From contig NZ_QVNU01000008.1 of assembly GCF_003545715.1 (NCBI RefSeq), positions 1-64,000 on the forward strand: DNA of 64,000 bases, given 5' to 3'. The position numbers and the translations under genes were made by a program. This document shows, one piece after another, positions 1 through 64,000 of the stretch (position 1 is the first letter of the stretch; each line of letters starts with the position of its first letter). Source of the stretch: Taibaiella koreensis. GTDB lineage: Bacteria; Bacteroidota; Bacteroidia; Chitinophagales; Chitinophagaceae. Under the pieces are notes generated by a model. That model saw nothing but the letters and a program-made list of their open reading frames with translations. It was not told the origin of the DNA and ran no database searches.

Positions 1-3000
1 TTGCGCACACCCGGTACCGCCGCTTGTACTGCAGCAGCAATAGCATTGGCCCTTTCATTCAATACCGAATAGGATATCTCCGTACCTTGCCACACCAGGG
101 CAATATGATCCGGTACCAAAGTCACCTGCCGCTCAAACAACAGGTGCAGGCAGGTATCGGGGTATTGCACGGCAACGTCCTCTGCCAGCAAGCGTTTTTC
201 TTCTTCAGCAGACAATATCCTGATCTCGCCTAAGGACCGGTCCAGGTTAAGCCGGGTATCTTCTAAAAGCTGTACATAATGCTCCAGCAGCGCCGTCACC
301 GTACCCTCGGTAAAAAGATCCGTACTGTATTCCAGCTTCAGCTCGATACCCTTGGCAGACTTTACCCCTTCCAGCAGGAGATCGAATTTGCTGGTATCAT
401 AAATGCTTTTTACGGGTTCCAGCAAAGCATCCCCCAAAGCGAGCTCCGTATTGTCCTCATGCACGAAAGAGAACATGATATCGAAAAGCGGGTTACGGCC
501 CATATCCCTTTTCAGGTCCAATTGTTCGATCAGCAGCTCGAAAGGATACTCCTGGTTCTTTAATGCATCGACACTAGCCTGCTTTACCTCCGCCAGGAAT
601 GCGCGGAACGTTTTCTGTCCCGTAGGATAAGAGCGCAGCGCCAGTGTATTGATAAAAACACCCAGCACCTTATCCAGTTCGGCCCGGGTGCGGCCCGCCA
701 CAGGGCTGCCCACCACAATATCCTCGTTGCCCGAATACTTGTACAACAATACCTTGAACGTAGCCAGCAGCAATTGATTGAGCGTATAGCCCATTTGGTT
801 GGCCGTTGTTTCCAGCTCGAGGCAAAGCGCCTGCGGCAATTGGACCCGCTTGCGTTTGCCCTTAAACGTCTTTTGTGCCGGCCTGGGCAGGTCTGTCTGC
901 AGGTTCAGCACCGGTACCTCATCGGCAAACTGCCGTAGCCAGTAAGCCTCCTGCTCTTTGAGCGCACCGGAAGCCAGGAAGTCGTTTTGCCAGGCCGCAA
1001 AATCCTTATACTGCAAAGCAAGCGGTTCCAGGCTCTGACCGTGATACAACCGCATCAGCTCCTCCATAAACAAAACAGCCGACACTCCATCTGATATGAT
1101 ATGATGCATATCGAAGAGCAGGAGCTGCTGCTCCTGTTCGAGGTGGCAAAGCTGTACCCGGAGCAGGGGAGGGGTAGCCAGGTCGAAGGTGCGGATAAAG
1201 GAGCCGATCAATTGGTCTTTATCCTTGACAGACCCTTCTACGATAGCAATATGGAAAGGCAGCGTCTCTTTAACGATCTGGACCGGCACCCCATCGTGCA
1301 TCTCGAAGGCAGTCCTGAGTATCTCATGTCTGTCGATCAGGGTCTGGAAGCAATGTTCCAGTCGTTGATGATCGATGGGACCCTTTATCCAAAAGGCCCT
1401 GGGTATATTGTAGCTGTTGTCGGCGCCATCGATCTGGTGCAACAGATACAGCCGCTTCTGGGAGGAAGAAAGGGGGTAAGCATCGCGCTTTTCAACTTTT
1501 ACCAATTCGGCTAGGGTTGCTGTCTGTTTGCCGTTCATCAGGGCGGCAACATCTTTTAATACTGCCGCGTGGAATACGTCGCTGAATAAAAGCTGGATGC
1601 CGGTTTGCTGATGCAGCCTGTTGATAAACTGTCCTACCTTTAAGCTATGGCCACCGATCTGAAAGAAGTTGTCGGTGACGCTTACTTTTTCCATGCCCAG
1701 CAACTGTTGCCAGATACCGGCCACTATTTTTTCCTGTTCCGTTTCCGGCGCAGCATATGTTTTGCCAGGCTGCAGCGCTGCTGCAGCCAATAGTGCTCTT
1801 TTATCCACCTTCCCGTTCATGGTCAGGGGAATACGATCCAGGAGGAAAATCCTGTCGGGGATCATAAAATGAGGCAGGCCTTTCCTTAAAAAGGCGAACA
1901 GCGTTTCTACCGTAACCTCACCCCGGGGCACGACAAAAGCGTACAAACTTTTTTCTCCCGCCGCCGGTTCGGCAATCACTACAGCTACGTTTTGCACCGC
2001 AGCATGCAAGGCTAAGATGACTTCGATCTCACCCAGTTCGATCCGGTGACCTCTTATTTTTACCTGGTCATCCGACCGGCCCAGGTACTCGATCCGTCCA
2101 TCGGAAAGCCGGCGGCCCACATCGCCACTGCGATACATCAGTTTACCTGGCTCGAAAGGCGATGGAATAAATTTTTCAGCAGTTAATGCCGGATTGTTCA
2201 AATAACCTTTGGCCAATCCTATGCCGGAAATAAAGAGTTCGCCAGGAACGCCATAAGGGAGCAGCTCTTTGTTTTGATCCAATATAAAGACCTGCATGCC
2301 GCCAATGGGTTTACCAAGCGGTACATTTCTGCTGATATTTTGCTGCTCTTTAAAAATGGTAGTACATACCGTACATTCCGTAGGGCCGTAAGCATTGTAG
2401 TAATCCTGGTCGTCCCGCAAACCCAGCTCCAGCCTGGAAATAGCGGGTTCACCTGCAGTCATCAGCATCCTTGCTTTGGCCAGGCTGGCTTTATCAAGGT
2501 TGCGCAGGTAAGAAGGTGGTAAGATGAGGGCTGCAATATCTTTTTCGTCGATAAACGTGGCAAAGCTATTGAAGTCCGCTATCGTATCTTTAGAAACAGG
2601 GAATAGGGTAGCGCCGGAGAACAAGGCCATGAATATTTCCAGCACACTGGCATCAAAGGATAAGGAAGCAAACTGCAGGCAATTTTCGGAAGGCTTCAAT
2701 TGCATATCCCGCAGGTATTCCATTACGATATTCACAGCAGCACGATGCCGGATCAGCGCGCCTTTGGGCTTGCCGGTAGAGCCGCTGGTATAAATAACAT
2801 AGCTGGTATCATCCGGTTCGTTGACGGGCACAGGGTCTCCGTTTTGCTCCTGAAGATAGGCCTCATGATCCATGAACAATCTTTCGCCTTTAAAGGCGGG
2901 GATGTCCAGGTCGCTCGACGTGATGACAAGGCTGGCACCGGAATCTTCCAGCATGAACTCTTTTCTTTCCTCAGGGTAAGCCGGGTCTATGGGCAGGTAA

Positions 3001-4601
3001 GCCGCACCCGATTTAAGAATGCCCAGGATAACAATGATCGCCGTATGCGATTTGGGAAGGGAGTAAGCAATGATCGCTCCGGGCCGTACCAGATAATGAT
3101 TCCTGAGGTAATGGGCCAGGGCATTGGATTGTGCATTCAGCGCCGTATAGCTGAGCTGGTGCGTTTCGAATGCTACCGCGATGTTGCCGGGATATAGCTG
3201 TACCGCTTGTTCAAAGGCCGCTACCAGTGTGTCTGGGTCGGTCGTCGCCGCAGGGTTGGCACGTAACAGCAGGGCTTTCGCCGCTTCCGTGATCAACGGC
3301 GCCCGGTCGATTGTTTGCTCCGGCGTCCGGATCAGCGTTTGGAATAAAAGCGGGAATTGTTCCATGAACCGGTCCATGTAGTATTCATCCCAGTGGCCCA
3401 GGTTGAAGTCAAAATCCACTTTTACCGTTTCGCCCGGATGACCGCCCCGTACGAAAATAGATAAAGGCTCCTTCTCACCTTCACGGGCTATGGAAGCCGT
3501 TTCGGTTTCGAACCCGTTGATGGGTGTATTATAATTCTGCTTTTCGAAGGAAAGCGTAATGTCGTACAGGGAAGGGAGCTCGGGTGCCTTCGCTTTCACC
3601 ATCCGCACGATTTCATCCAGGGGAAACCGTTGGTGTTGCATATCTTCCCTGAAAGTGTCCCTGATGAACCTTACCAGAGTTTCGAAAGAGACCGGCGCCT
3701 TATACTGCAGGCGCACCGGCAGTACGGCTACGAAAAGACCCACTGTATTTTTAAACGAATCGTCGGGTCTGTTCAATACCGGAACACCGATCACCAGGTC
3801 GTCCGTCTGGTTGATGCGCGAAAAATAGGTGTAGAGGACGCCCAGGAAAACATGAAAAACCGTAACCTCCTGCGCTGCAGCAAAGGCCTGTATCTGCTGG
3901 TAAAAAGCATCTTCCAGGAACAGGCGCTTACGCATGCTCCGGGCAAGGGACAAATCCTTTTTATCCTCCTTTATGCCTACGGTAACGGGTTTGGGAATGG
4001 TGGCAAACCTGTTTTGCCAATAAGCGGCATCATCTGCAAAGGAAGATGTGTTTTGATACCGTAAATTCTCTGCTACATAAGCGGCATAAGGGAACAGGGT
4101 TTCCGTGGTTACGGTTGTTCCCTGCAACAGCCCGTCATAGATATGCGCCAGCCTTTTGATCATTACGGCATTGCTCCAGGCATCCGAAATGGTATGGTGC
4201 AGGTTCAGGTACCAGAAGTATTCGTGGCCCGATTTTTTCAGCAGGGCAAAGGAATACAGTTCATGCGCTGCATATCGTAAAGGCTGCGCCGATTGCGTCT
4301 TCATCCAGGACATACAGGCCTCTTCGCTATCTGCGTGGCGGGAAAAATCAATGATGTTTAACGGAGGCTCACCGGAAGGATCAAAAGGTTTGAATACTTG
4401 TTGGGGTACGCCATCAATCTCGTGAAACTGTGCACGTAATACGTCGCTTTGCGCAATAAGGATACCAATAGCTTTTCCAAATGCTGCAGGGTCGATAGAA
4501 CCTTTGATACGAGTATAGGCGGGAACATTATACAAGGAAGCATTGGGAAATAACTTTTGATCAAACCAAATTGCTCTTTGATTTGAAGTTAGGGGTAACA
4601 T
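1..4601 (-). CDS. Non-ribosomal peptide synthetase, N-terminal part (C-A-PCP-C-A...)
   Basis: This large reading frame has no stop before the left edge, so the gene is incomplete. The translated order is condensation, adenylation, carrier, condensation, then the start of a second adenylation domain. The first C domain has HHTISDA (about 4166-4194) and the second has HHIISDG (about 1092-1112). A1 has the A3 motif YTSGSTGKPKG and NAYGPTE. The carrier motif is IGGHSL, with its Ser codon at 1644-1646. Reading the A1 specificity pocket by eye against GrsA gives roughly D-A-L-I-M-A-A-V-C, suggesting a hydrophobic residue; this is tentative. Because it begins with a C domain it may accept an acyl or upstream peptidyl donor. 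The ATG at 4601 directly precedes typical C-domain sequence (LTSNQRAIWFDQ). The PPTase gene lies upstream on the same strand. Confidence 0.95.
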   Translation of the reverse strand, partial: MLPLTSNQRAIWFDQKLFPNASLYNVPAYTRIKGSIDPAAFGKAIGILIAQSDVLRAQFHEIDGVPQQVFKPFDPSGEPPLNIIDFSRHADSEEACMSWMKTQSAQPLRYAAHELYSFALLKKSGHEYFWYLNLHHTISDAWSNAVMIKRLAHIYDGLLQGTTVTTETLFPYAAYVAENLRYQNTSSFADDAAYWQNRFATIPKPVTVGIKEDKKDLSLARSMRKRLFLEDAFYQQIQAFAAAQEVTVFHVFLGVLYTYFSRINQTDDLVIGVPVLNRPDDSFKNTVGLFVAVLPVRLQYKAPVSFETLVRFIRDTFREDMQHQRFPLDEIVRMVKAKAPELPSLYDITLSFEKQNYNTPINGFETETASIAREGEKEPLSIFVRGGHPGETVKVDFDFNLGHWDEYYMDRFMEQFPLLFQTLIRTPEQTIDRAPLITEAAKALLLRANPAATTDPDTLVAAFEQAVQLYPGNIAVAFETHQLSYTALNAQSNALAHYLRNHYLVRPGAIIAYSLPKSHTAIIVILGILKSGAAYLPIDPAYPEERKEFMLEDSGASLVITSSDLDIPAFKGERLFMDHEAYLQEQNGDPVPVNEPDDTSYVIYTSGSTGKPKGALIRHRAAVNIVMEYLRDMQLKPSENCLQFASLSFDASVLEIFMALFSGATLFPVSKDTIADFNSFATFIDEKDIAALILPPSYLRNLDKASLAKARMLMTAGEPAISRLELGLRDDQDYYNAYGPTECTVCTTIFKEQQNISRNVPLGKPIGGMQVFILDQNKELLPYGVPGELFISGIGLAKGYLNNPALTAEKFIPSPFEPGKLMYRSGDVGRRLSDGRIEYLGRSDDQVKIRGHRIELGEIEVILALHAAVQNVAVVIAEPAAGEKSLYAFVVPRGEVTVETLFAFLRKGLPHFMIPDRIFLLDRIPLTMNGKVDKRALLAAAALQPGKTYAAPETEQEKIVAGIWQQLLGMEKVSVTDNFFQIGGHSLKVGQFINRLHQQTGIQLLFSDVFHAAVLKDVAALMNGKQTATLAELVKVEKRDAYPLSSSQKRLYLLHQIDGADNSYNIPRAFWIKGPIDHQRLEHCFQTLIDRHEILRTAFEMHDGVPVQIVKETLPFHIAIVEGSVKDKDQLIGSFIRTFDLATPPLLRVQLCHLEQEQQLLLFDMHHIISDGVSAVLFMEELMRLYHGQSLEPLALQYKDFAAWQNDFLASGALKEQEAYWLRQFADEVPVLNLQTDLPRPAQKTFKGKRKRVQLPQALCLELETTANQMGYTLNQLLLATFKVLLYKYSGNEDIVVGSPVAGRTRAELDKVLGVFINTLALRSYPTGQKTFRAFLAEVKQASVDALKNQEYPFELLIEQLDLKRDMGRNPLFDIMFSFVHEDNTELALGDALLEPVKSIYDTSKFDLLLEGVKSAKGIELKLEYSTDLFTEGTVTALLEHYVQLLEDTRLNLDRSLGEIRILSAEEEKRLLAEDVAVQYPDTCLHLLFERQVTLVPDHIALVWQGTEISYSVLNERANAIAAAVQAAVPGVR

Positions 4602-4820
4602 ACGATGTCAATCGTTTAAGTGTTTGGTGGGTGTAAATTTGAAGAAAATTTTCCAGATCAAATTTGAATTTGTCTGTTACTCTTTTAAAATCGCAGGATT
4701 TTAAAGATAATTTAGGACTACACTTGTTTTTCTTTGTAGAATGCGCAAGTTGCCGTATTCCTCAATAAATAAGGCATTTACATAATTGTATTTTAGTTGT
4801 TACTAAAATAATATATTTTT
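4602..4820. other. AT-rich spacer between PPTase and NRPS genes
   Basis: This 219-bp intergenic stretch is AT-rich and has no plausible gene. It probably carries the leader or promoter of the NRPS gene, but I could not pick a convincing TTG/TAnnTTTG pair. Confidence 0.4.
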
Positions 4821-5492
4821 TTACGAGAAAAATGATCCGGGGATTTGCTCCTCCGGAATGAGTTTTATTTTCCGGACAGGCTCATGCATCCTGGTTCCCG
4901 CCAGCGTACAGCAATATTGGGGATCGATATCGATTTCCGTTACAAAAAAAGATTCCTGCCGGAAGGTAACAACACCTTCATCAATCTGTTTAAAGCCGGA
5001 CATATCACTCACGATTCCACTGCCTCTTGCCTTTAAAATGGCCTCTTTTTTGGTCCAGGTTTTGAAGAATGTTAAGTTTTTTTGTGGTGATTTTATGATA
5101 TGCGAAAATTCATCTTCAGAAAGCGTTCCGGTAAAATCATCCAGCTGAACGTTTTCAACTTTTTCGATATCCAAACCGATCTCCTGCTGCTCCGATACGG
5201 CACATACAACATAGTCTCCGGAATGACTGATGTTAAAGGATATACCTGTGCCTTCCAGCAAGGGCTTCCCATATTGCGAATAAGTCAACCGGGAGAGGAT
5301 CTCTTTATCGTTTTCCTGGCCGCCAAGCAGCTGATAAAGCAAAAATTTGCCCAGGAGTGAAGCCTGCCGGTCATGCCAGCGATACAATTTTTCAATCCTG
5401 CGCTTTTCTTCTTCAGCTAATATGGAATACAAAAAAAATATCGCTTGCTCGGACAATAAATGAATGTTCTCTGTGTAGCCTAATTGGATCAT
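4821..5492 (-). CDS. 4'-phosphopantetheinyl transferase, Sfp type
   Basis: The 223-residue protein has the two hallmark motifs of Sfp-type PPTases: GLDIEKV (Mg-binding Asp and Glu, about residue 125) and WTKKEAILKARG (about residues 165-177). It also has the earlier FNISHSGDYVV stretch seen in this family. The enzyme transfers phosphopantetheine from coenzyme A to the Ser of carrier domains. It lies 219 bp upstream of the NRPS on the same strand, so the NRPS carriers are the likely substrates. Length is normal for the family. The ATG at 5492 is followed by an N-terminus of typical spacing. Confidence 0.93.
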   Translation of the reverse strand: MIQLGYTENIHLLSEQAIFFLYSILAEEEKRRIEKLYRWHDRQASLLGKFLLYQLLGGQENDKEILSRLTYSQYGKPLLEGTGISFNISHSGDYVVCAVSEQQEIGLDIEKVENVQLDDFTGTLSEDEFSHIIKSPQKNLTFFKTWTKKEAILKARGSGIVSDMSGFKQIDEGVVTFRQESFFVTEIDIDPQYCCTLAGTRMHEPVRKIKLIPEEQIPGSFFS

Positions 5493-5910
5493 GCGTTAGT
5501 TATGTGTTACTGTGGTTTGGTTGTTTACGGTATTATTGAGCTAAAACCGGCGCAAAATGAATCACGCATTTTACTAATGGCAATAGATAGTCATAAGACA
5601 TCGGCTTAATTTTAGATCAGTTTGCATTACTTTAGCTGACTATGCCAGTATAGGAAACAAAACATCCGCCGGTCCTTGACTTATTGGTGATGAACAGACA
5701 GAGAAAGTGAACGGCAATATTACTAACACTTGTGAAAATACAAATTACTAAAGGATGCGTTCTTGATTAAGAAATTTCACAAACCCCGGTGAACAGGTGT
5801 CGTAAAATTGTGTTGATCGGGTTGTAAAACTTATTTGCGTAATTCATCGCCTCCCCTGGCTCAATTGCTTGATAGGCCGTTCGGCATATCATTCGCTAAA
5901 AACATATCCG
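5493..5910. other. Intergenic region with a decayed repeat end
   Basis: No gene is supported here. Positions 5637-5682 resemble the left end of the 129-bp inverted-repeat element found at 13036 and 25949 (a GACTAT...TATAGGAAAC start followed by CCGGTCCTTGA) but are diverged. The rest is AT-rich and probably holds divergent promoters for the PPTase and the gene at 5911. Confidence 0.4.
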
Positions 5911-6528
5911 ATGTTACAAAACCGTGTCACACCATTTGGGGAAATCATCAAAACAGCAGCCCGTGGCAGTTGGATGGGAAACCGTGGTCAGCTCCACAAG
6001 GATGATCAACAGATCGTTCGCCCGTTTAAGCTCAAGGCCTGGTTAACCTGCTTGCTGGCGTTTAACGGGCGGCAACGGCAGGTAATGGCCCCGCATCGGT
6101 ATACAGAGCTTTTCTTCCGGGATGAGGCTACCGCCTTTGCCTCCGGCCACCGGCCCTGTTTTGAATGTCGCCGGCAGGATTATCAGCGTTTCAAAGCTCT
6201 CTGGCTGAAGGGTAATCCCGGGTATGGCTTTATGGATAATGTCTCCATTCAGAAGATAGATGAGATTCTGCACCGGGAAAGGATTGATCCAAACGGGAAA
6301 AAGATCGTTTATGAAGATGTACTGGATACCTTGCCCGACGGATGTTTTATTGCCATTGACCAGGACGCATATGTGCTGTATCAGGGTGTCCTGCATTTAT
6401 GGACACCTGAAGGTTACACGAAAAATATCATTCTCCCTCCCGGAAAAACGGTAACAGTACTCACGCCCAGGTCTATTGTAAATACCTTCATAGCGGGATA
6501 CTTGCCCGAAGTGGGTCCTTTTATATAG
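5911..6528 (+). CDS. Conserved hypothetical protein (GHRPCFECRR motif)
   Basis: About 205 residues if translation starts at the internal ATG at 5911 (MLQNRVTPFGEI); an upstream ATG at 5869 adds 14 residues. I recognise the sequence style as a widespread conserved hypothetical family beginning with NRVTPFGEI and carrying APHRYTELFFRDEATA and GHRPCFECRR. The two Cys spaced C-x-x-C could bind a metal, but that is inference. I know no function. It has no signal peptide or membrane segment. It is flanked by intergenic DNA on both sides, so it is probably monocistronic. Confidence 0.75.
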   Translation: MLQNRVTPFGEIIKTAARGSWMGNRGQLHKDDQQIVRPFKLKAWLTCLLAFNGRQRQVMAPHRYTELFFRDEATAFASGHRPCFECRRQDYQRFKALWLKGNPGYGFMDNVSIQKIDEILHRERIDPNGKKIVYEDVLDTLPDGCFIAIDQDAYVLYQGVLHLWTPEGYTKNIILPPGKTVTVLTPRSIVNTFIAGYLPEVGPFI

Positions 6529-6646
6529 TGATCACGAGGTCGTAAATGAGGCATTGGGAAAAGCGGTATCGTCTACGTGCACCACTGCGCATCGTATATC
6601 GTAAAATATGCCCTGTTGCTATGGCTGAAGAAAAATCCTGCGACGA

Positions 6647-7147
6647 TTAGTGCTGCTTAAAAGCAAAAAGTGTTTTGTCAATCAAACTTTCTATTTCGAG
6701 GAAAGAATTGGCCAGATTTAAGATCTGAAATTGAAAATGATCGATCTCGATACCAAGCCAGCCTTGCATTAAGGTAAGCGGACCAAAGGATACACTAACG
6801 TTTGGCCATTGTTCTTGATATTCTTTAAAGCCTGCCCGGAAGACAGCCGCAAACTTGTTGCTTTGTATCGTATAGCCCGGTAATTTTCTAAGCTTTAAGG
6901 CATGGACATTATAAAGCAATTTGTTCTTATCAATTGACTCCTGATTGACCCAAATGGAGAAAAAAATCCGGGATTCTGCTGTCAATGGGTCTTGATGTGG
7001 AGACGACCAAGACCGCTTATAGAGTTTCAAAAAAACAGAATTTAAAACAACACCGACCGCCACATCAATATTTTTTTTGATCAGGACTTTTTCATCAAGC
7101 TGACGGGATGCATCCTGGAATATTTCGAGGTAACTGTTGAAATCCAT
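6647..7147 (-). CDS. Hypothetical protein
   Basis: A 166-residue soluble protein with no motif I recognise. It is rich in aromatic and charged residues and has a helical-looking C-terminus (LNLANSFLEIESLIDKTLFAF). The gene is more AT-rich than the NRPS side. It faces the gene at 5911 convergently and sits immediately outside the duplicated tRNA-flank segment at 7257. The ATG at 7147 is the first possible start in frame. It could be an accessory gene brought in with the neighbouring island. Confidence 0.6.
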   Translation of the reverse strand: MDFNSYLEIFQDASRQLDEKVLIKKNIDVAVGVVLNSVFLKLYKRSWSSPHQDPLTAESRIFFSIWVNQESIDKNKLLYNVHALKLRKLPGYTIQSNKFAAVFRAGFKEYQEQWPNVSVSFGPLTLMQGWLGIEIDHFQFQILNLANSFLEIESLIDKTLFAFKQH

Positions 7148-7256
7148 AGCGGCGCTTTTTTCTATTTCATTTGTTGTTATCGCAAAGGTCTACCTTCTTT
7201 ACTTCATTAAGGTCATTTTTTCTTTAACCGATTTATGTTTACGTTTTAAGACAAAT

Positions 7257-7363
7257 GGTGAGGCGAATAGCCGCTCGAACCTAGAACCCTACCTGCACAA
7301 GCCATAGGGCTAATCGAGGACACCAAAACAAATCAATCTGGTACCCTTTTCGCTTGTTTTGCT
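7257..7363. repeat. Left copy of duplicated segment A
   Basis: The sequence starting GGTGAGGCGAATAG and passing through CGCTCGAACCTAGAACCCT to the TTTTCGCTTGTT block is closely matched by 14091-14211 in the same orientation. The copies differ by scattered substitutions and small indels. Together with segment B (7893-7954 and 14250-14311) it forms direct repeats that bracket the accessory region. Confidence 0.75.
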
Positions 7364-7870
7364 CCTACGGAGCAATTATAGGGTCGTTTGTTTTTCTGCT
7401 ACAGACATTTTGCTCCCACGGAGCAATTAAAGGGTTATTTGTTTATTTGTCTACAGACATTTTGCTCCTACGGAGCAATTGCAGGGTTGTTTGTTCTTTG
7501 GGTACAGACATTTTGCTCCTACGGAGCAATTATAGGGTCGTTTGTTTTTCTGCTACAGACATTTTGCTCCTACGGAGCAATTAAGAAGGTTATTTGTTTA
7601 TTTGTCTACAGACATTTTGCTCCTACGGAGCAATTGCAGGGTTGTTTTTTCAGCAATAAACCTTAGTTCCCTGCAAACAATCTCACTAATAGCGGTATGG
7701 TTGCGTCCCAATAGCATTCGGGTGCCGCCATGCCACCCTTATATGCAGGCACGACACACTTCTGGTGTGGCCGACACTATGCCAGGCCTCAATGTTCCTT
7801 ATAGAACACTTTTTAGCGTGATCCGAAACGTTTACATAATCGTTCCTTCCCCCTAACTTTTTCGCTTGTT
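7347..7870. other. Insert carrying array 1, bounded by a 12-bp direct repeat
   Basis: TTTTCGCTTGTT occurs at 7347-7358 and again at 7859-7870. In the right-hand copy of the duplicated region this 12-mer occurs once (about 14195-14206) and is followed directly by the counterpart of the 7871-onward sequence. The roughly 500 bp holding the array therefore look inserted, with the 12-mer as a target duplication or recombination junction. Apart from the array (to 7631), 7632-7858 holds no gene I can support. Confidence 0.55.
7361..7631. repeat. Tandem array of six palindromic units, cluster 1
   Basis: Six copies of the palindrome GCTCCTACGGAGC begin at 7361, 7412, 7464, 7515, 7566 and 7619, a period of 51-53 bp. 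The second copy has a T-to-C change in the loop. Most units are preceded by CTACAGACATTTT and followed by AATTGCAGGGTTG or a close variant. Each palindrome could form a short hairpin with a TAC loop. Reading frames through the array (repeating LLLRSN) are by-products. A second cluster lies at 43657-43875. Confidence 0.92.
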
Positions 7871-7892
7871 CCATTTTTTGCAGGAAACGTCC

Positions 7893-7954
7893 GTTTTGAA
7901 TTGTTTTAAGCGTTTTTAAACAAAAAAGCCACTCTAGTGAGTGGCTTTCAGTGA
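7893..7954. repeat. Left copy of duplicated segment B (tRNA-Lys 3' flank)
   Basis: This 62-bp stretch matches 14250-14311 at 59 of 62 positions by eye, in the same orientation. It contains the hairpin AAGCCACTC/GAGTGGCTT. At 14 kb the same hairpin is the terminator immediately 3' of tRNA-Lys, and the repeat there ends on the last three bases of the tRNA. No tRNA is attached to the left copy. Confidence 0.85.
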
Positions 7955-8034
7955 ACCCTCTTGGTGCAAAAGTCGAACTTTTTGATTGCTGATTTGAATA
8001 GAATGTCGGCACTCATAAAATAAAATTTCTCATG

Positions 8035-8295
8035 TCAAACCAAGAGGAAAGATTGCTTTTTAGAATCTAGCCAATCACGAATTGGCTTGGTGTATGCATT
8101 CCAAAAAGAAAGTGTTGATAAGAGGCTTACGATTTCTTTGTAATCATTTTTTGAATATCCTAATCGCTCTATGATATCATCTATGAAATGATGTGAGTTA
8201 GGAACCGCATTAATATCTTGCGCAGCTTCAATAATTTCATTCCAAGCTCCATTTTGAGTAGGTTGCAGAACTATAATAATAGAGTGAAAGTAGCT
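8035..8295 (-). pseudogene. C-terminal fragment of an unknown protein
   Basis: Reading leftwards, about 85 open codons end at TGA (8035-8037). The peptide has protein-like composition (IIEAAQDINAVPNSHHFIDD, then YSKNDYKEIVSLLSTLSFWN). An in-frame TAG lies just upstream and there is no start codon, so only a 3' remnant remains. I do not recognise the family. It sits between the left flank repeat and the first RiPP precursor. Confidence 0.4.
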
Positions 8296-8309
8296 CTCTA
8301 CCTATCGTT

Positions 8310-8396
8310 GCAACCTTGTTGTGTATCTTGGAGACCACCTATCTGGATGATATGAAAAATGCGATTGAGGATGAGATTGATGAGAAATTTCGATAG
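8310..8396 (+). pseudogene. Short C-terminal coding remnant
   Basis: On the plus strand an open frame reads about VATLLCILETTYLDDMKNAI, then EDEIDEKFR, and stops at TAG near 8394. It has no start codon. The acidic amphipathic end looks like a protein tail, but it is too short to assign. It may be another piece of a gene destroyed during island formation. Confidence 0.25.
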
Positions 8397-8460
8397 TTAG
8401 CCAACATAAAATCACCTTGTATACAAATATTCACTGCATTTTTTTTGCTGTGACTCGAAC

Positions 8461-8468
8461 TATGTTTG
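8461..8468 (+). promoter_or_regulatory. Candidate Bacteroidota -7 element
   Basis: TATGTTTG matches the Bacteroidota -7 consensus TAnnTTTG and lies 24 bp before the ATG of the first RiPP precursor. I do not see a well-spaced -33 TTG, so this is only a candidate. Confidence 0.35.
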
Positions 8469-8492
8469 TAGTTCATAAAAAAATGAAGTCAT

Positions 8493-8729
8493 ATGAAAAA
8501 GAGGCATTTGAGTCTTGATCGTAAGCTTGTCTTGCAGAAAAAATGGATTGGCAACTTAATGGCAGCAGAAACAGGAGCCGTTTTAGGCGGAGCTACCTTT
8601 GCGGGAGATACCAGTCCTTGCGGCCCATGTCCTGGCCCAACCATTAATTGCCCGACTGTACGTAATTGCCCTCCGAACACAAGCCCTACAGTAGGTAACC
8701 CATGTTGTTCCATCAGCGGGGAACCATAA
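8493..8729 (+). CDS. Putative class I lanthipeptide precursor A
   Basis: A 78-residue peptide with a Lys-rich, Leu-patterned leader (MKKRHLSLDRKLVL) followed by ETGAVLGG, which resembles a double-glycine cleavage site near residues 32-33. The remaining 45 or so residues are rich in Cys (6), Thr, Ser, Pro and Gly and include TINCPTVRNC. Leader-GG-core architecture with this MKK...LSL start is typical of Bacteroidota class I lanthipeptide precursors, where Ser/Thr are dehydrated and joined to Cys. No LanB or LanC is in the window, so modification would require enzymes encoded elsewhere. A strong terminator follows at 8749. The core shares INCPTV-x-x-C with precursor B. Confidence 0.75.
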   Translation: MKKRHLSLDRKLVLQKKWIGNLMAAETGAVLGGATFAGDTSPCGPCPGPTINCPTVRNCPPNTSPTVGNPCCSISGEP

Positions 8730-8748
8730 CTACAAAATAATTGCATCC

Positions 8749-8780
8749 AAAAAAGCCACCGTTGCAACGGCGGCTTTTTT
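8749..8780 (+). terminator. Rho-independent terminator after precursor A
   Basis: AAAAAGCCACCGTTGC pairs with GCAACGGCGGCTTTTT through a long GC-rich stem with one wobble pair, followed by a T-run. It lies about 20 bp after the precursor A stop. The flanking A-run could make it work in both directions. Confidence 0.85.
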
Positions 8781-8929
8781 GTTTTTGATCGCTGTCTTTA
8801 ACCCAATTTTTACCGCTACTACGTCAACAGAATAGTCTATAATTTTGGACATCGCCGTTATGATTGCACCCATAAACAATTTCTTGGTTTATAAAACCAT
8901 ATATAAAATTTGCTACGTACACCAAGGTA

Positions 8930-9289
8930 AGATTGTTAAAGCAAGAAATTGATTACTAAGTGAGGATTTAGACGCTTCAGACTATAGATTAATTAAGAGT
9001 GAAAGTGAGCAGAAGATTAATAAGCTCGAAGTTAAACTGACTGCTTCAATTAGTGCTCAAAATGATGTTTCGTCACTTTGGGATAAAGCGGTTTTTACCA
9101 TCTCAAAGCTTGATGTTTTATATGAAGAGGGGAACCGTCGAGCAAAAAAGGAAAATAATAAGTTCGATGTTTCCTGAAAATCTCATTTATGACGGATACA
9201 AACATCGAACCCCAAGAGTGAACGAAGCAATTAAAATTATGTCGCTGATAAGAACTTTTATAAAGCAAACGTACAAAGTATCTATTTGA
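8930..9289 (+). pseudogene. Serine-recombinase C-terminal remnant, frameshifted
   Basis: One frame reads LSEDLDASDYRLIKSESEQK, then INKLEVKL and ISKLDVLYEEGN, before losing the pattern. From about 9130 another frame continues EQKRKIISSMFPENLIYDGY, then KHRTPRVNEAIKIM. Together these match the C-terminal coiled-coil and tail typical of large serine recombinases in Bacteroidota mobile elements. A frameshift near 9130-9145 and further damage upstream (about 8950) separate the pieces. The catalytic resolvase domain is absent. This points to past site-specific integration in the region. Confidence 0.6.
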
Positions 9290-9505
9290 ATTGCAAATTC
9301 GGTTTACGGCCCGGCCGGTCTTGTAGCTTCGGGTACCACTACAGCCTCATCTGTTGCGACAGGGCAATAATCGCAACTATAGGTTGTCATCAAACAACTA
9401 AAAATAGCGCCAATACAACTATAAGGATGCAGGCTTTTGCTGATTCCGGCTTGAGGGCACAATATCTTTGCTGTATCGAAAGAGTCAAATAAAATATAGC
9501 AGTTT

Positions 9506-10504
9506 ATGGATATTAAAATGTTAGGTGGTAAGATCACCAAAGCCCGAAAAGAAAAGAACATGTCTCAGTCGCAACTTGCCCAACTGCTCTTTATCAGTCC
9601 ACAGGCGGTTGGCAAATGGGAACGTGGAGAATCCATCCCGGATATCGTTACCATCAATCAGCTAGCTGAAATTTTTGATGTTGACCTCAATTATTTCTCA
9701 GAAAATTTCCGGTCCGCAGCGTCTGAAACCTCGTCCAAGGGCATAGATAACAGTTACGACGATACAGAGCAGGCCGAACAGGAGGCCACGCGCCCGCCCG
9801 GCGAACGGGAGATGCTGATCAACTTCAGTGGGAGTAGTCTTTCAGAGAGTGATTTCGTGGGTGTTACTGCACGCAAACGAAAATTTAACGGAAGCGCGTT
9901 ACAAGGCTCCGACTTTGCGGGCGCAGATCTAACCGGTAGTTCATTTATCGGCAGCGATATACGCGGAGCAAATTTTGGTGGAACAAATCTGACGAGCAGT
10001 TCATTTATGGGGAGTGATATACGCGACGCCAATTTTGACGGAACGAACCTAACAGACTGTACCCTTTCTGCCAATGACCTTACAGAGGCGTGCTTCAACA
10101 AGACCATTCTCTTACGGACCGTATTCAGTACCTCAGGATTGACCGGGGCTAGATTTGTCGATACAGAACTGATCGACGTCAAACTGACCAAGACCGATCT
10201 TACAAAAACGGTCTTTGAAAACTGCACTTTCAAGGGAGTTGACTTCAAGTACTCCGATATGCGGGGCGTATGTCTTGACGGACAGGCCTTTATTGGCGTC
10301 AAGTTCGATAAGACGGCGCTGAATGAAGCCACGTTCAATGGTTCAACACTCCGCAATGTATCCTTTCGTCCAACATTTGCCCTGACCAATAAATACTACC
10401 GGGCCATTAAAACCATTTGTTTTGACGGCGCCATGATGGATAAACTGACCTACGCCGAACTCAAGGGCATGGGCGCCGAATTGTCAAAAGTTACCTTTCT
10501 ATAA
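9506..10504 (+). CDS. XRE-type HTH regulator fused to pentapeptide-repeat domain
   Basis: A 332-residue protein. Residues about 5-65 form a Cro/CI-type helix-turn-helix (KARKEKNMSQSQLAQLLFIS and the WERGESIPD turn). After a Gln/Glu-rich linker, residues about 105-310 are pentapeptide repeats of the A/S-D/N-L/F pattern (SDFAGADLTGSSFIGSDIRG). Such repeats fold as a right-handed beta-helix; some, such as McbG, AlbG and Qnr, mimic DNA and protect gyrase. The C-terminal part (TNKYYRAIKTICFDGAMMDK) recalls HTH-pentapeptide proteins I associate with Firmicutes, suggesting transfer. It lies 13 bp upstream of the ABC exporter genes, so it probably regulates or complements them. An in-frame ATG at 9518 is an alternative start. 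Confidence 0.9.
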   Translation: MDIKMLGGKITKARKEKNMSQSQLAQLLFISPQAVGKWERGESIPDIVTINQLAEIFDVDLNYFSENFRSAASETSSKGIDNSYDDTEQAEQEATRPPGEREMLINFSGSSLSESDFVGVTARKRKFNGSALQGSDFAGADLTGSSFIGSDIRGANFGGTNLTSSSFMGSDIRDANFDGTNLTDCTLSANDLTEACFNKTILLRTVFSTSGLTGARFVDTELIDVKLTKTDLTKTVFENCTFKGVDFKYSDMRGVCLDGQAFIGVKFDKTALNEATFNGSTLRNVSFRPTFALTNKYYRAIKTICFDGAMMDKLTYAELKGMGAELSKVTFL

Positions 10505-10517
10505 ACAACAAAAGCAT

Positions 10518-11273
10518 ATGCAAAACGCAATTCAAGTGAAAGGACTTCAAAAGTCCTATAAGGATCTTCATGTCCTGAAAGGTGTGGACCTCAAGGTGGA
10601 AAAGGGTAGCATATTTGCCTTGCTTGGCTCCAATGGTTCGGGTAAGACAACGATTGTTAGGATCCTCACCACTCTGCTTAAACAAGATAGTGGAACGGCC
10701 ACTGTGAACGGTTTTGACGTACTGTCAAAACCCGGGAATGTGCGGCAATCGATCAGCCTCACCGGGCAGTTTGCCGCCGTAGATGAGATCCTGACCGGAA
10801 GGGAAAACCTGATTATGATCGCCCGGCTGTGGCACCTTAAAAACCCCAGCCAGGTCGCAGACCATCTGTTGAATCGCTTTGGTTTGACCGATGCTGCCAA
10901 ACGTAAGGCTTCTACTTACTCGGGTGGAATGCGCCGCCGGCTTGATATTGCCATGAGCCTTGTCGGGTCTTCACCGCTTATTTTCCTCGATGAGCCGACT
11001 ACCGGTCTTGACCCCGAGGCGCGCATCGAAGTTTGGAAGATCATTAAGGAGCTTGCGGCAGGTGGCACGACAGTATTCCTGACCACTCAGTATCTCGAGG
11101 AAGCCGAGCAACTCGCCGACAGAATTGCTATTCTTCACGAAGGCAGGATCATTGTCAGCGGCACCCTCGCGGAACTGAAGAGTCTTTTCCCACCTGCAAC
11201 CGTTGAGTATATAGAAAAGCAGCCAACACTAGAGGAAATATTTCTTACAATCATCAACAAAAAAAAGCAATAA
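10518..11273 (+). CDS. ABC transporter ATP-binding protein, DrrA-like
   Basis: A 251-residue ATPase with Walker A (GSNGSGKTT, about residue 38), signature YSGGMRRRLDIAMSL, Walker B PLIFLDEPTTGLDP and a switch region LTTQYLEEAEQLADR. The CcmA/DrrA-like signature and the absence of a fused permease place it with ABC-2 type drug exporters. It starts 13 bp after the pentapeptide regulator stops and is followed after 4 bp by its permease, so the three genes probably form one operon. Substrate is unknown; candidate substrates are the neighbouring RiPPs or an external drug. Family assignment is secure, substrate is inference. Confidence 0.93.
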   Translation: MQNAIQVKGLQKSYKDLHVLKGVDLKVEKGSIFALLGSNGSGKTTIVRILTTLLKQDSGTATVNGFDVLSKPGNVRQSISLTGQFAAVDEILTGRENLIMIARLWHLKNPSQVADHLLNRFGLTDAAKRKASTYSGGMRRRLDIAMSLVGSSPLIFLDEPTTGLDPEARIEVWKIIKELAAGGTTVFLTTQYLEEAEQLADRIAILHEGRIIVSGTLAELKSLFPPATVEYIEKQPTLEEIFLTIINKKKQ

Positions 11274-11277
11274 TTAA

Positions 11278-12045
11278 ATGGAAACGACAAACAACTATTT
11301 CTTTAGAGATATGAGCGTCATGCTCGGACGTTCGATGCGCCACGTGTTTCGCAGTATGGATACCATCATTACGGTTACCATCATGCCCATAGCCATGATG
11401 CTGCTATTCGTCTACGTGTTGGGCGGAGCTATTCAGACCGGCACAGATAACTATGTAAATTACCTATTGCCCGGCATACTGCTCATAGCGATTGCCAACA
11501 GTGTGGGCTATGTATCCTATCGCCTGTTCCTGGATAAGCAAAGGGGTATATTTGAACGTTTTAATTCTATGCCCATTGCCCGTTCGACCGCCCTGTGGGG
11601 GCATGTGCTCACCTCGATGTTATCCAATATGATTTCACTTTTTGTGATCATCCTGGTAGCCCTTATTATGGGCTTTCGCTCACCCGCCGGAATACTCTCC
11701 TGGCTGGCTGTGGCTGGTATACTATCACTGTTTACACTGACCTTGACATGGATCGCAGCAATTGCCGGATTGTCAGCCAAGTCGGTGGATGGTGCGGCAG
11801 CGATTGCTTACCCGCTTCACTTCCTGCCCTTAATCAGTTCTGCTTTTGTGCCAACCAAGACCATGTCTGCAGGCGTTCGTGCCTTTGCCGAAAACCAGCC
11901 AGTTACTTCGATAGTGGAATCCATTCGCGCATTATTATCAAATCATCCGATAGGTAATTCGCTATGGATCGCGCTTGCCTGGTGTATCGGAATTATAATC
12001 GTGGCCCATATTCTGGCGATGAGGGCTTACAGAAAAAGGGGATAA
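11278..12045 (+). CDS. ABC-2 type transporter permease, DrrB-like
   Basis: A 255-residue integral membrane protein with about six hydrophobic segments. It has the DrrB-type central region (YRLFLDKQRGIFERFNSMPI, then ARSTALWGHVL). It would form the membrane channel for the ATPase encoded 4 bp upstream. Length and topology are normal for ABC-2 exporters of the daunorubicin-resistance type. Tight spacing indicates co-transcription and probably coupled translation. Confidence 0.92.
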   Translation: METTNNYFFRDMSVMLGRSMRHVFRSMDTIITVTIMPIAMMLLFVYVLGGAIQTGTDNYVNYLLPGILLIAIANSVGYVSYRLFLDKQRGIFERFNSMPIARSTALWGHVLTSMLSNMISLFVIILVALIMGFRSPAGILSWLAVAGILSLFTLTLTWIAAIAGLSAKSVDGAAAIAYPLHFLPLISSAFVPTKTMSAGVRAFAENQPVTSIVESIRALLSNHPIGNSLWIALAWCIGIIIVAHILAMRAYRKRG

Positions 12046-12268
12046 ATTGCACTGGGAAGTAACAGCGAATTCGCTACCCGCAGCAATGATACTCCTTGTT
12101 GAATAGGAGGGCATTTAATCGTACCATAGCTCCAAAATACACAGAAATCCCCCGCCAACGGTTTTAAGCGTGTCTTACATGATTCGCACTCGTAAAAGTA
12201 TAGACAGGAATCAGTGGACATTTTTTCTTCTTTCCGGAAGCCACATTGCGGACAGGTAAGGAGTGAAT
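12027..12268 (-). pseudogene. Degenerate GDCCVxC-type small protein
   Basis: The frame LLTCPQCGFRKEEKMSTDSC continues LYFYECESCKTRLKPLAG, then DFCVFWSYGTIKCPPIQ. It matches the layout of the small GDCCVxC-domain (seleno)protein family: CPxCG, then CxxC, then GDCCVxCSYGxxxCPPIQ. Two signature cysteines are replaced (GDFCVFW), and the conserved N-terminal CPQC part lies upstream of the only ATG (12221), preceded by an in-frame TGA and no start. It also runs past the usual CPPIQ end and overlaps the permease 3' end. I read it as a decayed gene. A shortened 64-residue product from 12221 is possible. Confidence 0.55.
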
Positions 12269-12394
12269 TTATTCAGAAAAATAAGGCAGGTAGTTAATCT
12301 GATTTTTAACCGTTTTTTGAAAAATAATTTGGTAAATGTTTGCAAAAAGAAGTACGTGTTATTTGTAATTTAGAAATATTAAAGCACGTATTTT

Positions 12395-12658
12395 ATGGAA
12401 AGAGAAATGAGTATTCCGGAATACCGTGTAAGGTTACCGGACATTGAAATTGCGAGATTGTTGGGGATCAGTATTACTGATTATGTGAATCTAAGTCATA
12501 GACCTCTAGAAGCTTTTACAGATACGCAAGGGAACGTAATAGAATTTTATATTCATGTTAGTAGTAACAATGACCCAAGGCTGTTAAGTAAACTGAACCT
12601 CGATAAGAGTAATTTCGTAAGATTTAAGCCGGAAGAAGTTTATTCGCGGTATGTTTGA
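12395..12658 (+). CDS. Small hypothetical protein
   Basis: An 87-residue soluble protein, charged, with no signal peptide or membrane segment. The sequence RLPDIEIARLLGISITDYVN looks helical and could be HTH-like, but I do not recognise a family. It is followed by a strong hairpin terminator at 12681, supporting a real transcription unit. It lies between the exporter operon and precursor B, convergent with the latter. The ATG at 12395 is followed after four codons by a second ATG (MSIPEYR) that could equally be used. Confidence 0.55.
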   Translation: MEREMSIPEYRVRLPDIEIARLLGISITDYVNLSHRPLEAFTDTQGNVIEFYIHVSSNNDPRLLSKLNLDKSNFVRFKPEEVYSRYV

Positions 12659-12680
12659 CTTAAATCAAAATTATTTAAAA

Positions 12681-12714
12681 ACAAAGACTATCTGATCAGG
12701 TAGTCTTTGTTTTT
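12681..12714. terminator. Bidirectional terminator
   Basis: ACAAAGACTA (12681-12690) pairs perfectly with TAGTCTTTGT (12701-12710), with a partly palindromic CTGATCAG loop. It has a T-run to the right and an A-run to the left. It lies between the convergent genes at 12395-12658 (+) and 12734-12961 (-) and would serve both. Confidence 0.85.
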
Positions 12715-12733
12715 GTGAAATACCGATTCAAGA

Positions 12734-12961
12734 TTAAGAACAATCACAAATGGTACGGTAAGAATCGCAAATCGCGTTGTGGCATTGAGTAATAATAAAC
12801 GACGCACATTTAGTTACTGTCGGACAATTAATTACTGTTGGAACGATACAAGGACCAGTAGCACCACCTACTATTGCCGCCCCCTGATTTTCGTTAAGTT
12901 TTGCAATTGTTTCTTTACTGAGGAACAGCTTTTTGCTGAGTTGCATTTTTTTCTTTTTCAT
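12734..12961 (-). CDS. Putative class I lanthipeptide precursor B
   Basis: A 75-residue peptide. The leader MKKKKMQLSKKLFLSKETIA followed by KLNENQ is a near-textbook Bacteroidota class I lanthipeptide leader, ending in AAIVGG near residue 33. The core has seven Cys and many Thr/Ser (VINCPTVTKC, ASFIITQC, SYRTICDCS). The INCPTV-x-x-C block also appears in precursor A. No lan biosynthesis genes are nearby; the closest relevant genes are the DrrAB-like exporter and pentapeptide protein upstream on the opposite strand. It would be transcribed leftwards into the terminator at 12681. ATG at 12961. Confidence 0.85.
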   Translation of the reverse strand: MKKKKMQLSKKLFLSKETIAKLNENQGAAIVGGATGPCIVPTVINCPTVTKCASFIITQCHNAICDSYRTICDCS

Positions 12962-13035
12962 GCTGAATGAGTTTTGAGTAAAATTACATGGAAATAAAAA
13001 GCAATGTATCCGTAGAAAGACTGATTTATTTTAAG

Positions 13036-13164
13036 TGACTATCCGGATATAGGAAACAAAGCCGGTCCTTGAGCTCGTCGAAAGGACAAAGATGATGCTT
13101 CGACAAGCTCAGCAGCCGTTAATTGGAGGCGAATTGTATCCTGTTTCCTATATCCGGATAGTCA
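13036..13164. mobile_element. 129-bp MITE-like inverted-repeat element, copy 1
   Basis: Perfect 22-bp terminal inverted repeats (TGACTATCCGGATATAGG plus AAAC at 13036-13057, and its complement at 13143-13164) enclose an internal imperfect hairpin built from GAGCTCGTCGAAAGG and CTTCGACAAGCTC. A second element of exactly the same length lies at 25949-26077 in the opposite orientation. There is no coding capacity. This looks like a non-autonomous transposable or palindromic repeat. No clear target-site duplication was seen. Confidence 0.85.
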
Positions 13165-13351
13165 GATTATTTTAATCAAATAGTGTCCCTAAAGCCTCCC
13201 GTTTCTTAGTGGAAAAATCAACCTGTCTCATGCCTATCACTAGTATTAGGGATTTTTTGGTTCTTGAATATCAATACTTTTACGATACTGAAAGCGTCCG
13301 ATGTACATGGACCAAAATCAGTATTTCATCGTAAACTAAAAACGTAAAAAC

Positions 13352-13585
13352 ATGAAAAAGAAAATCGTAGGCTCGAAATTATCATTGAAGAAAAAAATTA
13401 TTGCTCCGTTATCTATAGAAGGGGGTAATCAAATTGTTGGTGGAGGGCCAAGTCAGGTGAGTTGTGGCGGGACTTGTAATAAAATGTGTCCGACACCTCC
13501 CACTAGAGTTATAACCGAATGCGGCGGATGCCCAGTAACAATTCAAGTTGGATGCACTACCGTGCCCGGTACTGAAGCGTGCTAG
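13352..13585 (+). CDS. Putative class I lanthipeptide precursor C
   Basis: A 77-residue peptide with a basic leader (MKKKIVGSKLSLKKKIIAPL) and a GG motif (NQIVGGG, about residues 27-32). The Cys-rich core has seven Cys and many Thr/Gly/Pro (VSCGGTCNKMCPTPP, ECGGCPVTIQVGC). The KLSLKKK element and IVGG site parallel precursors A and B, but the core differs. A terminator at 13621 follows closely. As with the other two, no modification enzyme is encoded in the window. Assignment rests on leader architecture and composition, and the peptide could belong to another GG-leader RiPP class. Confidence 0.75.
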   Translation: MKKKIVGSKLSLKKKIIAPLSIEGGNQIVGGGPSQVSCGGTCNKMCPTPPTRVITECGGCPVTIQVGCTTVPGTEAC

Positions 13586-13618
13586 CCATCTTATAAGTAC
13601 CGAGTTGATTATGTTGTA

Positions 13619-13646
13619 CAAAGCCACTCCTTTAGAGTGGCTTTTC
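13619..13646 (+). terminator. Terminator after precursor C
   Basis: AAGCCACTC and GAGTGGCTT pair around a CTTTA loop, followed by TTTTC, 34 bp after the precursor C stop. The stem is nearly the same as those at 7925 and 14283, so this hairpin may be part of the repeated tRNA-flank family. Confidence 0.75.
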
Positions 13647-13713
13647 TAATTCAAATACATTTGACCCTTTACTTTGGAGAAATTTGTATTTTGTAGTACC
13701 AAACACTCTATCT

Positions 13714-14110
13714 ATGAAGATAAAAGAAGCAGTCATTATAATTGAACGGTAAATTAACAAGCTTCATAATTCTGATGCGCTAAAAAATGGTCTTTGGAAA
13801 TTACAAACTCTATCAAGCCTAAAGACCATTTTCGGAGAAAATTCTGATGAATGTAACCGTTTTTCAAATTTTCGTATCGACGATGAATCTTTATAACTTA
13901 TTGTAAAAGATGTAGATGAAAGAGAAGCCAGAGACAAATTAACTATTGAAGCTTTCTTGAAAAACTGTATTGAGACAGTAACGGATAAAGGTGTTTATAA
14001 ACCAATAACAGGTTCTAATTGGCTTAGTAGATTGGCCGAAAAATCACTTACAGGAGAGCTTTTCATTAACCTTCATAACACAATTTTTAGGTGGACGAAT
14101 GATCGCTCGA
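13714..14110 (+). pseudogene. Hypothetical gene interrupted by two TAA codons
   Basis: From ATG 13714 the frame reads MKIKEAVIIIER, stop (TAA 13750-13752), INKLHNSDALKNGLWKLQ, through FRIDDESL, stop (TAA 13894-13896), then LIVKDVDEREARDKL, FLKNCIETVTDKGVYKP and ITGSNWLSRLAEKSLTGEL. Coding-like composition continues in one frame across both stops, and each stop is one base from CAA (Gln). I read this as a decayed gene of unknown function. Its 3' end runs into the duplicated segment A at 14091. Confidence 0.55.
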
Positions 14111-14211
14111 ACCTAAAACCCTACCTACACAAACCTTCGGGTCAATCGAGGGTACCAAAATAAACAAATAAGTTTGGTACCCTTATGGGTAGCCTTTTCG
14201 CTTGTTTTGCT
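14091..14211. repeat. Right copy of duplicated segment A
   Basis: The counterpart of 7257-7363 in direct orientation (GGACGAATGATCGCTCGAAC, then CTAAAACCCTACCT, ending in CCTTTTCGCTTGTTTTGCT). Together with segment B next to tRNA-Lys it bounds the accessory region. Confidence 0.75.
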
Positions 14212-14249
14212 TTGTATCTGATTGTTATGACTTTTTTTAAAAAACGCTG

Positions 14250-14311
14250 ATTTTGAATTATTTTAAGCGTTTTTAAACAAAAAAGCCACTCTATTGAGTG
14301 GCTTTCAGTGA
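14250..14311. repeat. Right copy of duplicated segment B
   Basis: This 62-bp sequence is identical to 7893-7954 at 59 positions. It runs up to and includes the last three bases of the tRNA-Lys gene, consistent with an attachment-type duplication at a tRNA 3' end. Confidence 0.85.
14279..14303 (-). terminator. Terminator of tRNA-Lys
   Basis: GCCACTC and GAGTGGC form a stem with a TATT loop. Read leftwards the stem is followed by a long T-run (complement of the A-run near 14277-14284). It lies a few bases after the tRNA 3' end. Confidence 0.75.
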
Positions 14312-14381
14312 TTCCGCTGGGACTCGAACCCAGGGCCCATACATTAAAAGTGTATTGCTCTACCAACTGAGCTACGAAATC
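14309..14381 (-). tRNA. tRNA-Lys (anticodon UUU)
   Basis: A 73-nt cloverleaf can be drawn on the minus strand. The acceptor GATTTCG pairs with CGGAATC (one G-T) and the discriminator is A. The D arm is GCTC-AGTTGGTA-GAGC, the anticodon arm ATACA-CTTTTAA-TGTAT giving anticodon TTT, and the T arm CTGGG-TTCGAGT-CCCAG. The CCA end is not encoded. Its 3' flank is duplicated near 7.9 kb, making it a likely integration site. Confidence 0.95.
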
Positions 14382-14524
14382 AACCGCTACTCGTTCGTTG
14401 AACGGAGTGCAAAAGTAAAGGCTCTTTTATTATTTTCCAAATCCACGTATAGAAAATCCGGAAAAAAATTTAGTCTTATTTTCGCCATCCATTTCATTCA
14501 CCTTTAGAAAACCGCATCCCGCTT

Positions 14525-15166
14525 ATGCTCCAGGTCGCTTCCTTCACCTTCAATCCTTTCCAGGAAAATTCTTATGTGTTGTTCAATGAGCAGAAAGATT
14601 GCTGGATCATCGATCCCGGCATGTACGGCGCCGACGAAGAACGCGTCCTGTTCACTTTTATTGAGCAACATGGCCTTCAGCCAAAGCAAATCCTCAATAC
14701 CCATGCCCATATCGATCATGTGCTGGGCATCGATGCCTTAAAGAGCAAATACAATATCCCCTTCGGTATGCATACGCTCGAACAGCCCGTGCTGGCCAAT
14801 GTGAGGGGTTCGGCCACTATGTTCGGCTTCCACCTGCCGGTACTTCCCGTTGCTGACTTTTTTATCTCTGAGCAAGAAAAGATAAACCTGGGCGAAGATG
14901 AGCTCGAGATACGCCTGGCGCCGGGACACTCGCCCGGAAGCATCGTTTTCTACAATGCCGAAGGTGGCTGGGTTATTGGCGGCGATGTACTGTTCAACGG
15001 CAGTGTAGGCCGCTCCGATCTGCCCGGCGGCAACCACGAGACTTTAATGAAAAGCATCAAAGAACAGCTTTATACTTTACCCGACGATACGATCGTGTAT
15101 AGTGGCCATGGTCCCGAAACCAGCATTGGCAAGGAAAAAGCAAGCAATCCTTTTGTAAGGGGTTAA
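14525..15166 (+). CDS. MBL-fold metallohydrolase (glyoxalase II-like)
   Basis: A 213-residue metallo-beta-lactamase-fold enzyme with the metal-binding motif THAHIDHVLG (HxHxDH, about residue 59), the second His in GHSPGSIVFY, and Asp in IGGDVLF. It lacks the long C-terminal domain of classical GloB, so it fits the short YcbL-like group, which hydrolyses thioesters such as S-lactoylglutathione. The precise substrate is unknown. The stop overlaps by 4 bp the stop of the convergent symporter gene. Confidence 0.92.
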   Translation: MLQVASFTFNPFQENSYVLFNEQKDCWIIDPGMYGADEERVLFTFIEQHGLQPKQILNTHAHIDHVLGIDALKSKYNIPFGMHTLEQPVLANVRGSATMFGFHLPVLPVADFFISEQEKINLGEDELEIRLAPGHSPGSIVFYNAEGGWVIGGDVLFNGSVGRSDLPGGNHETLMKSIKEQLYTLPDDTIVYSGHGPETSIGKEKASNPFVRG

Positions 15167-16881
15167 GAGATTCCCGTAGCTTTATTTTTGCGGTCCAGCA
15201 AAGCCTGCAACGGCAACGACAGCAACATCACCAGCACTGCGCCAATGACGTTAAGCCATAAGAATGCGACCAGCTTGAAGATATAGATGAGCAATACCAG
15301 TATTTCGGCGCCGAGCGAAGCATAGAATACGGCCTGTCCCTTTACCCGCTTGAGAAAGAAAGCTGTGAGGAAAATGCCCAGTATCGCTCCGTAGAAAAGG
15401 CTGCCCAGTTCGTTTACGGCTTCGATCAGCGAACCCATGCGTGTGGCAAACATTGCCACGGCGATGCTGAACACACCCCAGATCAGCGTATACAGCCGCC
15501 CGTAGCGTACCTGGTCTTTACCGTTCAGCGGTTCCTTACAGAATACCTGGTGGAAATCGACCAGGGTAGAGGAGGCCAGCGAATTAATGGCGGCCGAAAT
15601 AGAGCCCCAGCTGGCCAGTAAGATCACGGCAAATAACAGCCCCACCATTCCGGCCGGCAGGTAGTGGCGTACAAAATGCAGGAAGATATAATTGCTGTCG
15701 TTCTCCGGCTCAGCGATGGCCGCCTGATGCCTTTTGATCAGCTTGCTCAGGGTATCTCTTTGCTGCTCGATCCGGTGTTGACCCTCTTTGAGCCGTTGCA
15801 GCAGTTGCTGCTCTTCCCCTGTCTTTGCCGGTGAGGACGATTGCCGCAGCGCGATCAGCTTCAGCGCCGTTTGCTGGTTGCTTTTTGCAGTTTGCTGATT
15901 TTCGATATACAAAGGCTGGTAAGCTTCGGGGGCAATGGTTGCTACTTTCTGCGCAGCAGATTCATTAAAGAACAGTGGCGCTTTATAGATCGTATAGAAC
16001 GAAAAAAGCAAGGCGCCGGTCAGCAGGATAAGGAACTGCATCGGGATCTTGACCATACCATTGAGCAGCAGACCCAGCCGGCTTTCACGCATGTCTTTGG
16101 CCGTAAGGTAGCGTCCTACCTGGCTCTGATCTGTACCAAAATAAGAAAGGGCAAGAAAGAAGCCGCCTATCAGGCCCGACCACAGGTTATACTTGTCGTT
16201 CAGGTTGAAGGTCGTGGTGATCACATTCAGCTTTCCCGATTTACCGGCCAGGTATAAGGCATCGCTGAAGCGTATATTGTCGGGCAGGGAAGCCACAACC
16301 AGGTAGCCGGCCACAGCCATCGATAGCAGGATGATGCCGAACTGTATCTTTTGCGTGTGGGCTATGGCCTTGGCGCCGCCGGTATAGGTATAGATGATGA
16401 GCAAACCGCCCACCAGCAAATTGGTGAGATAAATATTCCAATGAAAGATCGTGGATAAAATGATAGCAGGCGCATAGACGCTGATACCGGTAGATACGCC
16501 CCTGGAAAAGAGGAACAGCACACCAGTAAACAGGCGGGTCTGCCGGTTAAAGCGTTTATCCAGGTATTCGTAAGCTGTAAATACATTGAGTCGTTGGAAT
16601 ATGGGCACGAAAACCATACTGATGACGATCATAGCCAGGGGAAGACCGAAATAATACTGCACAAAGCGCATACCATCGGTATAGGCCTGGCCCGGGCCCG
16701 ATAAGAAGGTGATGGCGCTGGCCTGTGTGGCCATAATACCCAGGAGCACCACATGCCAGGGCATTTGCCGCCCGGCCCGCAGGTAAGTATCGGAACTGCT
16801 GTGCCCGCGGCCCTTCCATACCCCGAATACAATGATCAGCAACAAGGTGCCGAGCATGATAACCCAGTCGAGACTACTCAT
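15163..16881 (-). CDS. Sodium:solute symporter family protein
   Basis: A long polytopic membrane protein with about 13-14 hydrophobic segments and SSS-family features (QASAITFLSGPGQAYTDGMR, then SYFGTDQSQVGRYL). Between late membrane segments is an unusual hydrophilic, Gln/Lys/Glu-rich insert of about 80 residues (AKSNQQTALKLIALRQ to HQAAIAEPEN) predicted by eye to be coiled coil. I chose ATG 16881 (MSSLDWVIMLGTLLL), which places the first membrane helix in the normal position; a start at 16983 would add 34 residues. The substrate cannot be assigned. Confidence 0.88.
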   Translation of the reverse strand: MSSLDWVIMLGTLLLIIVFGVWKGRGHSSSDTYLRAGRQMPWHVVLLGIMATQASAITFLSGPGQAYTDGMRFVQYYFGLPLAMIVISMVFVPIFQRLNVFTAYEYLDKRFNRQTRLFTGVLFLFSRGVSTGISVYAPAIILSTIFHWNIYLTNLLVGGLLIIYTYTGGAKAIAHTQKIQFGIILLSMAVAGYLVVASLPDNIRFSDALYLAGKSGKLNVITTTFNLNDKYNLWSGLIGGFFLALSYFGTDQSQVGRYLTAKDMRESRLGLLLNGMVKIPMQFLILLTGALLFSFYTIYKAPLFFNESAAQKVATIAPEAYQPLYIENQQTAKSNQQTALKLIALRQSSSPAKTGEEQQLLQRLKEGQHRIEQQRDTLSKLIKRHQAAIAEPENDSNYIFLHFVRHYLPAGMVGLLFAVILLASWGSISAAINSLASSTLVDFHQVFCKEPLNGKDQVRYGRLYTLIWGVFSIAVAMFATRMGSLIEAVNELGSLFYGAILGIFLTAFFLKRVKGQAVFYASLGAEILVLLIYIFKLVAFLWLNVIGAVLVMLLSLPLQALLDRKNKATGIS

Positions 16882-17048
16882 GACCAGGCCAGTGTAAACC
16901 AGGTGAACAATAAGATCAGCACCAGCAGCCACAACAGCACGGCCCAATACCAGCGTCGCCAGTAAGATTGACTCATCCTGCAAGATTAAAGCAAATCCCC
17001 TTGAATTCCAATTCTACGATGTTGCCGTTTTGTAAAAGCGGTCCCGGC

Positions 17049-17819
17049 TTAGTGATGATGATGCTCTTCTTCATCCAGCCCCGGGTGCAGCTTTGCGGCT
17101 TCGGGCAATAGTGCGGTCGGCACTTTTGGAAAAGTATGATGCAAATGATGGAAAGCAAAAGAAGAGACAATAGGGGTCCAGATACGGGCCATGCGCACGC
17201 CTGCCATACGGGCCGGATGACGTGCGGCCATCTTGTGCGGGATATAGGATGCCCATAGCGGCATGAGGCAACTGAGCACAAATGCCACGGCCCAATATAC
17301 CAGACCAGCCAGCGAGCCTGTAAATACATATAACAGGATAAACCCCGCCAGCAGCAACAAGGTGGCTGCCGATTCCTGTAGCTGTATCCTGCGGGTATGC
17401 GGCGCCATTTTCAGCGAGGCGATCCGCAATGCGAAAATATGATAAGGTCCGTTGAGGAATACCTGCTTCAGGGTCCAGCGGGCCGGCGCACCTTCAGGAT
17501 CGTTATCGCTGAGACATTGACCGTGATGCCTCAGGTGTGTGATCTTGAGGGCATGGCCGCTTTTGAGCAGTAGTAGGCCGCTTAGGCTGAGCAAAAGATC
17601 ATTGGTGCCTTTGGAGACGCCGAGCGCATTGTGTATGGTGTCGTGCATCTGCACAAAGCCCGCCAGGCAGGTTACCAGGGCTACCGGGATAGCCAGCCAC
17701 CAGATCCCGAACGCTGCGCACAGAATATAGATGCCCAGCAATAGCCAGGGCCTCATGATCTCGATCCGCCTTTGCAGCGGACTCAGCTGGAATGCAGGTG
17801 ATGATTTACCCATGATCAT
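17049..17819 (-). CDS. Fatty acid desaturase family protein
   Basis: A 256-residue membrane protein with the three histidine boxes of membrane di-iron desaturases/hydroxylases: HDTIHNALG (about residue 58), HLRHHGQ (about residue 95) and HHLHHTFPKV (about residue 223). Four or more hydrophobic stretches separate them. It would act on lipids or carotenoids at the inner membrane; the substrate is unknown. The protein ends in EEEHHHH. It is the last gene of a minus-strand run beginning with the ArsR gene. An alternative ATG lies two codons downstream. Confidence 0.88.
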   Translation of the reverse strand: MIMGKSSPAFQLSPLQRRIEIMRPWLLLGIYILCAAFGIWWLAIPVALVTCLAGFVQMHDTIHNALGVSKGTNDLLLSLSGLLLLKSGHALKITHLRHHGQCLSDNDPEGAPARWTLKQVFLNGPYHIFALRIASLKMAPHTRRIQLQESAATLLLLAGFILLYVFTGSLAGLVYWAVAFVLSCLMPLWASYIPHKMAARHPARMAGVRMARIWTPIVSSFAFHHLHHTFPKVPTALLPEAAKLHPGLDEEEHHHH

Positions 17820-17837
17820 TCAAAGTTACACATTCTG

Positions 17838-18512
17838 TTATTGCCGCACCTCTTCCCTTACAGGCCGGGCGTCGGCAGGAATACCATTTACCAAAGGCTT
17901 GAATTCGGCTTTAAAATACCCTTTATAGCCAAAGAGCGTACCAAATGTCTTGTTACGGACGGTCACTTGTATATTGAAGCGGTCCTGTATTTCATCGTAA
18001 GATTCCCGAACCTCCGCATTGCCCGTGAACAATCCGGGATAACGGAATGCGATGCGCCCTTCATAGAACCGCTGATTGCCCGAGCGTATGGTGATACTAT
18101 TGTCTTCATTTACCCTTATGTCTATATCCACAGCCAGGTGCTGCCTGCTGCCCAGGTAATCGACGATACGGTGCTCGGCCTCATTATAGATCATAGTGGC
18201 ATCAAAGCGTCGTACTTTTTTTCCGAAGTGGAATTTACGGTTCCAACTCACCGTGTCGCGGCCGAAGGTATCTCTATAGCCATAGTTCTCGATCGTGAAG
18301 GGTATATTGGCGCCGGTTTCGGGAAACATGATATTGCGGAAAGTGCCCAGGTAAAGAAAAGGCAGCGTATACCAGCCGGCATTACGCACATGTTCCATAA
18401 CGCCTGTGCCCAGCATATACACAGGCTGCTCGCTGCTGACACCGAAACGTTGCTGCATCATCGGATGCAGGCGGTCAAAATCTTTGCCCAGGTATTGCTT
18501 ATAGATCGACAT
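17838..18512 (-). CDS. DUF4166 domain protein
   Basis: About 224 residues from ATG 18512 (MSIYKQYLGKDFDRLHPMMQ). It has the DUF4166 pattern including ENYGYRDTFGRDTVSWNR and FHFGKKVRRFDATM. Function is unknown; in other bacteria this domain is linked to saccharopine-dehydrogenase-like or DoxX proteins. It overlaps the 3' end of the upstream SRPBCC/DoxX gene by 14 bp, implying translational coupling. A start at 18551 would lengthen it by 13 residues inside the upstream gene and is less likely. Confidence 0.8.
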   Translation of the reverse strand: MSIYKQYLGKDFDRLHPMMQQRFGVSSEQPVYMLGTGVMEHVRNAGWYTLPFLYLGTFRNIMFPETGANIPFTIENYGYRDTFGRDTVSWNRKFHFGKKVRRFDATMIYNEAEHRIVDYLGSRQHLAVDIDIRVNEDNSITIRSGNQRFYEGRIAFRYPGLFTGNAEVRESYDEIQDRFNIQVTVRNKTFGTLFGYKGYFKAEFKPLVNGIPADARPVREEVRQ

Positions 18513-19425
18513 GCTTTTTCTTTTGGGGTTGACGGAGACAACGCCCGGCATCGGGCAGGAACGGCCTCATGGCCAGCACCATAAGCGATAAGGCGAGTAC
18601 GCCGATGCTTGTTGTCGCCGGGTTAAATGGTGCCTTATATATGGCTGCTTTGGCAACGAATGCCGTGCAGCCCAGCGCCAGCAGGCTCGCTATGTTGAGG
18701 TAATGCAGGAAACGGTTGCGACCCAGGAACAGGAAGGCCAGGCCGAACAGGATCTCGCCGATACCAACGGCAATTACCGCAGTGGTCTCCATACCGCCGA
18801 ACAGGCCCGATGCCTTCATCATTGCCAGCTCGCCGGTCTCCATATACAGGAGCTTGGGTACGATGCCGTGGTATAGCCAGGTGAGGGCAATGGTTACATT
18901 GGCCAGGGCAAACAATAAGTATAAGGTGCGGGATACACGGGGCGCGATGTCCCGGTCAAGCCATAGCCGTAGTGAATCGAAGCTCCAGGCTGTGGCCCAG
19001 CCGATAAGCGGCCGGAACAGCAACCGGTCGATCCATTGCCCAGGGGCGCCATGACGGGTCTCATAATCGTACCAGGTAAGAAAGGTAATGCCTTTGCTAT
19101 GTGGGATATATTTCCAGTACCCGGAACCGGTACGGATCAAAGATATCTTTTCATCGGACCAGAATTTCAGCGCGGAAGTGCTTTCGCCGCTCTCTTTGCT
19201 ATGGCTGCCGCTGGTCATCCCTTTTCCCGATACCTTAATGCCAAAGCCGATCTTCGTTTCATAAAGAAAATGTTGCGGCTCGTCGGCGCTGGTACGGGGC
19301 AGGTATTCGATGCGGGTAAAACGCAGATCCCAGCGCGAATGGATCTCTGGCGTTTGCGTATAGTGCCAGAGCCGTTCCAGGCTGGTCTCCATTTCGATTT
19401 CTACGTAAATGGGCTTTCTTTTCAA
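18499..19425 (-). CDS. SRPBCC domain fused to DoxX-like membrane domain
   Basis: A 308-residue protein in two parts. Residues about 1-150 resemble an SRPBCC/START-like ligand-binding fold (YVEIEMETSLERLWHYTQTP, then SRWDLRFTRIEYLPR). Residues about 165-295 contain four hydrophobic segments typical of DoxX-like proteins (TLYLLFALANVTIALTWLYH, then GIGEILFGLAFLFLGR). The ligand and activity are unknown. It overlaps the DUF4166 gene and follows the VOC gene by 61 bp, so it is probably part of an ArsR-VOC-DoxX-DUF4166-desaturase operon. Confidence 0.8.
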   Translation of the reverse strand: MKRKPIYVEIEMETSLERLWHYTQTPEIHSRWDLRFTRIEYLPRTSADEPQHFLYETKIGFGIKVSGKGMTSGSHSKESGESTSALKFWSDEKISLIRTGSGYWKYIPHSKGITFLTWYDYETRHGAPGQWIDRLLFRPLIGWATAWSFDSLRLWLDRDIAPRVSRTLYLLFALANVTIALTWLYHGIVPKLLYMETGELAMMKASGLFGGMETTAVIAVGIGEILFGLAFLFLGRNRFLHYLNIASLLALGCTAFVAKAAIYKAPFNPATTSIGVLALSLMVLAMRPFLPDAGRCLRQPQKKKHVDL

Positions 19426-19486
19426 GGACAGGATCGCGCCGGGCTAATGTGCCGGCGCCTGCTACAAATTTACGCAAAATACGGGA

Positions 19487-19906
19487 TCAGCCCGCCTGCA
19501 TATCCTGCCATACCTGCTCGTTAAAAACGCATTCCCACTGGTGCCCGTCGGGATCGCGGAAATAGCCGGCGTAGCCCCATCCATAGGTCGAAGCAGGGCC
19601 GGCAATTGTTCCCCCCGCTGTATGTGCGATTTCGAGCAGATGATCCACGGCGGCTTCATTTTCCAGGAAAAGGCTCATGATACATTCGGAAGTACCCGGC
19701 GCAGCATTCGTCTGTCCCGTGATGGCTTCATAGCTGTCGAAATCGCTGCGGGTGGCCAGCACCAGGCTCAAATGTTTATCGATGCTGAACAATACCAGGT
19801 CATCGGAAACTTCAGCGGCCTTTTCGTCAAAGATCATTTCATAAAAGTGCTGCGCGCGGTCCAGGGCATCTACCGCGATCGTAATGCAATTGAGTCTGGC
19901 TTTCAT
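19487..19906 (-). CDS. VOC family protein (glyoxalase/bleomycin-resistance fold)
   Basis: About 139 residues from ATG 19906 (MKARLNCITIAVDALDRAQH). The beta-alpha-beta-beta-beta architecture with FYEMIF, SLFLENEAAVDHLLE and a C-terminal YAGYFRDPDGHQWE is typical of the vicinal oxygen chelate superfamily. The terminal Glu in GHQWE is a usual metal ligand. The substrate is unknown. It starts 29 bp after the ArsR gene on the same strand, and the pair probably forms a regulator-effector unit. Confidence 0.88.
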   Translation of the reverse strand: MKARLNCITIAVDALDRAQHFYEMIFDEKAAEVSDDLVLFSIDKHLSLVLATRSDFDSYEAITGQTNAAPGTSECIMSLFLENEAAVDHLLEIAHTAGGTIAGPASTYGWGYAGYFRDPDGHQWECVFNEQVWQDMQAG

Positions 19907-19935
19907 AGCTATTGGCTTTAGCAATTAAATATCTT

Positions 19936-20289
19936 TTATTCCTCCGCTTGTTTGCGCCAGTTTTTCTTTGGGCTTGCCGCCGTCTCATCCTGTTCCAGGA
20001 AGCGGCCCAGGGCATCGAGCTTCGACGACCAGAAGGCATGATAGCGACCCACCCAGTCGGAGACCTCGCCCAGCTGGCGAAAATCTGCGGTACAGTACCG
20101 TTCGCGCCCCTGCTGCCGGATTACGATCAGGCCGCATTCCGTCAGTATCTTCACATGCTTCGATACCGCCGGCCGGCTGATATCAAAATGATCGGCTACC
20201 TCGTTCAGCGTAAGACTTTGCCGCGCCAGCAGGTCTATGATCGCCCGCCGGTTGGGATCGGCGATCGCCTGAAATACATCTCTTCTCAT
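19936..20289 (-). CDS. ArsR family transcriptional regulator
   Basis: About 117 residues from ATG 20289 (MRRDVFQAIADPNRRAIIDL). It has the winged helix-turn-helix of ArsR repressors (LTLNEVADHFDISRPAVSKH, then VKILTECGLI). The metal-binding CxC pattern of classical ArsR/SmtB is absent, so it belongs to the group commonly paired with SRPBCC/VOC proteins. A GTG at 20340 would add 17 unlikely residues. It probably autoregulates the downstream VOC and DoxX genes. Confidence 0.9.
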   Translation of the reverse strand: MRRDVFQAIADPNRRAIIDLLARQSLTLNEVADHFDISRPAVSKHVKILTECGLIVIRQQGRERYCTADFRQLGEVSDWVGRYHAFWSSKLDALGRFLEQDETAASPKKNWRKQAEE

Positions 20290-20383
20290 AAAAGCAAAGA
20301 TACGTAAATCATGTAACCGTTTGGCTACAAATGTAAACACCGGTACATAATTGTCTGGAAAAGACAGGACGGAGCAAATGTCC

Positions 20384-21853
20384 TTACTCTTCTTGAAGCC
20401 CTTCGAGAAGCACTTTGATCTTCCGGTCGCAAGCGGTCATCGCGCTGTCGTATCGTCCGGTGTTTTCCTTAATGGCCTTATACAGCAGCTCACTGTACTG
20501 CAGGCGTAGCGCACAGTAATCCGATATCTTGGCCGTTCGCTCTTGTAATACTCCGGGTAGGTGGAGTTGCTTCAGCTCCGTCATCAGCGCCTGGCTTTTC
20601 CTCCAGTTGTCGATCCCTTTGCGCTGTACGATGTGTAGCATCGAGTCTGATGAGATATCTTCCGGCATCTGGTAAATGCTCAATGCTTCCTTCTCCAGGC
20701 CTGCAAAAATTTCGATCTTGGCATCGTATTGCCCGATATCATTGGGCAGCTTGTGGTACACAAAAGCCGAAGCACCGACTATGAGCACTGCCGGCAGGAT
20801 CAGGGACAAATAGCCTCGTGTGGAAGGAGCCGGTTGGCGCAGCGCAGGATACAGCAGGTAGCCTGCCACAATACCACTGATGAGTCCGCCGATGTGGGCG
20901 GCATTATCGATATTGCCTTTAAGCCCGTAAAAAAGATTGTACAGCACAAATACCAGGATGCTGGCCAGGAGTGGCTTACGGGCCTCCTTTGCAACCAGGT
21001 TGGTGGTCAGCATAGCCAGGAAAACGCCGTAAAGACCAAATATAGCGCCTGAAGCGCCGGCACTGACAGTGAGATCGTGCCACCACAGACTGGCGACACT
21101 GGCGGCCAGCCCCGTGAGCAGGTATACTGCCAGAAACTTCACTTTGCCCAGGTAAGGCTCCAGCAGCAAGCCGATATACACCAGAGCATACATATTGAGC
21201 AGCAGGTGCATGATGCCGATATGCAAAAAACAATTGGTAAGCAGGCGCCACCACTGGCCTTCAAGCGTCATCGGCTTGAAATTGGCGCCCCAGCGTAACA
21301 GAATGTCATTATCAGGGTTAATGATATTCATGCCGCAGCAGGCCATGATAACAAAGATCAGGATATTAAGATCGGCCAATAAAGGGGTAACGAAATAATC
21401 CTTACGTGGGATGAAAAAGCTGAGAAAAGCGTTCCAGTTCTCCTTAGCGGTAGGCGGCGGCAATAACAAAATATCCTCTTCCGGTGGTGGGAATGCGGTT
21501 GCGTAGCTAATGTATTTTTCATCCAGCTCGGTATCGGAATACTGATGCTCCAGTTGCCCAAAAGCTTCCAGGTAACGGCGCACCGTTCTTTTATTCCTGC
21601 CGACATCGAAAAACTCGCTGTTGGAAGAAGCGCTCGTCAACACAGCAGCATCGTCTCCGATCACCAGTTTCACATCGGCATTCCAGCCAAATGAACCATT
21701 ACGGGTGCTGCCCATAAAGCCCGAAGCACTGATATGATCGACAGACCAGTCCATATGCTGCGCCGCCTCCAGGGCCAGCACCAGGAAATGTTCCCGGCTT
21801 AAGCCGGATAAGGGTATATTCTCCACATGCTTGGGTGTCCAACCAAATGCCAT
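20384..21853 (-). CDS. Rhomboid family intramembrane serine protease
   Basis: A 489-residue protein. The N-terminal 150 or so residues are a soluble domain of unknown role. Residues about 160-360 hold the rhomboid core: WWRLLTNCFLHIGIMHLLLN (the HxxxN helix), the nucleophile motif SAGASGAIFGLYG, and the catalytic His in DNAAHIGGLISG. A C-terminal tail of about 120 residues carries a further membrane segment and helices. It would cleave membrane proteins within the lipid bilayer; substrates are unknown. It stands alone upstream of the ArsR gene. Confidence 0.92.
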   Translation of the reverse strand: MAFGWTPKHVENIPLSGLSREHFLVLALEAAQHMDWSVDHISASGFMGSTRNGSFGWNADVKLVIGDDAAVLTSASSNSEFFDVGRNKRTVRRYLEAFGQLEHQYSDTELDEKYISYATAFPPPEEDILLLPPPTAKENWNAFLSFFIPRKDYFVTPLLADLNILIFVIMACCGMNIINPDNDILLRWGANFKPMTLEGQWWRLLTNCFLHIGIMHLLLNMYALVYIGLLLEPYLGKVKFLAVYLLTGLAASVASLWWHDLTVSAGASGAIFGLYGVFLAMLTTNLVAKEARKPLLASILVFVLYNLFYGLKGNIDNAAHIGGLISGIVAGYLLYPALRQPAPSTRGYLSLILPAVLIVGASAFVYHKLPNDIGQYDAKIEIFAGLEKEALSIYQMPEDISSDSMLHIVQRKGIDNWRKSQALMTELKQLHLPGVLQERTAKISDYCALRLQYSELLYKAIKENTGRYDSAMTACDRKIKVLLEGLQEE

Positions 21854-21974
21854 AAATTATTTTTTCTATTGGTGAAAGGATGACAGGCGTTCCTTATGCC
21901 TGCAATGCAATACTAAGGATTAAAGCGCAAGTTTCCGGTTGTTCCCGCCTCGACATATCACTAAATTTGCGGCC

Positions 21975-22883
21975 ATGAGCGCCCGAAATACTTTTGATAT
22001 CCCTATACCGGCCTTATTCAACTTCGCGGAATGCTGCTGGTTTCTTGACCGTGGTTACGACGATTGCCTGCACCAGGTAAGGGACGGAGCCCTGATCAAG
22101 GCATTGGCTGTCGAAGGAAAGCCGCTGCTATTGCGGATCACGGGCGCAGATGCCAGCCTGGAGGTCACGGTGCTTAAAGGAAAGCTTACCACTAAGACAC
22201 AGAACACGGTCGAACGGTATGTGCGGGAATGGTTCGACCTGGACCGCGATCTGCAACCATTTTATACCTTATTGGATACAGAAAAAAAGCTGGCTTATAT
22301 GTCCCATCGGTATTCAGGATTGCGACTCATGGGGATTCCCGATCTCTTTGAAGCGCTTTGCTGGAGCATCATTGGCCAGCAGATCAATCTTAGCTTCGCC
22401 TACAGGCTCAAACGCAGGCTCACAGAACGATACGGGACCAGCATCGACTACGAAGGACAATCCTATTTTATTTTCCCGGGCCCCGAAGCGTTGACGCAGG
22501 CGCCAGTGGAAGCGCTCAAAGAGATGCAGTTTTCCGGTATGAAGGCACGGTACCTGACGGAGCTCGCTGCCGTATTTGCTTCCGGCGCCATGAGCCGTAC
22601 CTTGCTGGAACAATTGCCTTCTTTTGCCACACAGCAGCAGGCGCTCATGGCCTTACGTGGTATTGGCGTGTGGACAGCCAATTATGCGCTGATGAAATCG
22701 CTCCGTGCCGGGGAGGCCATTCCCTACGGCGATGTGGGCTTGCTGCAGGCCCTTGTCGGGCATCAGCTGATCAGCGACCGTAAAGATCAGGTTGGTATCG
22801 ATCGCCTGTTCGGCGCCTTCAGTGGCTGGGAGAGCTACCTGGTATTTTATCTTTGGCGCAGCATGGCGGAGCCGGCTAAATGA
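21975..22883 (+). CDS. DNA-3-methyladenine glycosylase II, AlkA-like
   Basis: About 302 residues from ATG 21975 (MSARNTFDIPIPALFNFAEC). The N-terminal part resembles the AlkA N-domain. Residues about 120-295 are an HhH-GPD glycosylase core with the hairpin LRGIGVWTANYALM and the catalytic Asp region IPYGDVGLLQAL. It excises alkylated bases. It is divergent from, and separated by heptamer repeats from, the 2OG oxygenase and Ada-like genes, all related to alkylation repair. An ATG at 21939 adds 12 residues and is less likely. Confidence 0.88.
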   Translation: MSARNTFDIPIPALFNFAECCWFLDRGYDDCLHQVRDGALIKALAVEGKPLLLRITGADASLEVTVLKGKLTTKTQNTVERYVREWFDLDRDLQPFYTLLDTEKKLAYMSHRYSGLRLMGIPDLFEALCWSIIGQQINLSFAYRLKRRLTERYGTSIDYEGQSYFIFPGPEALTQAPVEALKEMQFSGMKARYLTELAAVFASGAMSRTLLEQLPSFATQQQALMALRGIGVWTANYALMKSLRAGEAIPYGDVGLLQALVGHQLISDRKDQVGIDRLFGAFSGWESYLVFYLWRSMAEPAK

Positions 22884-23200
22884 TGGAGCAATAGTTGGCA
22901 ATATGCAGTAGGCAATGTAGAAATACTAGCACCAAAAGTCAAATTCCAATAGACAATTAGCAGCACGGTAGACTGGAAATTCCAAATCCCAATACGCAAT
23001 ACCCATTACTCAATCCTCAATAAAATAGTTGGCAATAAGCAAAGTCAAGATCCAATGTTTAAATTCCAATAGGCAATGGATAGGTGGCAATCGGCAGGGT
23101 GGCAAACTGGAAGTTGCAAAATCCCAATACCCATTACTCACTACTCAATACTTATATCTAATGAAATAGTTGGCAATAGGCAATGCGAAAGTATCAAATA
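22884..23200. repeat. Heptamer-based low-complexity DNA
   Basis: No gene is present. Two blocks with 7-bp periodicity occur: 22988-23022 (CCCAATA, CGCAATA, CCCATTA, CTCAATC, CTCAATA) and 23123-23157 (CCCAATA, CCCATTA, CTCACTA, CTCAATA, CTTATAT). They are linked by GTTGGCAATAGGCAAT-like stretches that also recur. Confidence 0.75.
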
Positions 23201-23291
23201 CTTGATACCTGATACTTGATACCTGATACTTGATACCTACTACTTAATACCTAATACCTAATACGTAATATCTAACATCTAATATCTAACC
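23201..23291. repeat. Thirteen tandem heptamers
   Basis: Exactly 13 consecutive 7-mers run CTTGATA, CCTGATA, CTTGATA, CCTGATA, CTTGATA, CCTACTA, CTTAATA, CCTAATA, CCTAATA, CGTAATA, TCTAACA, TCTAATA, TCTAACC. They end one base before the stop codon of the 2OG oxygenase gene. They resemble the short tandemly repeated heptamers known from cyanobacterial genomes. Confidence 0.85.
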
Positions 23292-23292
23292 C

Positions 23293-24006
23293 CTACGTCC
23301 CCGCATCATGAAAAATAATGCCCAGCGTATGCCTTTGACCGGTATGCACTGCACTTATGCCATGCTTCATGTGCGCCCGGTAATAACCCCGCGCACCTTT
23401 TACCGGGCGGAAGCTGGTGGTAAACAGGAGCGCATCGCCCTGGCCGGGTTGTAATACGATCGCTTTCGACTGCGCGCGTGGTACCTGTTCGGTAAGCACA
23501 AATTCGCCACCGGTATAATCTTTACCCGGTTCGTCGAGGAACAGCACCATTTGTATAGGGAAAAAGACATCCCCGTAAAGATCCTGGTGCAGGGTATTAT
23601 GTCCACCGGCGCCATATTTGAGAATAAGCACGGCAGGTAAGGACTGTCCCTGCTCGTTGCAGCGGTGTTGCAGCGATATCAGGTCATCAGGAAAGCGGGT
23701 AGCCGTATCCAAGGCATCCATCCAGGCATTGGCCACCGGCGCCAGCTGCGGATATACCTTTTCCCGGATGGCCTGTATCAATGGCGGCAGGGGATAACGA
23801 AAATATTTGTATTCCCCCAGGCCAAAACGGTACCGTTCCATCACGATGGTCTTCCGATACTGACCGGCATTATCATAGTCTGTAATTAGTTGCCGGCAGG
23901 TTTCCCTGTCGAGCAGACCAGGAAGCAAGGCATAACCGTTACCGTGCATACCTTCGGCTACTGCCTGCCAATCGGTCTGGTCAAGCCTTTGCATAATATT
24001 TTCCAT
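23293..24006 (-). CDS. 2OG-Fe(II) oxygenase, PF09859-like
   Basis: A 237-residue protein with the Fe(II)-binding pair in LHQDLYGD (H140, D142) and a distal His in MKHGISAV. A 2-oxoglutarate-type Arg lies in the C-terminal GQRHTLGIIFHDAG. RYRFGLGEYKYFRYPLP and YTGGEFVLTEQVPRAQS match a family described as an oxygenase acting on damaged DNA (PF09859, AlkB-related annotation). Its neighbours AlkA-like and Ada-like support an alkylation-repair role, though I infer this by context. ATG 24006; an ATG four codons downstream is also possible. Confidence 0.88.
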   Translation of the reverse strand: MENIMQRLDQTDWQAVAEGMHGNGYALLPGLLDRETCRQLITDYDNAGQYRKTIVMERYRFGLGEYKYFRYPLPPLIQAIREKVYPQLAPVANAWMDALDTATRFPDDLISLQHRCNEQGQSLPAVLILKYGAGGHNTLHQDLYGDVFFPIQMVLFLDEPGKDYTGGEFVLTEQVPRAQSKAIVLQPGQGDALLFTTSFRPVKGARGYYRAHMKHGISAVHTGQRHTLGIIFHDAGT

Positions 24007-24167
24007 AAGATTTATTGATTGATAAAGCGATCCCTGGGCCCCGTCAAAGAGATAAAGAAGAACACAAAATTGGACAAGCTCAGCTACCGAAGGTTAAGCG
24101 GTCCCTGAGCTCCGTCGAAGGGACAAGGGAGAACGTAACTGGGCTTTTGACAGCCTGTCCATAGAGA
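24007..24167. repeat. REP-like palindromes between repair genes
   Basis: No gene is present. The segment holds ACAAGCTCAGCTACCGAAGG and the inverted GTCCCTGAGCTCCGTCGAAG near 24100-24125. These resemble the CTTCGACAAGCTCAG-type palindromes inside the 129-bp elements. Confidence 0.55.
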
Positions 24168-25028
24168 CTACTCGGCCGTTTCGCCATAGGTCTTTGCCCC
24201 TTCCCAACCCAGGATAGCCGCTTTCCGGGTATTGCCCCAATGATAGCCGCCTATATTGCCCGAAGCCCGGAGTACCCTGTGGCAGGGTATCAGGAAGGCA
24301 ACCGGGTTCTGCCCTATGGCCGTGCCTACCGCTCTCGATGCCGCAGGCCGGTCGATGGCCGCTGCAATCTGTCCATAGCTCGAAGCCTGCCCCATAGGGA
24401 TCTTCAGCAGGGTCTCCCATACCTTCAGCTGGAAAGCCGTGCCTTTAAGGTGCAGGCGTATCTCGTGCAGGCGGCTCCAGTCCTGTGTAAATATGTAAAG
24501 CGCCTGCTGCTGGTGCAGGTCAGTCATCTGCCGGTACGCAGCTTGCGGGAATTGCTGCTTCAGCTCTTCCAAGCCAACCATCTCGTTCTCCGTGAAAGCC
24601 ATGTAGCAAATACCTTTAGCCGTAGAGGCCACGATCATATTGCCAAAGGGACTTTCGGCAAAGGAGTAATTGATGGTTAAAGCGGCGCCGCCGTTCTTAT
24701 ACTCGCCGGGTGTCATGCCCTCGATCTGTACAAAGAGATCGTGCAGACGGCCAGGACCCGACAGGCCGGTTTCAAATGCCGTATCGGCCAGGCTGCTTTG
24801 TGGTTCTTTGATGATCGACTTGGCATAATCGAGGCTAAGGAATTGCTGGAACTTTTTGGGGCTTACGCCAGCCCATTCCCGGAACATTCTCTGGAAATGA
24901 AAGGCGCTCATATGTACTTGTCCGGCAATCTCGTCCAGGTCAGGCTGTTCCCTGAAGTGGTCAGAGATGTATTGGATGGCTTCCGCGATGCGGTCGTAAT
25001 TGATTATTTCCTGCGTGCTCATAGTCAT
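24168..25028 (-). CDS. Ada-like AraC regulator / O6-methylguanine-DNA methyltransferase
   Basis: About 286 residues from ATG 25028. An AraC-type helix-turn-helix occupies the first 110 or so residues (LDEIAGQVHMSAFHFQRMFR). It is followed by an MGMT domain with the alkyl-acceptor active site LIPCHRVLRASGNIGGYHWG (Cys near residue 249). The N-terminal Ada metal-binding Cys4 domain is missing, so sensing of methylphosphotriesters is unlikely. The protein probably repairs O6-alkylguanine directly and may regulate nearby repair genes. ATG codons at 25055 or 25022 are possible alternatives. Confidence 0.92.
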   Translation of the reverse strand: MTMSTQEIINYDRIAEAIQYISDHFREQPDLDEIAGQVHMSAFHFQRMFREWAGVSPKKFQQFLSLDYAKSIIKEPQSSLADTAFETGLSGPGRLHDLFVQIEGMTPGEYKNGGAALTINYSFAESPFGNMIVASTAKGICYMAFTENEMVGLEELKQQFPQAAYRQMTDLHQQQALYIFTQDWSRLHEIRLHLKGTAFQLKVWETLLKIPMGQASSYGQIAAAIDRPAASRAVGTAIGQNPVAFLIPCHRVLRASGNIGGYHWGNTRKAAILGWEGAKTYGETAE

Positions 25029-25244
25029 TGCATTTTTATAACACAAAAGTACCACCTGTAGTAAGCGGCAACAACCCGATACTTGCGGTTTACCAGTTCC
25101 CGGCAGTCAGGAGCGAAGTTTAAGCTCCATGCTTCGGCATCCTCCGGCCGGACAACGCACAGTAGCGTCGTTAGGCCACTAGTCAATACAGCCTTTTGAG
25201 GAAAAAATGGCAAAAGAACAAAGAAAAGAAAAACAGGCCTGTTA

Positions 25245-25871
25245 TCAGGTTAGCGGCTTTTTCTTCCAGGCTTTGGCCAGCGCCACAAAGAGCAGGGAGC
25301 ACAAGATGAAGGCGATCGTTACCCAAAGACAGTTCAACACTGCGCTCGCATAGCCCAGCTTGTCTATATCAAGAAAAGGATAAGGATAAAAATGCATGAG
25401 GCTGCCCCTGACCAGGGTATAGCCGAGGTAGATCAGGGGAAACAGGAGCCAGGCGGGAATATGCTTCCATTGCAACTGCTCCTTGCTCGTAAAGAGCAAC
25501 CAGTAAACCAGGAAGAGCAGGGGAGCGACGCTGTGCAGTAGCTCGTCGGCCAGCCGGGCCATACCCTTAGGCGCCCATTGAAAGCGCAGTACGGCATTAT
25601 ACACCAGGCCTACGATCACGATGTAGATGACAATTGCCGTTTGCGTGCCGGGCTTCAGGAAAAATCCTCTCCGGCCTAGGGCAGATGCCGTGAGACACAG
25701 GGCAACCAGGATATTGGAAAGGATCGTGAAATAGCTGAAATAATTGACGATCGCCGTCGCAGCGGGTATTTCCGGGTTTTCCGGTATCAAGGCAAATTGC
25801 AGGACCAGCGCAAACCAGACGATGCCGGCGCCGATGATCGCGTATAAACGTTGCTGTGGGGTAGTAGTCAT
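25245..25871 (-). CDS. Pr6Pr family membrane protein
   Basis: A 208-residue membrane protein with six hydrophobic segments. It has the pattern of the Pr6Pr family: NYFSYFTILSNILVALCL early, LRFQWAPKG and DELLHSVAPLLFLVYWLL in the middle, and HFYPYPFLDIDKLGY near the end. Function is unknown. It ends with a basic tail. It stands alone between the repair genes and the 129-bp repeat element. Confidence 0.85.
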   Translation of the reverse strand: MTTTPQQRLYAIIGAGIVWFALVLQFALIPENPEIPAATAIVNYFSYFTILSNILVALCLTASALGRRGFFLKPGTQTAIVIYIVIVGLVYNAVLRFQWAPKGMARLADELLHSVAPLLFLVYWLLFTSKEQLQWKHIPAWLLFPLIYLGYTLVRGSLMHFYPYPFLDIDKLGYASAVLNCLWVTIAFILCSLLFVALAKAWKKKPLT

Positions 25872-25948
25872 AGTCGTAATGTTCAGGGATCGATCTTAAA
25901 GAAACTATCAACGGTATTGAAGCCGCCTTGCCGTTCATTAAGGTATAG

Positions 25949-26077
25949 TGACTATCCGGATATAGGAAACGGGATACAATTCGCTTCTAAATAACGGTTG
26001 CTGAGCTTGTCGAGGCATCATCTTTGTCCTTTCGACAAGCTCAAGGACCGGCTTTGTTTCCTATATCCGGATACTCA
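25949..26077. mobile_element. 129-bp MITE-like inverted-repeat element, copy 2
   Basis: Same length and terminal repeats as 13036-13164, with one mismatch in the right end (GGATACTCA rather than GGATAGTCA), inserted in the opposite orientation. The interior reads TTGCTGAGCTTGTCGAGGCA and is about nine-tenths identical to the complement of copy 1 by eye. There is no coding capacity. Confidence 0.85.
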
Positions 26078-26227
26078 GATAAAGTATTTTCCCCGCAACG
26101 TCGCCCGAATGGCCCGGAGCGATTTTTTACAGGCCGGCTGCGGTTCAGAAAAAGGTACCAGGGAATCGAAACCATTACAGGCCGCCAATGCCAATGCCAG
26201 GCAAAGCCAATACGACTTGCTTTTCAT
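26075..26227 (-). CDS. Small putative lipoprotein
   Basis: A 50-residue peptide with a signal sequence and lipobox (MKSKSYWLCLALALAAC), followed by a short charged mature part with one further Cys. Its stop codon lies inside the right terminal repeat of the MITE-like element (26056-26077), so the insertion may have truncated a longer protein. It starts 47 bp downstream of the truncated haemoglobin gene on the same strand. No family is recognised. Confidence 0.4.
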   Translation of the reverse strand: MKSKSYWLCLALALAACNGFDSLVPFSEPQPACKKSLRAIRATLRGKYFI

Positions 26228-26274
26228 GGGATATAGATTAGAGAGATCAGCCAAGAATGGGGTCACGTTTGCCT

Positions 26275-26748
26275 CTATCCCGGCTGGTAAGGCCCGCCAG
26301 GTACGCCCCATCCCCATTCCGGCATAGGCTCCTCTGCATTTAAGGCCAGGTCGTCGAGATTGGAGTTCAACATCGCAATACGGGTACCCCATTCAATATA
26401 GGCAACAAAGGCAGAACGGAATTCGGGATCATCGGGCAATTGCAGCTCATCGGCAGTCTCCATCAGCAGTGCTACCCAGCGTTGACGATGCTGTTCGGTA
26501 AGGTGCCGGGACAAATGCCTTTGGATCATTTTAAAATGGCTTCCACCGGTCGCACTGTATTCTTTGGGACCGCCAAAGACTTCTGCGATGAAATGCGCGA
26601 CATGTAGTTGGTGCTCGGGCGACATATGCCGGAATACAGGCTCGAGCAGAGGGTCCTGAAGCACCTTGGCATAAAAACGGTCGGTTAGCCGCTCGAATAC
26701 AGGCATGCCGCCGGCCCATTCGTATAAACTGGGGGTAGTTTTTTCCAT
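26275..26748 (-). CDS. Group II truncated haemoglobin
   Basis: A 157-residue globin. It has the group II pattern SLYEWAGGMPVFERLTDRFY, the EF loop FIAEVFGGPKEYSATGG, the proximal His region FKMIQRHLSRHLTEQHRQRW, and the G/H helices ending in WGTRIAMLNSN. A Pro/Trp-rich C-terminal tail (EEPMPEWGWGVPGG) is common in this group. It binds haem and O2/NO. It has no obvious operon partner apart from the small lipoprotein ORF downstream. Confidence 0.93.
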   Translation of the reverse strand: MEKTTPSLYEWAGGMPVFERLTDRFYAKVLQDPLLEPVFRHMSPEHQLHVAHFIAEVFGGPKEYSATGGSHFKMIQRHLSRHLTEQHRQRWVALLMETADELQLPDDPEFRSAFVAYIEWGTRIAMLNSNLDDLALNAEEPMPEWGWGVPGGPYQPG

Positions 26749-26811
26749 TTTGGGGTTAGGTTTTCATTGCTAAGTTAATTGTTTCCCCCAACAACTATCC
26801 CTAAAGGATAT

Positions 26812-26848
26812 ACAAAAAGCAGCCGGCCGGTATTACCCGGCCGGCTGC
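26812..26848 (-). terminator. Terminator of rfbH
   Basis: GCAGCCGGCCGG (26819-26830) and CCGGCCGGCTGC (26837-26848) form a perfect 12-bp GC stem around TATTAC. Read leftwards it is followed by TTTTTGTA. It lies 41 bp past the rfbH stop. Confidence 0.9.
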
Positions 26849-26888
26849 CGATACAACCTTTTTTTATTACGCGCCTGTCAGCACATGA

Positions 26889-28193
26889 CTATTGTTTCAG
26901 ATAACGGTCGATTACCGACACGATATAATCGTAGTGCGCTTCTTTCAGGCCCGGCCATACCCCCAGCCAGAAGCCGTCGTTCATGATCTTATCGGTATTG
27001 GTCAGACTGCCTGCGAGTCGTTTTTTAATATCCAGGTATGCCGGCTGACGGATCAGGTTGCCGGCGAAGAGCAGCCTTGTCCCCACCTTGTTGTCTTCCA
27101 GGAAGCGGACCAGCGCGTTGCGGTTTACCGGGCTGCCTTCCCTTATCGTCAGCATAAAGCCAAACCAGCTGGGATCGCTTTCCGGTGTGGGCTCCGGCAA
27201 GATAAAGTGTTCCTCAAAAGGTTTCAGCTTCTGGTACAGCATCTGGTAATTTTCCCGGCGGCGCGCCACGAAGGCATCTGCTTTGCGCAGCTGGCTCAGG
27301 CCTATGGCCGCTTGCATATCGGTTACCTTCAGGTTGAAGCCAATATGGGAATAAGTGTATTTGTGATCGTAGCCGCAGGGCAGCTCGCCCAGGCATTGAT
27401 CAAACCGTTTACCGCAGGTATTGTCTTTCCCTGGCTCGCACCAGCAATCCCGGCCCCAGTCGCGAAAGCTTTCCGCTATTTTTTTCAAAGAGGCATTATT
27501 GATCAGCACGGCGCCGCCTTCGCCCATGGTAATGTGATGTGCGGGGTAAAAAGATACAGTAGCCAGGTCGCCGAAGCTGCCGGTCTTCTGTTCCCGGTAG
27601 GTAGCACCCAGCGAGTCGCAATCATCCTCGATCACCCACAGGTTATATTTGCGGGCTATCGCCATCACAACATCCAGGTTAAAAGGATTGCCCAGGGTAT
27701 GCGCCAGCATGATGGCTTTTGTCCTGGGAGAAATAGCGGCTTCTATATGTTCGGCTTTGATATTATAAGTCGGGATATCTACATCGACAAATACCGGGAT
27801 ACAGCCAAATTGCACCATAGGATTGACCGTGGTGGGAAAGCCGGCAGCCACAGTGATCACTTCGTCGCCGGGACGCAAGGCCCTTTCGCCCAGCTTGGGA
27901 GAAGTAAGCGCATAAAAAGCGACGAGATTGGCCGATGAGCCGGAATTGACCAGCAGGGAAAAACGGCTGCCGAAGTATTGGGCAAATTTCCGTTCAAACT
28001 GTACGGCGTAGCGACCTGTAGTGAGCCATCCGTCGAGCGTAGCGTCCACGCCGTATAAAATATCCTCTTCGTCGAGCACCTTGCCGGTCACCGGGATATA
28101 ATCTTCACCCGGGATCATACTACGCTGCACATTGCGGGCGGCGATGCGCTGCAATAAGGGTTTCAGATCCTCATCTATATTTTTAAAATCCAT
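26889..28193 (-). CDS. rfbH: CDP-4-keto-6-deoxyglucose-3-dehydrase (RfbH/E1)
   Basis: A 434-residue PLP/PMP enzyme of the DegT/DnrJ/EryC1/StrS fold. The usual PLP-binding Lys is replaced by His in [14 protein letters not shown], the hallmark of the E1 dehydrase group. The Cys-rich loop [16 protein letters not shown] with further Cys ([10 protein letters not shown]) provides ligands for the [2Fe-2S] cluster. It catalyses C3 deoxygenation in 3,6-dideoxysugar synthesis together with a reductase. No rfbF/rfbG or glycosyltransferase is in the window, so it is an orphan here. ATG 28193 gives the normal length. Confidence 0.93.
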
Positions 28194-28308
28194 CTTGGGA
28201 ACAATACATTTCCTCCGCTAAAAAGGGTAGCAAAGAAAAGAAATATTGAACGATTGGGAAAATTTATTGCCGTGAAAGCGCAGGTTGATCATGGAGCGAA
28301 ATCGTAGT

Positions 28309-28572
28309 TTAGCGCTTACGGCTCGTAACAGGATCCCATTTCATCTTCATATAGACATTGCCCTGCCGCAGTTCTTCCAGCATCTGGCTCAGGCGCTTTT
28401 CCTTCGTGGCAGCTAGCCTGGCCCTGGCGATCCAGCCCAGGTAGTCGTTTTGCTGGTAAGCCGGCCGTGCTTTGTAGGTTTCCATCAGGCCGGCCGTCTC
28501 CAGAGCCTGGCGTATCGTTGCGGGCATCGGCTGCACCGGCCGTTTTAAGCCCGCTGCTTCTTTAGGATCCAT
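28309..28572 (-). CDS. YdeI/OmpD-associated-like small protein
   Basis: About 87 residues from ATG 28572 (MDPKEAAGLKRPVQPMPATI). The C-terminal region YLGWIARARLAATKEKRLSQ followed by MLEELRQGNVYMK resembles the C-terminal part of the YdeI/OmdA family. Only the later helical portion of that family is present, so the protein is short. Function is unknown. An ATG at 28602 would add 10 residues. Confidence 0.7.
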   Translation of the reverse strand: MDPKEAAGLKRPVQPMPATIRQALETAGLMETYKARPAYQQNDYLGWIARARLAATKEKRLSQMLEELRQGNVYMKMKWDPVTSRKR

Positions 28573-28617
28573 ACACAAATATTCACTTTTTATACATAAC
28601 AACCAAATTGCCGGCTG

Positions 28618-30408
28618 CTATGCAATAATGTCCATTTTATGCATCAGGAAAGTAGCGCTTTTATTTTTACAGATGCCCTCGCGCAGCTTATAGTCGAAGA
28701 CCAACTCGTCGTTAATGATCTCCACTTCAAAACATTTGTTGCACAGCACGCCGGGATACTCCGCCGTAGTAAGGCACACTTCCAGGTCATGGGTGGCAAT
28801 GGCGCCAATGGCTTTTTTCGAGATCATCTTCCTGATCACACCTATCGTACCACTGCGTTTGTCGTCGGAATTAGTGCCCCGCAGTATCTCATCCAGCAAC
28901 ACAAAACATACGCCCTGCTCCAGCCGGTCCATGATCGCCTTGAGCCGTTTTACCTCGGCAAAGAAATACGATTCGCTGTCGGCCAGGGAATCGCTTTGCC
29001 GCATCGATACCAGAACCGGCAAAGGCTGTATATCGGCGACACGGGCGCATACCGGTCCGCCCATGCCCGCCAGTACCATATTAACGCCAAGCGTACGCAG
29101 GAAAGTGCTCTTGCCCGACATATTGGAGCCGGTAAGGATCACAAAGCGATGCTGATCAAAGGCTATGTCATTATATATGCGCCGTTCGGCCCCGATGAGC
29201 GGATGTCCCAGGTCGCGGAAAACGATACGCTGCTCCTGGTTAAGCGCGGGAAAACAAAAAGAAGGATTGTTGTAGTGGAGATTGGCCAGGCTGTTCAGCA
29301 GTTCGACTTCCCCGATCACCTGCAACCATTGCGGTATCAGTGCCTCGTGGCGGCCTTTCCAGCGGCTGAGCCTTTGCAGCAGGTGCACATGATACAGGTA
29401 CAGGCCATTGGTAATGACAGCGGAAAAGGGATTCAGTACAGCCTCCATGCCTTTATAGATCCTTGCCAGCTGCTGCAACTGCGTGCTGGCTTTAATGCCC
29501 TGGCCCTGCAGCCCTTGCTGCAAGCTTTTCAGGTAAGGGCTTTGCCAGTTAGCTGTTTCGATCTGTTCGAAAATAGCCGCATAGGCGCTTAAGGTCTCAT
29601 TTACCTGTTCGGTGCCGGCAATCGCTTGTTTAATTCTTTTAAAACTTAAAGCAAACAAGAGCAGGTTGACCGGGAACAGTCGCAGCGCAATATCCCAGTA
29701 AAGCGGCGTGCGGAACAGGGCATACAGCAACAGGATGCCGATCAGTGCCGCCGGGAAGATATATGCCAGTGCCAGCATCAGTCTGCCAACCGCTGGTTCG
29801 GGCTTTTCCGACCAGCGCAGCAGGTTATCGTATCGTTCCCTGCTGTCCTGCGCCATACGACCCGAGGCATAGCTTTCCTGGCGCCAGTTCAGCGAAAGCC
29901 CCAGCTCCACGACGGCCTGCTGTTTTTCCCTGATGGCCGCTTCCGGCAGCATTTCGTTTAAGCCCGAAGCCAGGCGATCCTGGCCCATTTGTGTAGCCGT
30001 ACGGTTAAGGTGTTGGTACAGGGAACGCGGGCCAAACAGATCGAGGTCTGCGCTATAAGCATGTGTTTCGTCCCGGTAGGCTTGTCCGTTGGCAAAGGGC
30101 ATGGCGCCTTCCGCCAGATAGGCCAGCTCCTCTTTATTGATCTGCAGCAGCGTGGCCAGTCTTATCTTCTGCTGTCCCATGGTCCGGTGCCGCTTCACCA
30201 GGTAGACAAAAAGACCCAGCGCCAGCAGGCCGGGAACCAGCCAGAGCACCTGGTCGCGTGTAAAATACGTATAGAAGCACCATAGTACGAGCAGCGCGTC
30301 CAGCAGCCGTAAGAGCCCCAGACTGCGATGCCGGCGGCTCATATGTTCGTACTCACTTTGGTATTGCTCCTTTAACCGGGCGTAGACTTCCCTGGGCTCC
30401 TGGCTCAT
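28618..30408 (-). CDS. Membrane-anchored MutS-like ATPase
   Basis: A 596-residue protein. Two hydrophobic hairpins lie near residues 30-75 and 205-255. The C-terminal third is a MutS domain V ATPase: Walker A GSNMSGKSTFLRTLGVNM, the SDSLADSESYFFAEVKRLK region, and Walker B VLLDEILRGTNSDDKRSGT. The mismatch-recognition and connector domains of MutS1 are missing. Similar membrane MutS-related proteins occur in Bacteroidota. A role in canonical mismatch repair is unlikely; the true role is unknown. The stop lies 46 bp before the YdeI-like gene. Confidence 0.88.
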   Translation of the reverse strand: MSQEPREVYARLKEQYQSEYEHMSRRHRSLGLLRLLDALLVLWCFYTYFTRDQVLWLVPGLLALGLFVYLVKRHRTMGQQKIRLATLLQINKEELAYLAEGAMPFANGQAYRDETHAYSADLDLFGPRSLYQHLNRTATQMGQDRLASGLNEMLPEAAIREKQQAVVELGLSLNWRQESYASGRMAQDSRERYDNLLRWSEKPEPAVGRLMLALAYIFPAALIGILLLYALFRTPLYWDIALRLFPVNLLLFALSFKRIKQAIAGTEQVNETLSAYAAIFEQIETANWQSPYLKSLQQGLQGQGIKASTQLQQLARIYKGMEAVLNPFSAVITNGLYLYHVHLLQRLSRWKGRHEALIPQWLQVIGEVELLNSLANLHYNNPSFCFPALNQEQRIVFRDLGHPLIGAERRIYNDIAFDQHRFVILTGSNMSGKSTFLRTLGVNMVLAGMGGPVCARVADIQPLPVLVSMRQSDSLADSESYFFAEVKRLKAIMDRLEQGVCFVLLDEILRGTNSDDKRSGTIGVIRKMISKKAIGAIATHDLEVCLTTAEYPGVLCNKCFEVEIINDELVFDYKLREGICKNKSATFLMHKMDIIA

Positions 30409-30524
30409 GTTTTATCTTATTATCAGCGGGCAAAGGTGAGCAATTTAAAGCGAAATACCGGTTTGAAAGATAAGACGCAGCAACAATTGGCAAGCTCCGT
30501 TTGTTAATCGCAAAAAGGAGCGCT

Positions 30525-30743
30525 ATGAATACCGACCAGATCAAACGGCATCTTTCCGACAAAGGCACGGCCATCAACGACCACCAGGCACAGCAGATCA
30601 TGGCGGTGATATGCAAGTTTAAGGAAGTGATGAAACAATGCCAGCCCGACAAAGAATGGACTTTTGACGTGGAGCAGGTGGGCACCGATTCTTTTACCTT
30701 CGAGTATTCCTACCGGGTCACAGAGCTCATTACACCGGAGTAA
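30525..30743 (+). CDS. Small hypothetical protein
   Basis: About 72 residues from ATG 30525 (MNTDQIKRHLSDKGTAINDH). I chose this start because AAAAAGGAG lies 6-14 bp upstream, one of the few clear Shine-Dalgarno sequences here; ATG 30501 would precede it. The peptide is soluble and acidic, with an N-terminal helix and a beta-rich C-terminus (WTFDVEQVGTDSFTFEYSYR). No family is recognised. It is divergent from the MutS-like gene. Confidence 0.6.
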   Translation: MNTDQIKRHLSDKGTAINDHQAQQIMAVICKFKEVMKQCQPDKEWTFDVEQVGTDSFTFEYSYRVTELITPE

Positions 30744-31053
30744 TTCAGCATGACGACATAAACTCTGCCCGCTGTGGCACGGCGATGCGGAGCAATGTTT
30801 TTGTCACGAAGGCACAAAGACACCAAGTATTTGTTGTACTTAGCCATTTTGTATGCTTAGCACCCTTACGCTCTTTGCGTATCGCTTAGCGTCCTTTGCG
30901 GTTTCTTCTCTTTTGCTCGCGGTGGTGCGGATTCGCAGCAAGCATTATATATACTCAATTCTTGCCAACCAGGGAAAACAAAACAACCTTTTTTGCACCT
31001 GGCTTCGTATCTTTCGGGGAGATATTCCTTATTTTCTCCAAACGGCTTCGACC
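30744..31053. other. Intergenic region with cacgaaggcacaaag-type repeat
   Basis: No gene is supported. TCACGAAGGCACAAAGACACC (about 30803-30823) and CTCTTTGCGTATCGCTTAGC (about 30871-30890) form parts of a dispersed palindromic repeat style common in intergenic DNA of this phylum. The upstream extension of the DUF2252 reading frame through here is unlikely to be translated. Confidence 0.45.
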
Positions 31054-32244
31054 ATGGCCTCTGTATTCAAACGCATCCGGCAGTTCAACAGCGACCGCCT
31101 ACCGGAATTTGTACGCCTGAAATACCAGGCGATGATGGAAAGCCCTTTCCGCTTTTTCCGTGGTACCTGTCATCTCTTCTACGAAGATCTTGTACGCGCC
31201 ATTGATTGGAAAGATAAAACCCATACCTGGATATGCGGCGATCTGCACCTTGAAAATTTCGGCAGCTATAAAGGCAGCAACAACGTGGTCTATTTCGACC
31301 TCAACGATTTTGATGAAGCCTTGAAAGCACCGGCCAGCTGGGAGCTCGTCCGCTTCCTTACCAGTATCCACGTAGGCGCCGGAAGCGCCGGCTATACCGC
31401 TGGAAAAGCGGAAATGCTGGCCCGGTATGCCATGGATGTCTATCTCGATACCCTGCAAAAAGGCAAAGCCGTCATTATTGAAAAAGAAACCGCGACCGGC
31501 TTGCTGCAGCAATTTCTGACCCAGGTGCAGCAACGTAAAGAACCCGATTTTATCAAAAGCAAAGTGAAGAACGATGGTATCCTTATTGATCAGAAGAAGA
31601 CCTACGCCATATCCGACAAGCGGAAAAAAGTTGTCGCCGCAGCGGTAGAAGATTGGTTTGAGGCGAACCTGCCTGACAAGAAGGCGAAGGTACAGGATGT
31701 GGCATTCCGCATTGCCGGTACCGGCAGCCTTGGGGTCCAGCGGTATATACTATTGGTAAAAGCGGGTGGCAAACAGCACCTGCTGGACCTTAAACAGGTG
31801 GAACGCTCTTCGCTGCAGCCCTATACACCTGCAGCGCAACCGTCCTGGCCTACACAGGCGGCACGCGTGATCACCTTGCAGGACCGGATACAACAGGTAA
31901 CGCCGAAAATGCTGCACGAGCTGCGCTTTGACAAGACCGACTTTGTACTGAAGGCATTACAACCCACACAGGATCGTATGGACCTCAGCCAGTGTAAAGG
32001 CCGGCTAGCCGAGTTGGAATCCCTCATCGGTACTATGGCGCGGCTTACCGCCTCGGGCCAGTTGAGGAGCAGCGGCAGGCAAAGTTCTTCCATTGCCGAT
32101 GAACTGATCGCCTTTGCGGGCAATCGTAAGAAGTGGTCAGCTCAGGTACTGGCTTACGCGCAAGCCTATGCCGGACAGGTACAATCTGACTTCGACACCT
32201 ATGTAAGCGATTGTAAGCGCTACCTGGATCAAGAGAAGCGTTAA
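31054..32244 (+). CDS. DUF2252 domain protein
   Basis: About 396 residues from ATG 31054 (MASVFKRIRQFNSDRLPEFV). The DUF2252 signature is clear: FRFFRGTCHLFYEDL, then WICGDLHLENFGSYKG and VVYFDLNDFDEA. The latter resembles the catalytic and metal loops of aminoglycoside-phosphotransferase-like kinases, so a kinase-like fold is plausible. The substrate is unknown. The longer frame from 30853 runs through repeat DNA and is rejected. It is convergent with the secreted protein gene at 32321. Confidence 0.85.
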   Translation: MASVFKRIRQFNSDRLPEFVRLKYQAMMESPFRFFRGTCHLFYEDLVRAIDWKDKTHTWICGDLHLENFGSYKGSNNVVYFDLNDFDEALKAPASWELVRFLTSIHVGAGSAGYTAGKAEMLARYAMDVYLDTLQKGKAVIIEKETATGLLQQFLTQVQQRKEPDFIKSKVKNDGILIDQKKTYAISDKRKKVVAAAVEDWFEANLPDKKAKVQDVAFRIAGTGSLGVQRYILLVKAGGKQHLLDLKQVERSSLQPYTPAAQPSWPTQAARVITLQDRIQQVTPKMLHELRFDKTDFVLKALQPTQDRMDLSQCKGRLAELESLIGTMARLTASGQLRSSGRQSSSIADELIAFAGNRKKWSAQVLAYAQAYAGQVQSDFDTYVSDCKRYLDQEKR

Positions 32245-32320
32245 GAAGATGTGTGGTCGGTAGCTGCCCTTGAGCATCCAAACTTTCCCAATAGAGCAGC
32301 GGCACGGCAGGCCGGCAATA

Positions 32321-32860
32321 CTAAGGCCGGTATAGCCTGTGCTGCAATTGCCAGTAATAAGCGCTTGATATATACATTTCCTTCAGCAATTTGTGCTCTT
32401 CGTCGTATAACCTTGCCAGGACGATCTGCTGTGCCTCATCTTTAAATTCAAGGTTTCCGTCCTGCGCATCCAGGCGGGCGAATTGCGTTTTTAACAGGGT
32501 TTCTTTCTTAACCGATAATTCCATGGTTGCCTCACCTTCAGATTCTGGTTCTCCCAAAAGGCCCCCGCCGAGACCAAAGGTCGATACGCTTTTCAGGTAT
32601 CCCTTCTCATAGTTAAACAGCTGATAGGCGATGCCGCAATGGTAGGGGACCACTTTTCCGCTGCTATCGGTCCTGAAGCGCAAAACCTGTCCATGGCCGT
32701 TCTCCAGCTCCGTTTCGCCGTTCCCGGCAGGAAGCACTTTAAGCCCGGCAGTATCCCATTGCTGTATGCGTGCGACGCTGCTTAGCGCGGTTGCCGGTAC
32801 TTGCGCTTTTAGGGCAAAGCCAATCAGCGTCGCCAGGATGGTTAAGTAGCGCGTTTTCAT
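32321..32860 (-). CDS. Secreted hypothetical protein
   Basis: A 179-residue protein with a clear signal peptide (MKTRYLTILATLIGFALKAQ) and no lipobox. The mature region is soluble and contains a Gly-rich FGLGGGLLGEPESEG loop. No domain is recognised. It is followed by 76 bp and then the convergent DUF2252 gene. It is probably periplasmic. The ATG at 32860 is supported by the signal peptide. Confidence 0.65.
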   Translation of the reverse strand: MKTRYLTILATLIGFALKAQVPATALSSVARIQQWDTAGLKVLPAGNGETELENGHGQVLRFRTDSSGKVVPYHCGIAYQLFNYEKGYLKSVSTFGLGGGLLGEPESEGEATMELSVKKETLLKTQFARLDAQDGNLEFKDEAQQIVLARLYDEEHKLLKEMYISSAYYWQLQHRLYRP

Positions 32861-32890
32861 AATAGGGCTGTTTCTTTAAAAATGATCAAC

Positions 32891-33000
32891 TGAGTGTCGG
32901 CATATAGGAAACATTGAGTAATGGTACCTTCTGCTACGACTGCTGAGCCTGTCGAAGCACCACGACATCGTTGCCCTTTACCTTAGAACCGCCGGCTTCG
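32891..33000. repeat. Decayed repeat related to the 129-bp element
   Basis: TGAGTGTCGGCATATAGGAA followed by ACA, then CTGCTGAGCCTGTCGAAGCA, recalls the end and interior of the 129-bp inverted-repeat element. The right terminal repeat is missing and the sequence is diverged. Confidence 0.45.
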
Positions 33001-33004
33001 CTAT

Positions 33005-34873
33005 TTATTGCGCTACCAATACCGGTATCTTCACCAGGTGCCGTACCTTATTTACCGTTTCCCCGAAAATAAAATCCTTCAATCCCCGGTGCCCGTGGCT
33101 GCCCAGGATCAGCAGGTTGGCATGCTGCTCGGTGCAGATGCGGGCGATCTCCCGGGTCCGCCGCTTGTGCCCCAATACATAATCCGATTCGTAGCCGGCC
33201 TCCCTGATCACTTTCTGGTAAGCCTCCATGCGTGCCTTATCCCGGCGGGTCTCGAAATCTTCCGCTTCCCCGCCCATCATCGTGCTGGATGCGCTTTCCG
33301 TGATATGGATCAGGACGAACCGGCTATCGGGCTCTGCCATTTTGAGCGCATAACGGATCACCTGGTTATCGACGAGAGAATAATCCAGGGCCAAGGCAAT
33401 CGTTTTGAAATCCGGCACGGGCATAGGCGTCAGGGGTTTGGTTTGGGTATGCACATCCATAGCGTGCTTACGGCGGCGCAGCACCAGCGGATAGATAAGC
33501 GTAAGGGCCAGCAAGGCCATCATACCGATGTAACCGGCTACGATCAGTACATCTACCCATACGCTGTTGCTATCGCTGATCCAGGAGCGCACTTCGTCGT
33601 AGACCAGCTTGAAATTAAGCACCGCTATCACCGCTGCTACTATCCAGGAAGCCACGCGGGTACCCAGGTTAATGGCAAATTTACCCATTCTCCGCCGGTC
33701 GCTCACAAAGTGAATGAGCGGGATCACGGCAAAGGCCAACTGCATGCTTAGCAGCACCTGGCTAAAAATAAGCAGCTGTCCCACCTTTTCTTCACCGCTG
33801 ATGAGGATAACCAGGATAGCCGGTACAATGGCCAGCAAGCGGGTGATCAGCCGCCGCAGGGTAGGGCTGATGCGTAGCCGCAGGTAGCCTTCCATCACAA
33901 TCTGGCCAGCCAGCGTGCCCGTAACGGTACTGCTTTGTCCTGCGGCGATCAGGGCTATGGCAAACAGGCGTGGCGCCCATTCGGAGCCCAGCATAGGCGC
34001 CAGCAGCTCGTGCGCGTCCTTCAGTTCGGCCACATCGGTGCGGCCGCCCTTGTGAAAGACTGCAGCTGCCAGGATCAGGATCGCGGCATTGACAAACAGG
34101 GCCAGGTTAAGCGCAATGGTGCTGTCCCAGAAGTTGTATTTAATAGCCTTTCTCAGCGATTCTTCATCTCTTTTGATCTTGCGCGTCTGCACCAATGCCG
34201 AATGGAGGTAGAGATTGTGTGGCATTACCGTAGCGCCGATGATACCGATAGCGATATACAAAGCCGCCTGGTTGGGAATCCTGGGCACAAAGCCGCTGGC
34301 AATACCTTTAATATCGGGTTGCGCATAGATCATCTCCACCAGGAAGCACATCCCGATAATAGCGATCATACTGATGATGAACATCTCCATCTTACGCATA
34401 CCCAGCCGTTGCAGCCATAGCAGCAGAAAAGTGTCCAGCAGGCTGATGAGCACGCCCCAGATAAGGTCAAGGCCAAAGAGCAATTGCAGGCCTATGGCCA
34501 TCCCCAGCACTTCGGCCAGGTCGCAGGCAGCGATGGCCACCTCGGCGAGCAGGTAAAGGATGAAGTTCATACCCCGCGGATAGGTCTCACGGTTACATTG
34601 CGCGAGATCCTTACCCCATACAATGCCTAGCCTGGCGCTCAGGCTTTGCAGCAATAGCGCCATGAGATTGCTCATGAGCAGGACCCATATAAGGGTATAA
34701 CCAAATTGGCTTCCCCCTGCAATATCGGTAGCCCAGTTGCCCGGATCCATATACCCTACACTGATGAGGTAGGCGGGACCAAAAAAAGAAAGCAGCTTAC
34801 GCCATTTGGAGCGGTGTTGCGACACCTCGACGCTTCCATGTACGTCCTGTAGTGATTTATGTTGTTGACTCAA
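33005..34873 (-). CDS. Nramp-type divalent metal transporter fused to UspA domain
   Basis: A 622-residue protein. Residues about 25-450 form an Nramp transporter with 11 or so membrane segments. The metal-binding motifs DPGNWATDIAGG (about residue 44) and MPHNLYLHSA (about residue 218) are intact, indicating Mn/Fe transport. Residues about 475-622 are a universal stress protein domain with an ATP-binding-type glycine motif (GSHGHRGLKDFIFGETVNKV). Fusion to UspA suggests cytosolic regulation of transport by nucleotide. Membrane and metal roles are well supported; the regulatory role is inference. Confidence 0.93.
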   Translation of the reverse strand: MSQQHKSLQDVHGSVEVSQHRSKWRKLLSFFGPAYLISVGYMDPGNWATDIAGGSQFGYTLIWVLLMSNLMALLLQSLSARLGIVWGKDLAQCNRETYPRGMNFILYLLAEVAIAACDLAEVLGMAIGLQLLFGLDLIWGVLISLLDTFLLLWLQRLGMRKMEMFIISMIAIIGMCFLVEMIYAQPDIKGIASGFVPRIPNQAALYIAIGIIGATVMPHNLYLHSALVQTRKIKRDEESLRKAIKYNFWDSTIALNLALFVNAAILILAAAVFHKGGRTDVAELKDAHELLAPMLGSEWAPRLFAIALIAAGQSSTVTGTLAGQIVMEGYLRLRISPTLRRLITRLLAIVPAILVILISGEEKVGQLLIFSQVLLSMQLAFAVIPLIHFVSDRRRMGKFAINLGTRVASWIVAAVIAVLNFKLVYDEVRSWISDSNSVWVDVLIVAGYIGMMALLALTLIYPLVLRRRKHAMDVHTQTKPLTPMPVPDFKTIALALDYSLVDNQVIRYALKMAEPDSRFVLIHITESASSTMMGGEAEDFETRRDKARMEAYQKVIREAGYESDYVLGHKRRTREIARICTEQHANLLILGSHGHRGLKDFIFGETVNKVRHLVKIPVLVAQ

Positions 34874-34946
34874 AAAGTATTACTTTTAGGCAAATCTAAA
34901 AATAATTTTTGAATGAACAAATATAATAGGATAAAAGGAATTGATA

Positions 34947-35023
34947 CGGTAGCTGTAGAGACGTAGCATGCTACGTCTCTACAGCTACCGTGGATGTACC
35001 ATGCTACGTCTCTACAGCTACCG
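34947..35023. repeat. 44-bp perfect palindrome plus an extra half copy
   Basis: Positions 34947-34990 are a perfect 44-bp palindrome centred on GCATGC (arm CGGTAGCTGTAGAGACGTAG plus CA). The right arm is repeated at 35000-35023. It sits 8 bp from the rodA stop and may act as a terminator or mRNA-end structure, or be a dispersed repeat. Confidence 0.9.
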
Positions 35024-35030
35024 GTATTAC

Positions 35031-36341
35031 TTAACGGATGAGCACCTGGCGGTCGGCATCAAGCCGCAGCAAAATGAACAGCAGGATGCTGAACGAGAGC
35101 AGCGAAGTACCACCATAGCTTAGCATGGGCAGGGTAATACCGATCACCGGCGCCAGCCCCATGGTCATGCTGAGATTAATGGCCAGGTGAAAGAAAAGAA
35201 TGGATGCCACACAATAGGCATAGACCCTGCTGAACATAGAGCGTTGCCGCTCGGCTATGAAAACGATCCGCAGCAGCAGGGTCATGTACAACAGCACCAG
35301 CAAAGTGCTACCGGCAAATCCGAACTGCTCCCCGATACCGCAAAATACAAAGTCGGTATTCTGTTCCGGTACAAAAGAATATTTGGTCTGGGTGCCGTTG
35401 CCGAAGCCTTTGCCCAGAAGGCCGCCACTGCCGATGGCAATCTTGGACTGGCGTACGTTATAGTCCGCATCCTTTTTGGGTACCACGCCCGGCTTTTGGT
35501 ACTCCTGCGGTACATCCTGCCCCAACATGGAATAAATACGCTCGGTCTGGTATCCCTGGAATACATTTTTAAATACATAAGGCACCACTACCTGGCTAAA
35601 GAGCACCGCAATAAGCCAGGCGCCCACGATCACGACGATGAGGATACGGTTACGCTTCAGCTGGCGGCGCAGCAACCAGGTAATCAGAATGGGTATTGCA
35701 GTAATGATAATAAAAAAGGGCAGGCGCTCTATGAGCAAGGTTCCTACCAGCAGGCCGGCTACCGAAAATCCAATCAGCAAAATAGCATTGGGAAGCCCCT
35801 CACGGTACATAGCCAGGAAGAATGAAAAGTAGACCAGGGCCAGTCCGGTCTCATTCTGCTTGATGATGATAGCGCAGGGCAGCAACACGATCGCCGAAGC
35901 AATAAGCCGGTCCTTCAGTGTTTTAAAATTTGTTTCGGGCGTCGACAGGAAACGGGCAAGCGCCAGCGCCGTGAAGATCTTACAAAGCTCACCTGGCTGA
36001 AAGCTGAAAGAACCGAATTTAATAAAGCTGTGTGAACCTTTCACTTCCGATCCCAGAGCAAAAGTGGCCAGCAGCAACAATATACCGGTGAGGTACGAGA
36101 GGTAAGCCACCGCCAGAAAGAATTTGCTGTCGGTAAGTATGATGATCAATCCCACTACCAGCGAGACACAAAGCCAGGTGAGCTGCTTCATATGGCTCTT
36201 GCTCATATTGAAGAAGGGATCGGAAAAATTGGTGTATTCTACGGAATATACGGCGGCAATACCGATGGCCACCAAGGCCAGGTAAAGGTAAATTACCGGC
36301 CAGTCAATGCGGGCAGTCAGGGGTTTACGGCCTAAGCTCAT
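35031..36341 (-). CDS. rodA: Rod-shape-determining protein RodA (SEDS glycosyltransferase)
   Basis: A 436-residue membrane protein of the SEDS family (FtsW/RodA/SpoVE) with about 10-12 membrane segments. Conserved parts include GSHSFIKFGSFSFQPGELCK, KQNETGLALVYFSFF, IAIGSGGLLGKGFGNGTQ and the C-terminal PMLSYGGTSLLSFS. SEDS proteins polymerise lipid II; RodA works with PBP2 in cell elongation. The mrdA gene is 27 bp upstream on the same strand, which decides RodA rather than FtsW. Confidence 0.95.
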   Translation of the reverse strand: MSLGRKPLTARIDWPVIYLYLALVAIGIAAVYSVEYTNFSDPFFNMSKSHMKQLTWLCVSLVVGLIIILTDSKFFLAVAYLSYLTGILLLLATFALGSEVKGSHSFIKFGSFSFQPGELCKIFTALALARFLSTPETNFKTLKDRLIASAIVLLPCAIIIKQNETGLALVYFSFFLAMYREGLPNAILLIGFSVAGLLVGTLLIERLPFFIIITAIPILITWLLRRQLKRNRILIVVIVGAWLIAVLFSQVVVPYVFKNVFQGYQTERIYSMLGQDVPQEYQKPGVVPKKDADYNVRQSKIAIGSGGLLGKGFGNGTQTKYSFVPEQNTDFVFCGIGEQFGFAGSTLLVLLYMTLLLRIVFIAERQRSMFSRVYAYCVASILFFHLAINLSMTMGLAPVIGITLPMLSYGGTSLLSFSILLFILLRLDADRQVLIR

Positions 36342-36368
36342 GTTGTTCGTGTCGTTTAGAGAGTGTTG

Positions 36369-38441
36369 CTAGTTTTGGAAGCGGATGGTGCCGTTATTGG
36401 TTTTTACTTCGCTTCCGGTGTTCAGCTGGTAATATTCTTTCATGATCTGCCGTACCAGCATGGTATCACGCTGCTTCTTCACGCTGTCCTGGGTACGTCT
36501 GTCAGCCGTGCGCAGCATATCCCGCAGCAGGTCTTTTTGCCTTTGGAGCGAATCGATCACGCGAATGTAGCTTTTAACTGTATTGGCTTTATACATCTTC
36601 TCCTGGAGCGCAATCCGCGAAGCGCCGGATATGGAATCCTTCAGGTATTTTTCCATCATCAGGCTGGCTATAGGTCCTGCCCAGGTGGCGCCATAACCGG
36701 AATTTTGTACCACCACGGCGATGGCGATCTTGGGATCGTTCTTGGGGGCGAAGCATACAAACACCGAATGATTGTCCAGCTTGGTCTTTTGCCCGTTGAG
36801 GATCCAGTAGTTTTCCACCGTACCGGTTTTACCACATACTTCCACGCCGGGTAATATGGCAACACGTCCCGTACCGCGGTTGACCACATCTTCCATACCC
36901 ATGATCACCGATTCGAAGGCGCTGTCGGAAATATGAGTGGGGGTATGCTTCACCAGGTAATCTTTTAACGTGGGGTCCTGGGCGTTGCCGCCAACGCTCT
37001 TTACGAAATGCGGTATATAATAATAGCCGCGGTTGGCGATGAGGCACATGGCATTGGCCATCTGCAGCGGCGTCATATCGACCTCGCCCTGGCCCATCCC
37101 CACGAATACCATGGTACAGGAATTCCAGCTGCCATGATATTTCTGGTTGAAATAAGAAGAATCGGGAATGCCGCCGGGCTTTTCCCCGGGGATATCGATA
37201 CCCAGGGGATGTCCCAGGCCAAAGGCAGAAAGATAGTCATGCCAGCGCTGGAGGCCTTCGTGTGTACCGCCGGCCCACTTTTTTGCATCGACCGTTTTAC
37301 GGAACACATCGCAAAAATAGGAGTTGCAGGAATTGGCCATTGCCAGACGCAGATTGGCTGCGTGTCCACCGCCCGAGTGGGTACAGCCGATCCGGCGGCC
37401 ACAGGCATAATAACCGCCGCCGCAGGGATAGCCGAATGCCGGCGTGATCACGCCTACGTCCAGGCCAATAAGGGCCGTGAGCGGCTTAAAGGTTGAGCCA
37501 GGAGGATACTGGGCCAGGATCGCCCGGTTAAACAATGGTCTTGTATAGCTACGGGAAAGCTCGGTATAACCTTTGGCAAAAGTAGCGCCGGACAGCAGGT
37601 TGGGATCGTAGGAGGGGGCGGATACCAGGGCGAGAATACCACCGGTTTTGGGATCGATAGCGATAGCGCTGCCGATCTTGCCTGCCATCAGCTTTTCCCC
37701 ATAAGCTTGCAAGTCGGCATCCAGGTACAGCTCCAGGCTGCGACCCGCTATCGAAGGGGTATCCATGCTGCCGTTCTTATACGAGTCCCTGGGACGGTTC
37801 AACACGTCGCGTACCATATACGCTACACCGCGCTGACCGCGAAGTACTTCTTCATAACGGCTCTCCAGGCCGCTCTGGCCTACATAGTCGCCCTGGCGAT
37901 AGGAGGCATAGCGGGAATTGCCAAGCATGCCTTCACTTACCTCGTTCAGGTAGCCGAAAATGTGCGCGCCAATGCCCAGGGGGTACGTACGGGTAGAACG
38001 CTCCAGCAACTCGAAACCTTCGAATAAATAGAGATTCTCCTGCAGCCGCGCGTTCTTTTCCTGCGACAGCCCCGCCTCATAAATGCTTTGCCGCTGATAA
38101 CCATTGCGCGTAATCAGCTTCTTCATGGTTTTCAGGAACGTAGCCTGATCGATACCCATCACGGTACAGAACTGCGCCGTATCGAGATCTTTGATCTTGT
38201 TGGGAATACAAGCCAGGTCGTAGGCCACGTTATTGATGAGCAGCGCCTTGCCTTTACGATCGATAATAGCGCCGCGGGCAGGGTAAACCACCTTACGGAA
38301 GATCGCCTGGCCTTCTGCCATCACTTTATATTTATCATCCAGGATCTGAAGTGTAAACAGGCGGGCTATGAGGATTACAGCCAATACAACAAACACTCCA
38401 CGGATGATCCAGGGACGGGGATTCTGACTGAAAGCGGACAT
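36369..38441 (-). CDS. mrdA: Penicillin-binding protein 2 (peptidoglycan transpeptidase)
   Basis: About 690 residues from ATG 38441 (MSAFSQNPRPWIIRGVFVVL). It has a single N-terminal membrane anchor, a dimerisation/pedestal domain beginning PARGAIIDRKGK, and a transpeptidase domain. The catalytic motifs are SxxK in QYPPGSTFKPL, SxN in NSCNSYFCDVF and KTGT in VCGKTGTVENY. It crosslinks peptidoglycan during elongation and partners RodA encoded just downstream. No mreBCD is visible. A start at 38489 would add 16 residues before the anchor and is less likely. Confidence 0.95.
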   Translation of the reverse strand: MSAFSQNPRPWIIRGVFVVLAVILIARLFTLQILDDKYKVMAEGQAIFRKVVYPARGAIIDRKGKALLINNVAYDLACIPNKIKDLDTAQFCTVMGIDQATFLKTMKKLITRNGYQRQSIYEAGLSQEKNARLQENLYLFEGFELLERSTRTYPLGIGAHIFGYLNEVSEGMLGNSRYASYRQGDYVGQSGLESRYEEVLRGQRGVAYMVRDVLNRPRDSYKNGSMDTPSIAGRSLELYLDADLQAYGEKLMAGKIGSAIAIDPKTGGILALVSAPSYDPNLLSGATFAKGYTELSRSYTRPLFNRAILAQYPPGSTFKPLTALIGLDVGVITPAFGYPCGGGYYACGRRIGCTHSGGGHAANLRLAMANSCNSYFCDVFRKTVDAKKWAGGTHEGLQRWHDYLSAFGLGHPLGIDIPGEKPGGIPDSSYFNQKYHGSWNSCTMVFVGMGQGEVDMTPLQMANAMCLIANRGYYYIPHFVKSVGGNAQDPTLKDYLVKHTPTHISDSAFESVIMGMEDVVNRGTGRVAILPGVEVCGKTGTVENYWILNGQKTKLDNHSVFVCFAPKNDPKIAIAVVVQNSGYGATWAGPIASLMMEKYLKDSISGASRIALQEKMYKANTVKSYIRVIDSLQRQKDLLRDMLRTADRRTQDSVKKQRDTMLVRQIMKEYYQLNTGSEVKTNNGTIRFQN

Positions 38442-38566
38442 GGAAGAGAATGAAAAATGAAATATACACAAAGATAATGCCACAAACATTTTGAACGCAA
38501 AAATTTAATCTCAACTTTTTAAAATAATCCTAATTTCCAGCTACTTTTGCCCCAAACCGGAATGCT

Positions 38567-39622
38567 TTGCCTGTCATACAATCCAAAAACACTTCTCCCG
38601 CCATTCTCTCGTTCTTTACGGCGCTGATACTGGCTGCTATTATTACTGTTTTTACCCTCTTTTTAAGACAACCCTGGTACATCGATCTCAGCGCTTTTGC
38701 CCTTACGTTTACCGTGGCTTATACGATCTATTTTTACACGCTCCAGTACTTTATTTACCGCAAGATAAAACTGATCTATAAATTCATTTACCAGACCAAA
38801 GCCACCAAGCGCGAGGAGTTTTTTTATCAGAATATTCTACCGCAAAAATCCATCGATGAAGTACGGAAAGACGTGGAACGCTGGGCCATCGAAAAAAGAG
38901 ATGAAATCGAAATGCTGCAGAAGAACGAGCTGTTCCGGAAAGAGTTCCTGATGAACCTGGCTCATGAGCTGCGCACACCCATATTTACGGTGCAGGGCTA
39001 TGTGCATACCCTGCTGAACGGTGCGATAGACGATGCCTCGGTGAACCGAAAATTCCTCAGCAACGCTACCAAAGGTATTCAGCGCCTCGTACAACTGGCC
39101 GACGATCTCGACCAGATCAGCAAGCTGGAATCGGGTAAGATACCGATCGTGCAGGAATCGTTCGTGATCCAGGAGCTCGTGAAAGATGTGTATGAGGAAA
39201 TGATGCTGAAGGCACGGGACCGTAATATCGACATGCATATCAAGAAGGGAACAGAGGCCGCCATTACCGTGTATGCCGATAAGCAGAAGGTAAAGCAGGT
39301 GATCGTGAACCTGGTGGAAAATGCCCTGAAATATGGCAACGACGGCGGCACCATCACCACCGGCGTTTACCAGATGGACGGCGGACGCATCTATATAGAG
39401 GTATCCGACGATGGACCGGGTATTGCCGAGCACCATCTTTCCCGCATTTTCGAACGCTTTTACCGCGCCGACCGCAGCCGCAGCCGCGAGATAGGCGGTA
39501 CCGGCCTGGGCCTGGCCATTGTCAAGCACATTATAGAAGCCCATGGGCAAACCGTAACCGTACGCAGCAAAGTAGGTGTAGGTTCCTCCTTTGGCTTTAC
39601 CCTGGACAAAGGCAAATCATAA
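38567..39622 (+). CDS. Sensor histidine kinase (PhoR-like)
   Basis: A 351-residue kinase. Two hydrophobic segments (about residues 14-60) anchor it. The dimerisation/phosphoacceptor motif is LMNLAHELRTPIFTVQGY, followed by the N box NLVENALKYGNDGG, G1 DDGPGI, the F box and G2 GTGLGLAIVKHI. No separate sensor domain is visible. The only in-frame start before the membrane segments is TTG at 38567. No response regulator is adjacent. It is divergent from mrdA and convergent with the TfoX-like gene. Confidence 0.9.
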   Translation: MPVIQSKNTSPAILSFFTALILAAIITVFTLFLRQPWYIDLSAFALTFTVAYTIYFYTLQYFIYRKIKLIYKFIYQTKATKREEFFYQNILPQKSIDEVRKDVERWAIEKRDEIEMLQKNELFRKEFLMNLAHELRTPIFTVQGYVHTLLNGAIDDASVNRKFLSNATKGIQRLVQLADDLDQISKLESGKIPIVQESFVIQELVKDVYEEMMLKARDRNIDMHIKKGTEAAITVYADKQKVKQVIVNLVENALKYGNDGGTITTGVYQMDGGRIYIEVSDDGPGIAEHHLSRIFERFYRADRSRSREIGGTGLGLAIVKHIIEAHGQTVTVRSKVGVGSSFGFTLDKGKS

Positions 39623-39628
39623 GCTACT

Positions 39629-39934
39629 TTATTCCCGGGCGTAGACAAATGCTTCCTGTGCCAGGTCTGGCCAACGATCCCTGTGGCGGTAGCTGAGTTG
39701 CACCCATTCCTTCATAGCGCGGCCCTTACCGGACGGATCGAACAGAACGGCTTCTTCCAGCGCCATAGCCACACGATGCGCTTCGACCGGCAGTTTGAAC
39801 ACCATACTTTTCCCAAAAAAACAAATAAAGGCTTTTCCTCCGGTCTCGAAGCAAGGTTTGCCAAATAGCTGACTTTCTATGGCGTCGGCGAAGCTACGGC
39901 CGGTGTGCAGGAACAAAGACAATTCCGGTTCCAT
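39629..39934 (-). CDS. TfoX/MmcQ-like small protein
   Basis: About 101 residues from ATG 39934 (MEPELSLFLHTGRSF). The pattern ESQLFGKPCFETGGKAFICF, then FGKSMVFKLP and AMKEWVQLS, resembles small TfoX N-terminal/YjbR-like proteins of unknown function. Two upstream ATG codons (to 40012) add unlikely Cys/His-rich sequence. It has no signal peptide. The stop lies 6 bp from the stop of the convergent histidine kinase. Confidence 0.65.
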   Translation of the reverse strand: MEPELSLFLHTGRSFADAIESQLFGKPCFETGGKAFICFFGKSMVFKLPVEAHRVAMALEEAVLFDPSGKGRAMKEWVQLSYRHRDRWPDLAQEAFVYARE

Positions 39935-40056
39935 ATGATCTCGTTTGCGGCAATGGCAAACGCCCCGGTCCATCGTTATACCGGCAATGGAACAAGGGAT
40001 CCCGGAAAACATAAAGATTTGATTAAATTCGCCGCGGTATATCCCGCAATTATCTT

Positions 40057-41457
40057 ATGGCATTAAGTAGAATCTGGAGCGCATTCATCGTCCTGGCCGT
40101 CCTGGCGGCATCGGCGCAACTGTTCTTTTCACCGGACCACCAGCAGATCTACAGCAAAATGGTGACGGGGAAGGCTGGGGATACCACCATGACGCAGGTA
40201 TACGACAGCCTCCATGTACCTGCCGGTATACGGCAGCAACTCGATGCGCATAAAGAGTTCAAACAGGGGGAAGACCGTATACGGCAGCTGGACAACGGGA
40301 ACTATATTACTTATAAAGAACAGGTGGCCGACGGCATCCTCGCTACCTGCAAATCGGCAGTTGAAATCTGCATCGGCCTTATCGGCATTATGGCCCTGTT
40401 TATGGGTTTTATGCGCATCGCTGAAAATGCCGGCGGCATCAGGCTCTTATCCCGCATCATAGGTCCCTTCTTCTCGCGGCTTTTCCCCGGTATTCCCAAG
40501 GGCCACCCGGCGATGGGTCATATGATGCTCAACTTTTCGGCCAACCTGCTGGGCCTGGATAATGCCGCCACACCTTTTGGCATCAAGGCGATGGAAAGCC
40601 TGCAAGAGCTCAATCCCGACAAGAATAAGGCTACCGACGCCCAGATCATGTTCCTCTGCCTGCATGCGGCCGGTCTTACCCTGATACCGGTTTCTATTAT
40701 AGCGATGAGGGCCAGGCTGAATGCTGCGAATCCTACGGATATCTTTCTGCCTTGTATGATCGCGACTTTCGTCGCCACCCTGGCGGCCATGACCATAGTC
40801 GCCCTCCGCCAGAAGATCAACCTCTTTCAACCGGTGATCCTGGGCTGGATCGGTGGCATATCGGCAGCTATCGCGGCATTGATCTGGTACCTCAGCCGTC
40901 TCGACAGAACGCGGATGGAAAGCTTCTCCGCCTTGCTCAGCAACGGGCTCATTCTGCTGATCTTCCTGCTGATCGTATTCGGGGCGTTATATAAAAAGAT
41001 CAATGTATTCGATGCTTTTGTCGAAGGCGCCAAAGGCGGCTTTGATATTTCCATAAAGATTATTCCCTACCTGGTGGGCATGCTGGTGGCCATCAGCATG
41101 CTGCGGACCAGCGGTGTATTCGATCTGGTCACCAGCGGACTGAAATATGTGTTCACTGCACTGCACCTGAACATCAATATCGTGGATGCCTTGCCCACTG
41201 CGCTGATTAAGCCGTTGAGCGGTAGCGGCGCGAGGGGTATGATGGTGGACACGATGAAAGTGTTTGGCGCCGATTCTTTCGCCGGGCGGCTGAGCTGCGT
41301 GTTCCAGGGCAGCTCAGATACCACCTTCTATGTGATCGCGGTCTATTTTGGCGCTGTAAACGTAAAAAATACCCGCTATGCCATTGGCTCTATGTTGCTG
41401 GCCGACCTGACAGGCATCGTTACCGCTATCCTGATCTGCAGCTACTGGCCCTGGTAA
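40057..41457 (+). CDS. SpmA-SpmB-like fusion (nucleoside recognition/Gate domain protein)
   Basis: A 466-residue membrane protein. After an N-terminal membrane segment and a soluble stretch, the middle resembles SpmA (KGHPAMGHMMLNFSANLLGL, then DNAATPFGIKAM). The second half resembles SpmB (INVFDAFVEGAKGGFDISIK, then IIPYLVGMLVAISM). In Bacillus these are spore maturation proteins, but this phylum does not sporulate, so the role is unknown, possibly transport. Two Gate/nucleoside-recognition-type repeats are expected. ATG 40057. Confidence 0.88.
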   Translation: MALSRIWSAFIVLAVLAASAQLFFSPDHQQIYSKMVTGKAGDTTMTQVYDSLHVPAGIRQQLDAHKEFKQGEDRIRQLDNGNYITYKEQVADGILATCKSAVEICIGLIGIMALFMGFMRIAENAGGIRLLSRIIGPFFSRLFPGIPKGHPAMGHMMLNFSANLLGLDNAATPFGIKAMESLQELNPDKNKATDAQIMFLCLHAAGLTLIPVSIIAMRARLNAANPTDIFLPCMIATFVATLAAMTIVALRQKINLFQPVILGWIGGISAAIAALIWYLSRLDRTRMESFSALLSNGLILLIFLLIVFGALYKKINVFDAFVEGAKGGFDISIKIIPYLVGMLVAISMLRTSGVFDLVTSGLKYVFTALHLNINIVDALPTALIKPLSGSGARGMMVDTMKVFGADSFAGRLSCVFQGSSDTTFYVIAVYFGAVNVKNTRYAIGSMLLADLTGIVTAILICSYWPW

Positions 41458-41595
41458 AACGGGTGCGCTACCGGTTGCCTTACAATCATTTATTTAAATA
41501 AAAATCTGTTCGCCAATATTGTCGTAACTTGATGGACGTAAATACGTCCGGGATCTCCTCCGGCTTGCTTTGCATCTGATCCTGAAACTAACCCG

Positions 41596-43641
41596 ATGAG
41601 CGTTACCCCATCTTTTGATCTTGCTTCTGCTTCGGAAAAAAACGATATTCACTTCGGTAAACTAGTTAATGGTTTGCCGGTCCCTATATTTACCTGCGAC
41701 AAAAACAACATCCTTACTTTCTATAACATAGCCGCCGCAGAGCTGTGGGGCTATCAACCCCGCATAGGGGAAGACACCTGGCACGGACGCTGGCAATTGT
41801 TCCATCCCGATGGGAAAATAATGCAACCCAAAGACAGTCCTGTGATGAAGGCACTGATGGAGGCGGAGCCACAACCTGCCGAGTTGATCGTAAAGGACGA
41901 AGATGGCGAAGTACGCCACCTGCAAGTTTACCCGGCGCTCATTCCCGGGGCAGAAAATAGGATGACGGCTGCCTGCTTTACGCTTATTGATATCAGCCGG
42001 CAAAAAAGCTGGGAAGAAAAACAGGCCGTTCTTTCCGCTATTGTAGAATCGTCCGATGATGCGATTATCAGCAAGAACCTGGACGGCATTATCACAAGCT
42101 GGAACCAGGGCGCGCAAAAAATATTCGGCTATAAAGAAGACGAAGTGTTGGGTAAGCATATTACCATCCTGATCCCTCCATCGCTGCAGGCAGAAGAAGA
42201 GCGGATCATCAGCAATATCAGAGCGGGTAATAAGATCGACCACTTTCAGACGATCCGTCTGCACAAGGATGGACACGAAATTCCGATCTCAATTACGGTG
42301 TCGCCGGTCAAAGACCCTTCCGGCAAGATCACCGGCGCTTCGAAAATCGCCAGGGATATATCGGAAAGAATCCATGCCACACGGGTGATAGAGCAGGTGG
42401 CGCACCGGCTTGAGCTACTCTATGATATCAGCAAGACTATATCGGAAGACCTGGATGTGCAAGCCATTTTGCAAAAAGCAACCGACGCCACCACGCACCT
42501 TACCGGTGCAGCCTTTGGCGCTTTTTTTTACAATACAATCGACGAGCAGGGAGAAGCCTTTATGCTCTATACCTTATCGGGAGCCGACAGATCTGCTTTC
42601 GAACAATTTGGTATGCCCAGGAATACCGCAGTATTTCACCCTACCTTCAGCGGCCTGGGCGTAGTGCGGTCCGATGATATCACGAAAGACCCCAGGTACG
42701 GTAAAAGCGCGCCTCATTATGGACAACCCCAGGGGCATTTGCCGGTAGTAAGCTACCTGGCCGTGCCCGTAATATCCGTCTCCGGCGAAGTAATCGGCGG
42801 CCTGTTCTTCGGACATCCCGAGCCGGGAATGTTCAGTGAGGAGCATGAAGATATCGTCAGCAGCATAGCGGCACAGGCCGCTACCGCATTGGACAATTCC
42901 CGGTTGTTTGAAGAAGTTAAAAGTGTCAGCGCCAAAAAGGACGAGTTCATCGCCCTGGCCAGCCACGAGCTCAAAACGCCCCTCACTTCTATCAAAGGCT
43001 ATTTGCAGATCCTTAATAAAACGGCTCAGGATGGGGTAGGGCGCCTCTTCTTCGATAAACTGATCAACCAGGTGGAAAAACTGAATTCGCTGGTCACCGA
43101 CCTGTTTGATGTGTCCAAGATCGAGGCGGGCAAACTGCAGTTCAGCCTGGAGGTATTCAATTTGCGCCAACTGCTGCAGGAGAACCTGGAGACCTTTCAG
43201 TATACAATCCAAAGCCATCGTATCATATGCGAAGACCCCGGCGACGCCATATGGATAAACGCCGATAAGCAACGTATAGAACAGGTGATCGTTAACCTGG
43301 TTACCAATGCGATCAAATATTCGCCACAGGCCGACAAGATATATGTCAACCTGTATGCACAGGATGGGAAAGCCTGCCTGGCCATAAAAGATGAAGGTAT
43401 AGGGCTGAGTAAAGAGCAGCGCCAAAAGATCTTTACCCGCTTCTACCGCGCCGAAGGGACCAACGATATCCCCGGCCTGGGACTTGGGCTCTACCTGAGT
43501 AAAGAAATTGTCGATCGCCATGAGGGAGCGCTCACCGTTTCCAGCACACCGGGACATGGTTCGGTATTCCTGGTCAAGCTGCCATTGGCCGTCCTGCCCG
43601 GCTACCGGTCTGAATGCGACAGCGGTTTGAATGATGGCTGA
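41596..43641 (+). CDS. PAS-PAS-GAF sensor histidine kinase
   Basis: A 681-residue soluble kinase. There is a PAS-like domain at about 20-140 and a second PAS at about 145-270 (IVESSDDAIISKNLDGIITS, the RDISER end). A GAF domain lies at about 285-440. HisKA has the phosphoacceptor LASHELKTPLTSIKGYLQ (about 458) and the HATPase has VNLVTNAIKYSPQADK and GLGLGLYLSKEIVDRH. It has no membrane segment or receiver. The last 17 or so codons (AVLPGYRSECDSGLNDG) lie in a 56-bp sequence repeated after the adjacent palindrome array, so the native C-terminus may have been altered. Confidence 0.92.
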   Translation: MSVTPSFDLASASEKNDIHFGKLVNGLPVPIFTCDKNNILTFYNIAAAELWGYQPRIGEDTWHGRWQLFHPDGKIMQPKDSPVMKALMEAEPQPAELIVKDEDGEVRHLQVYPALIPGAENRMTAACFTLIDISRQKSWEEKQAVLSAIVESSDDAIISKNLDGIITSWNQGAQKIFGYKEDEVLGKHITILIPPSLQAEEERIISNIRAGNKIDHFQTIRLHKDGHEIPISITVSPVKDPSGKITGASKIARDISERIHATRVIEQVAHRLELLYDISKTISEDLDVQAILQKATDATTHLTGAAFGAFFYNTIDEQGEAFMLYTLSGADRSAFEQFGMPRNTAVFHPTFSGLGVVRSDDITKDPRYGKSAPHYGQPQGHLPVVSYLAVPVISVSGEVIGGLFFGHPEPGMFSEEHEDIVSSIAAQAATALDNSRLFEEVKSVSAKKDEFIALASHELKTPLTSIKGYLQILNKTAQDGVGRLFFDKLINQVEKLNSLVTDLFDVSKIEAGKLQFSLEVFNLRQLLQENLETFQYTIQSHRIICEDPGDAIWINADKQRIEQVIVNLVTNAIKYSPQADKIYVNLYAQDGKACLAIKDEGIGLSKEQRQKIFTRFYRAEGTNDIPGLGLGLYLSKEIVDRHEGALTVSSTPGHGSVFLVKLPLAVLPGYRSECDSGLNDG

Positions 43642-43642
43642 A
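43587..43642. repeat. 56-bp repeat, left copy (kinase gene 3' end)
   Basis: The sequence from GGCCGTCCTGCCCGG to GGCTGAA, which includes the kinase stop codon, matches 43901-43956 at 49 of 56 positions in the same orientation. The two copies flank palindrome array 2. Confidence 0.88.
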
Positions 43643-43656
43643 ACCACAGACATTTT

Positions 43657-43875
43657 GCTTCTACGAAGCAATTGCAGGGTTGCTTTTATTTGTCTACAGA
43701 CATTTTGCTCCTACGGAGCAATTGCAAGGTTGCTGGTTTATTTGTCTACAGACATTTTGCTCCTACGGAGCAATTGCAAGGTTGCTGGTTTATTTGTCTA
43801 CAGACATTTTGCTCCTACGGAACAATTGCAGGGTTGCTGACTTATTTGTCTACAGACATTTTGCTCCTACGGAGC
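43657..43875. repeat. Tandem array of five palindromic units, cluster 2
   Basis: Palindromes begin at 43657, 43707, 43759, 43811 and 43863, a period of 50-52 bp. The first reads GCTTCTACGAAGC: both arms differ from the common GCTCCTACGGAGC, yet pairing is kept. The fourth (GCTCCTACGGAAC) has lost one pair. Units are separated by the same CTACAGACATTTT and AATTGCARGGTTG blocks as cluster 1. Confidence 0.92.
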
Positions 43876-43900
43876 AATTACTATCTCCGGAGCGGTTACA

Positions 43901-43956
43901 GGCCGTCCTGTCCGGCTACCGGTCGGAACGCGACAGCGGTCTGAACGGTAGCTGAA
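43901..43956. repeat. 56-bp repeat, right copy
   Basis: GGCCGTCCTGTCCGG to GTAGCTGAA, a direct repeat of the end of the kinase gene. The kinase frame is preserved here too (AVLSGYRSERDSGLNGS then stop), with seven substitutions and no indels. Confidence 0.88.
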
Positions 43957-44075
43957 CTAAATTGTTCCTTCTCCCAGCTTTACGCTTGATCCTTCAGCCA
44001 TGGTCTTATGCCTGGCTAAACAACATAACTATCGCTTTGCTATAGCCAGCACTGTACCCGCGTAAAAAAGAGGAC

Positions 44076-45002
44076 CTAGGCTGCAGACAGCCGCTTAAAT
44101 CCCGAAGGGGCCATTTTGTATCGTTTTTTAAATGCTGCGGAGAAATAGTCGGTACGCCGGAACCCACTCAAGGTACTGATCTCGGCAATGGGCAGATCGG
44201 TAGTGCGCAGCAGCAGCTCTGCGTGCTTGAGCCGGAGCGCTTGTATGTACTGGTGTGGCGCGTAGGCACTGAATTGTTTAAATATTCTGCTAAAGTGAAA
44301 AGGGCTGGCATAGCAATGACGTGCCAGACCGGCCAATGTGATCTCCTCCATGAAATGTTCGAAGATATAAGACTTGGCTCTTTCTATGGTACCTGCATGA
44401 TTACGGATCATGCGTCTGTCGAGCAGCCTGGTATGGACCTGGCCCATAAGGGTATCCAGCAATGTGCTTACAAGATCTTTTACCAGCAAGGCTATATGTT
44501 CTTCTTTTGCCTGCAAGGCCTGCAGCTTACCCAGGTAGTAATATATATACTCCAACTCAGGCGTACCGGCGATCTGTAACGATACATAGCTGTTGCCATA
44601 ATGCTGTACCTGAGGTGTAACGCCATACTGCTCTTTTAGCATGCGGAAAATGGCATCGGGCTGGTCAAAACAAGCATACACCAATGGTTGGGTCTGCACT
44701 GTTCCCGGCAGTATCTTATATCGGGGCTTGTCGATAAAAATATGCCCGTTATAGCCGCCGGGCATGCCCAATGGCGGCATGAACAGCGGATTGTCGCCTT
44801 GCATAAAGAAGACGGTGAAACAACGGTTGCCGCCAGTATCTGCTGCAACCTGCTTCCAGGCATCCTGCCCGGGTCCGGCGATGCCGATGATCCCCGAAGT
44901 AGCGGGTGTTTTAAAGTCGAGCAATCTGCCGCCCTCAGCGGACATAGTGCGATTGCCTGCATCAGCGTAGGGTACGCTGAGCGTTGCCATTTCTGTTACC
45001 AT
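44076..45002 (-). CDS. AraC family transcriptional regulator
   Basis: A 308-residue protein. Residues about 205-305 hold the two-helix-turn-helix AraC domain (ITLAGLARHCYASPFHFSRI, then FKQFSAYAPHQYIQ and ISTLSGFRRTDYFSAAFKKR). The N-terminal 190 residues have no domain I can name confidently. It may sense a small molecule. No neighbouring gene is clearly its target. An internal ATG at residue 5 or 20 could be the true start. Confidence 0.88.
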   Translation of the reverse strand: MVTEMATLSVPYADAGNRTMSAEGGRLLDFKTPATSGIIGIAGPGQDAWKQVAADTGGNRCFTVFFMQGDNPLFMPPLGMPGGYNGHIFIDKPRYKILPGTVQTQPLVYACFDQPDAIFRMLKEQYGVTPQVQHYGNSYVSLQIAGTPELEYIYYYLGKLQALQAKEEHIALLVKDLVSTLLDTLMGQVHTRLLDRRMIRNHAGTIERAKSYIFEHFMEEITLAGLARHCYASPFHFSRIFKQFSAYAPHQYIQALRLKHAELLLRTTDLPIAEISTLSGFRRTDYFSAAFKKRYKMAPSGFKRLSAA

Positions 45003-45460
45003 AAAATTCCGGTCTTATTGTCTGTTAAATCTTCTTATGGGCATCTCGAAGGGATACCCGGAATTTGCACACGCAACGATTCTGATCTGTTGTATTCCTG
45101 CCTGGTTGCTTACCGGTTCTTCAATAAAGGTTCTTCAATGAGGTCCGGCTGCGATACGCTGCAACCGGACCAGCCCCCAGTGAAAAAAGAACTTTGTATA
45201 GCATCATGTCCTCAATCAAGACAGACGAAATAGTCGTTAGTACTATACGGCAGGAACGCTTAAAAAGACCTGAATGATATATTGAAGGTTGGGCCAAAAC
45301 CAGCGAAATAGCAAAAAAACACAATCCCTGCCAGGCTGGGTTCAGACTTCCCTGAAAACAGGTAGCGCGCCGGCACCTGCTTACCAGTAGATCAAAAATC
45401 AGAACAAATCGTGCGCCATTACTGCGCGGCTTGCTTATGTTTGCATGAATAAACCAAACA
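45003..45460. other. Intergenic region without a supported gene
   Basis: This 458-bp gap between the divergent AraC and Crp/Fnr genes probably holds their promoters. Short reading frames on both strands have no coding character. TTCTTCAATRARG occurs twice in tandem near 45119-45140. I saw nothing else. Confidence 0.4.
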
Positions 45461-46030
45461 ATGGAACAGCTTTGGAAAAGATTGGATCACTATGCGCCGC
45501 TTTCGGCGGAAAGCCGCGCCGCCTGGGCAGGTATGATTACCGAACGCCGTGTGAAGAAAAATGATTTTTTCATCAGAGAAGGTGATGTTCCCCGCACGGT
45601 TGCCTTCGTAAGCAAAGGTCTGTTCTCCCAGTATTTCATTACGGAAGACGGGAATACCGTGATCAAGCGGTTTTTCCCGGAAGCTTATTTTATGGCATCG
45701 ATGAGCGCCCTGCTTCAGAAAGGACCAAGCCGGTTTACGATAAAGGCCCTGGAAGCAAGTAGTATATTGGAATATAATTTCGACCGCTTTAAAGAATTGA
45801 CGGTACAGTATGCTGACATTGCTGCTTTATACATTCGCTATATGGAGCTGCATTGGATCATCGAAAAAGAGCCCCTGGAAATCTCCTTGCGCCACGACAA
45901 TGCTACCACCCGGTATCTCGACTTCCGGGAAGCCTATCCGGGCCTGGAGCCCCGCCTTAAACAACATGAAGTGGCGGCCTATGTAGGCGTAACGCCTACC
46001 CAGCTCAGCCGTATCCGCGCAGCGCTGTAA
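45461..46030 (+). CDS. Crp/Fnr family transcriptional regulator
   Basis: A 189-residue protein with a cyclic-nucleotide-binding-type beta roll in residues about 15-115 (FFIREGDVPRTVAFVSKGLF and EDGNTVIKRFFPEAYF). The C-terminal helix-turn-helix is VAAYVGVTPTQLSRIRAAL. It lacks the FNR cysteine cluster. The effector is unknown. It lies 80 bp upstream of the cupin gene on the same strand and may regulate it. Confidence 0.9.
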   Translation: MEQLWKRLDHYAPLSAESRAAWAGMITERRVKKNDFFIREGDVPRTVAFVSKGLFSQYFITEDGNTVIKRFFPEAYFMASMSALLQKGPSRFTIKALEASSILEYNFDRFKELTVQYADIAALYIRYMELHWIIEKEPLEISLRHDNATTRYLDFREAYPGLEPRLKQHEVAAYVGVTPTQLSRIRAAL

Positions 46031-46110
46031 ACGGCTTCATTTTCTCAACATAAGTAAATGTTTTACGCTGCAGCCCGGCCGATCTTTGTCGCAGCAAAAT
46101 CAAGAACAAC

Positions 46111-46641
46111 ATGCAAACGACTAAAGATTACCTGAACGACCAGCTTAAAGACAAAACGGTGGTCTTCCTCCCGGGAGAAGGCGAAGCGATCGCGATCAAT
46201 GGCAATAAGATCACCCTTAAGGTGACCAGCGATCTATCCAACGATCAGCTCGGCGTTTACGAGATACTGCTGCAGCCTGGTACCATCGGCGCCCGGCTGC
46301 ATTATCACCGCTTTATGGACGAGACTTTTATCGTCAATAAGGGAACGCTGACGGTGAGCCTGGAAGATCGTGAAATAACGGTGCCCGAAGGTGGCCTGGT
46401 CTTCATCCCCAGGATGAGCCCCCATGGTTTCCGGAATGACTCAGCTGCAGCAGTAACCGTTACCCTGCTGTTCCATCCCGGCCAGCAAAGGGAAGGTTTC
46501 TTCTACGGATTGAAGGCAATACTGGAAGAAGAACCTGTCGATCCGGCCAAATACCTGAAGCTTTACCAAAAATACGACAGCTTCCCCCTGGATGTTGATC
46601 AAATGCTGCCGCTGCCCGATCCGGCGGCAAAGCCGCAATAA
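46111..46641 (+). CDS. Cupin domain protein
   Basis: A 176-residue protein with a single cupin barrel. The first motif GTIGARLHYHRFMDETFIVN gives His/His/Glu metal ligands, and the second motif LVFIPRMSPHGFRNDS gives the final His. The metal and substrate are unknown; such proteins can be dioxygenases, isomerases or sensors. It is between the Crp/Fnr and DUF4268 genes on the same strand. Confidence 0.88.
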   Translation: MQTTKDYLNDQLKDKTVVFLPGEGEAIAINGNKITLKVTSDLSNDQLGVYEILLQPGTIGARLHYHRFMDETFIVNKGTLTVSLEDREITVPEGGLVFIPRMSPHGFRNDSAAAVTVTLLFHPGQQREGFFYGLKAILEEEPVDPAKYLKLYQKYDSFPLDVDQMLPLPDPAAKPQ

Positions 46642-46675
46642 TAGTACCTTTGCCGGGCTATTAAAAACAATCTTT

Positions 46676-47137
46676 TTGTACACAAGAGAAGAGTCCTCGG
46701 CCATCAGGGAAGCCTTCTGGAAAGCCTTTGGTCAATATATGGCCCTGCAGCTGTCTGCTGAAGGCCTTCGTATCAACTGGATCAATTACCGCACCGGCAT
46801 CCGTCACCTGCAGTTCAGGATGGAGGCGGAACGAAAGCAGGCCTCTATCGGCATAGTGCTGTCCGATCCCGACGCCGGCATCCGGGAGCTGATGATGGAG
46901 CAGTTCCGGGAGCTCAGGCCCATGCTGGAAAGGCATACCGGCGAAGCCTGGCAATGGGAAGAGCACACGGACAAGGGGCAGGGCAGGGTGGTGAGTAGCA
47001 TCGGCACCTGCATAGAAGGCGTCAGCATTTTCCGGCAGGATGACTGGCCTGCCCTCATCTCTTTTTTTAAGCCCCGGATGATTGCCCTGGACGCGTTCTG
47101 GACCGATGCTCAGTATGGCTTTGAGCTATTCCGCTAG
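46676..47137 (+). CDS. DUF4268 domain protein
   Basis: About 153 residues if translation begins at TTG 46676 (LYTREESSAIREAFWKAFGQ). This family usually starts right at this point, and the only upstream ATG (46592) lies inside the cupin gene in another frame. Conserved parts include INWINYRTGIRHLQFRMEAE and the terminal LDAFWTDAQYGFELFR. Function is unknown. It starts 34 bp after the cupin stop. Confidence 0.78.
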   Translation: MYTREESSAIREAFWKAFGQYMALQLSAEGLRINWINYRTGIRHLQFRMEAERKQASIGIVLSDPDAGIRELMMEQFRELRPMLERHTGEAWQWEEHTDKGQGRVVSSIGTCIEGVSIFRQDDWPALISFFKPRMIALDAFWTDAQYGFELFR

Positions 47138-47149
47138 CCGGATCTTGCA

Positions 47150-49669
47150 TTACAGGGCCAGCACTATTCTTCCCCGTACACCCCAGCCGGTAATGCCGGG
47201 ATGGTCGAGATAGGAAAAACGCCGTACGACATCTACCCGCAACACTTTGAAGATATTGGAAATACCCAGGCTGGCCTCGATATAAGGCGCCTGGTCCAGG
47301 CTATACATACACTGACGGCCCCGATTATCGACCGGGAAGTCGAAAAGGCCCTGGGATTTGCGCCGAGGCAGGTTATCGCTGCCGATGCTGCCGTACAACG
47401 CCTTGAAAGAGGCCACTTCCCGTAGCTGCAGCTTGTTGAGCAGCGGTACTTTATTGAGGAAAAAGCCATTAAAAGAATGATCGATATAGAGGCTCACATA
47501 CCGGTCGCTGGCAAACTCCATAAAGTTCATCAGGTTGTAGGACTGCAGCTGGTAAGCATAGCTCTGGTTGGCTTTGTGGATATACAGCAGCGGAAAGGGT
47601 ATATGCCCCCATACGCGGCCACCTTCCAGGACCACATCCGAATAGCCCAGCTGCGACAGGTAAAACCGCTTGAATATATTCAACGTGAGGCTCCGGTAAC
47701 TGTAGTCGGCACCCATAAGGCCTTTAATGCCCATAGTACCCCTTAGCGTGACAATAGGGTAGGCGTTGAATACCGGCCGCCGGAATTTCTTTCCCTGGTA
47801 AAATTGCTCATGAGGCGCCCAGCGGATCTCGCCGCTTAATTCCGTAAGGGTAAGCTCGCGCCGCAAGACGGGCTGGCCGTTTTGCCCCATACGGTAGACC
47901 AGGCCCCCGGCGGGCGTTTGCACGCTATGGCTGAAGCCGGCCCGGAAAGCTAAATGCTCCCGGGTCTCGTGAACATATTCGGCCTGCCATTTCCTGTTGT
48001 AGTACCATTTATCGTTATTACCTCTTTTGAATGAAAGCAGGAAGTTATCTTCCTCCACGAAGGCCAGGTCCTGGCCGGGGATCTGTGTTTCGTAGCTATA
48101 GCGCAGGCTGATAGAGCGCACCGGGAATTCGAATATAGAGCGGTTGGTAAGCGAATAAGTAACGCCGGCGTTGTATTTCCATTGCTTGTCCCGGAAGCCA
48201 TAAGCTACATGCCCTTCAAACATGAACTTCTTGCTGAAGTCGACAGTGGTACGCCCACCCAGCTTCAGGCGCAGCCCCTCAACCGGGTTAAAGCTATAGA
48301 AAGAACCTACCGGACCAATCTCTACAGGGCCCAACACCTCGTATCCCGAGAGCGCCAGAGTAAGGATATTGGCCGCCCGCTTAAAGGCAGGCAGCCGCTT
48401 TAATGTGTCGAGATGCGCCGATACATTGGCTTCCGCAGCGGTTTGACCGGCAGGACGCAGCTTGTCCCATGCCACATCGGGCAATGCATCGGCAGGCCGC
48501 TCCTGTTCTTTGAGGAGACTGTCCGGCGCTATCGCATGCCGGTAGCCGGAAACGGAGACCATTCTTTCTCCATAGAGCCCTTTCTTTTGCGAGAAGATAT
48601 ACAGCTCCATGCCCAGGTTGCTTTGCTTCAGATAATAGTTGCCCGAATCGCTGCGCTGGTAATCCAGGCTTATCTTCAGCCCTTTTACCCAATTGAGGTT
48701 AATGTTCCGGCTCACCGTCATTTCGGCCTGCGACACGGCATAGCTGCCATCCAGCCTGATGAGCAATGTACCCTTGAACAGCAGATCGATCTTATTTCTC
48801 GGGAAAAAGGACAGTTCTATTTGCCAGGGCGTGGTATCCTTGATGGTATCAGTAATGTAATATTTGTAAAAAGAAGGCGCCAGGCCTGCTATAGGGCTCA
48901 AAAGCTGTTGATCGCCCAGAAGAATGTTGTTGTCGTAGATATCGGTGCTGCTATAGATCTTATCGAGATAAGCCTCCAGGCCATTGTCGTCGATAATGCC
49001 GCTGAGCATAGCTTTCTTCTCTCCGAACAGTGTGTTGGTAGTACGCCCTGCGGGATCGCGGGAATAGCGGCTGGCCTTTTCGTGTACAAATACAGGTAAG
49101 GCGGCTTTACCTGCTACCTTTCCCGTGTCCGCATTTTGATAAAGATACGTCGCCAATGCGGCCTTTTTCGCCGGCTTTTTACTGTCCCTGTCCTTAAGGA
49201 GGGAAACCTGGAGTTTTTCGTAACGGGTATAGGAAAGGGGACCGGTCCCGGTGGCATAGTTACGGTCCTTGTGATCGATCACCTGGCGGATGAGGGCGAC
49301 AGCCGGGTTGTCCCTGTTGCGGTATTTTTCCTTGCTGCTGCTCACCGAGACTTCGGCGAGCATAGCGCCCTGCTCTTCCAGCCGTATATCGAGGGCCTGC
49401 AGGGATTTTCCGGCCAGGGGCAGCAATAGCTCTTTATAGCCCAGCATAAACACCCACAGGCTGTCGGCCCGCGCGGGCGCGTCAAGCAGAAAACGGCCAT
49501 CTTCGTCGGTAAAGCCACCAATAGCTGTACCGGGAACACTTACCGTTACAAAAGAGAGCGGCGCTCCGGTCTTCTTGTCCTTTACTTGCCCTCCGATCTT
49601 TTCCTGCGCCCAAAGACTGCTCCCGGTCAACAAGCCGGCCAGCAGGAGCCAAATGCCAAATCCATTCAT
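47150..49669 (-). CDS. DUF5686 outer-membrane protein with carboxypeptidase-like N-terminal domain
   Basis: An 839-residue protein with a signal peptide (MNGFGIWLLLAGLLTGSSLW). It has a CarboxypepD_reg-like beta-sandwich (GGQVKDKKTGAPLSFVTVSV, then PGTAIGGFTDEDGRF), followed by the long DUF5686 region ending in repeated beta-strands with aromatic caps. It finishes in FSYLDHPGITGWGVRGRIVLAL, consistent with an outer-membrane barrel. Function is unknown; related proteins are common in Bacteroidota. It is convergent with the DUF4268 gene. Confidence 0.9.
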   Translation of the reverse strand: MNGFGIWLLLAGLLTGSSLWAQEKIGGQVKDKKTGAPLSFVTVSVPGTAIGGFTDEDGRFLLDAPARADSLWVFMLGYKELLLPLAGKSLQALDIRLEEQGAMLAEVSVSSSKEKYRNRDNPAVALIRQVIDHKDRNYATGTGPLSYTRYEKLQVSLLKDRDSKKPAKKAALATYLYQNADTGKVAGKAALPVFVHEKASRYSRDPAGRTTNTLFGEKKAMLSGIIDDNGLEAYLDKIYSSTDIYDNNILLGDQQLLSPIAGLAPSFYKYYITDTIKDTTPWQIELSFFPRNKIDLLFKGTLLIRLDGSYAVSQAEMTVSRNINLNWVKGLKISLDYQRSDSGNYYLKQSNLGMELYIFSQKKGLYGERMVSVSGYRHAIAPDSLLKEQERPADALPDVAWDKLRPAGQTAAEANVSAHLDTLKRLPAFKRAANILTLALSGYEVLGPVEIGPVGSFYSFNPVEGLRLKLGGRTTVDFSKKFMFEGHVAYGFRDKQWKYNAGVTYSLTNRSIFEFPVRSISLRYSYETQIPGQDLAFVEEDNFLLSFKRGNNDKWYYNRKWQAEYVHETREHLAFRAGFSHSVQTPAGGLVYRMGQNGQPVLRRELTLTELSGEIRWAPHEQFYQGKKFRRPVFNAYPIVTLRGTMGIKGLMGADYSYRSLTLNIFKRFYLSQLGYSDVVLEGGRVWGHIPFPLLYIHKANQSYAYQLQSYNLMNFMEFASDRYVSLYIDHSFNGFFLNKVPLLNKLQLREVASFKALYGSIGSDNLPRRKSQGLFDFPVDNRGRQCMYSLDQAPYIEASLGISNIFKVLRVDVVRRFSYLDHPGITGWGVRGRIVLAL

Positions 49670-49914
49670 TAATACGTTCCGATACTTTCTGAAAAATGCT
49701 TCGTTCTTTTAGTCAGACAACCGGAGCGCCGCTTACCCTTATTCCGGGATGCCGCCGGCCCTGTTTACCAGGAGACAGCATACTACTACTAGCTGAAAGA
49801 CACACGGGAAAGAATTCCGTACTATGTCTCTGCTACAAAGACACACTTATACGTATAAACGATAGTATTCCCATTTTATTTTACCGAACTTGCAGCTGTA
49901 CCCAAAATATCTAT

Positions 49915-50403
49915 ATGATCCCATACCGAAGGCAGGGTGCTACAGGCGCTTTGCTTGATGAATACGAACGGGCCCTACACGATCTGAAACAATGTATCCT
50001 GCTTTTCGATGATAAGGAACTAGTTGTCATCGCCGACCCCTTAACGGCAGATGAACAATGCCGGTCGGTGCAAACGGTGCTCACCCATGTCGTCAGCTGC
50101 GCTTACAGCTATGCCGTCTATATCGGCAACCTGAGAGGAATGGCACTCCAAAGGCCGCTGCCGACGCTACGGCACGGCAGCGCGGCTTACCTGGAAGACC
50201 TGGACCAGGTTTTCGCATTTACCTGCGGCATACTGGAACAAGTGCCCGATACCGCGCTGGAAGAACCGGACGAGGCAGCGAAAATAAGAACCGCCTGGCA
50301 ACAGATCTATGATATAGAGCAGATGATGGAGCATGCTATCGTACATGTGCTGCGACACCGGCGTCAACTGGAGGGCTTCAGGATAGTGCTGGATAAAGGT
50401 TAG
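49915..50403 (+). CDS. DinB-like four-helix protein
   Basis: About 162 residues from ATG 49915 (MIPYRRQGATGALLDEYERA). The helical pattern with QTVLTHVVSCAYSYAVYI, then a second His-containing helix and a final EHAIVHVLRHRRQLEGF, matches the DinB/YfiT superfamily, which places three His around a metal. The activity is unknown; some members are thiol transferases. The upstream extension to 49696 has Cys-rich, non-coding composition. It is convergent with tcdA. Confidence 0.8.
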   Translation: MIPYRRQGATGALLDEYERALHDLKQCILLFDDKELVVIADPLTADEQCRSVQTVLTHVVSCAYSYAVYIGNLRGMALQRPLPTLRHGSAAYLEDLDQVFAFTCGILEQVPDTALEEPDEAAKIRTAWQQIYDIEQMMEHAIVHVLRHRRQLEGFRIVLDKG

Positions 50404-50411
50404 CCAGCCCC

Positions 50412-51143
50412 TTACCGGCTTGTTGTAATAAGATCGCGGATCACTACGGAAGCGACGACGGCGCCAAAGGTGGCCGGCAGATAGGACATGGTACCATATG
50501 CCGATTTTTTAAAATTGGAACCATCCGTCATCATCAGCGATTCCTTTACAGGCTCCTCGGGTGAAAAGACGACCTTGATACCGCTGCGAATACCGTCGCG
50601 GCGTAGCATCTTACGCAGATGCTGCGCAAAGGGACACATATAGGTCTTCGAAATATCAACGATCTCGAGCTGTGTGGGATCAAGCTTGCCACCGGCGCCC
50701 ATCGAGCTGATGAGGGGATACCCTTTATAATAGGCGGCCTTCATGAACGATAGCTTAGGCGAAATGCTATCGATAGCGTCGACCACATAATCGTAAGGCT
50801 CGGCCAGTATCTCCTCTACAGCCTTGGGCCGTATGAATTCCCTGATCACTTCCAACGCCAGCTCCGGGTTTATCGCTTTCAGGCGTTCGGCCATCAGCTC
50901 CGCTTTGCTTTGTCCATGCGTGGTAGCCAGTGCCGGCAGCTGCCGGTTGCGATTGCTGGGATCGACGGTGTCGCCGTCTACAATGGTCATGCGGCCAACG
51001 CCGCCACGACAAATAAATTCAGCGGCAAAAGAGCCCACGCCGCCCATGCCTACCACCAGTACCCGGCTGTTGGCCAGCCGCTCCAGTGCTTCCTTGCCGA
51101 TCAGTAATTCCGTACGCGACAGCCATGCCGTATCCTTCATCAT
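50412..51143 (-). CDS. tcdA: tRNA threonylcarbamoyladenosine dehydratase
   Basis: A 243-residue ThiF/MoeB/HesA-fold enzyme. The nucleotide-binding VLVVGMGGVGSFAAEFICRG (about residues 29-48), VDGDTVDPSNRNRQLPAL and VVDAIDSISPKLSFM are typical of TcdA, which converts t6A37 to cyclic ct6A in tRNAs. It lacks the rhodanese tail of MoeB. Its start overlaps the TatD stop by 4 bp (ATGA), so the two are translationally coupled. Confidence 0.93.
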   Translation of the reverse strand: MMKDTAWLSRTELLIGKEALERLANSRVLVVGMGGVGSFAAEFICRGGVGRMTIVDGDTVDPSNRNRQLPALATTHGQSKAELMAERLKAINPELALEVIREFIRPKAVEEILAEPYDYVVDAIDSISPKLSFMKAAYYKGYPLISSMGAGGKLDPTQLEIVDISKTYMCPFAQHLRKMLRRDGIRSGIKVVFSPEEPVKESLMMTDGSNFKKSAYGTMSYLPATFGAVVASVVIRDLITTSR

Positions 51144-51793
51144 GTGAAAACGGTTTTGAAATTTTTTTGGAGCTGCAAAATAAGCTCATCCGGTCCAGTT
51201 TTCCGAATTTCAGAAGCTGCTTCATAGATACGCCGGATGGGAAGCGCTGCATGGTCCGTTTCCAGGAAAAAGCGATCGGCCGTTGTGGCCGCGAGGCTTG
51301 CGGCGGCCTGCGCTTTATTTTCCAGCAATGCCTTGCCAAAGGAGAGATAAAAACCCTGGCCCAGTAATGCCGCGGCCAGCTCAGGCTTCTTTTGAAAGCC
51401 GTGTATGATTACGGGTACCACTACTGTCTTTAACAGCGCCATGATCTCGGTATAGGCCCGGACACAATGGACGATCAAGGGCTTTTTCAACTGCTCTGCC
51501 AAAGCGATCTGCTGCCGGAAGGCTTCCAGCTGGAGCGCCCAGGGCGTTGTACAAATCTTATCCAGGCCACATTCGCCGATCGCCAGCACCTGCCTGTGCC
51601 TTGCATAATGTGCCAGCAACGCCATTTGCGCCGATACTTCACCGAGGTACCAGGGATGCAGGCCCATGCTACAGTATTGATTGCCGGGCGGCACATCAAA
51701 ACCATCATAACGGTTTTGCAGCGCCATCACAGCATCGCTTGTTTGTTCTCTATGCGTATGCATATCGATATAAGCAGGTAAAAGCATGAGCAC
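51140..51793 (-). CDS. TatD family metal-dependent hydrolase
   Basis: A 217-residue TIM-barrel hydrolase with the N-terminal metal motif YIDMHTH, the LAIGECGLDKI Glu motif, IVHCVRA and IHGFQ His residues, and the C-terminal Asp in FLETDH. The protein is shorter than classical TatD (about 260 residues), as is usual for the Bacteroidota subgroup. It may be a 3'-5' DNase or another esterase. It is co-transcribed with tcdA. Its first codon overlaps the plus-strand toxin-like fragment. Confidence 0.9.
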   Translation of the reverse strand: MLMLLPAYIDMHTHREQTSDAVMALQNRYDGFDVPPGNQYCSMGLHPWYLGEVSAQMALLAHYARHRQVLAIGECGLDKICTTPWALQLEAFRQQIALAEQLKKPLIVHCVRAYTEIMALLKTVVVPVIIHGFQKKPELAAALLGQGFYLSFGKALLENKAQAAASLAATTADRFFLETDHAALPIRRIYEAASEIRKTGPDELILQLQKNFKTVFT

Positions 51794-51869
51794 AAAAGTA
51801 GCTGCTTTGCCTAATCAAATTCAAATTAGTTATAAATATAATTACTTTATTTTAAAATACGAATATTTT

Positions 51870-52067
51870 CACTTCATATTTGAACACCAAAATGATAGGC
51901 ATAACGCAGCAGCCAGCGATTGGACTAGGCAAGAAAATGGATACTTTAGATGGAGAAATGAAAGTGGTGATTATTTAGATAAAAATGGTAAAGTAGTACC
52001 AACCAATGATCCTGATTTTCAAGTCAAAACTCATATTCCATATGAAGGACTACCAAAGGGAAGATGA
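51870..52067 (+). pseudogene. C-terminal tail of a polymorphic-toxin-like protein
   Basis: The 65 or so codons before TGA read HQNDRHNAAASDWTRQENGY, then FRWRNESGDYLDKNGKVVPT and NDPDFQVKTHIPYEG. FRWRNESGDYLDKNGKVVP followed by HIPYEG resembles C-terminal toxin domains of RHS or other polymorphic toxins. The open frame starts artificially at ATG 51786 inside the tatD start region, so the body of the toxin gene is missing. The base composition is much more AT-rich than TatD. The next gene begins 1 bp after the stop, the usual place for an immunity gene. Confidence 0.55.
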
Positions 52068-52068
52068 C

Positions 52069-52422
52069 ATGAAGAAATTGCAATTGAATTTTAAGAATAA
52101 TCTTATCTCAGTCCTGGAGTATATAGCTTCTAGTGAGAAATCACAATTCTATCAATCACAAATTCCATTTATGATTTTGGGAGAAGAATTATATGAACAG
52201 TGGCACTCTATTTCTTACGTCAGAGACAAGGAATGGTTCCAATCAATTTTTAATGAGAGTGAAAAAAGAGCGATTTGGGATTTTGATAAAATTTTTAACG
52301 AATTTTATCAACTAGGTAATGATAATGTAATTAGGGATACCAATATGTTGCTAATGAATAAGGATTGGAAGATTATTCAATCAAAGGCTCAGGATGTATT
52401 GAGGGTAGTGTTACAGAGTTAG
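52069..52422 (+). CDS. Probable immunity protein of the toxin-like tail
   Basis: About 117 residues from ATG 52069 (MKKLQLNFKNNLISVLEYIA). It is a small, acidic, helical soluble protein with no recognised family. Its ATG lies 1 bp after the toxin-tail stop (TGACATG), the tight arrangement seen for toxin-immunity pairs. The gene is AT-rich like its neighbour and unlike the flanking core genes. The immunity role is inferred from position and size. Confidence 0.55.
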   Translation: MKKLQLNFKNNLISVLEYIASSEKSQFYQSQIPFMILGEELYEQWHSISYVRDKEWFQSIFNESEKRAIWDFDKIFNEFYQLGNDNVIRDTNMLLMNKDWKIIQSKAQDVLRVVLQS

Positions 52423-52546
52423 TGATGGACACTTCGGGAAGATTTAAGTGCTTGGATTTCAGTTAAAAATTAAAACGAAACGTAACCTTGCGAAGCGGGC
52501 ATATGCCCGCTTCGCTTATTTCTTGCCTTAAAATCAGCCTGAAAAT

Positions 52547-53056
52547 ATGAATTTAATATCCTCGTGTAACAGGGTTAGTGATGAACGTAAGCAGTGTTCA
52601 TGTGGCAGTGTAAATATCATCAAGAATAGTTTTACGAAGACGCAGAAGCAACAGTATTATTGCAAAAGCTGCCGCAGGCGATTTATCGCTTTTTACAGTT
52701 ATAAGGCTTGTCGAAAATCTACTAGTAGCAATATTACACGGTTGCTTAAAGAAGGCGGTACTATATCTCTTACACAAAACCAGCATAAGTTGATTAATTC
52801 AATGACTGATAAACAGACGGTTTGGGAGAAAAGTGAATATACTCCATTAGTAATGGGTAAGGATATTCCAAATGACATACGTGAATCTAAAAACAGGTTC
52901 ATAAGTATTTACAAGGGCCGTTTGGAAGTTTGGGGGCCAACCCTTTGTAATCATCCAATCAATGCCAGTGAAAAGCAAATTAATGGATATGTTTACTTGA
53001 AGAGCAAATCAAATAATTTGAGATACCTGTATACGATTATCCTGCCTGGAAGGTAG
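52547..53056 (+). CDS. IS1-type zinc-ribbon protein, transposase-like fragment
   Basis: A 169-residue protein. Residues about 15-65 form a zinc ribbon (KQCSCGSVNIIKNSF, then QYYCKSCRRRFIAFYSYKAC) like the InsA/IS1-family N-terminus, followed by a degenerate helix-turn-helix (RLLKEGGTISLTQNQHK). The remaining 90 residues do not resemble the IS1 catalytic DDE domain and no such domain follows. It may be a recombined remnant or a domesticated DNA-binding protein. No terminal inverted repeats were found around it. Confidence 0.5.
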   Translation: MNLISSCNRVSDERKQCSCGSVNIIKNSFTKTQKQQYYCKSCRRRFIAFYSYKACRKSTSSNITRLLKEGGTISLTQNQHKLINSMTDKQTVWEKSEYTPLVMGKDIPNDIRESKNRFISIYKGRLEVWGPTLCNHPINASEKQINGYVYLKSKSNNLRYLYTIILPGR

Positions 53057-53280
53057 TGTTACAGATGTGTGGTTTTGGAAGCTGTCTTGTTCAAAATGGA
53101 AGCTCAAAACTGAAAATGAGTAAACAGGCCTTAGCAACATAGCAAAGCCAGGAATTTGATACTCCAAAACGCGAAAGAAGATAGAATGGATAGAAGAGCA
53201 GTCGATCAGAGATGATTGGCTCTTCTTCATAAATTGCTTTCTTGATTTTATTGTAGGCAACATGACAAAACTAGGGTATC

Positions 53281-53967
53281 ATGATAGAAAACATTGACCT
53301 TATCGAATCATTAGGATCAAAAGAGTTAACTGATCTTTCAAAGGATATTTTAGAGGTTGGGCTGGATAGTGTTTTAAAAGATGGGCTATTAAAGGAGATT
53401 CCAATCATAGGAAGTGTCATTAATGTTTTCAACCTATCAAAGAAAATAAAAGAGTCATTTGAAGCATCCAAAATATTGAAATTTCTAATTGCAGTCGAAG
53501 GCATACCACAAGAAAAGATCGATCAGTTCAAAGAAAAACTTGAAAATGATAAGACGAGAAATTATGTAGGGGGACAAATCCTTCTTATAATCGCAAGGTT
53601 AAATGAAATTGACAAGGCAACATCTATCGGAAAGCTTTTTAAATTGTATATTGAAAATGGAATTACTCAATCCGACTTTTTTCGGCTCTCTCATATGATT
53701 TCGGATGCCTTTCTTGACGATTTCGTGGTGCTTGAGATGTATACTCAAGCACCGCATATCCGAAGGGATATCAATAGGGGTGTCCGCATTCAGCAGCTAC
53801 ATAAGATAGGATTATATGACCAAAAAGTACAGCTAAATACTATAAAGAAATTATCCAAGGCAGAGAATGAGCAAAGGCTGAAAGTCGATTATATGTTAAA
53901 TCGCTTTGGAACTATAGTGCAAGACCTTTATATGGAATTGAAAAAAACTAACAATAATAAGCCATGA
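53281..53967 (+). CDS. Hypothetical protein with Gly/Ile-rich hydrophobic motif
   Basis: A 228-residue, mainly helical protein. The segment LKDGLLKEIPIIGSVINVFN followed by LSKKIKESFEASKILKFL has the look of a widespread uncharacterised family carrying a DGxLKxIPIxG motif before a membrane-associating helix. I know no function. It is AT-rich and sits at the end of the accessory patch with the toxin/immunity genes. A defence-related role is possible but is only guilt by location. Confidence 0.6.
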   Translation: MIENIDLIESLGSKELTDLSKDILEVGLDSVLKDGLLKEIPIIGSVINVFNLSKKIKESFEASKILKFLIAVEGIPQEKIDQFKEKLENDKTRNYVGGQILLIIARLNEIDKATSIGKLFKLYIENGITQSDFFRLSHMISDAFLDDFVVLEMYTQAPHIRRDINRGVRIQQLHKIGLYDQKVQLNTIKKLSKAENEQRLKVDYMLNRFGTIVQDLYMELKKTNNNKP

Positions 53968-54304
53968 AATGATAAAGCTATGAATTTGACGCACCCTAAA
54001 CGCCAATGAAGATAACTTAGAATTGAAGCAGCCGGTCAGAAAATGATTGACTGTTTCGTTTTTGGTCAGTTGACCTAAAATCTTGTCAACGTTTTATTAT
54101 TTAATTTGCATTATGAATTTGCCTTACCAGTCTGATTTACTTATTACTTCACTGGCTGCCTGTTTCAATAATACATCAGCTACGTATAAATTTTATTGGT
54201 TTCTTGCTATTCTGAATAAGGTAGAATCAAATTTGTAAAACGGATAGAGTTTTCTAGTTTCCGTAGCCAATACCGGATCCGTACTCCTCTCCTCTTTCCA
54301 GCCT
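53968..54304. other. AT-rich intergenic DNA, nothing recognised
   Basis: This 337-bp gap follows the unknown protein gene. I saw no gene, RNA or repeat that I can support. CAGCCGGTCAGAAAATGATT and GTTTTTGGTCAGTTGACC near 54030-54075 could pair weakly. Confidence 0.35.
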
Positions 54305-54532
54305 TTACTTCGGGCTATTTTTATACAATAGGGTAATACCGTAGGTGCTAAAGTAAACAGTTAAGGCATCACTGTGCTGCCCTCGGGGGCTAGGCGACGG
54401 CCCTATCGTTCTCGTATAGCCGTTCCACCTGGAACCTGGCGCCAATACTTTTCTTTTTGATGCCTTTTGCGCGCAGGATACATTAAGTAACAGTAACACC
54501 GAAACAACTGCAATCGAAATAAGATTCTTCAT
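54305..54532 (-). CDS. Small putative lipoprotein
   Basis: A 75-residue peptide with a clear lipoprotein signal (MKNLISIAVVSVLLLLNVSC). The mature part is basic and Ser/Pro-rich (RTIGPSPSPRGQHSD). No family is recognised. It stands alone, divergent from the response regulator operon. The signal peptide supports the ATG at 54532. Confidence 0.5.
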   Translation of the reverse strand: MKNLISIAVVSVLLLLNVSCAQKASKRKVLAPGSRWNGYTRTIGPSPSPRGQHSDALTVYFSTYGITLLYKNSPK

Positions 54533-54819
54533 AAAAGATACTTGATCTGGTTGAACAATAAATGCAGCAGGACGGACCCCATGCAGGGTTCCTGAAAACG
54601 ATGTTTACTTTGCCGGGACTATGCTCCGGAGGCACTGACCGCACCGGTTTTCTGGTCTGCAGCCCTTCGCTGCTTATGCCGATAACAGGGCAAAGGTTGG
54701 ACTTAGTACCGGCAACAACAACAGGCAAATGCCTGATCGCGGTGATCCTGTACCGCTTAATTCGACGATGATTGCTTAGTTTTGTAGCACAAACACCATT
54801 GATGCCAGGGCAGAAAACG

Positions 54820-55491
54820 ATGAAAGGCGCCGGTAATTCCCTTCTTATTGCCTATGCGGAAGACCATGCTGTTGTACGGCAGGGGATTATTGCCTTGCTC
54901 TGTGCCGATTCCGACATCGAGGTTACGATTGAGGCGGCCGACGGCCTGCAGCTTATTACGCAGCTGCGGATGGCTGCTACTTTGCCCGATATCTGTCTGA
55001 TCGATATTCATATGCCGCATATGGACGGATTTGAAAGTATCGCGGTCATTAAACGCGAATGGCCCGATATGAAAGTGCTGGTGCTTACGGCGCTCACAGA
55101 GGAAATATACATATTGAGGATGATCAGGGCCGGGGCCAATGGCTTTTTGCTAAAGGGCGCCGATATCGCCGAGATCAGGAAGGCACTGTTCGCTGTCGCG
55201 GCGTCGGGAAAATATTATTCCGGCGCTTTCAGCCGGTACCTGCATAATGCCATGGAAGATAAGCTGGTGAAAATACCCGTGCTCACGCAAAAGGAGCTGG
55301 AAGTATTGCGGCTTTCCGTCTCCGACTTATCTTACCCCGAGATTGCCGCCACCTTAAACGCTTCTGTACGCAGCATACAGGGCATCAGGGACAATCTGTT
55401 CAAAAAAATGGAAGTACATAACAGGGCTTCCCTGGTGGTGAAAGCGATTAAAATGGGCTTCCTCACCCTGCAGGAAGTCGCTACCTCTTAA
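54820..55491 (+). CDS. NarL/FixJ-type response regulator
   Basis: About 223 residues from ATG 54820 (MKGAGNSLLIAYAEDHAVVR). The receiver domain has the phosphoacceptor Asp in ICLIDIHMPHMDGF and the conserved Lys in FLLKGADIAE. The LuxR-type helix-turn-helix is LTQKELEVLRLSVSDLSYPE, then IAATLNASVRSIQGIRDNLF. It precedes a membrane protein and a HisKA_3-type kinase in one transcription unit, its likely cognate partner. An ATG at 54805 is an alternative start. Confidence 0.92.
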   Translation: MKGAGNSLLIAYAEDHAVVRQGIIALLCADSDIEVTIEAADGLQLITQLRMAATLPDICLIDIHMPHMDGFESIAVIKREWPDMKVLVLTALTEEIYILRMIRAGANGFLLKGADIAEIRKALFAVAASGKYYSGAFSRYLHNAMEDKLVKIPVLTQKELEVLRLSVSDLSYPEIAATLNASVRSIQGIRDNLFKKMEVHNRASLVVKAIKMGFLTLQEVATS

Positions 55492-55531
55492 CAGGCAAGG
55501 AAGATAAACTGCCAGATTGGCTAAAGGCGAT

Positions 55532-56185
55532 ATGATGAACTTAGTTTGGTTAATACTCGACCATATGGCGGTCCTGTCGCCTGGCGTCACCTTCTTTATT
55601 TGTCTGCCCGCATTCCGGAAGTTCAGCAAAACTGCCCGGATCCTGTTCCTGCTTGTTTTTTTTGCGATGGTATCGGAAGCCGCCGCTTACTATACGGCTT
55701 ATTATTATCGAACCAATCATTTGGTCTATTCCATTTATGATCTTTTTGATTTCTGTCTGCTGTGCCTGTACTTCAATTATAGTATCCGCCGGCTCAAAAA
55801 AGGTAATTGGGGTATTGTAGTCGCGGTGACAGGAGCTGTGATCTGCTTCATTAATGCCTTTTTTATCGAGCCGTCAAATGCGCTGAAGTTGAATTTTACC
55901 ATGTTTAGCACCATCGTCATTACGATATTATGCTTCTTCTCGCTTTATCAAATTATGGTAAAGCAAACGGGTAACCGGTACCGGCAAAACCAGGATTTCT
56001 GGTTCACCGCGACCATCATGTTCTACAAGCTCTCCGATTTTCTGTTTTGGGGGTTTTTCAGCATTTTCAAAATTGTCGTTGACCCAGTATTGCAGGCAAC
56101 ACATGCCTGCGTGACCACTTTCTTTTATATCTCTTTAGACATTATTTTCCTGCGCTTTCTTCCGCAAAAACGTCATGAACAATAA
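55532..56185 (+). CDS. Polytopic membrane protein of a two-component operon
   Basis: About 217 residues from ATG 55532 with six or seven hydrophobic segments (ILDHMAVLSPGVTFFICLPA; IVITILCFFSLYQIM; THACVTTFFYISLDIIFLRF). I do not recognise a named family. It lies 40 bp after the response regulator and overlaps the kinase start by 11 bp, so it is probably the sensory or accessory membrane component. The upstream TTG 55517 is less likely. Confidence 0.75.
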   Translation: MMNLVWLILDHMAVLSPGVTFFICLPAFRKFSKTARILFLLVFFAMVSEAAAYYTAYYYRTNHLVYSIYDLFDFCLLCLYFNYSIRRLKKGNWGIVVAVTGAVICFINAFFIEPSNALKLNFTMFSTIVITILCFFSLYQIMVKQTGNRYRQNQDFWFTATIMFYKLSDFLFWGFFSIFKIVVDPVLQATHACVTTFFYISLDIIFLRFLPQKRHEQ

Positions 56186-56963
56186 AGAAATACTGACCCT
56201 GTTCCTGTCCGGCACAATATTATTTATGGCCGTCGGCGTTTTCGTGATCCTCATCCTGGTAGCGCATAAGAACCGGCAGGTACGGTTTGCCAGTCAGCAG
56301 GAAAAGCTGAAAGCAGAGAACGAACATAAAGTGCTGCTTGCAAAAGTAGAAGCCCAGGAGCGTTCGATGAATAGCCTTTCCATGGAGCTGCACGACAATA
56401 TCAGCCAGTTGCTGTACCTGATGCAAACCAATCTTAAAGTGATCGCCCGCACGCACACACAGCTTGCCGGCGATAAGCTGATGCTGGCGACCACCGATGT
56501 ACTGGAAACAATAGTAAGGGACATTAAGAACCTTGGCCGCTCGCTCAATGGGGAACTGATGAAGGGCCTTGGACTGGTTTCGTCGCTGGAAGCAGAAGTC
56601 GCACGGCTGAACAGCAGGCAGCAGCTGCAGGGCAACGTAGCGGTTGAAGGTATCGTGTGTACTATGCCGCAGGAGCAGGAGCTGATGATATTCCGTATCG
56701 CACAGGAGGCGATACACAATGTGCTCAAGCATTCCGGCGCCCGCCTGCTTCATATCACGCTGCAATATAGCTACGATCGCTTCCGTATGGATATATCCGA
56801 TAACGGTAAAGGATTCAGTAAAGAAGCGTTATACGCCGGCAAGGGCATCGGCATGCTCAGCATGCATCACAGGGCAAGGCTTATCGGCGGCGACCTTGAG
56901 CTGCGCAGTGTTCCCGGCGAGGGTACTGCGATATGCTTCTCCATACCGCTGCTACAGCAATAG
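56175..56963 (+). CDS. NarX/DesK-type sensor histidine kinase
   Basis: A 262-residue kinase with one N-terminal membrane segment (LFLSGTILFMAVGVFVILIL). A coiled coil follows, then the HisKA_3-like motif LSMELHDNISQLLYLMQTNL (about residue 70) and an HATPase domain with FRIAQEAIHNVLKHSGA, DISDNGKGF and GIGMLSMHHRARLIGGDL. It overlaps the membrane protein gene and likely phosphorylates the response regulator encoded at 54820. Confidence 0.92.
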   Translation: MNNKEILTLFLSGTILFMAVGVFVILILVAHKNRQVRFASQQEKLKAENEHKVLLAKVEAQERSMNSLSMELHDNISQLLYLMQTNLKVIARTHTQLAGDKLMLATTDVLETIVRDIKNLGRSLNGELMKGLGLVSSLEAEVARLNSRQQLQGNVAVEGIVCTMPQEQELMIFRIAQEAIHNVLKHSGARLLHITLQYSYDRFRMDISDNGKGFSKEALYAGKGIGMLSMHHRARLIGGDLELRSVPGEGTAICFSIPLLQQ

Positions 56964-57395
56964 ATCGTCTGTACCTTTTGAAGCCGGGTAGCGATCACTA
57001 TACTTTGTTAGCATCCTGCATTGGGGTCTTCTACCCTAAGCTATGCCGGCCGACGGGCTCGTTATTGTCTCTATAATATTACATGCTCCTTTGCCCGGTT
57101 ATTGCTTCAGCTGGTGTTATATAAAAGGCCCGTACCTGCACCACAGCCTGTGCGCCAGGGATGGCAGCGAATACCCCGCGGCCGTTGTATCAAGAGTCTA
57201 CTTAAGGTAATACATCATTTACTTAGGTATATGTACCAAAAGCTCTAAGGCACAGCGGCAGCGGCGTAGCAGCGGACAGCCCGCCCGGGCGCCCTGATAA
57301 CGGAAAGGACCATCCGCATACGGGAAACCAATTATTCCCCGGTCCTTGAGCTTGGCCCGAAGGGCAACGAAGTCTGACCAGTATAACGATTGGTA
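56964..57395. other. Intergenic region with a REP-like element
   Basis: No gene is supported in these 432 bp. GGTCCTTGAGCTTGGCCCGA, then AGGGCAACGAAG (about 57342-57373), is a short palindromic repeat related to those near 24.1 kb. The rest has no recognisable content. Confidence 0.4.
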
Positions 57396-58730
57396 TCAGA
57401 ATGTCTCATTCAGGTTGAGGAAAAAGCCTTTAGAACCATACATTCCGAAGGCATAGTCGAGGCATAGCGTGGTGCGGGTCACCTTGTTGAACAGGATCCT
57501 GAGCCCTCCGCCGGCGCCGGGCCGCCATACCTCGAAGATGCGGGTCGCTACTTTATCGTTGGCGGTTTCCATATTGACAAAGGCAACGCCGCTCAACAGC
57601 TTATTGCTGGTGATCGGGAAACGGTATTCTGTTTCGGTGTAGAAAAACTGGGTGCTTTTAAAATAGCCTGCGGTATATCCCCGGCCGCTGCGAAAGCTGG
57701 GATCCCTGCCGGTGCCGGGAAGCTCGAGATAAGGTACGGTTCCGGCCAATACGCCCGAACCCCAGGCCCAGAAAGCGATCACGTGCTCGGGAGTCCGTTG
57801 CGATAAGCTGAAGTATTTGCGGAAATCAAAAGTGGCCTGCAGCGCGTTCTTCGAACTGCCGATCCAGGTCTGGTTGATGCGGATGCCCACATCGGCATAG
57901 ATACCTTTATACGCCCGGTTAGGGTTATCGCGGGTAATATAGGCGGCATTGAGCAAAAAGCCATTGGCGAAGTAGTGATCGTCGGCATAGCCATGCTTGG
58001 TATTATAGATGTGATAAGGGGTGAGGCCGGTATCGCCGCGGGCATTGGTAATGTTCCGCCTGATATCGAACTGAACACCGGCTCCCAGGAACAGGTTATG
58101 CTTTACTTCCTTATAGATCTTTTCAAAGAATTTATAGTACTCCGAATGCCATACATAAGCCTTCCGGTCCGGATTGGTCAGTATCCTGTCGCTTCCTGTA
58201 CTGCCGTCATCATGGCCGATGCCTAAACCGAAGTCGGGAATAACCGATCGCGAAGCAACAAGGCTGCCCTGGATATTCCATTTGTTACCCGGCGTAAAAA
58301 TGTTGTGATTGACATAGAAATAAAGGATGCCTTTGGTGGTAACAGAAGCCGATGTGGCGGCTACAGACATATAGGTATTGGGCTTATCTCCCAGCACTTT
58401 GCCGGCTACCGCTTTTACGCCCGCCTGAAAGCCGATAGTGGGGTTGGCGGCGATATTGGGAATTACCGTTATGCCCGACCGTTTGCGGGAGGCATTGTTC
58501 TTTTGCCGGGGATGCAGCACCAGCTGAAACAGGTCGCTTACGTCCACCTGCTTATATAGTGCACTATCCTGCGGTTTTACCGGCTCCGGCAGCGCCTGCT
58601 GCTGCGCCGTATCTACAGGCGCCAGCACCTGGCCATGGCTCTTCTGCAGTATAAGAACTAAAAACGGAAGCAGCGTCAATATCCTGAAGGAACAATACCG
58701 GATCCGGTCTGTACCGGGTCGTGTTGTCAT
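57396..58730 (-). CDS. BamA/TamA (Omp85) family outer-membrane protein
   Basis: About 444 residues from ATG 58730 (MTTRPGTDRIRYCSFRILTL). A signal-type hydrophobic segment precedes SHGQVLAPVD. The protein is a predicted beta-barrel with alternating strands and an Omp85/surface-antigen C-terminal region (RIFEVWRPGAGGGLRILFNK, then DYAFGMYGSKGFFLNLNETF). No POTRA repeats are evident, so it is a short Omp85-like member rather than BamA itself. The substrate is unknown. A start at 58820 would place extra residues before the signal. Confidence 0.8.
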   Translation of the reverse strand: MTTRPGTDRIRYCSFRILTLLPFLVLILQKSHGQVLAPVDTAQQQALPEPVKPQDSALYKQVDVSDLFQLVLHPRQKNNASRKRSGITVIPNIAANPTIGFQAGVKAVAGKVLGDKPNTYMSVAATSASVTTKGILYFYVNHNIFTPGNKWNIQGSLVASRSVIPDFGLGIGHDDGSTGSDRILTNPDRKAYVWHSEYYKFFEKIYKEVKHNLFLGAGVQFDIRRNITNARGDTGLTPYHIYNTKHGYADDHYFANGFLLNAAYITRDNPNRAYKGIYADVGIRINQTWIGSSKNALQATFDFRKYFSLSQRTPEHVIAFWAWGSGVLAGTVPYLELPGTGRDPSFRSGRGYTAGYFKSTQFFYTETEYRFPITSNKLLSGVAFVNMETANDKVATRIFEVWRPGAGGGLRILFNKVTRTTLCLDYAFGMYGSKGFFLNLNETF

Positions 58731-59200
58731 AAATAAGCTTGTTGGTTGGCAAAGGTAGTCATAACGCAGGGAAACCATTAAAGTTGCCGTAGGGATATAT
58801 ATCCGCCATGGTTGCAGCACGCAACGGAAAAAGAAAGAAGGCTGACACGATTTCGCTGCTACAGCAGTATTCCCGATCGGGCCGCTAAAAAGTATTCATT
58901 TTTGCCTTACAGAGGTCTTATACGTTTGCTGCAATCATCAGCGTCAGAAATGGTCCGCTTTTCACCCTTCGACTTCGCTCAGGGTGACCATCGGCTTCGT
59001 TTAAGATGACCGTCGATATCGCAAGATGACGGTCGCTGTAACGTATTGGCTTTGCCGTATTGTTCTCCGGGCCTGCGATCAATCAGCGAGGTGTCAGGTC
59101 TGTCAGCATTTCAACTGAACGGCATAGGAAATCTTTGAAACAGCCGGGTGCCGTTTTTTCCGGGAACAGAAAACAGGAAATGGTTGCCTCACGCTACATG
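58731..59200. other. Intergenic region with a TCACCCT/AGGGTGA palindrome
   Basis: No gene is supported. TCACCCT (58962-58968) and AGGGTGA (58981-58987) enclose TCGACTTCGCTC, a common dispersed palindrome. Related degenerate pieces (AAGATGACCGTCG, AAGATGACGGTCG) follow to 59035. Confidence 0.5.
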
Positions 59201-60178
59201 CTACAACAAAGATACCAGCTCGGCGATACGATTGGATATGCCCACTTCATTGTCGTACCAGGCGGCAACTTTGACCAGCTTGCCGATGGCCTTTGTCAGG
59301 CTTCCGTCAACGATCGAGGAGTGCGTATTGCCCAGCAGGTCGGCCGATACCAATTGCTCCTCGGTATAGGCCATAATGCCCTTCAGCGACGTGCCGGCAT
59401 AATGCTGCAGCACTTGATTCACCTCATCGGAAGATACCTCCCGCAGCAGGTTGACCGACAGATCGGCAATAGACACATCGATCACCGGTACACGGTAGGA
59501 ACAACCGTCAAGCTTGCCTTTAAGCCGGGGCAGCACTTCTCCTATCGCTTTGGCAGCGCCGGTGGAGGTGGGGATAATGGCATACGAGGCGGCACGGGCG
59601 CGACGCAGATCCTTATGCGGCGCATCCTGCAGGTTTTGATCGGCAGTAAAGGCATGCACGGTAACCATATAGCCCGATTCGACGCCGAATTCTTTATCCA
59701 GCACCGAAAGAACAGGCGCAATGGCCCCGGTAGTACAGGATGCTGTACAATAAATAAGATCGCCTCCTATAAGCTCATTGTTGACGCCATGCACAATGGT
59801 CTTTACGCCACCGGTGGCCGGAGCGGTGATCAGCACTTTTCCCGCCCCGGCATGAATATGCCCTGCGGCAGCTTGCTTATCGGTAAACCGCCCTGTTGCC
59901 TCTACTACGAGGTCGACGCGCAGGGATTGCCATGGCAGTTGCGCCGGATCCCGCTCACGCAGCAACTGTATGCGTTTGCCGTCGACCAGCAACATCCCTT
60001 CTGCTGCCGACACTTCACCCGGGAAGCGTCCATGCGCGCTGTCGTATTGCAGCAAATGTGCCAGGATAGGTGCATCTGCAAGGTCGTTGATGGCCACCAC
60101 TTCAATTTCCGGGTGGCTTTGCATGGCCCTGAAGATCATTCTGCCGATACGGCCGAAGCCGTTGATGCCAATTCTCAT
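59201..60178 (-). CDS. gap: Glyceraldehyde-3-phosphate dehydrogenase, type I
   Basis: A 325-residue enzyme with the NAD-binding start MRIGINGFGRIGRM, the catalytic Cys in CTASCTTGAIAPV (C148) and the catalytic His in VHAFTADQN (H177). It ends with WYDNEVGISNRIAELV. Asp32 after Asn31 favours NAD over NADP. The usual Gln/Asn residues are present and length is normal. It oxidises glyceraldehyde 3-phosphate in glycolysis. It stands alone here. Confidence 0.95.
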   Translation of the reverse strand: MRIGINGFGRIGRMIFRAMQSHPEIEVVAINDLADAPILAHLLQYDSAHGRFPGEVSAAEGMLLVDGKRIQLLRERDPAQLPWQSLRVDLVVEATGRFTDKQAAAGHIHAGAGKVLITAPATGGVKTIVHGVNNELIGGDLIYCTASCTTGAIAPVLSVLDKEFGVESGYMVTVHAFTADQNLQDAPHKDLRRARAASYAIIPTSTGAAKAIGEVLPRLKGKLDGCSYRVPVIDVSIADLSVNLLREVSSDEVNQVLQHYAGTSLKGIMAYTEEQLVSADLLGNTHSSIVDGSLTKAIGKLVKVAAWYDNEVGISNRIAELVSLL

Positions 60179-60322
60179 ATCGTTATGGGTTAAATATTAC
60201 AATGTTTGCCGCATCACTGCAATCCTGCAGCGTAGCTATAGTCCCTGGTAATGCCGGTTGGGCTCGTTCCCTTCCCGTTGCTGTACGGAGCTTTTAACAG
60301 GTCCTGTTGCCCCATAGGGTCT

Positions 60323-61363
60323 TCAGGCCATGCCGCTCATAGCAGTCTTGTGCTTTAAGGCAGTGCGAAAGGCCCTGCGATAATCGGATGGCGTTGTCAT
60401 CAGGTGCCTTAAAAAGGTTCTTCGCATGGAGACATGACTGCCCAGGCCGCATAGCTCAGCGATACGCTCCAACGGCATATCCGTATCTTCCAGTAACTTC
60501 CGGGCTGCTTCCACCCGGAGTTTTTCAACGAATTTTGCCGGTGGCATCCCGGCTTCTTTCCGGAATACGCGCGTAAGGTTACGTACGCTCATATGTAGGT
60601 GCTCCGCCATACTGCCAACAGCCAGGGGCTCGTGCAGGCGTTCTTTTACCCATTCCTGCAGCCTATGAGTGATGCCTGCAGGCTCGTATGCAGGCAGCAA
60701 GCTGCCAAATTGTGACTGAAAGCCTGGCCGGCTCAGGTAAAACACCAGCTGGCGGGCTACTTCGACGGCGATATCTTTTCCATAGTCTTCTTCCACCAGC
60801 GCCAGGGCCAGATCGATACCCGACGATACACCGGCAGCGGTATAAACAGGGCCGTCATTGATGTAAAAGGGATTGGCATTTACCCGTACCTGGGGATAAT
60901 GGCGCTGCAGCTTTTCGCCCAGGTTCCAGTGCGTAGTAGCATTGCGTCCGTCCAGCAGGCCTGTCTTTGCCAGGGCAAAGGCGCCGCCGCATACCGATGC
61001 TATGCGCCGGGTATTCCGTTCGTTGATGGTGGAAAGCCATTGGTAAAACGGGGTCAAGGCTTCTGTCTGTATATCACGGAAATCGTTGCCGGCAATGATC
61101 AGGGTATCGATAGGGTAGTCGATCTCCATTGCAGCTGTCTGGCAGCGCAGCTCGAGCCCGGTTTCCATTTTTACTGTTTTATCCGGGGTAGGGGCTGCGA
61201 CAATGATCTCGTATCCGCCACCCGATGCCCTGCCCCGCAGAACGCTGTTGGCATAGCTGAATACATCGGCCGGGCCCGCAAGCTGGATCAGCAGACGGCT
61301 GCTCATGGCTACGATGACCACCTGCTTTTTCTGAGCCCCTTTTTCCTTATGGGTCGCATTCAT
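60323..61363 (-). CDS. GlxA family AraC-type regulator (DJ-1/PfpI domain)
   Basis: A 346-residue protein. Residues about 14-190 are a DJ-1/PfpI-like domain, with nucleophile-elbow Cys in IASVCGGAFALAKTGLLDGR and THWNLGEKL. Residues about 235-335 are an AraC helix-turn-helix (LAVGSMAEHLHMSVRNLTRV, then MPLERIAELCGLGSHVSMRR). GlxA-type regulators often sense amino-acid or related metabolites. No obvious target operon is adjacent. Confidence 0.92.
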   Translation of the reverse strand: MNATHKEKGAQKKQVVIVAMSSRLLIQLAGPADVFSYANSVLRGRASGGGYEIIVAAPTPDKTVKMETGLELRCQTAAMEIDYPIDTLIIAGNDFRDIQTEALTPFYQWLSTINERNTRRIASVCGGAFALAKTGLLDGRNATTHWNLGEKLQRHYPQVRVNANPFYINDGPVYTAAGVSSGIDLALALVEEDYGKDIAVEVARQLVFYLSRPGFQSQFGSLLPAYEPAGITHRLQEWVKERLHEPLAVGSMAEHLHMSVRNLTRVFRKEAGMPPAKFVEKLRVEAARKLLEDTDMPLERIAELCGLGSHVSMRRTFLRHLMTTPSDYRRAFRTALKHKTAMSGMA

Positions 61364-61656
61364 AATGCAAAATTAGGACTTGATACCCTTGTCTCAAAGG
61401 ACACAAATGATACCATTCGGGCCATGCCAAACAGGAGAGCGCAGCAATAAAGCAACCGTACGCCAGCCAGGCCGCGTTTAAAAGACATTCACATCATCTA
61501 CTTGGATGTACCCGTATAGTGGGGCGGCAACGAGCAATAGCTATACAAGGGGCCTTAATAAGGACTTATCCAATTGGATTGTTTTGTTCCAGGCCTGATA
61601 ACCTAAATTTGCGCATTGTATTCTAATTATTTTTTACGCCACAATTAAAATAAACG
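61364..61656. other. Intergenic region, nothing recognised
   Basis: A divergent 293-bp gap between the GlxA-type and TonB-C genes. No gene or repeat is supported. It probably contains both promoters. Confidence 0.35.
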
Positions 61657-62451
61657 ATGACTCAACAAATGCATAGACCTGGTTTAGTGCTACTCCTTCT
61701 GATTATTTTGTCTTCCGGCAAATTATCCGGTCAAACAACAACAGGTAATTTCCAACAATCGGAAAGACAAGGTAGAACTATAGTCATTAAGGGAAACATC
61801 TCCGATGCACTAACACAAAAGCCTGTACCTGGTGTCAAGCTTAGCATTACCAATTCATCCTTTCAGAAAGTTGGCGAAGTACAAAATGATAGTGCCGGGA
61901 ATTATTCGATTTTGATCTCTGTTCAGTCCGGCGATCAGAAGCTGCATACTTCCCTGCAACGTTCCGATACGACAGGTGCTTTTGACAGGATATTGATCGA
62001 TAGAGATATAACCATTAATGCCACAGATAAGGTGTATACAGAAGATTTTCTCAGGTGCCCGGTAGAAAAGATGGGACAGGACACCCCGGAAGACCGTGTC
62101 GGGCCTATTCATATTGGCAAGGCAAAGGTTGCTGCTGAATATGCCAGGAACTCACCGCGCATGCTTCCCGCGTTTCCTGGTGGCAATGAGCAGTTGAGGT
62201 CCTTTCTGATGAAAAAGATTCACTATAGACGTAATATGAAAGAAGCTGAGATTAAGGGCGAGGTGCAGGCCGGCTTTTTAATAGATACGGCTGGAAAAAT
62301 GTCTGACATTCTTGTATTCAGAGACTTAGGGGCCGGTTCTGGAATCGAGCTTATCAACGCCTTTAAAGCATTCCCCCAGTGGAAGCCCTATGAAATTAAT
62401 GGTAGGAAGGTACCTTATTTCATGCTGCTATCGGTTCATTATGATGAATAA
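61657..62451 (+). CDS. Secreted protein with carboxypeptidase-like and TonB-C domains
   Basis: A 264-residue protein with a signal peptide (LVLLLLIILSSGKLSGQ). Residues about 48-110 form a regulatory carboxypeptidase-like sandwich (KGNISDALTQKPVPGVKLSI). Residues about 170-264 resemble the TonB C-terminal domain (EVQAGFLIDTAGKMSDILVF, then FPQWKPYEINGRKVPYFMLL). The absence of a long Pro-rich spanner suggests a TonB-C-like outer protein rather than an energy transducer. Function is unknown. Confidence 0.8.
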   Translation: MTQQMHRPGLVLLLLIILSSGKLSGQTTTGNFQQSERQGRTIVIKGNISDALTQKPVPGVKLSITNSSFQKVGEVQNDSAGNYSILISVQSGDQKLHTSLQRSDTTGAFDRILIDRDITINATDKVYTEDFLRCPVEKMGQDTPEDRVGPIHIGKAKVAAEYARNSPRMLPAFPGGNEQLRSFLMKKIHYRRNMKEAEIKGEVQAGFLIDTAGKMSDILVFRDLGAGSGIELINAFKAFPQWKPYEINGRKVPYFMLLSVHYDE

Positions 62452-62464
62452 TAAAGAACCAGAC

Positions 62465-62797
62465 ATGTCAAAAAACAAAACAGAAGATTTAACAGGTGTG
62501 TTTTTAAAAGCTTACTCGTTTCCGATACAACTAAAGAAAATGCCTGAAATGATAAAGATTTTTGCAGAAACAAATGGCGATTTTATCGATTGGGATTGCG
62601 ACGACGGTGAGTTATGGGGTAGCATTCTTAACGGGAATAAAAGGGTAGGGATGTTTCACGTTACATTGCCTATTGTTTTCGTGGACAGTTCACACTTTAA
62701 TAGCCTTGACAATTTTCTTCAACAAGCAGGCTCAAAATACGCCATTATTGAAGTTAATAGCTGGAACGATAAAAATTATCTGACTATTCGGATATAG
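62465..62797 (+). CDS. Small hypothetical protein
   Basis: About 110 residues from ATG 62465 (MSKNKTEDLTGVFLKAYSFP); ATGs at 62441 and 62444 overlap the preceding stop and are possible. It is a soluble acidic protein with aromatic residues (FIDWDCDDGELWGSILNG). No family is recognised. Tight spacing to the TonB-C gene suggests co-transcription. Confidence 0.55.
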   Translation: MSKNKTEDLTGVFLKAYSFPIQLKKMPEMIKIFAETNGDFIDWDCDDGELWGSILNGNKRVGMFHVTLPIVFVDSSHFNSLDNFLQQAGSKYAIIEVNSWNDKNYLTIRI

Positions 62798-63574
62798 AAA
62801 ACCAGCCGAAAACAGGAGCAATGAAGAAAACATTCTTTGGGTTAATTATTAAAATGTTGATCTATGATCCTACGCCCGGCAATGCTGCATTAAAGTTGCC
62901 ATCTGTTTTTAAGCCCGGGTGCGCTGGCCACAAAAAAACAGCGGAGCATTGTTTTTTTGCCGCCTTTTTTCTTTCTTTTTTGGCGGAGCAAAAAAGAAAA
63001 AGGTAGTAACACCCAAATAAAAAGACGAGTAAGCAAAGCGTGCCAACTGGTATTTATAGGCGTACAGAACTTTGTTTTCTTTATCCAGATAGTCAATATA
63101 AATTATTCAATCAACCCTTCTTTGTTAGAAAATATTTTGGAATGGCATTCAACTTTACCAAGTAATTTATTTTCTATAAATGATTTGTGGTTCGCAACGA
63201 TTTAATGCGATGGGAAGCCGCAGTCCTCGATACAGGTATAGCTTTGAATGGTGTCCTGATTAAAATGCAATATAAAAAGCCGATGTCGTTATTAAGCAAA
63301 GGGGAAAGGCGTGCGGTTAACCGCTGAGGTCGCCAAGCTGACGCAAAGATTTGGCGCCATTGCTTCATTAGAATTATTTCTCCCGCTAAAGGTATATGCC
63401 GCTAACTGACAGCGGACCTTTATCAGCTGCACCTATTGGGCAATGTCTTCATTTAGATGCTTCCATGGCGCCCGCAGATGTCAGCATGAACTGCGATGTG
63501 TTTACGGTCTGGGCTAACCTAGCAGTAAACGCCCCATTGTCCTACCGGCGATACAAAAGCAATATCTTTGCGCT
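62798..63574. other. Intergenic region with repeats and no clear gene
   Basis: A 61-codon frame at 62821-63006 begins plausibly but runs through repeat DNA, so I leave it unannotated. About 62930-63003 contains AACAGCGGAGCATTG, then TTTGCCGCC and TTGGCGGAGCAAAAAAG, an AT-flanked palindromic repeat. A 40-codon frame at about 63207-63329 (MRWEAAVLDTGIALNGVLIK) could be a gene fragment. Nothing else is recognised. Confidence 0.4.
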
Positions 63575-64000
63575 ATGAAACATTGGCATCCTGTTTCCCG
63601 GTACACCGGCATCTTTTTCTGTGTTTTTCTCTTTTGCCAGGCACTTTCCGGCTGCAATAACCATAAGCCGCATACCGGTACATGGGTCGTGATCGAAACC
63701 CGGTTTGGCAATATAGAGGCTGAGCTATACCCCGAAAAAGCGCCGGCCACAGTAGCGGCTTTCCTGCGCAACGTGGACTCGGGCTATTACCGTAATACTT
63801 CATTTTACCGGATCTTAAGCGACGATAACCAGGTTACCGGTGCGCTCCATAGCCACCTGGTACAGGGCGGACTTTGGGAAGCGAAGCCGGCGCTGGCGCA
63901 ACGCCTGCCCCTTATTCCGCATGAACCGACCAGCAAAACGGGTCTGCGGCATGTTACCGGTTCCTTATCGATGGCGCGCAATGCGCCCGGAACGGCCAAC
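63575..64000 (+). CDS. Cyclophilin-type peptidyl-prolyl isomerase, partial
   Basis: The first 142 residues of a gene running off the right edge. A lipoprotein-type signal (FFCVFLFCQALSGC) is followed by a cyclophilin fold start (VVIETRFGNIEAELYPEKAP, then ATVAAFLRNVDSGYYRNTSF). The family's usual FHR is replaced by FYR in SFYRILSDD, and SLSMARNAPGTAN is the conserved SMAR-N motif. It would catalyse proline isomerisation in the periplasm. ATG 63575. Confidence 0.9.
   Translation, partial: MKHWHPVSRYTGIFFCVFLFCQALSGCNNHKPHTGTWVVIETRFGNIEAELYPEKAPATVAAFLRNVDSGYYRNTSFYRILSDDNQVTGALHSHLVQGGLWEAKPALAQRLPLIPHEPTSKTGLRHVTGSLSMARNAPGTAN

Follow-up and report, generated by a model that had tools for sequence, protein, structure and literature searches.

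Three short peptides encoded at positions 8,493 to 13,585 of the window (the whole 64,000-nucleotide stretch of Taibaiella koreensis DNA analyzed here) probably belong to a distributed class I lanthipeptide system, in which a dispersed family of about 128 precursors would be modified in trans. A preliminary description of this DNA had proposed an orphan multi-precursor set with remote enzymes. Leader matches, together with LanB, LanC and C39 genes found elsewhere in the genome, support this proposal, which underestimated the scale: about 128 precursors rather than three. The features of the region are:

7264..14321, no strand: stretch holding all three precursors, flanked by two direct-repeat pairs
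8493..8729, plus strand: precursor 1, 78 aa; leader 8493-8591 ending ...VLGG; core 8592-8726, 6 Cys
8759..8773, plus strand: terminator-like hairpin downstream of precursor 1 (consensus scan)
9506-10504, plus strand: HTH-pentapeptide protein (Pfam HTH_3, Pentapeptide)
10518-11273, plus strand: ABC ATPase (Pfam ABC_tran)
11278-12045, plus strand: ABC-2 permease (Pfam ABC2_membrane)
12734..12961, minus strand: precursor 2, 75 aa; leader 12863-12961 ending ...IVGG; core 12737-12862, 7 Cys
13352..13585, plus strand: precursor 3, 77 aa; leader 13352-13444 ending ...IVGG; core 13445-13582, 7 Cys
14308..14381, minus strand: tRNA-Lys(ttt) (ARAGORN)

All three ORFs start with ATG, the GG that ends the leader lies at residues 33, 33 and 31 of precursors 1, 2 and 3, and the cores hold 10, 9 and 10 Ser/Thr, respectively, besides their Cys. 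The earlier placing of three Cys-rich GG-leader peptides is thus correct, and precursor 2, then given without a strand, is encoded on the minus strand. A script took the first GG within residues 19 to 42 as the leader end. This cut precursor 3 at an earlier GG (residues 24-25), whereas the curated leader match reaches residue 31; its Cys and Ser/Thr counts are identical under both cuts. The rule may be too early for six reads of this genome ending under residue 27, that at 13352 included, which slightly blurs leader and core. Scores against NF038153 (lant_leader_L1a; cut-off 22 bits) were 22.7, 48.5 and 29 bits for precursors 1, 2 and 3, precursor 2 being the second-best row of the whole genome. 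Since all three exceed the cut-off and none of 14 control genomes has a match above it, the three leader matches are more than chance, and the class I lanthipeptide type first assigned to the peptides agrees with this leader-HMM check. Strict LxLxKx5L, a motif tied to class I precursors (Walker et al. 2020, PMC7268733), is readable in all three leaders.

The precursors lie in low-GC DNA (42-44% in 4-kb bins from 4000 to 16000; 51.5 and 52.8% in the adjoining bins). Direct repeats bound the stretch that holds them, at 7264-7337/14096-14169 (80%) and 7875-7964/14232-14321 (84%), and the final 14 nt of tRNA-Lys(ttt) with its downstream flank fall inside the right-hand repeat (repeat D4). The HTH-pentapeptide and ABC neighbors (9506..12045) may have a role in export or self-protection. 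Each peptide had been credited with its own terminator. This holds for precursor 1, where the consensus scan flagged the hairpin at 8759-8773; none was flagged right after precursors 2 and 3, in a scan that gave 7 sites overall vs 5.9 in shuffles. Inverted repeats are present at 12659-12732 near precursor 2, and one was seen by eye at 13620-13646 near precursor 3. When positions 2001-22000 were compared with the fetched stretches of two congeners, G001 (T. chishuiensis) and G002, the likeness was confined to precursor 1, a short tandem repeat and the beginning of the HTH-pentapeptide gene. Precursor 1 has a probable orthologue in T. chishuiensis, with 70% identity across 40 core residues. No convincing orthologue of precursor 2 was found among the fetched precursors of both congeners, and for that of precursor 3 the comparison of cores from the three genomes gave no relative at E<1e-4. 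The idea that congeners keep the window peptides at corresponding places was rejected, a probable orthologue existing for precursor 1 only.

Genome-wide profile searches covered the leader, LanB, LanC and C39. They gave no LanB, LanC or C39 match anywhere on the window contig, in line with the claim that the window has no LanB, LanC or peptidase-transporter gene, and precursors and enzymes are not clustered there. Radical SAM genes, likewise described as missing, were not flagged in the window by the CxxxCxxC pattern alone in ATG-started ORFs of at least 150 aa. The search of the genome for LanB/LanC and a C39 ABC transporter, proposed as a check, revealed a C39 transporter next to LanB1, a second LanB and four LanC. 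Neither of the outcomes named beforehand as refuting, a genome lacking any synthetase and a failed leader-HMM match, was thus observed. LanB1 is on contig C16 and LanB2 on C20, each carrying both Lant_dehydr_N and Lant_dehydr_C in one protein. The LanB1 cluster comprises LanB1, a C39+ABC transporter and HlyD; a second C39 match, at C10:1226182, lies in a frame of 164 aa. At 402-444 aa, the four scattered LanC are stand-alone cyclases and not LanM. We aligned them with 7 of the 10 congener matches (11 of 14 genus matches), and the WC-x-GD, CHG and HG (zinc) motifs are intact in 11/11. The PedA work on Pedobacter lusitanus NL19, attributed to Bothwell in 2021 and Caetano in 2020, reportedly describes a cyclase that lacks the customary zinc ligands. 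Unlike that cyclase, all 11 aligned Taibaiella LanC keep these ligands, which contradicts a LanC of that kind here. Clustering of enzymes and precursors is seen for some precursors (e.g. C16:314758); LanB and LanC occupy separate loci, which counts against the distributed class I reading.

In the proposed mechanism, the leader would be bound by LanB1, possibly also by LanB2, and Ser/Thr in the core dehydrated by the same enzyme. Closing the thioether rings onto Cys would be the task of at least one of the four dispersed LanC, while cleavage after GG and export of the product would fall to the C39 peptidase-ABC transporter encoded next to LanB1. Trans action of remote enzymes on the orphans, the three window peptides included, and this order of steps are inferred from sequence; the ring modification and the function of the peptides are predicted likewise. 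As about 128 precursors were found with two LanB, a large ringed-peptide repertoire served by one remote enzyme set is suggested.

The precursor family of this genome occupies 86 loci on 12 contigs. Its search returned 129 rows, 128 of which are short ORFs of a single design; the false one, an HtpX-like frame at C16:549447, was dropped. NF038153 scores reach 22 bits in 93/129 rows (in three of the 93 only with neighbors in frame), and 35/128 precursors score below the curated cut-off, which counts against the distributed reading, as do two cores with one or two Cys only and a 26-residue stub. The stub (C16:155127) was excluded from leader and core statistics, leaving 127. A core of at least 19 residues is present in 127/128 reads, with an ATG start found in 126 of these 127. 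GG is present in 125/127 leaders, and LxLxKx5L is strict in 106/127, or in 124/127 if any of LIVMF is accepted at the three hydrophobic places. Cores carry 6.4 Cys on average. Among 115/128 precursors, mean ungapped paralogue identity is 26% over the last 24 leader residues vs 8% over the first 25 core residues, the cores of paralogous precursors being mostly unrelated. Relative to Cys, Ser/Thr are over-represented at -5 (z 9.5) but also at +2 (z 5.9) and +3 (z 3.7), so the spacing by itself is no proof of rings. A common flanking gene as carrier of all precursors was rejected: two-component genes aside, none recurs in more than 7 entries among the top 14 groups. Likewise, no common upstream box emerged, as no single motif among the enriched words was prominent by eye. 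Upstream regions are A-rich between -15 and -9; TAnnTTTG occurs in 27/127 of them (mean 10 in plain shuffles), with 18/28 sites starting at -40 to -21.

Among the fetched precursors, reciprocal best hits of the 128 number 50 in G002 and 28 in G001, of which 43 and 4, respectively, exceed 55% leader and 50% core identity. Selection was estimated first on those 43/50 G002 pairs, and later on all 50 and on 45 orphan pairs. Core dN/dS is 0.098 (bootstrap 0.072-0.128) for the 45 orphan pairs, a rough value because pS, at 0.66, is near saturation, and pN<pS in 50/50 cores. Conservation in the cores of the 50 pairs is 94% for Cys, 82 for Thr, 78 for Ser and 80 for Pro, with a mean of 72; Thr, Ser and Cys are over-conserved in cores and not in leaders. 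Orthologous orphan cores are under purifying selection, Cys above all, as tested for genes with a G002 partner. Diversifying selection on cores between species was not seen, dN/dS being about 0.1.

The searches gave 76 and 66 precursor rows in G001 and G002, where all rows at E up to 0.3 were retained and one is a 29-residue stub. A third congener (G003) had no precursor, LanB or LanC match. Precursors, LanB and LanC are thus jointly present in 3/4 Taibaiella and jointly absent in the fourth. Across 195 genomes of the family, LanB occurs in 10/11 precursor-bearing vs 14/184 precursor-free genomes (Fisher p 1e-9; 5e-7 without Taibaiella). Counting against the distributed reading, 14/24 LanB-bearing family genomes have no match to the NF038153 leader model, and G141, a family genome in 130 contigs with a completeness rating of 100%, carries three precursors and no LanB match.

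A tentative alternative, to which we give clearly less weight, is that of a distributed lanthipeptide signaling repertoire, each processed peptide being sensed by a nearby LytS-type kinase and LytTR regulator. In 1.21 Mb of fetched T. koreensis DNA, 20/21 LytTR/LytS loci have a precursor at an edge-to-edge distance of at most 2.5 kb, and the remaining locus is beside LanB2. By gene midpoint, 19/20 regulators (p 0.001) and 17/18 kinases (p 0.003) are within 5 kb. Random tiles plus the window hold 3 regulators and 3 kinases near precursors (100 kb) and none of either far from them (364 kb; p 0.01 each), ABC ATPases as control show no proximity bias (8 near, 4 far, p 0.5), and some precursor/two-component pairs persist in congeners. 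However, the outcome depends on the distance chosen: the midpoint test gives p 0.04 at 3.5 kb and 0.32 at 2 kb for regulators, and 0.002 and 0.04, respectively, for kinases; at 2 kb the 3 kinases of the tiles plus window fall in the far class. The two-component models were themselves derived from genes near precursors, which weakens the case, and several reciprocal-best-hit precursors have no such system at that place in the other genome. Furthermore, LytS/LytTR genes are found within 3 kb of 27/128 precursors here and, with 3-kb flanks, of 12/76 and 8/66 in the congeners, and of 0/3 window peptides. Signaling is the likeliest function for the subset adjoining two-component systems; the window peptides have no such neighbor and may act either as signals or in antagonism. 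It is unlikely that the whole amounts to a genome-wide signaling code, in which one LanB-LanC-LanT set would mature more than 100 common-leader precursors into distinct conserved ringed signals, many read by their own adjacent LytS/LytTR, with the pairs spread through AT-rich islands near tRNA genes.

We consider it more doubtful still that a different RiPP enzyme (radical SAM, MNIO, YcaO) modifies the orphans, or that they are unmodified disulfide-rich peptides exported by C39, with LanB and LanC serving an adjoining few. Such a division would suit the 118/128 precursors that lie >10 kb from LanB and LanC, as well as the precursor-bearing G141 that gave no LanB match. A precursor lies within 1.6 kb of each of the four LanC and one at about 1.1 kb from LanB1, and therefore dedicated pairs exist. 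Yet orphan leaders fit the same curated class I model and carry the LxLxKx5L motif (PMC7268733), and the fourth Taibaiella lacks precursors, LanB and LanC alike. The over-conservation of Thr and Ser besides Cys, in cores only, is also not predicted by disulfides alone. Finally, that most orphans are decaying duplicates, left by a selfish or neutral spread of precursors that yields no product, is highly improbable: high turnover (50/128 and 28/128 reciprocal best hits), the stub, and AT-rich flanks with tRNA genes close by would fit, but the core selection result for genes with a G002 partner and the near-complete retention of ATG starts and cores set decay aside.

Pinensins are class I lanthipeptides from Chitinophaga pinensis, a Chitinophagaceae host like Taibaiella. 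The pinensin LanB is split (PMC7268733), unlike both Taibaiella LanB, which hold both domains in one protein. The distributed class I system resembles the Bacteroidota class I lanthipeptides of the same survey in its leader motif, GG end and class I enzymes, with a C39 protease often in the cluster. That survey spans seven genes each side of a LanC-like gene, so more distant orphans are not visible to it; unlike its set, most precursors found here are distant from LanB and LanC. PedA of P. lusitanus NL19, likened here by description, is also of Bacteroidota class I type, and LahT150, a GG-motif protease, has been applied to its PedA15.2 (PMC12328550).

A further likeness, drawn by analogy across classes, is to the class II prochlorosins. 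Prochlorosins and synechococsins of marine picocyanobacteria have scattered precursors and one tolerant synthetase, with 29 (ProcM) and 79 (SyncM) precursors reported (PMC10783134); their leaders are conserved and their cores diverse, and they have been assigned no function (PMC11251773). Many dispersed precursors, a common leader and unrelated cores are found here too. In contrast to prochlorosins, the Taibaiella enzymes belong to class I (LanB and LanC, not a LanM), the leaders carry LxLxKx5L, the host belongs to Bacteroidota, the precursors are about 128 with an average of 6.4 Cys per core, orthologous cores are conserved between species and some loci have two-component neighbors. Literature searches, with most subscription literature outside their scope, gave no paper for Taibaiella with lanthipeptide and unrelated titles only for lanthipeptide with Chitinophagaceae.

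The distributed system would thus be a larger class I counterpart, in a Bacteroidota genus, to the scattered class II precursor sets of cyanobacteria. Its orthologous pairs at moderate divergence offer a test of whether every core is maintained on its own account or belongs to a random library, and the two-component neighbors give a genetic lead to the role of some peptides. If this reading is true, enzyme-centered mining of such a genome leaves about nine in ten precursors undetected, and LanB and LanC with very broad substrate tolerance are indicated.

The three reading frames that the preliminary description had taken for lanthipeptide precursors are present, the middle one on the minus strand:

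8493-8729, plus strand, precursor 1
12734-12961, minus strand, precursor 2
13352-13585, plus strand, precursor 3

All three peptides match the NCBIfam class I lanthipeptide leader model NF038153 above its curated cut-off (22 bits), in line with their proposed class; none of the three reaches the own cut-off of any Pfam family. Their 190-kb contig, of which the window is bases 1-64000, holds no match to the dehydratase LanB, the cyclase LanC or the transporter peptidase C39. The genes between these precursors encode an ABC-2 exporter and a protein with HTH and pentapeptide parts (HTH-pentapeptide protein), in place of two-component genes. An inverted repeat (13022-13178; 37 nt, 84%, 83-nt centre) separates precursors 2 and 3. 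Near another precursor in a second Taibaiella congener, G002 (L195, about 3936-4253), lies DNA 72% identical over 318 bp to the beginning of the HTH-pentapeptide gene and the region upstream of it.

The proposal of a distributed system with remote enzymes is supported, and the precursors are far more numerous than the three first named. Searching the 5.94-Mb genome with the leader model (E up to 10) returned 129 rows. Of these, 93 meet the cut-off, though three do so only when the frame takes in neighbours. Reading all rows gave 128 short ORFs of common design and one false row; the 128 include one 26-residue stub, one ORF that lacks an initial ATG and two cores with fewer than three Cys. They spread over 86 loci on 12 contigs, 58 loci holding a single precursor, and divide 64 vs 64 between the strands. 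GG occurs in 125 of 127 leaders. The leader motif LxLxKx5L, reported for several class I precursors of Bacteroidota (PMC7268733, excerpt), is strictly present in 106/127 and in 124/127 when LIVMF is allowed at the hydrophobic places. Cores average 47 residues, 6.4 Cys and 9.1 Ser/Thr.

Only 10 of the 128 precursors lie within 10 kb of either LanB or any of four LanC. LanB1 (1066 aa, both dehydratase domains) is grouped on contig C16 with a C39-ABC transporter, an HlyD adaptor and one precursor; by sequence its closest solved relatives are 9g04 ('Thiopeptide-type bacteriocin biosynthesis domain containing protein') and 5ehk (lantibiotic dehydratase). LanB2 (L083 8702-13297, contig C20) is convergent with an adjoining pair of LytTR regulator and histidine kinase, and no precursor row falls within 20 kb of it. 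A LanB query shares 89% identity with T. helva and 56% with T. chishuiensis, which places the genome within Taibaiella or close beside it. The LanC genes lie on contigs C18, C10, C19 and C2, and every one of them has a precursor no more than 1.6 kb away. Zinc and active-site motifs are kept in all 11 LanC aligned, out of 14 matches in three genomes, and the C10 LanC is closest among solved proteins to 8byk (LanC-like protein) and 2g02 (NisC). A second C39 match (G000:C10:1226182-1226538, 164-aa frame) is far from precursors, with none within 10 kb. LanC-adjacent precursors at L084 7183-7831 and in T. chishuiensis (C2:288007-288901) and G002 (C31:53499-53870) have in common the core stretch TTS-F/Y-x-x-CSG-x-x-CC, with LanC and a LytTR regulator close by. 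The L084-type precursors and their LanC are probably enzyme and substrates dedicated to each other.

Sensor kinases and LytTR regulators are the two biggest groups among 576 ORFs near the genome's precursors (some genes entered twice). A LytS-type His_kinase domain was found in 5/6 kinases checked, two of the five also carrying Reg_prop and Y_Y_Y, and Response_reg plus LytTR in 2/2 regulators. Across 1.21 Mb of own DNA, 19/20 regulators and 17/18 kinases have a precursor no more than 5 kb away, the leftover pair being that adjoining LanB2. In a sample made up of the window and 20 random tiles of 20 kb, three regulators and three kinases are near precursors (100 kb) and none of either is far from them (364 kb). 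ABC ATPase genes, taken as control, show no bias toward precursors. Counting against the association, the bias by gene midpoint weakens as the distance allowed is shortened (regulators p 0.04 at 3.5 kb, 0.32 at 2 kb). Such genes lie within 3 kb of only 27/128 precursors here, 12/76 in T. chishuiensis and 8/66 in G002, and only some pairings are kept between species. A signalling role for a subset of precursors is a lead to follow rather than a result.

Precursors, LanB and LanC occur together in three of four Taibaiella genomes (98, 71 and 60 precursors at E up to 0.01) and are all absent from the fourth. Among 195 family genomes, 11 carry precursors, 24 LanB and 10 both (association by Fisher test), the exception being G141, with three precursors and no LanB match. 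In six of the seven non-Taibaiella genomes with both, the distance from precursors to a LanB is about 16 kb or less; in the seventh, G067, the three precursors are unlinked. Nine of 395 phylum genomes, the own genome included, carry precursors. The richest other genome of that sample, G393, from another family, has at least 19 matches on one strand in a 3.3-kb array (C1:2257066-2260358), many scoring equally. Counts for rich genomes are lower bounds, at most 38 (195-genome search) or 19 (395-genome search) candidates of each having been scored. Within these samples the size and dispersal of the set are seen only in Taibaiella, because first-look candidates elsewhere, among genomes listed, number at most 23 and 55 in the respective searches, vs 134 in the own genome.

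Precursor flanks average 48.2% GC vs a background of 50.8%, and each of the 10 tRNA genes on the own DNA that was fetched has a precursor no more than 5 kb away (p 0.017, with 760 kb of this DNA near precursors and 454 kb far from them). The window precursors sit in an AT-rich stretch (7264-14321) with direct repeats at both ends, the right-hand one covering the last 14 nt of tRNA-Lys(ttt) (14308-14381) and its downstream flank. This stretch looks like a possible integration site, though its end repeats are 80-84% alike. A 51-52 bp unit around TTTTGCTCCTACGGAGCAATT is tandemly repeated in two arrays, at 7357-7647 and 43646-43879, and stretches resembling the unit are also found in G002 precursor loci L212, L217, L218 and L219. 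A second low-GC bin (40.6%) spans 52000-56000.

Over ungapped stretches, paralogues are 26% identical in leaders and 8% in cores, and 76 of 93 core groups have only one own member. Selection was examined in 50 of the 128 own precursors, those with a reciprocal best partner in G002; 45 of these 50 are orphans, remote from LanB and LanC. Orphan cores gave pN 0.144, pS 0.664 and dN/dS about 0.10 (bootstrap 0.072-0.128), and their leaders dN/dS 0.147; pN was below pS in 50/50 cores. Cores of the pairs conserve Cys at 94%, Thr at 82%, Ser at 78% and Pro at 80%, vs 72% for all residues; in leaders, Thr and Ser are conserved at 62% and 64%. Ser/Thr are enriched five positions before Cys (z 9.5) and also two after (z 5.9). 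The low dN/dS and the conservation of Cys, Thr and Ser argue that cores with an orthologue are each kept, and do not form a freely varying library.

Together the results support a distributed class I system much larger than first stated, in which we infer modification in trans. In operation it would resemble the prochlorosin/synechococsin system, whose precursors, 29 and 79, are also scattered (PMC10783134, excerpt), but with class I enzymes in Taibaiella.
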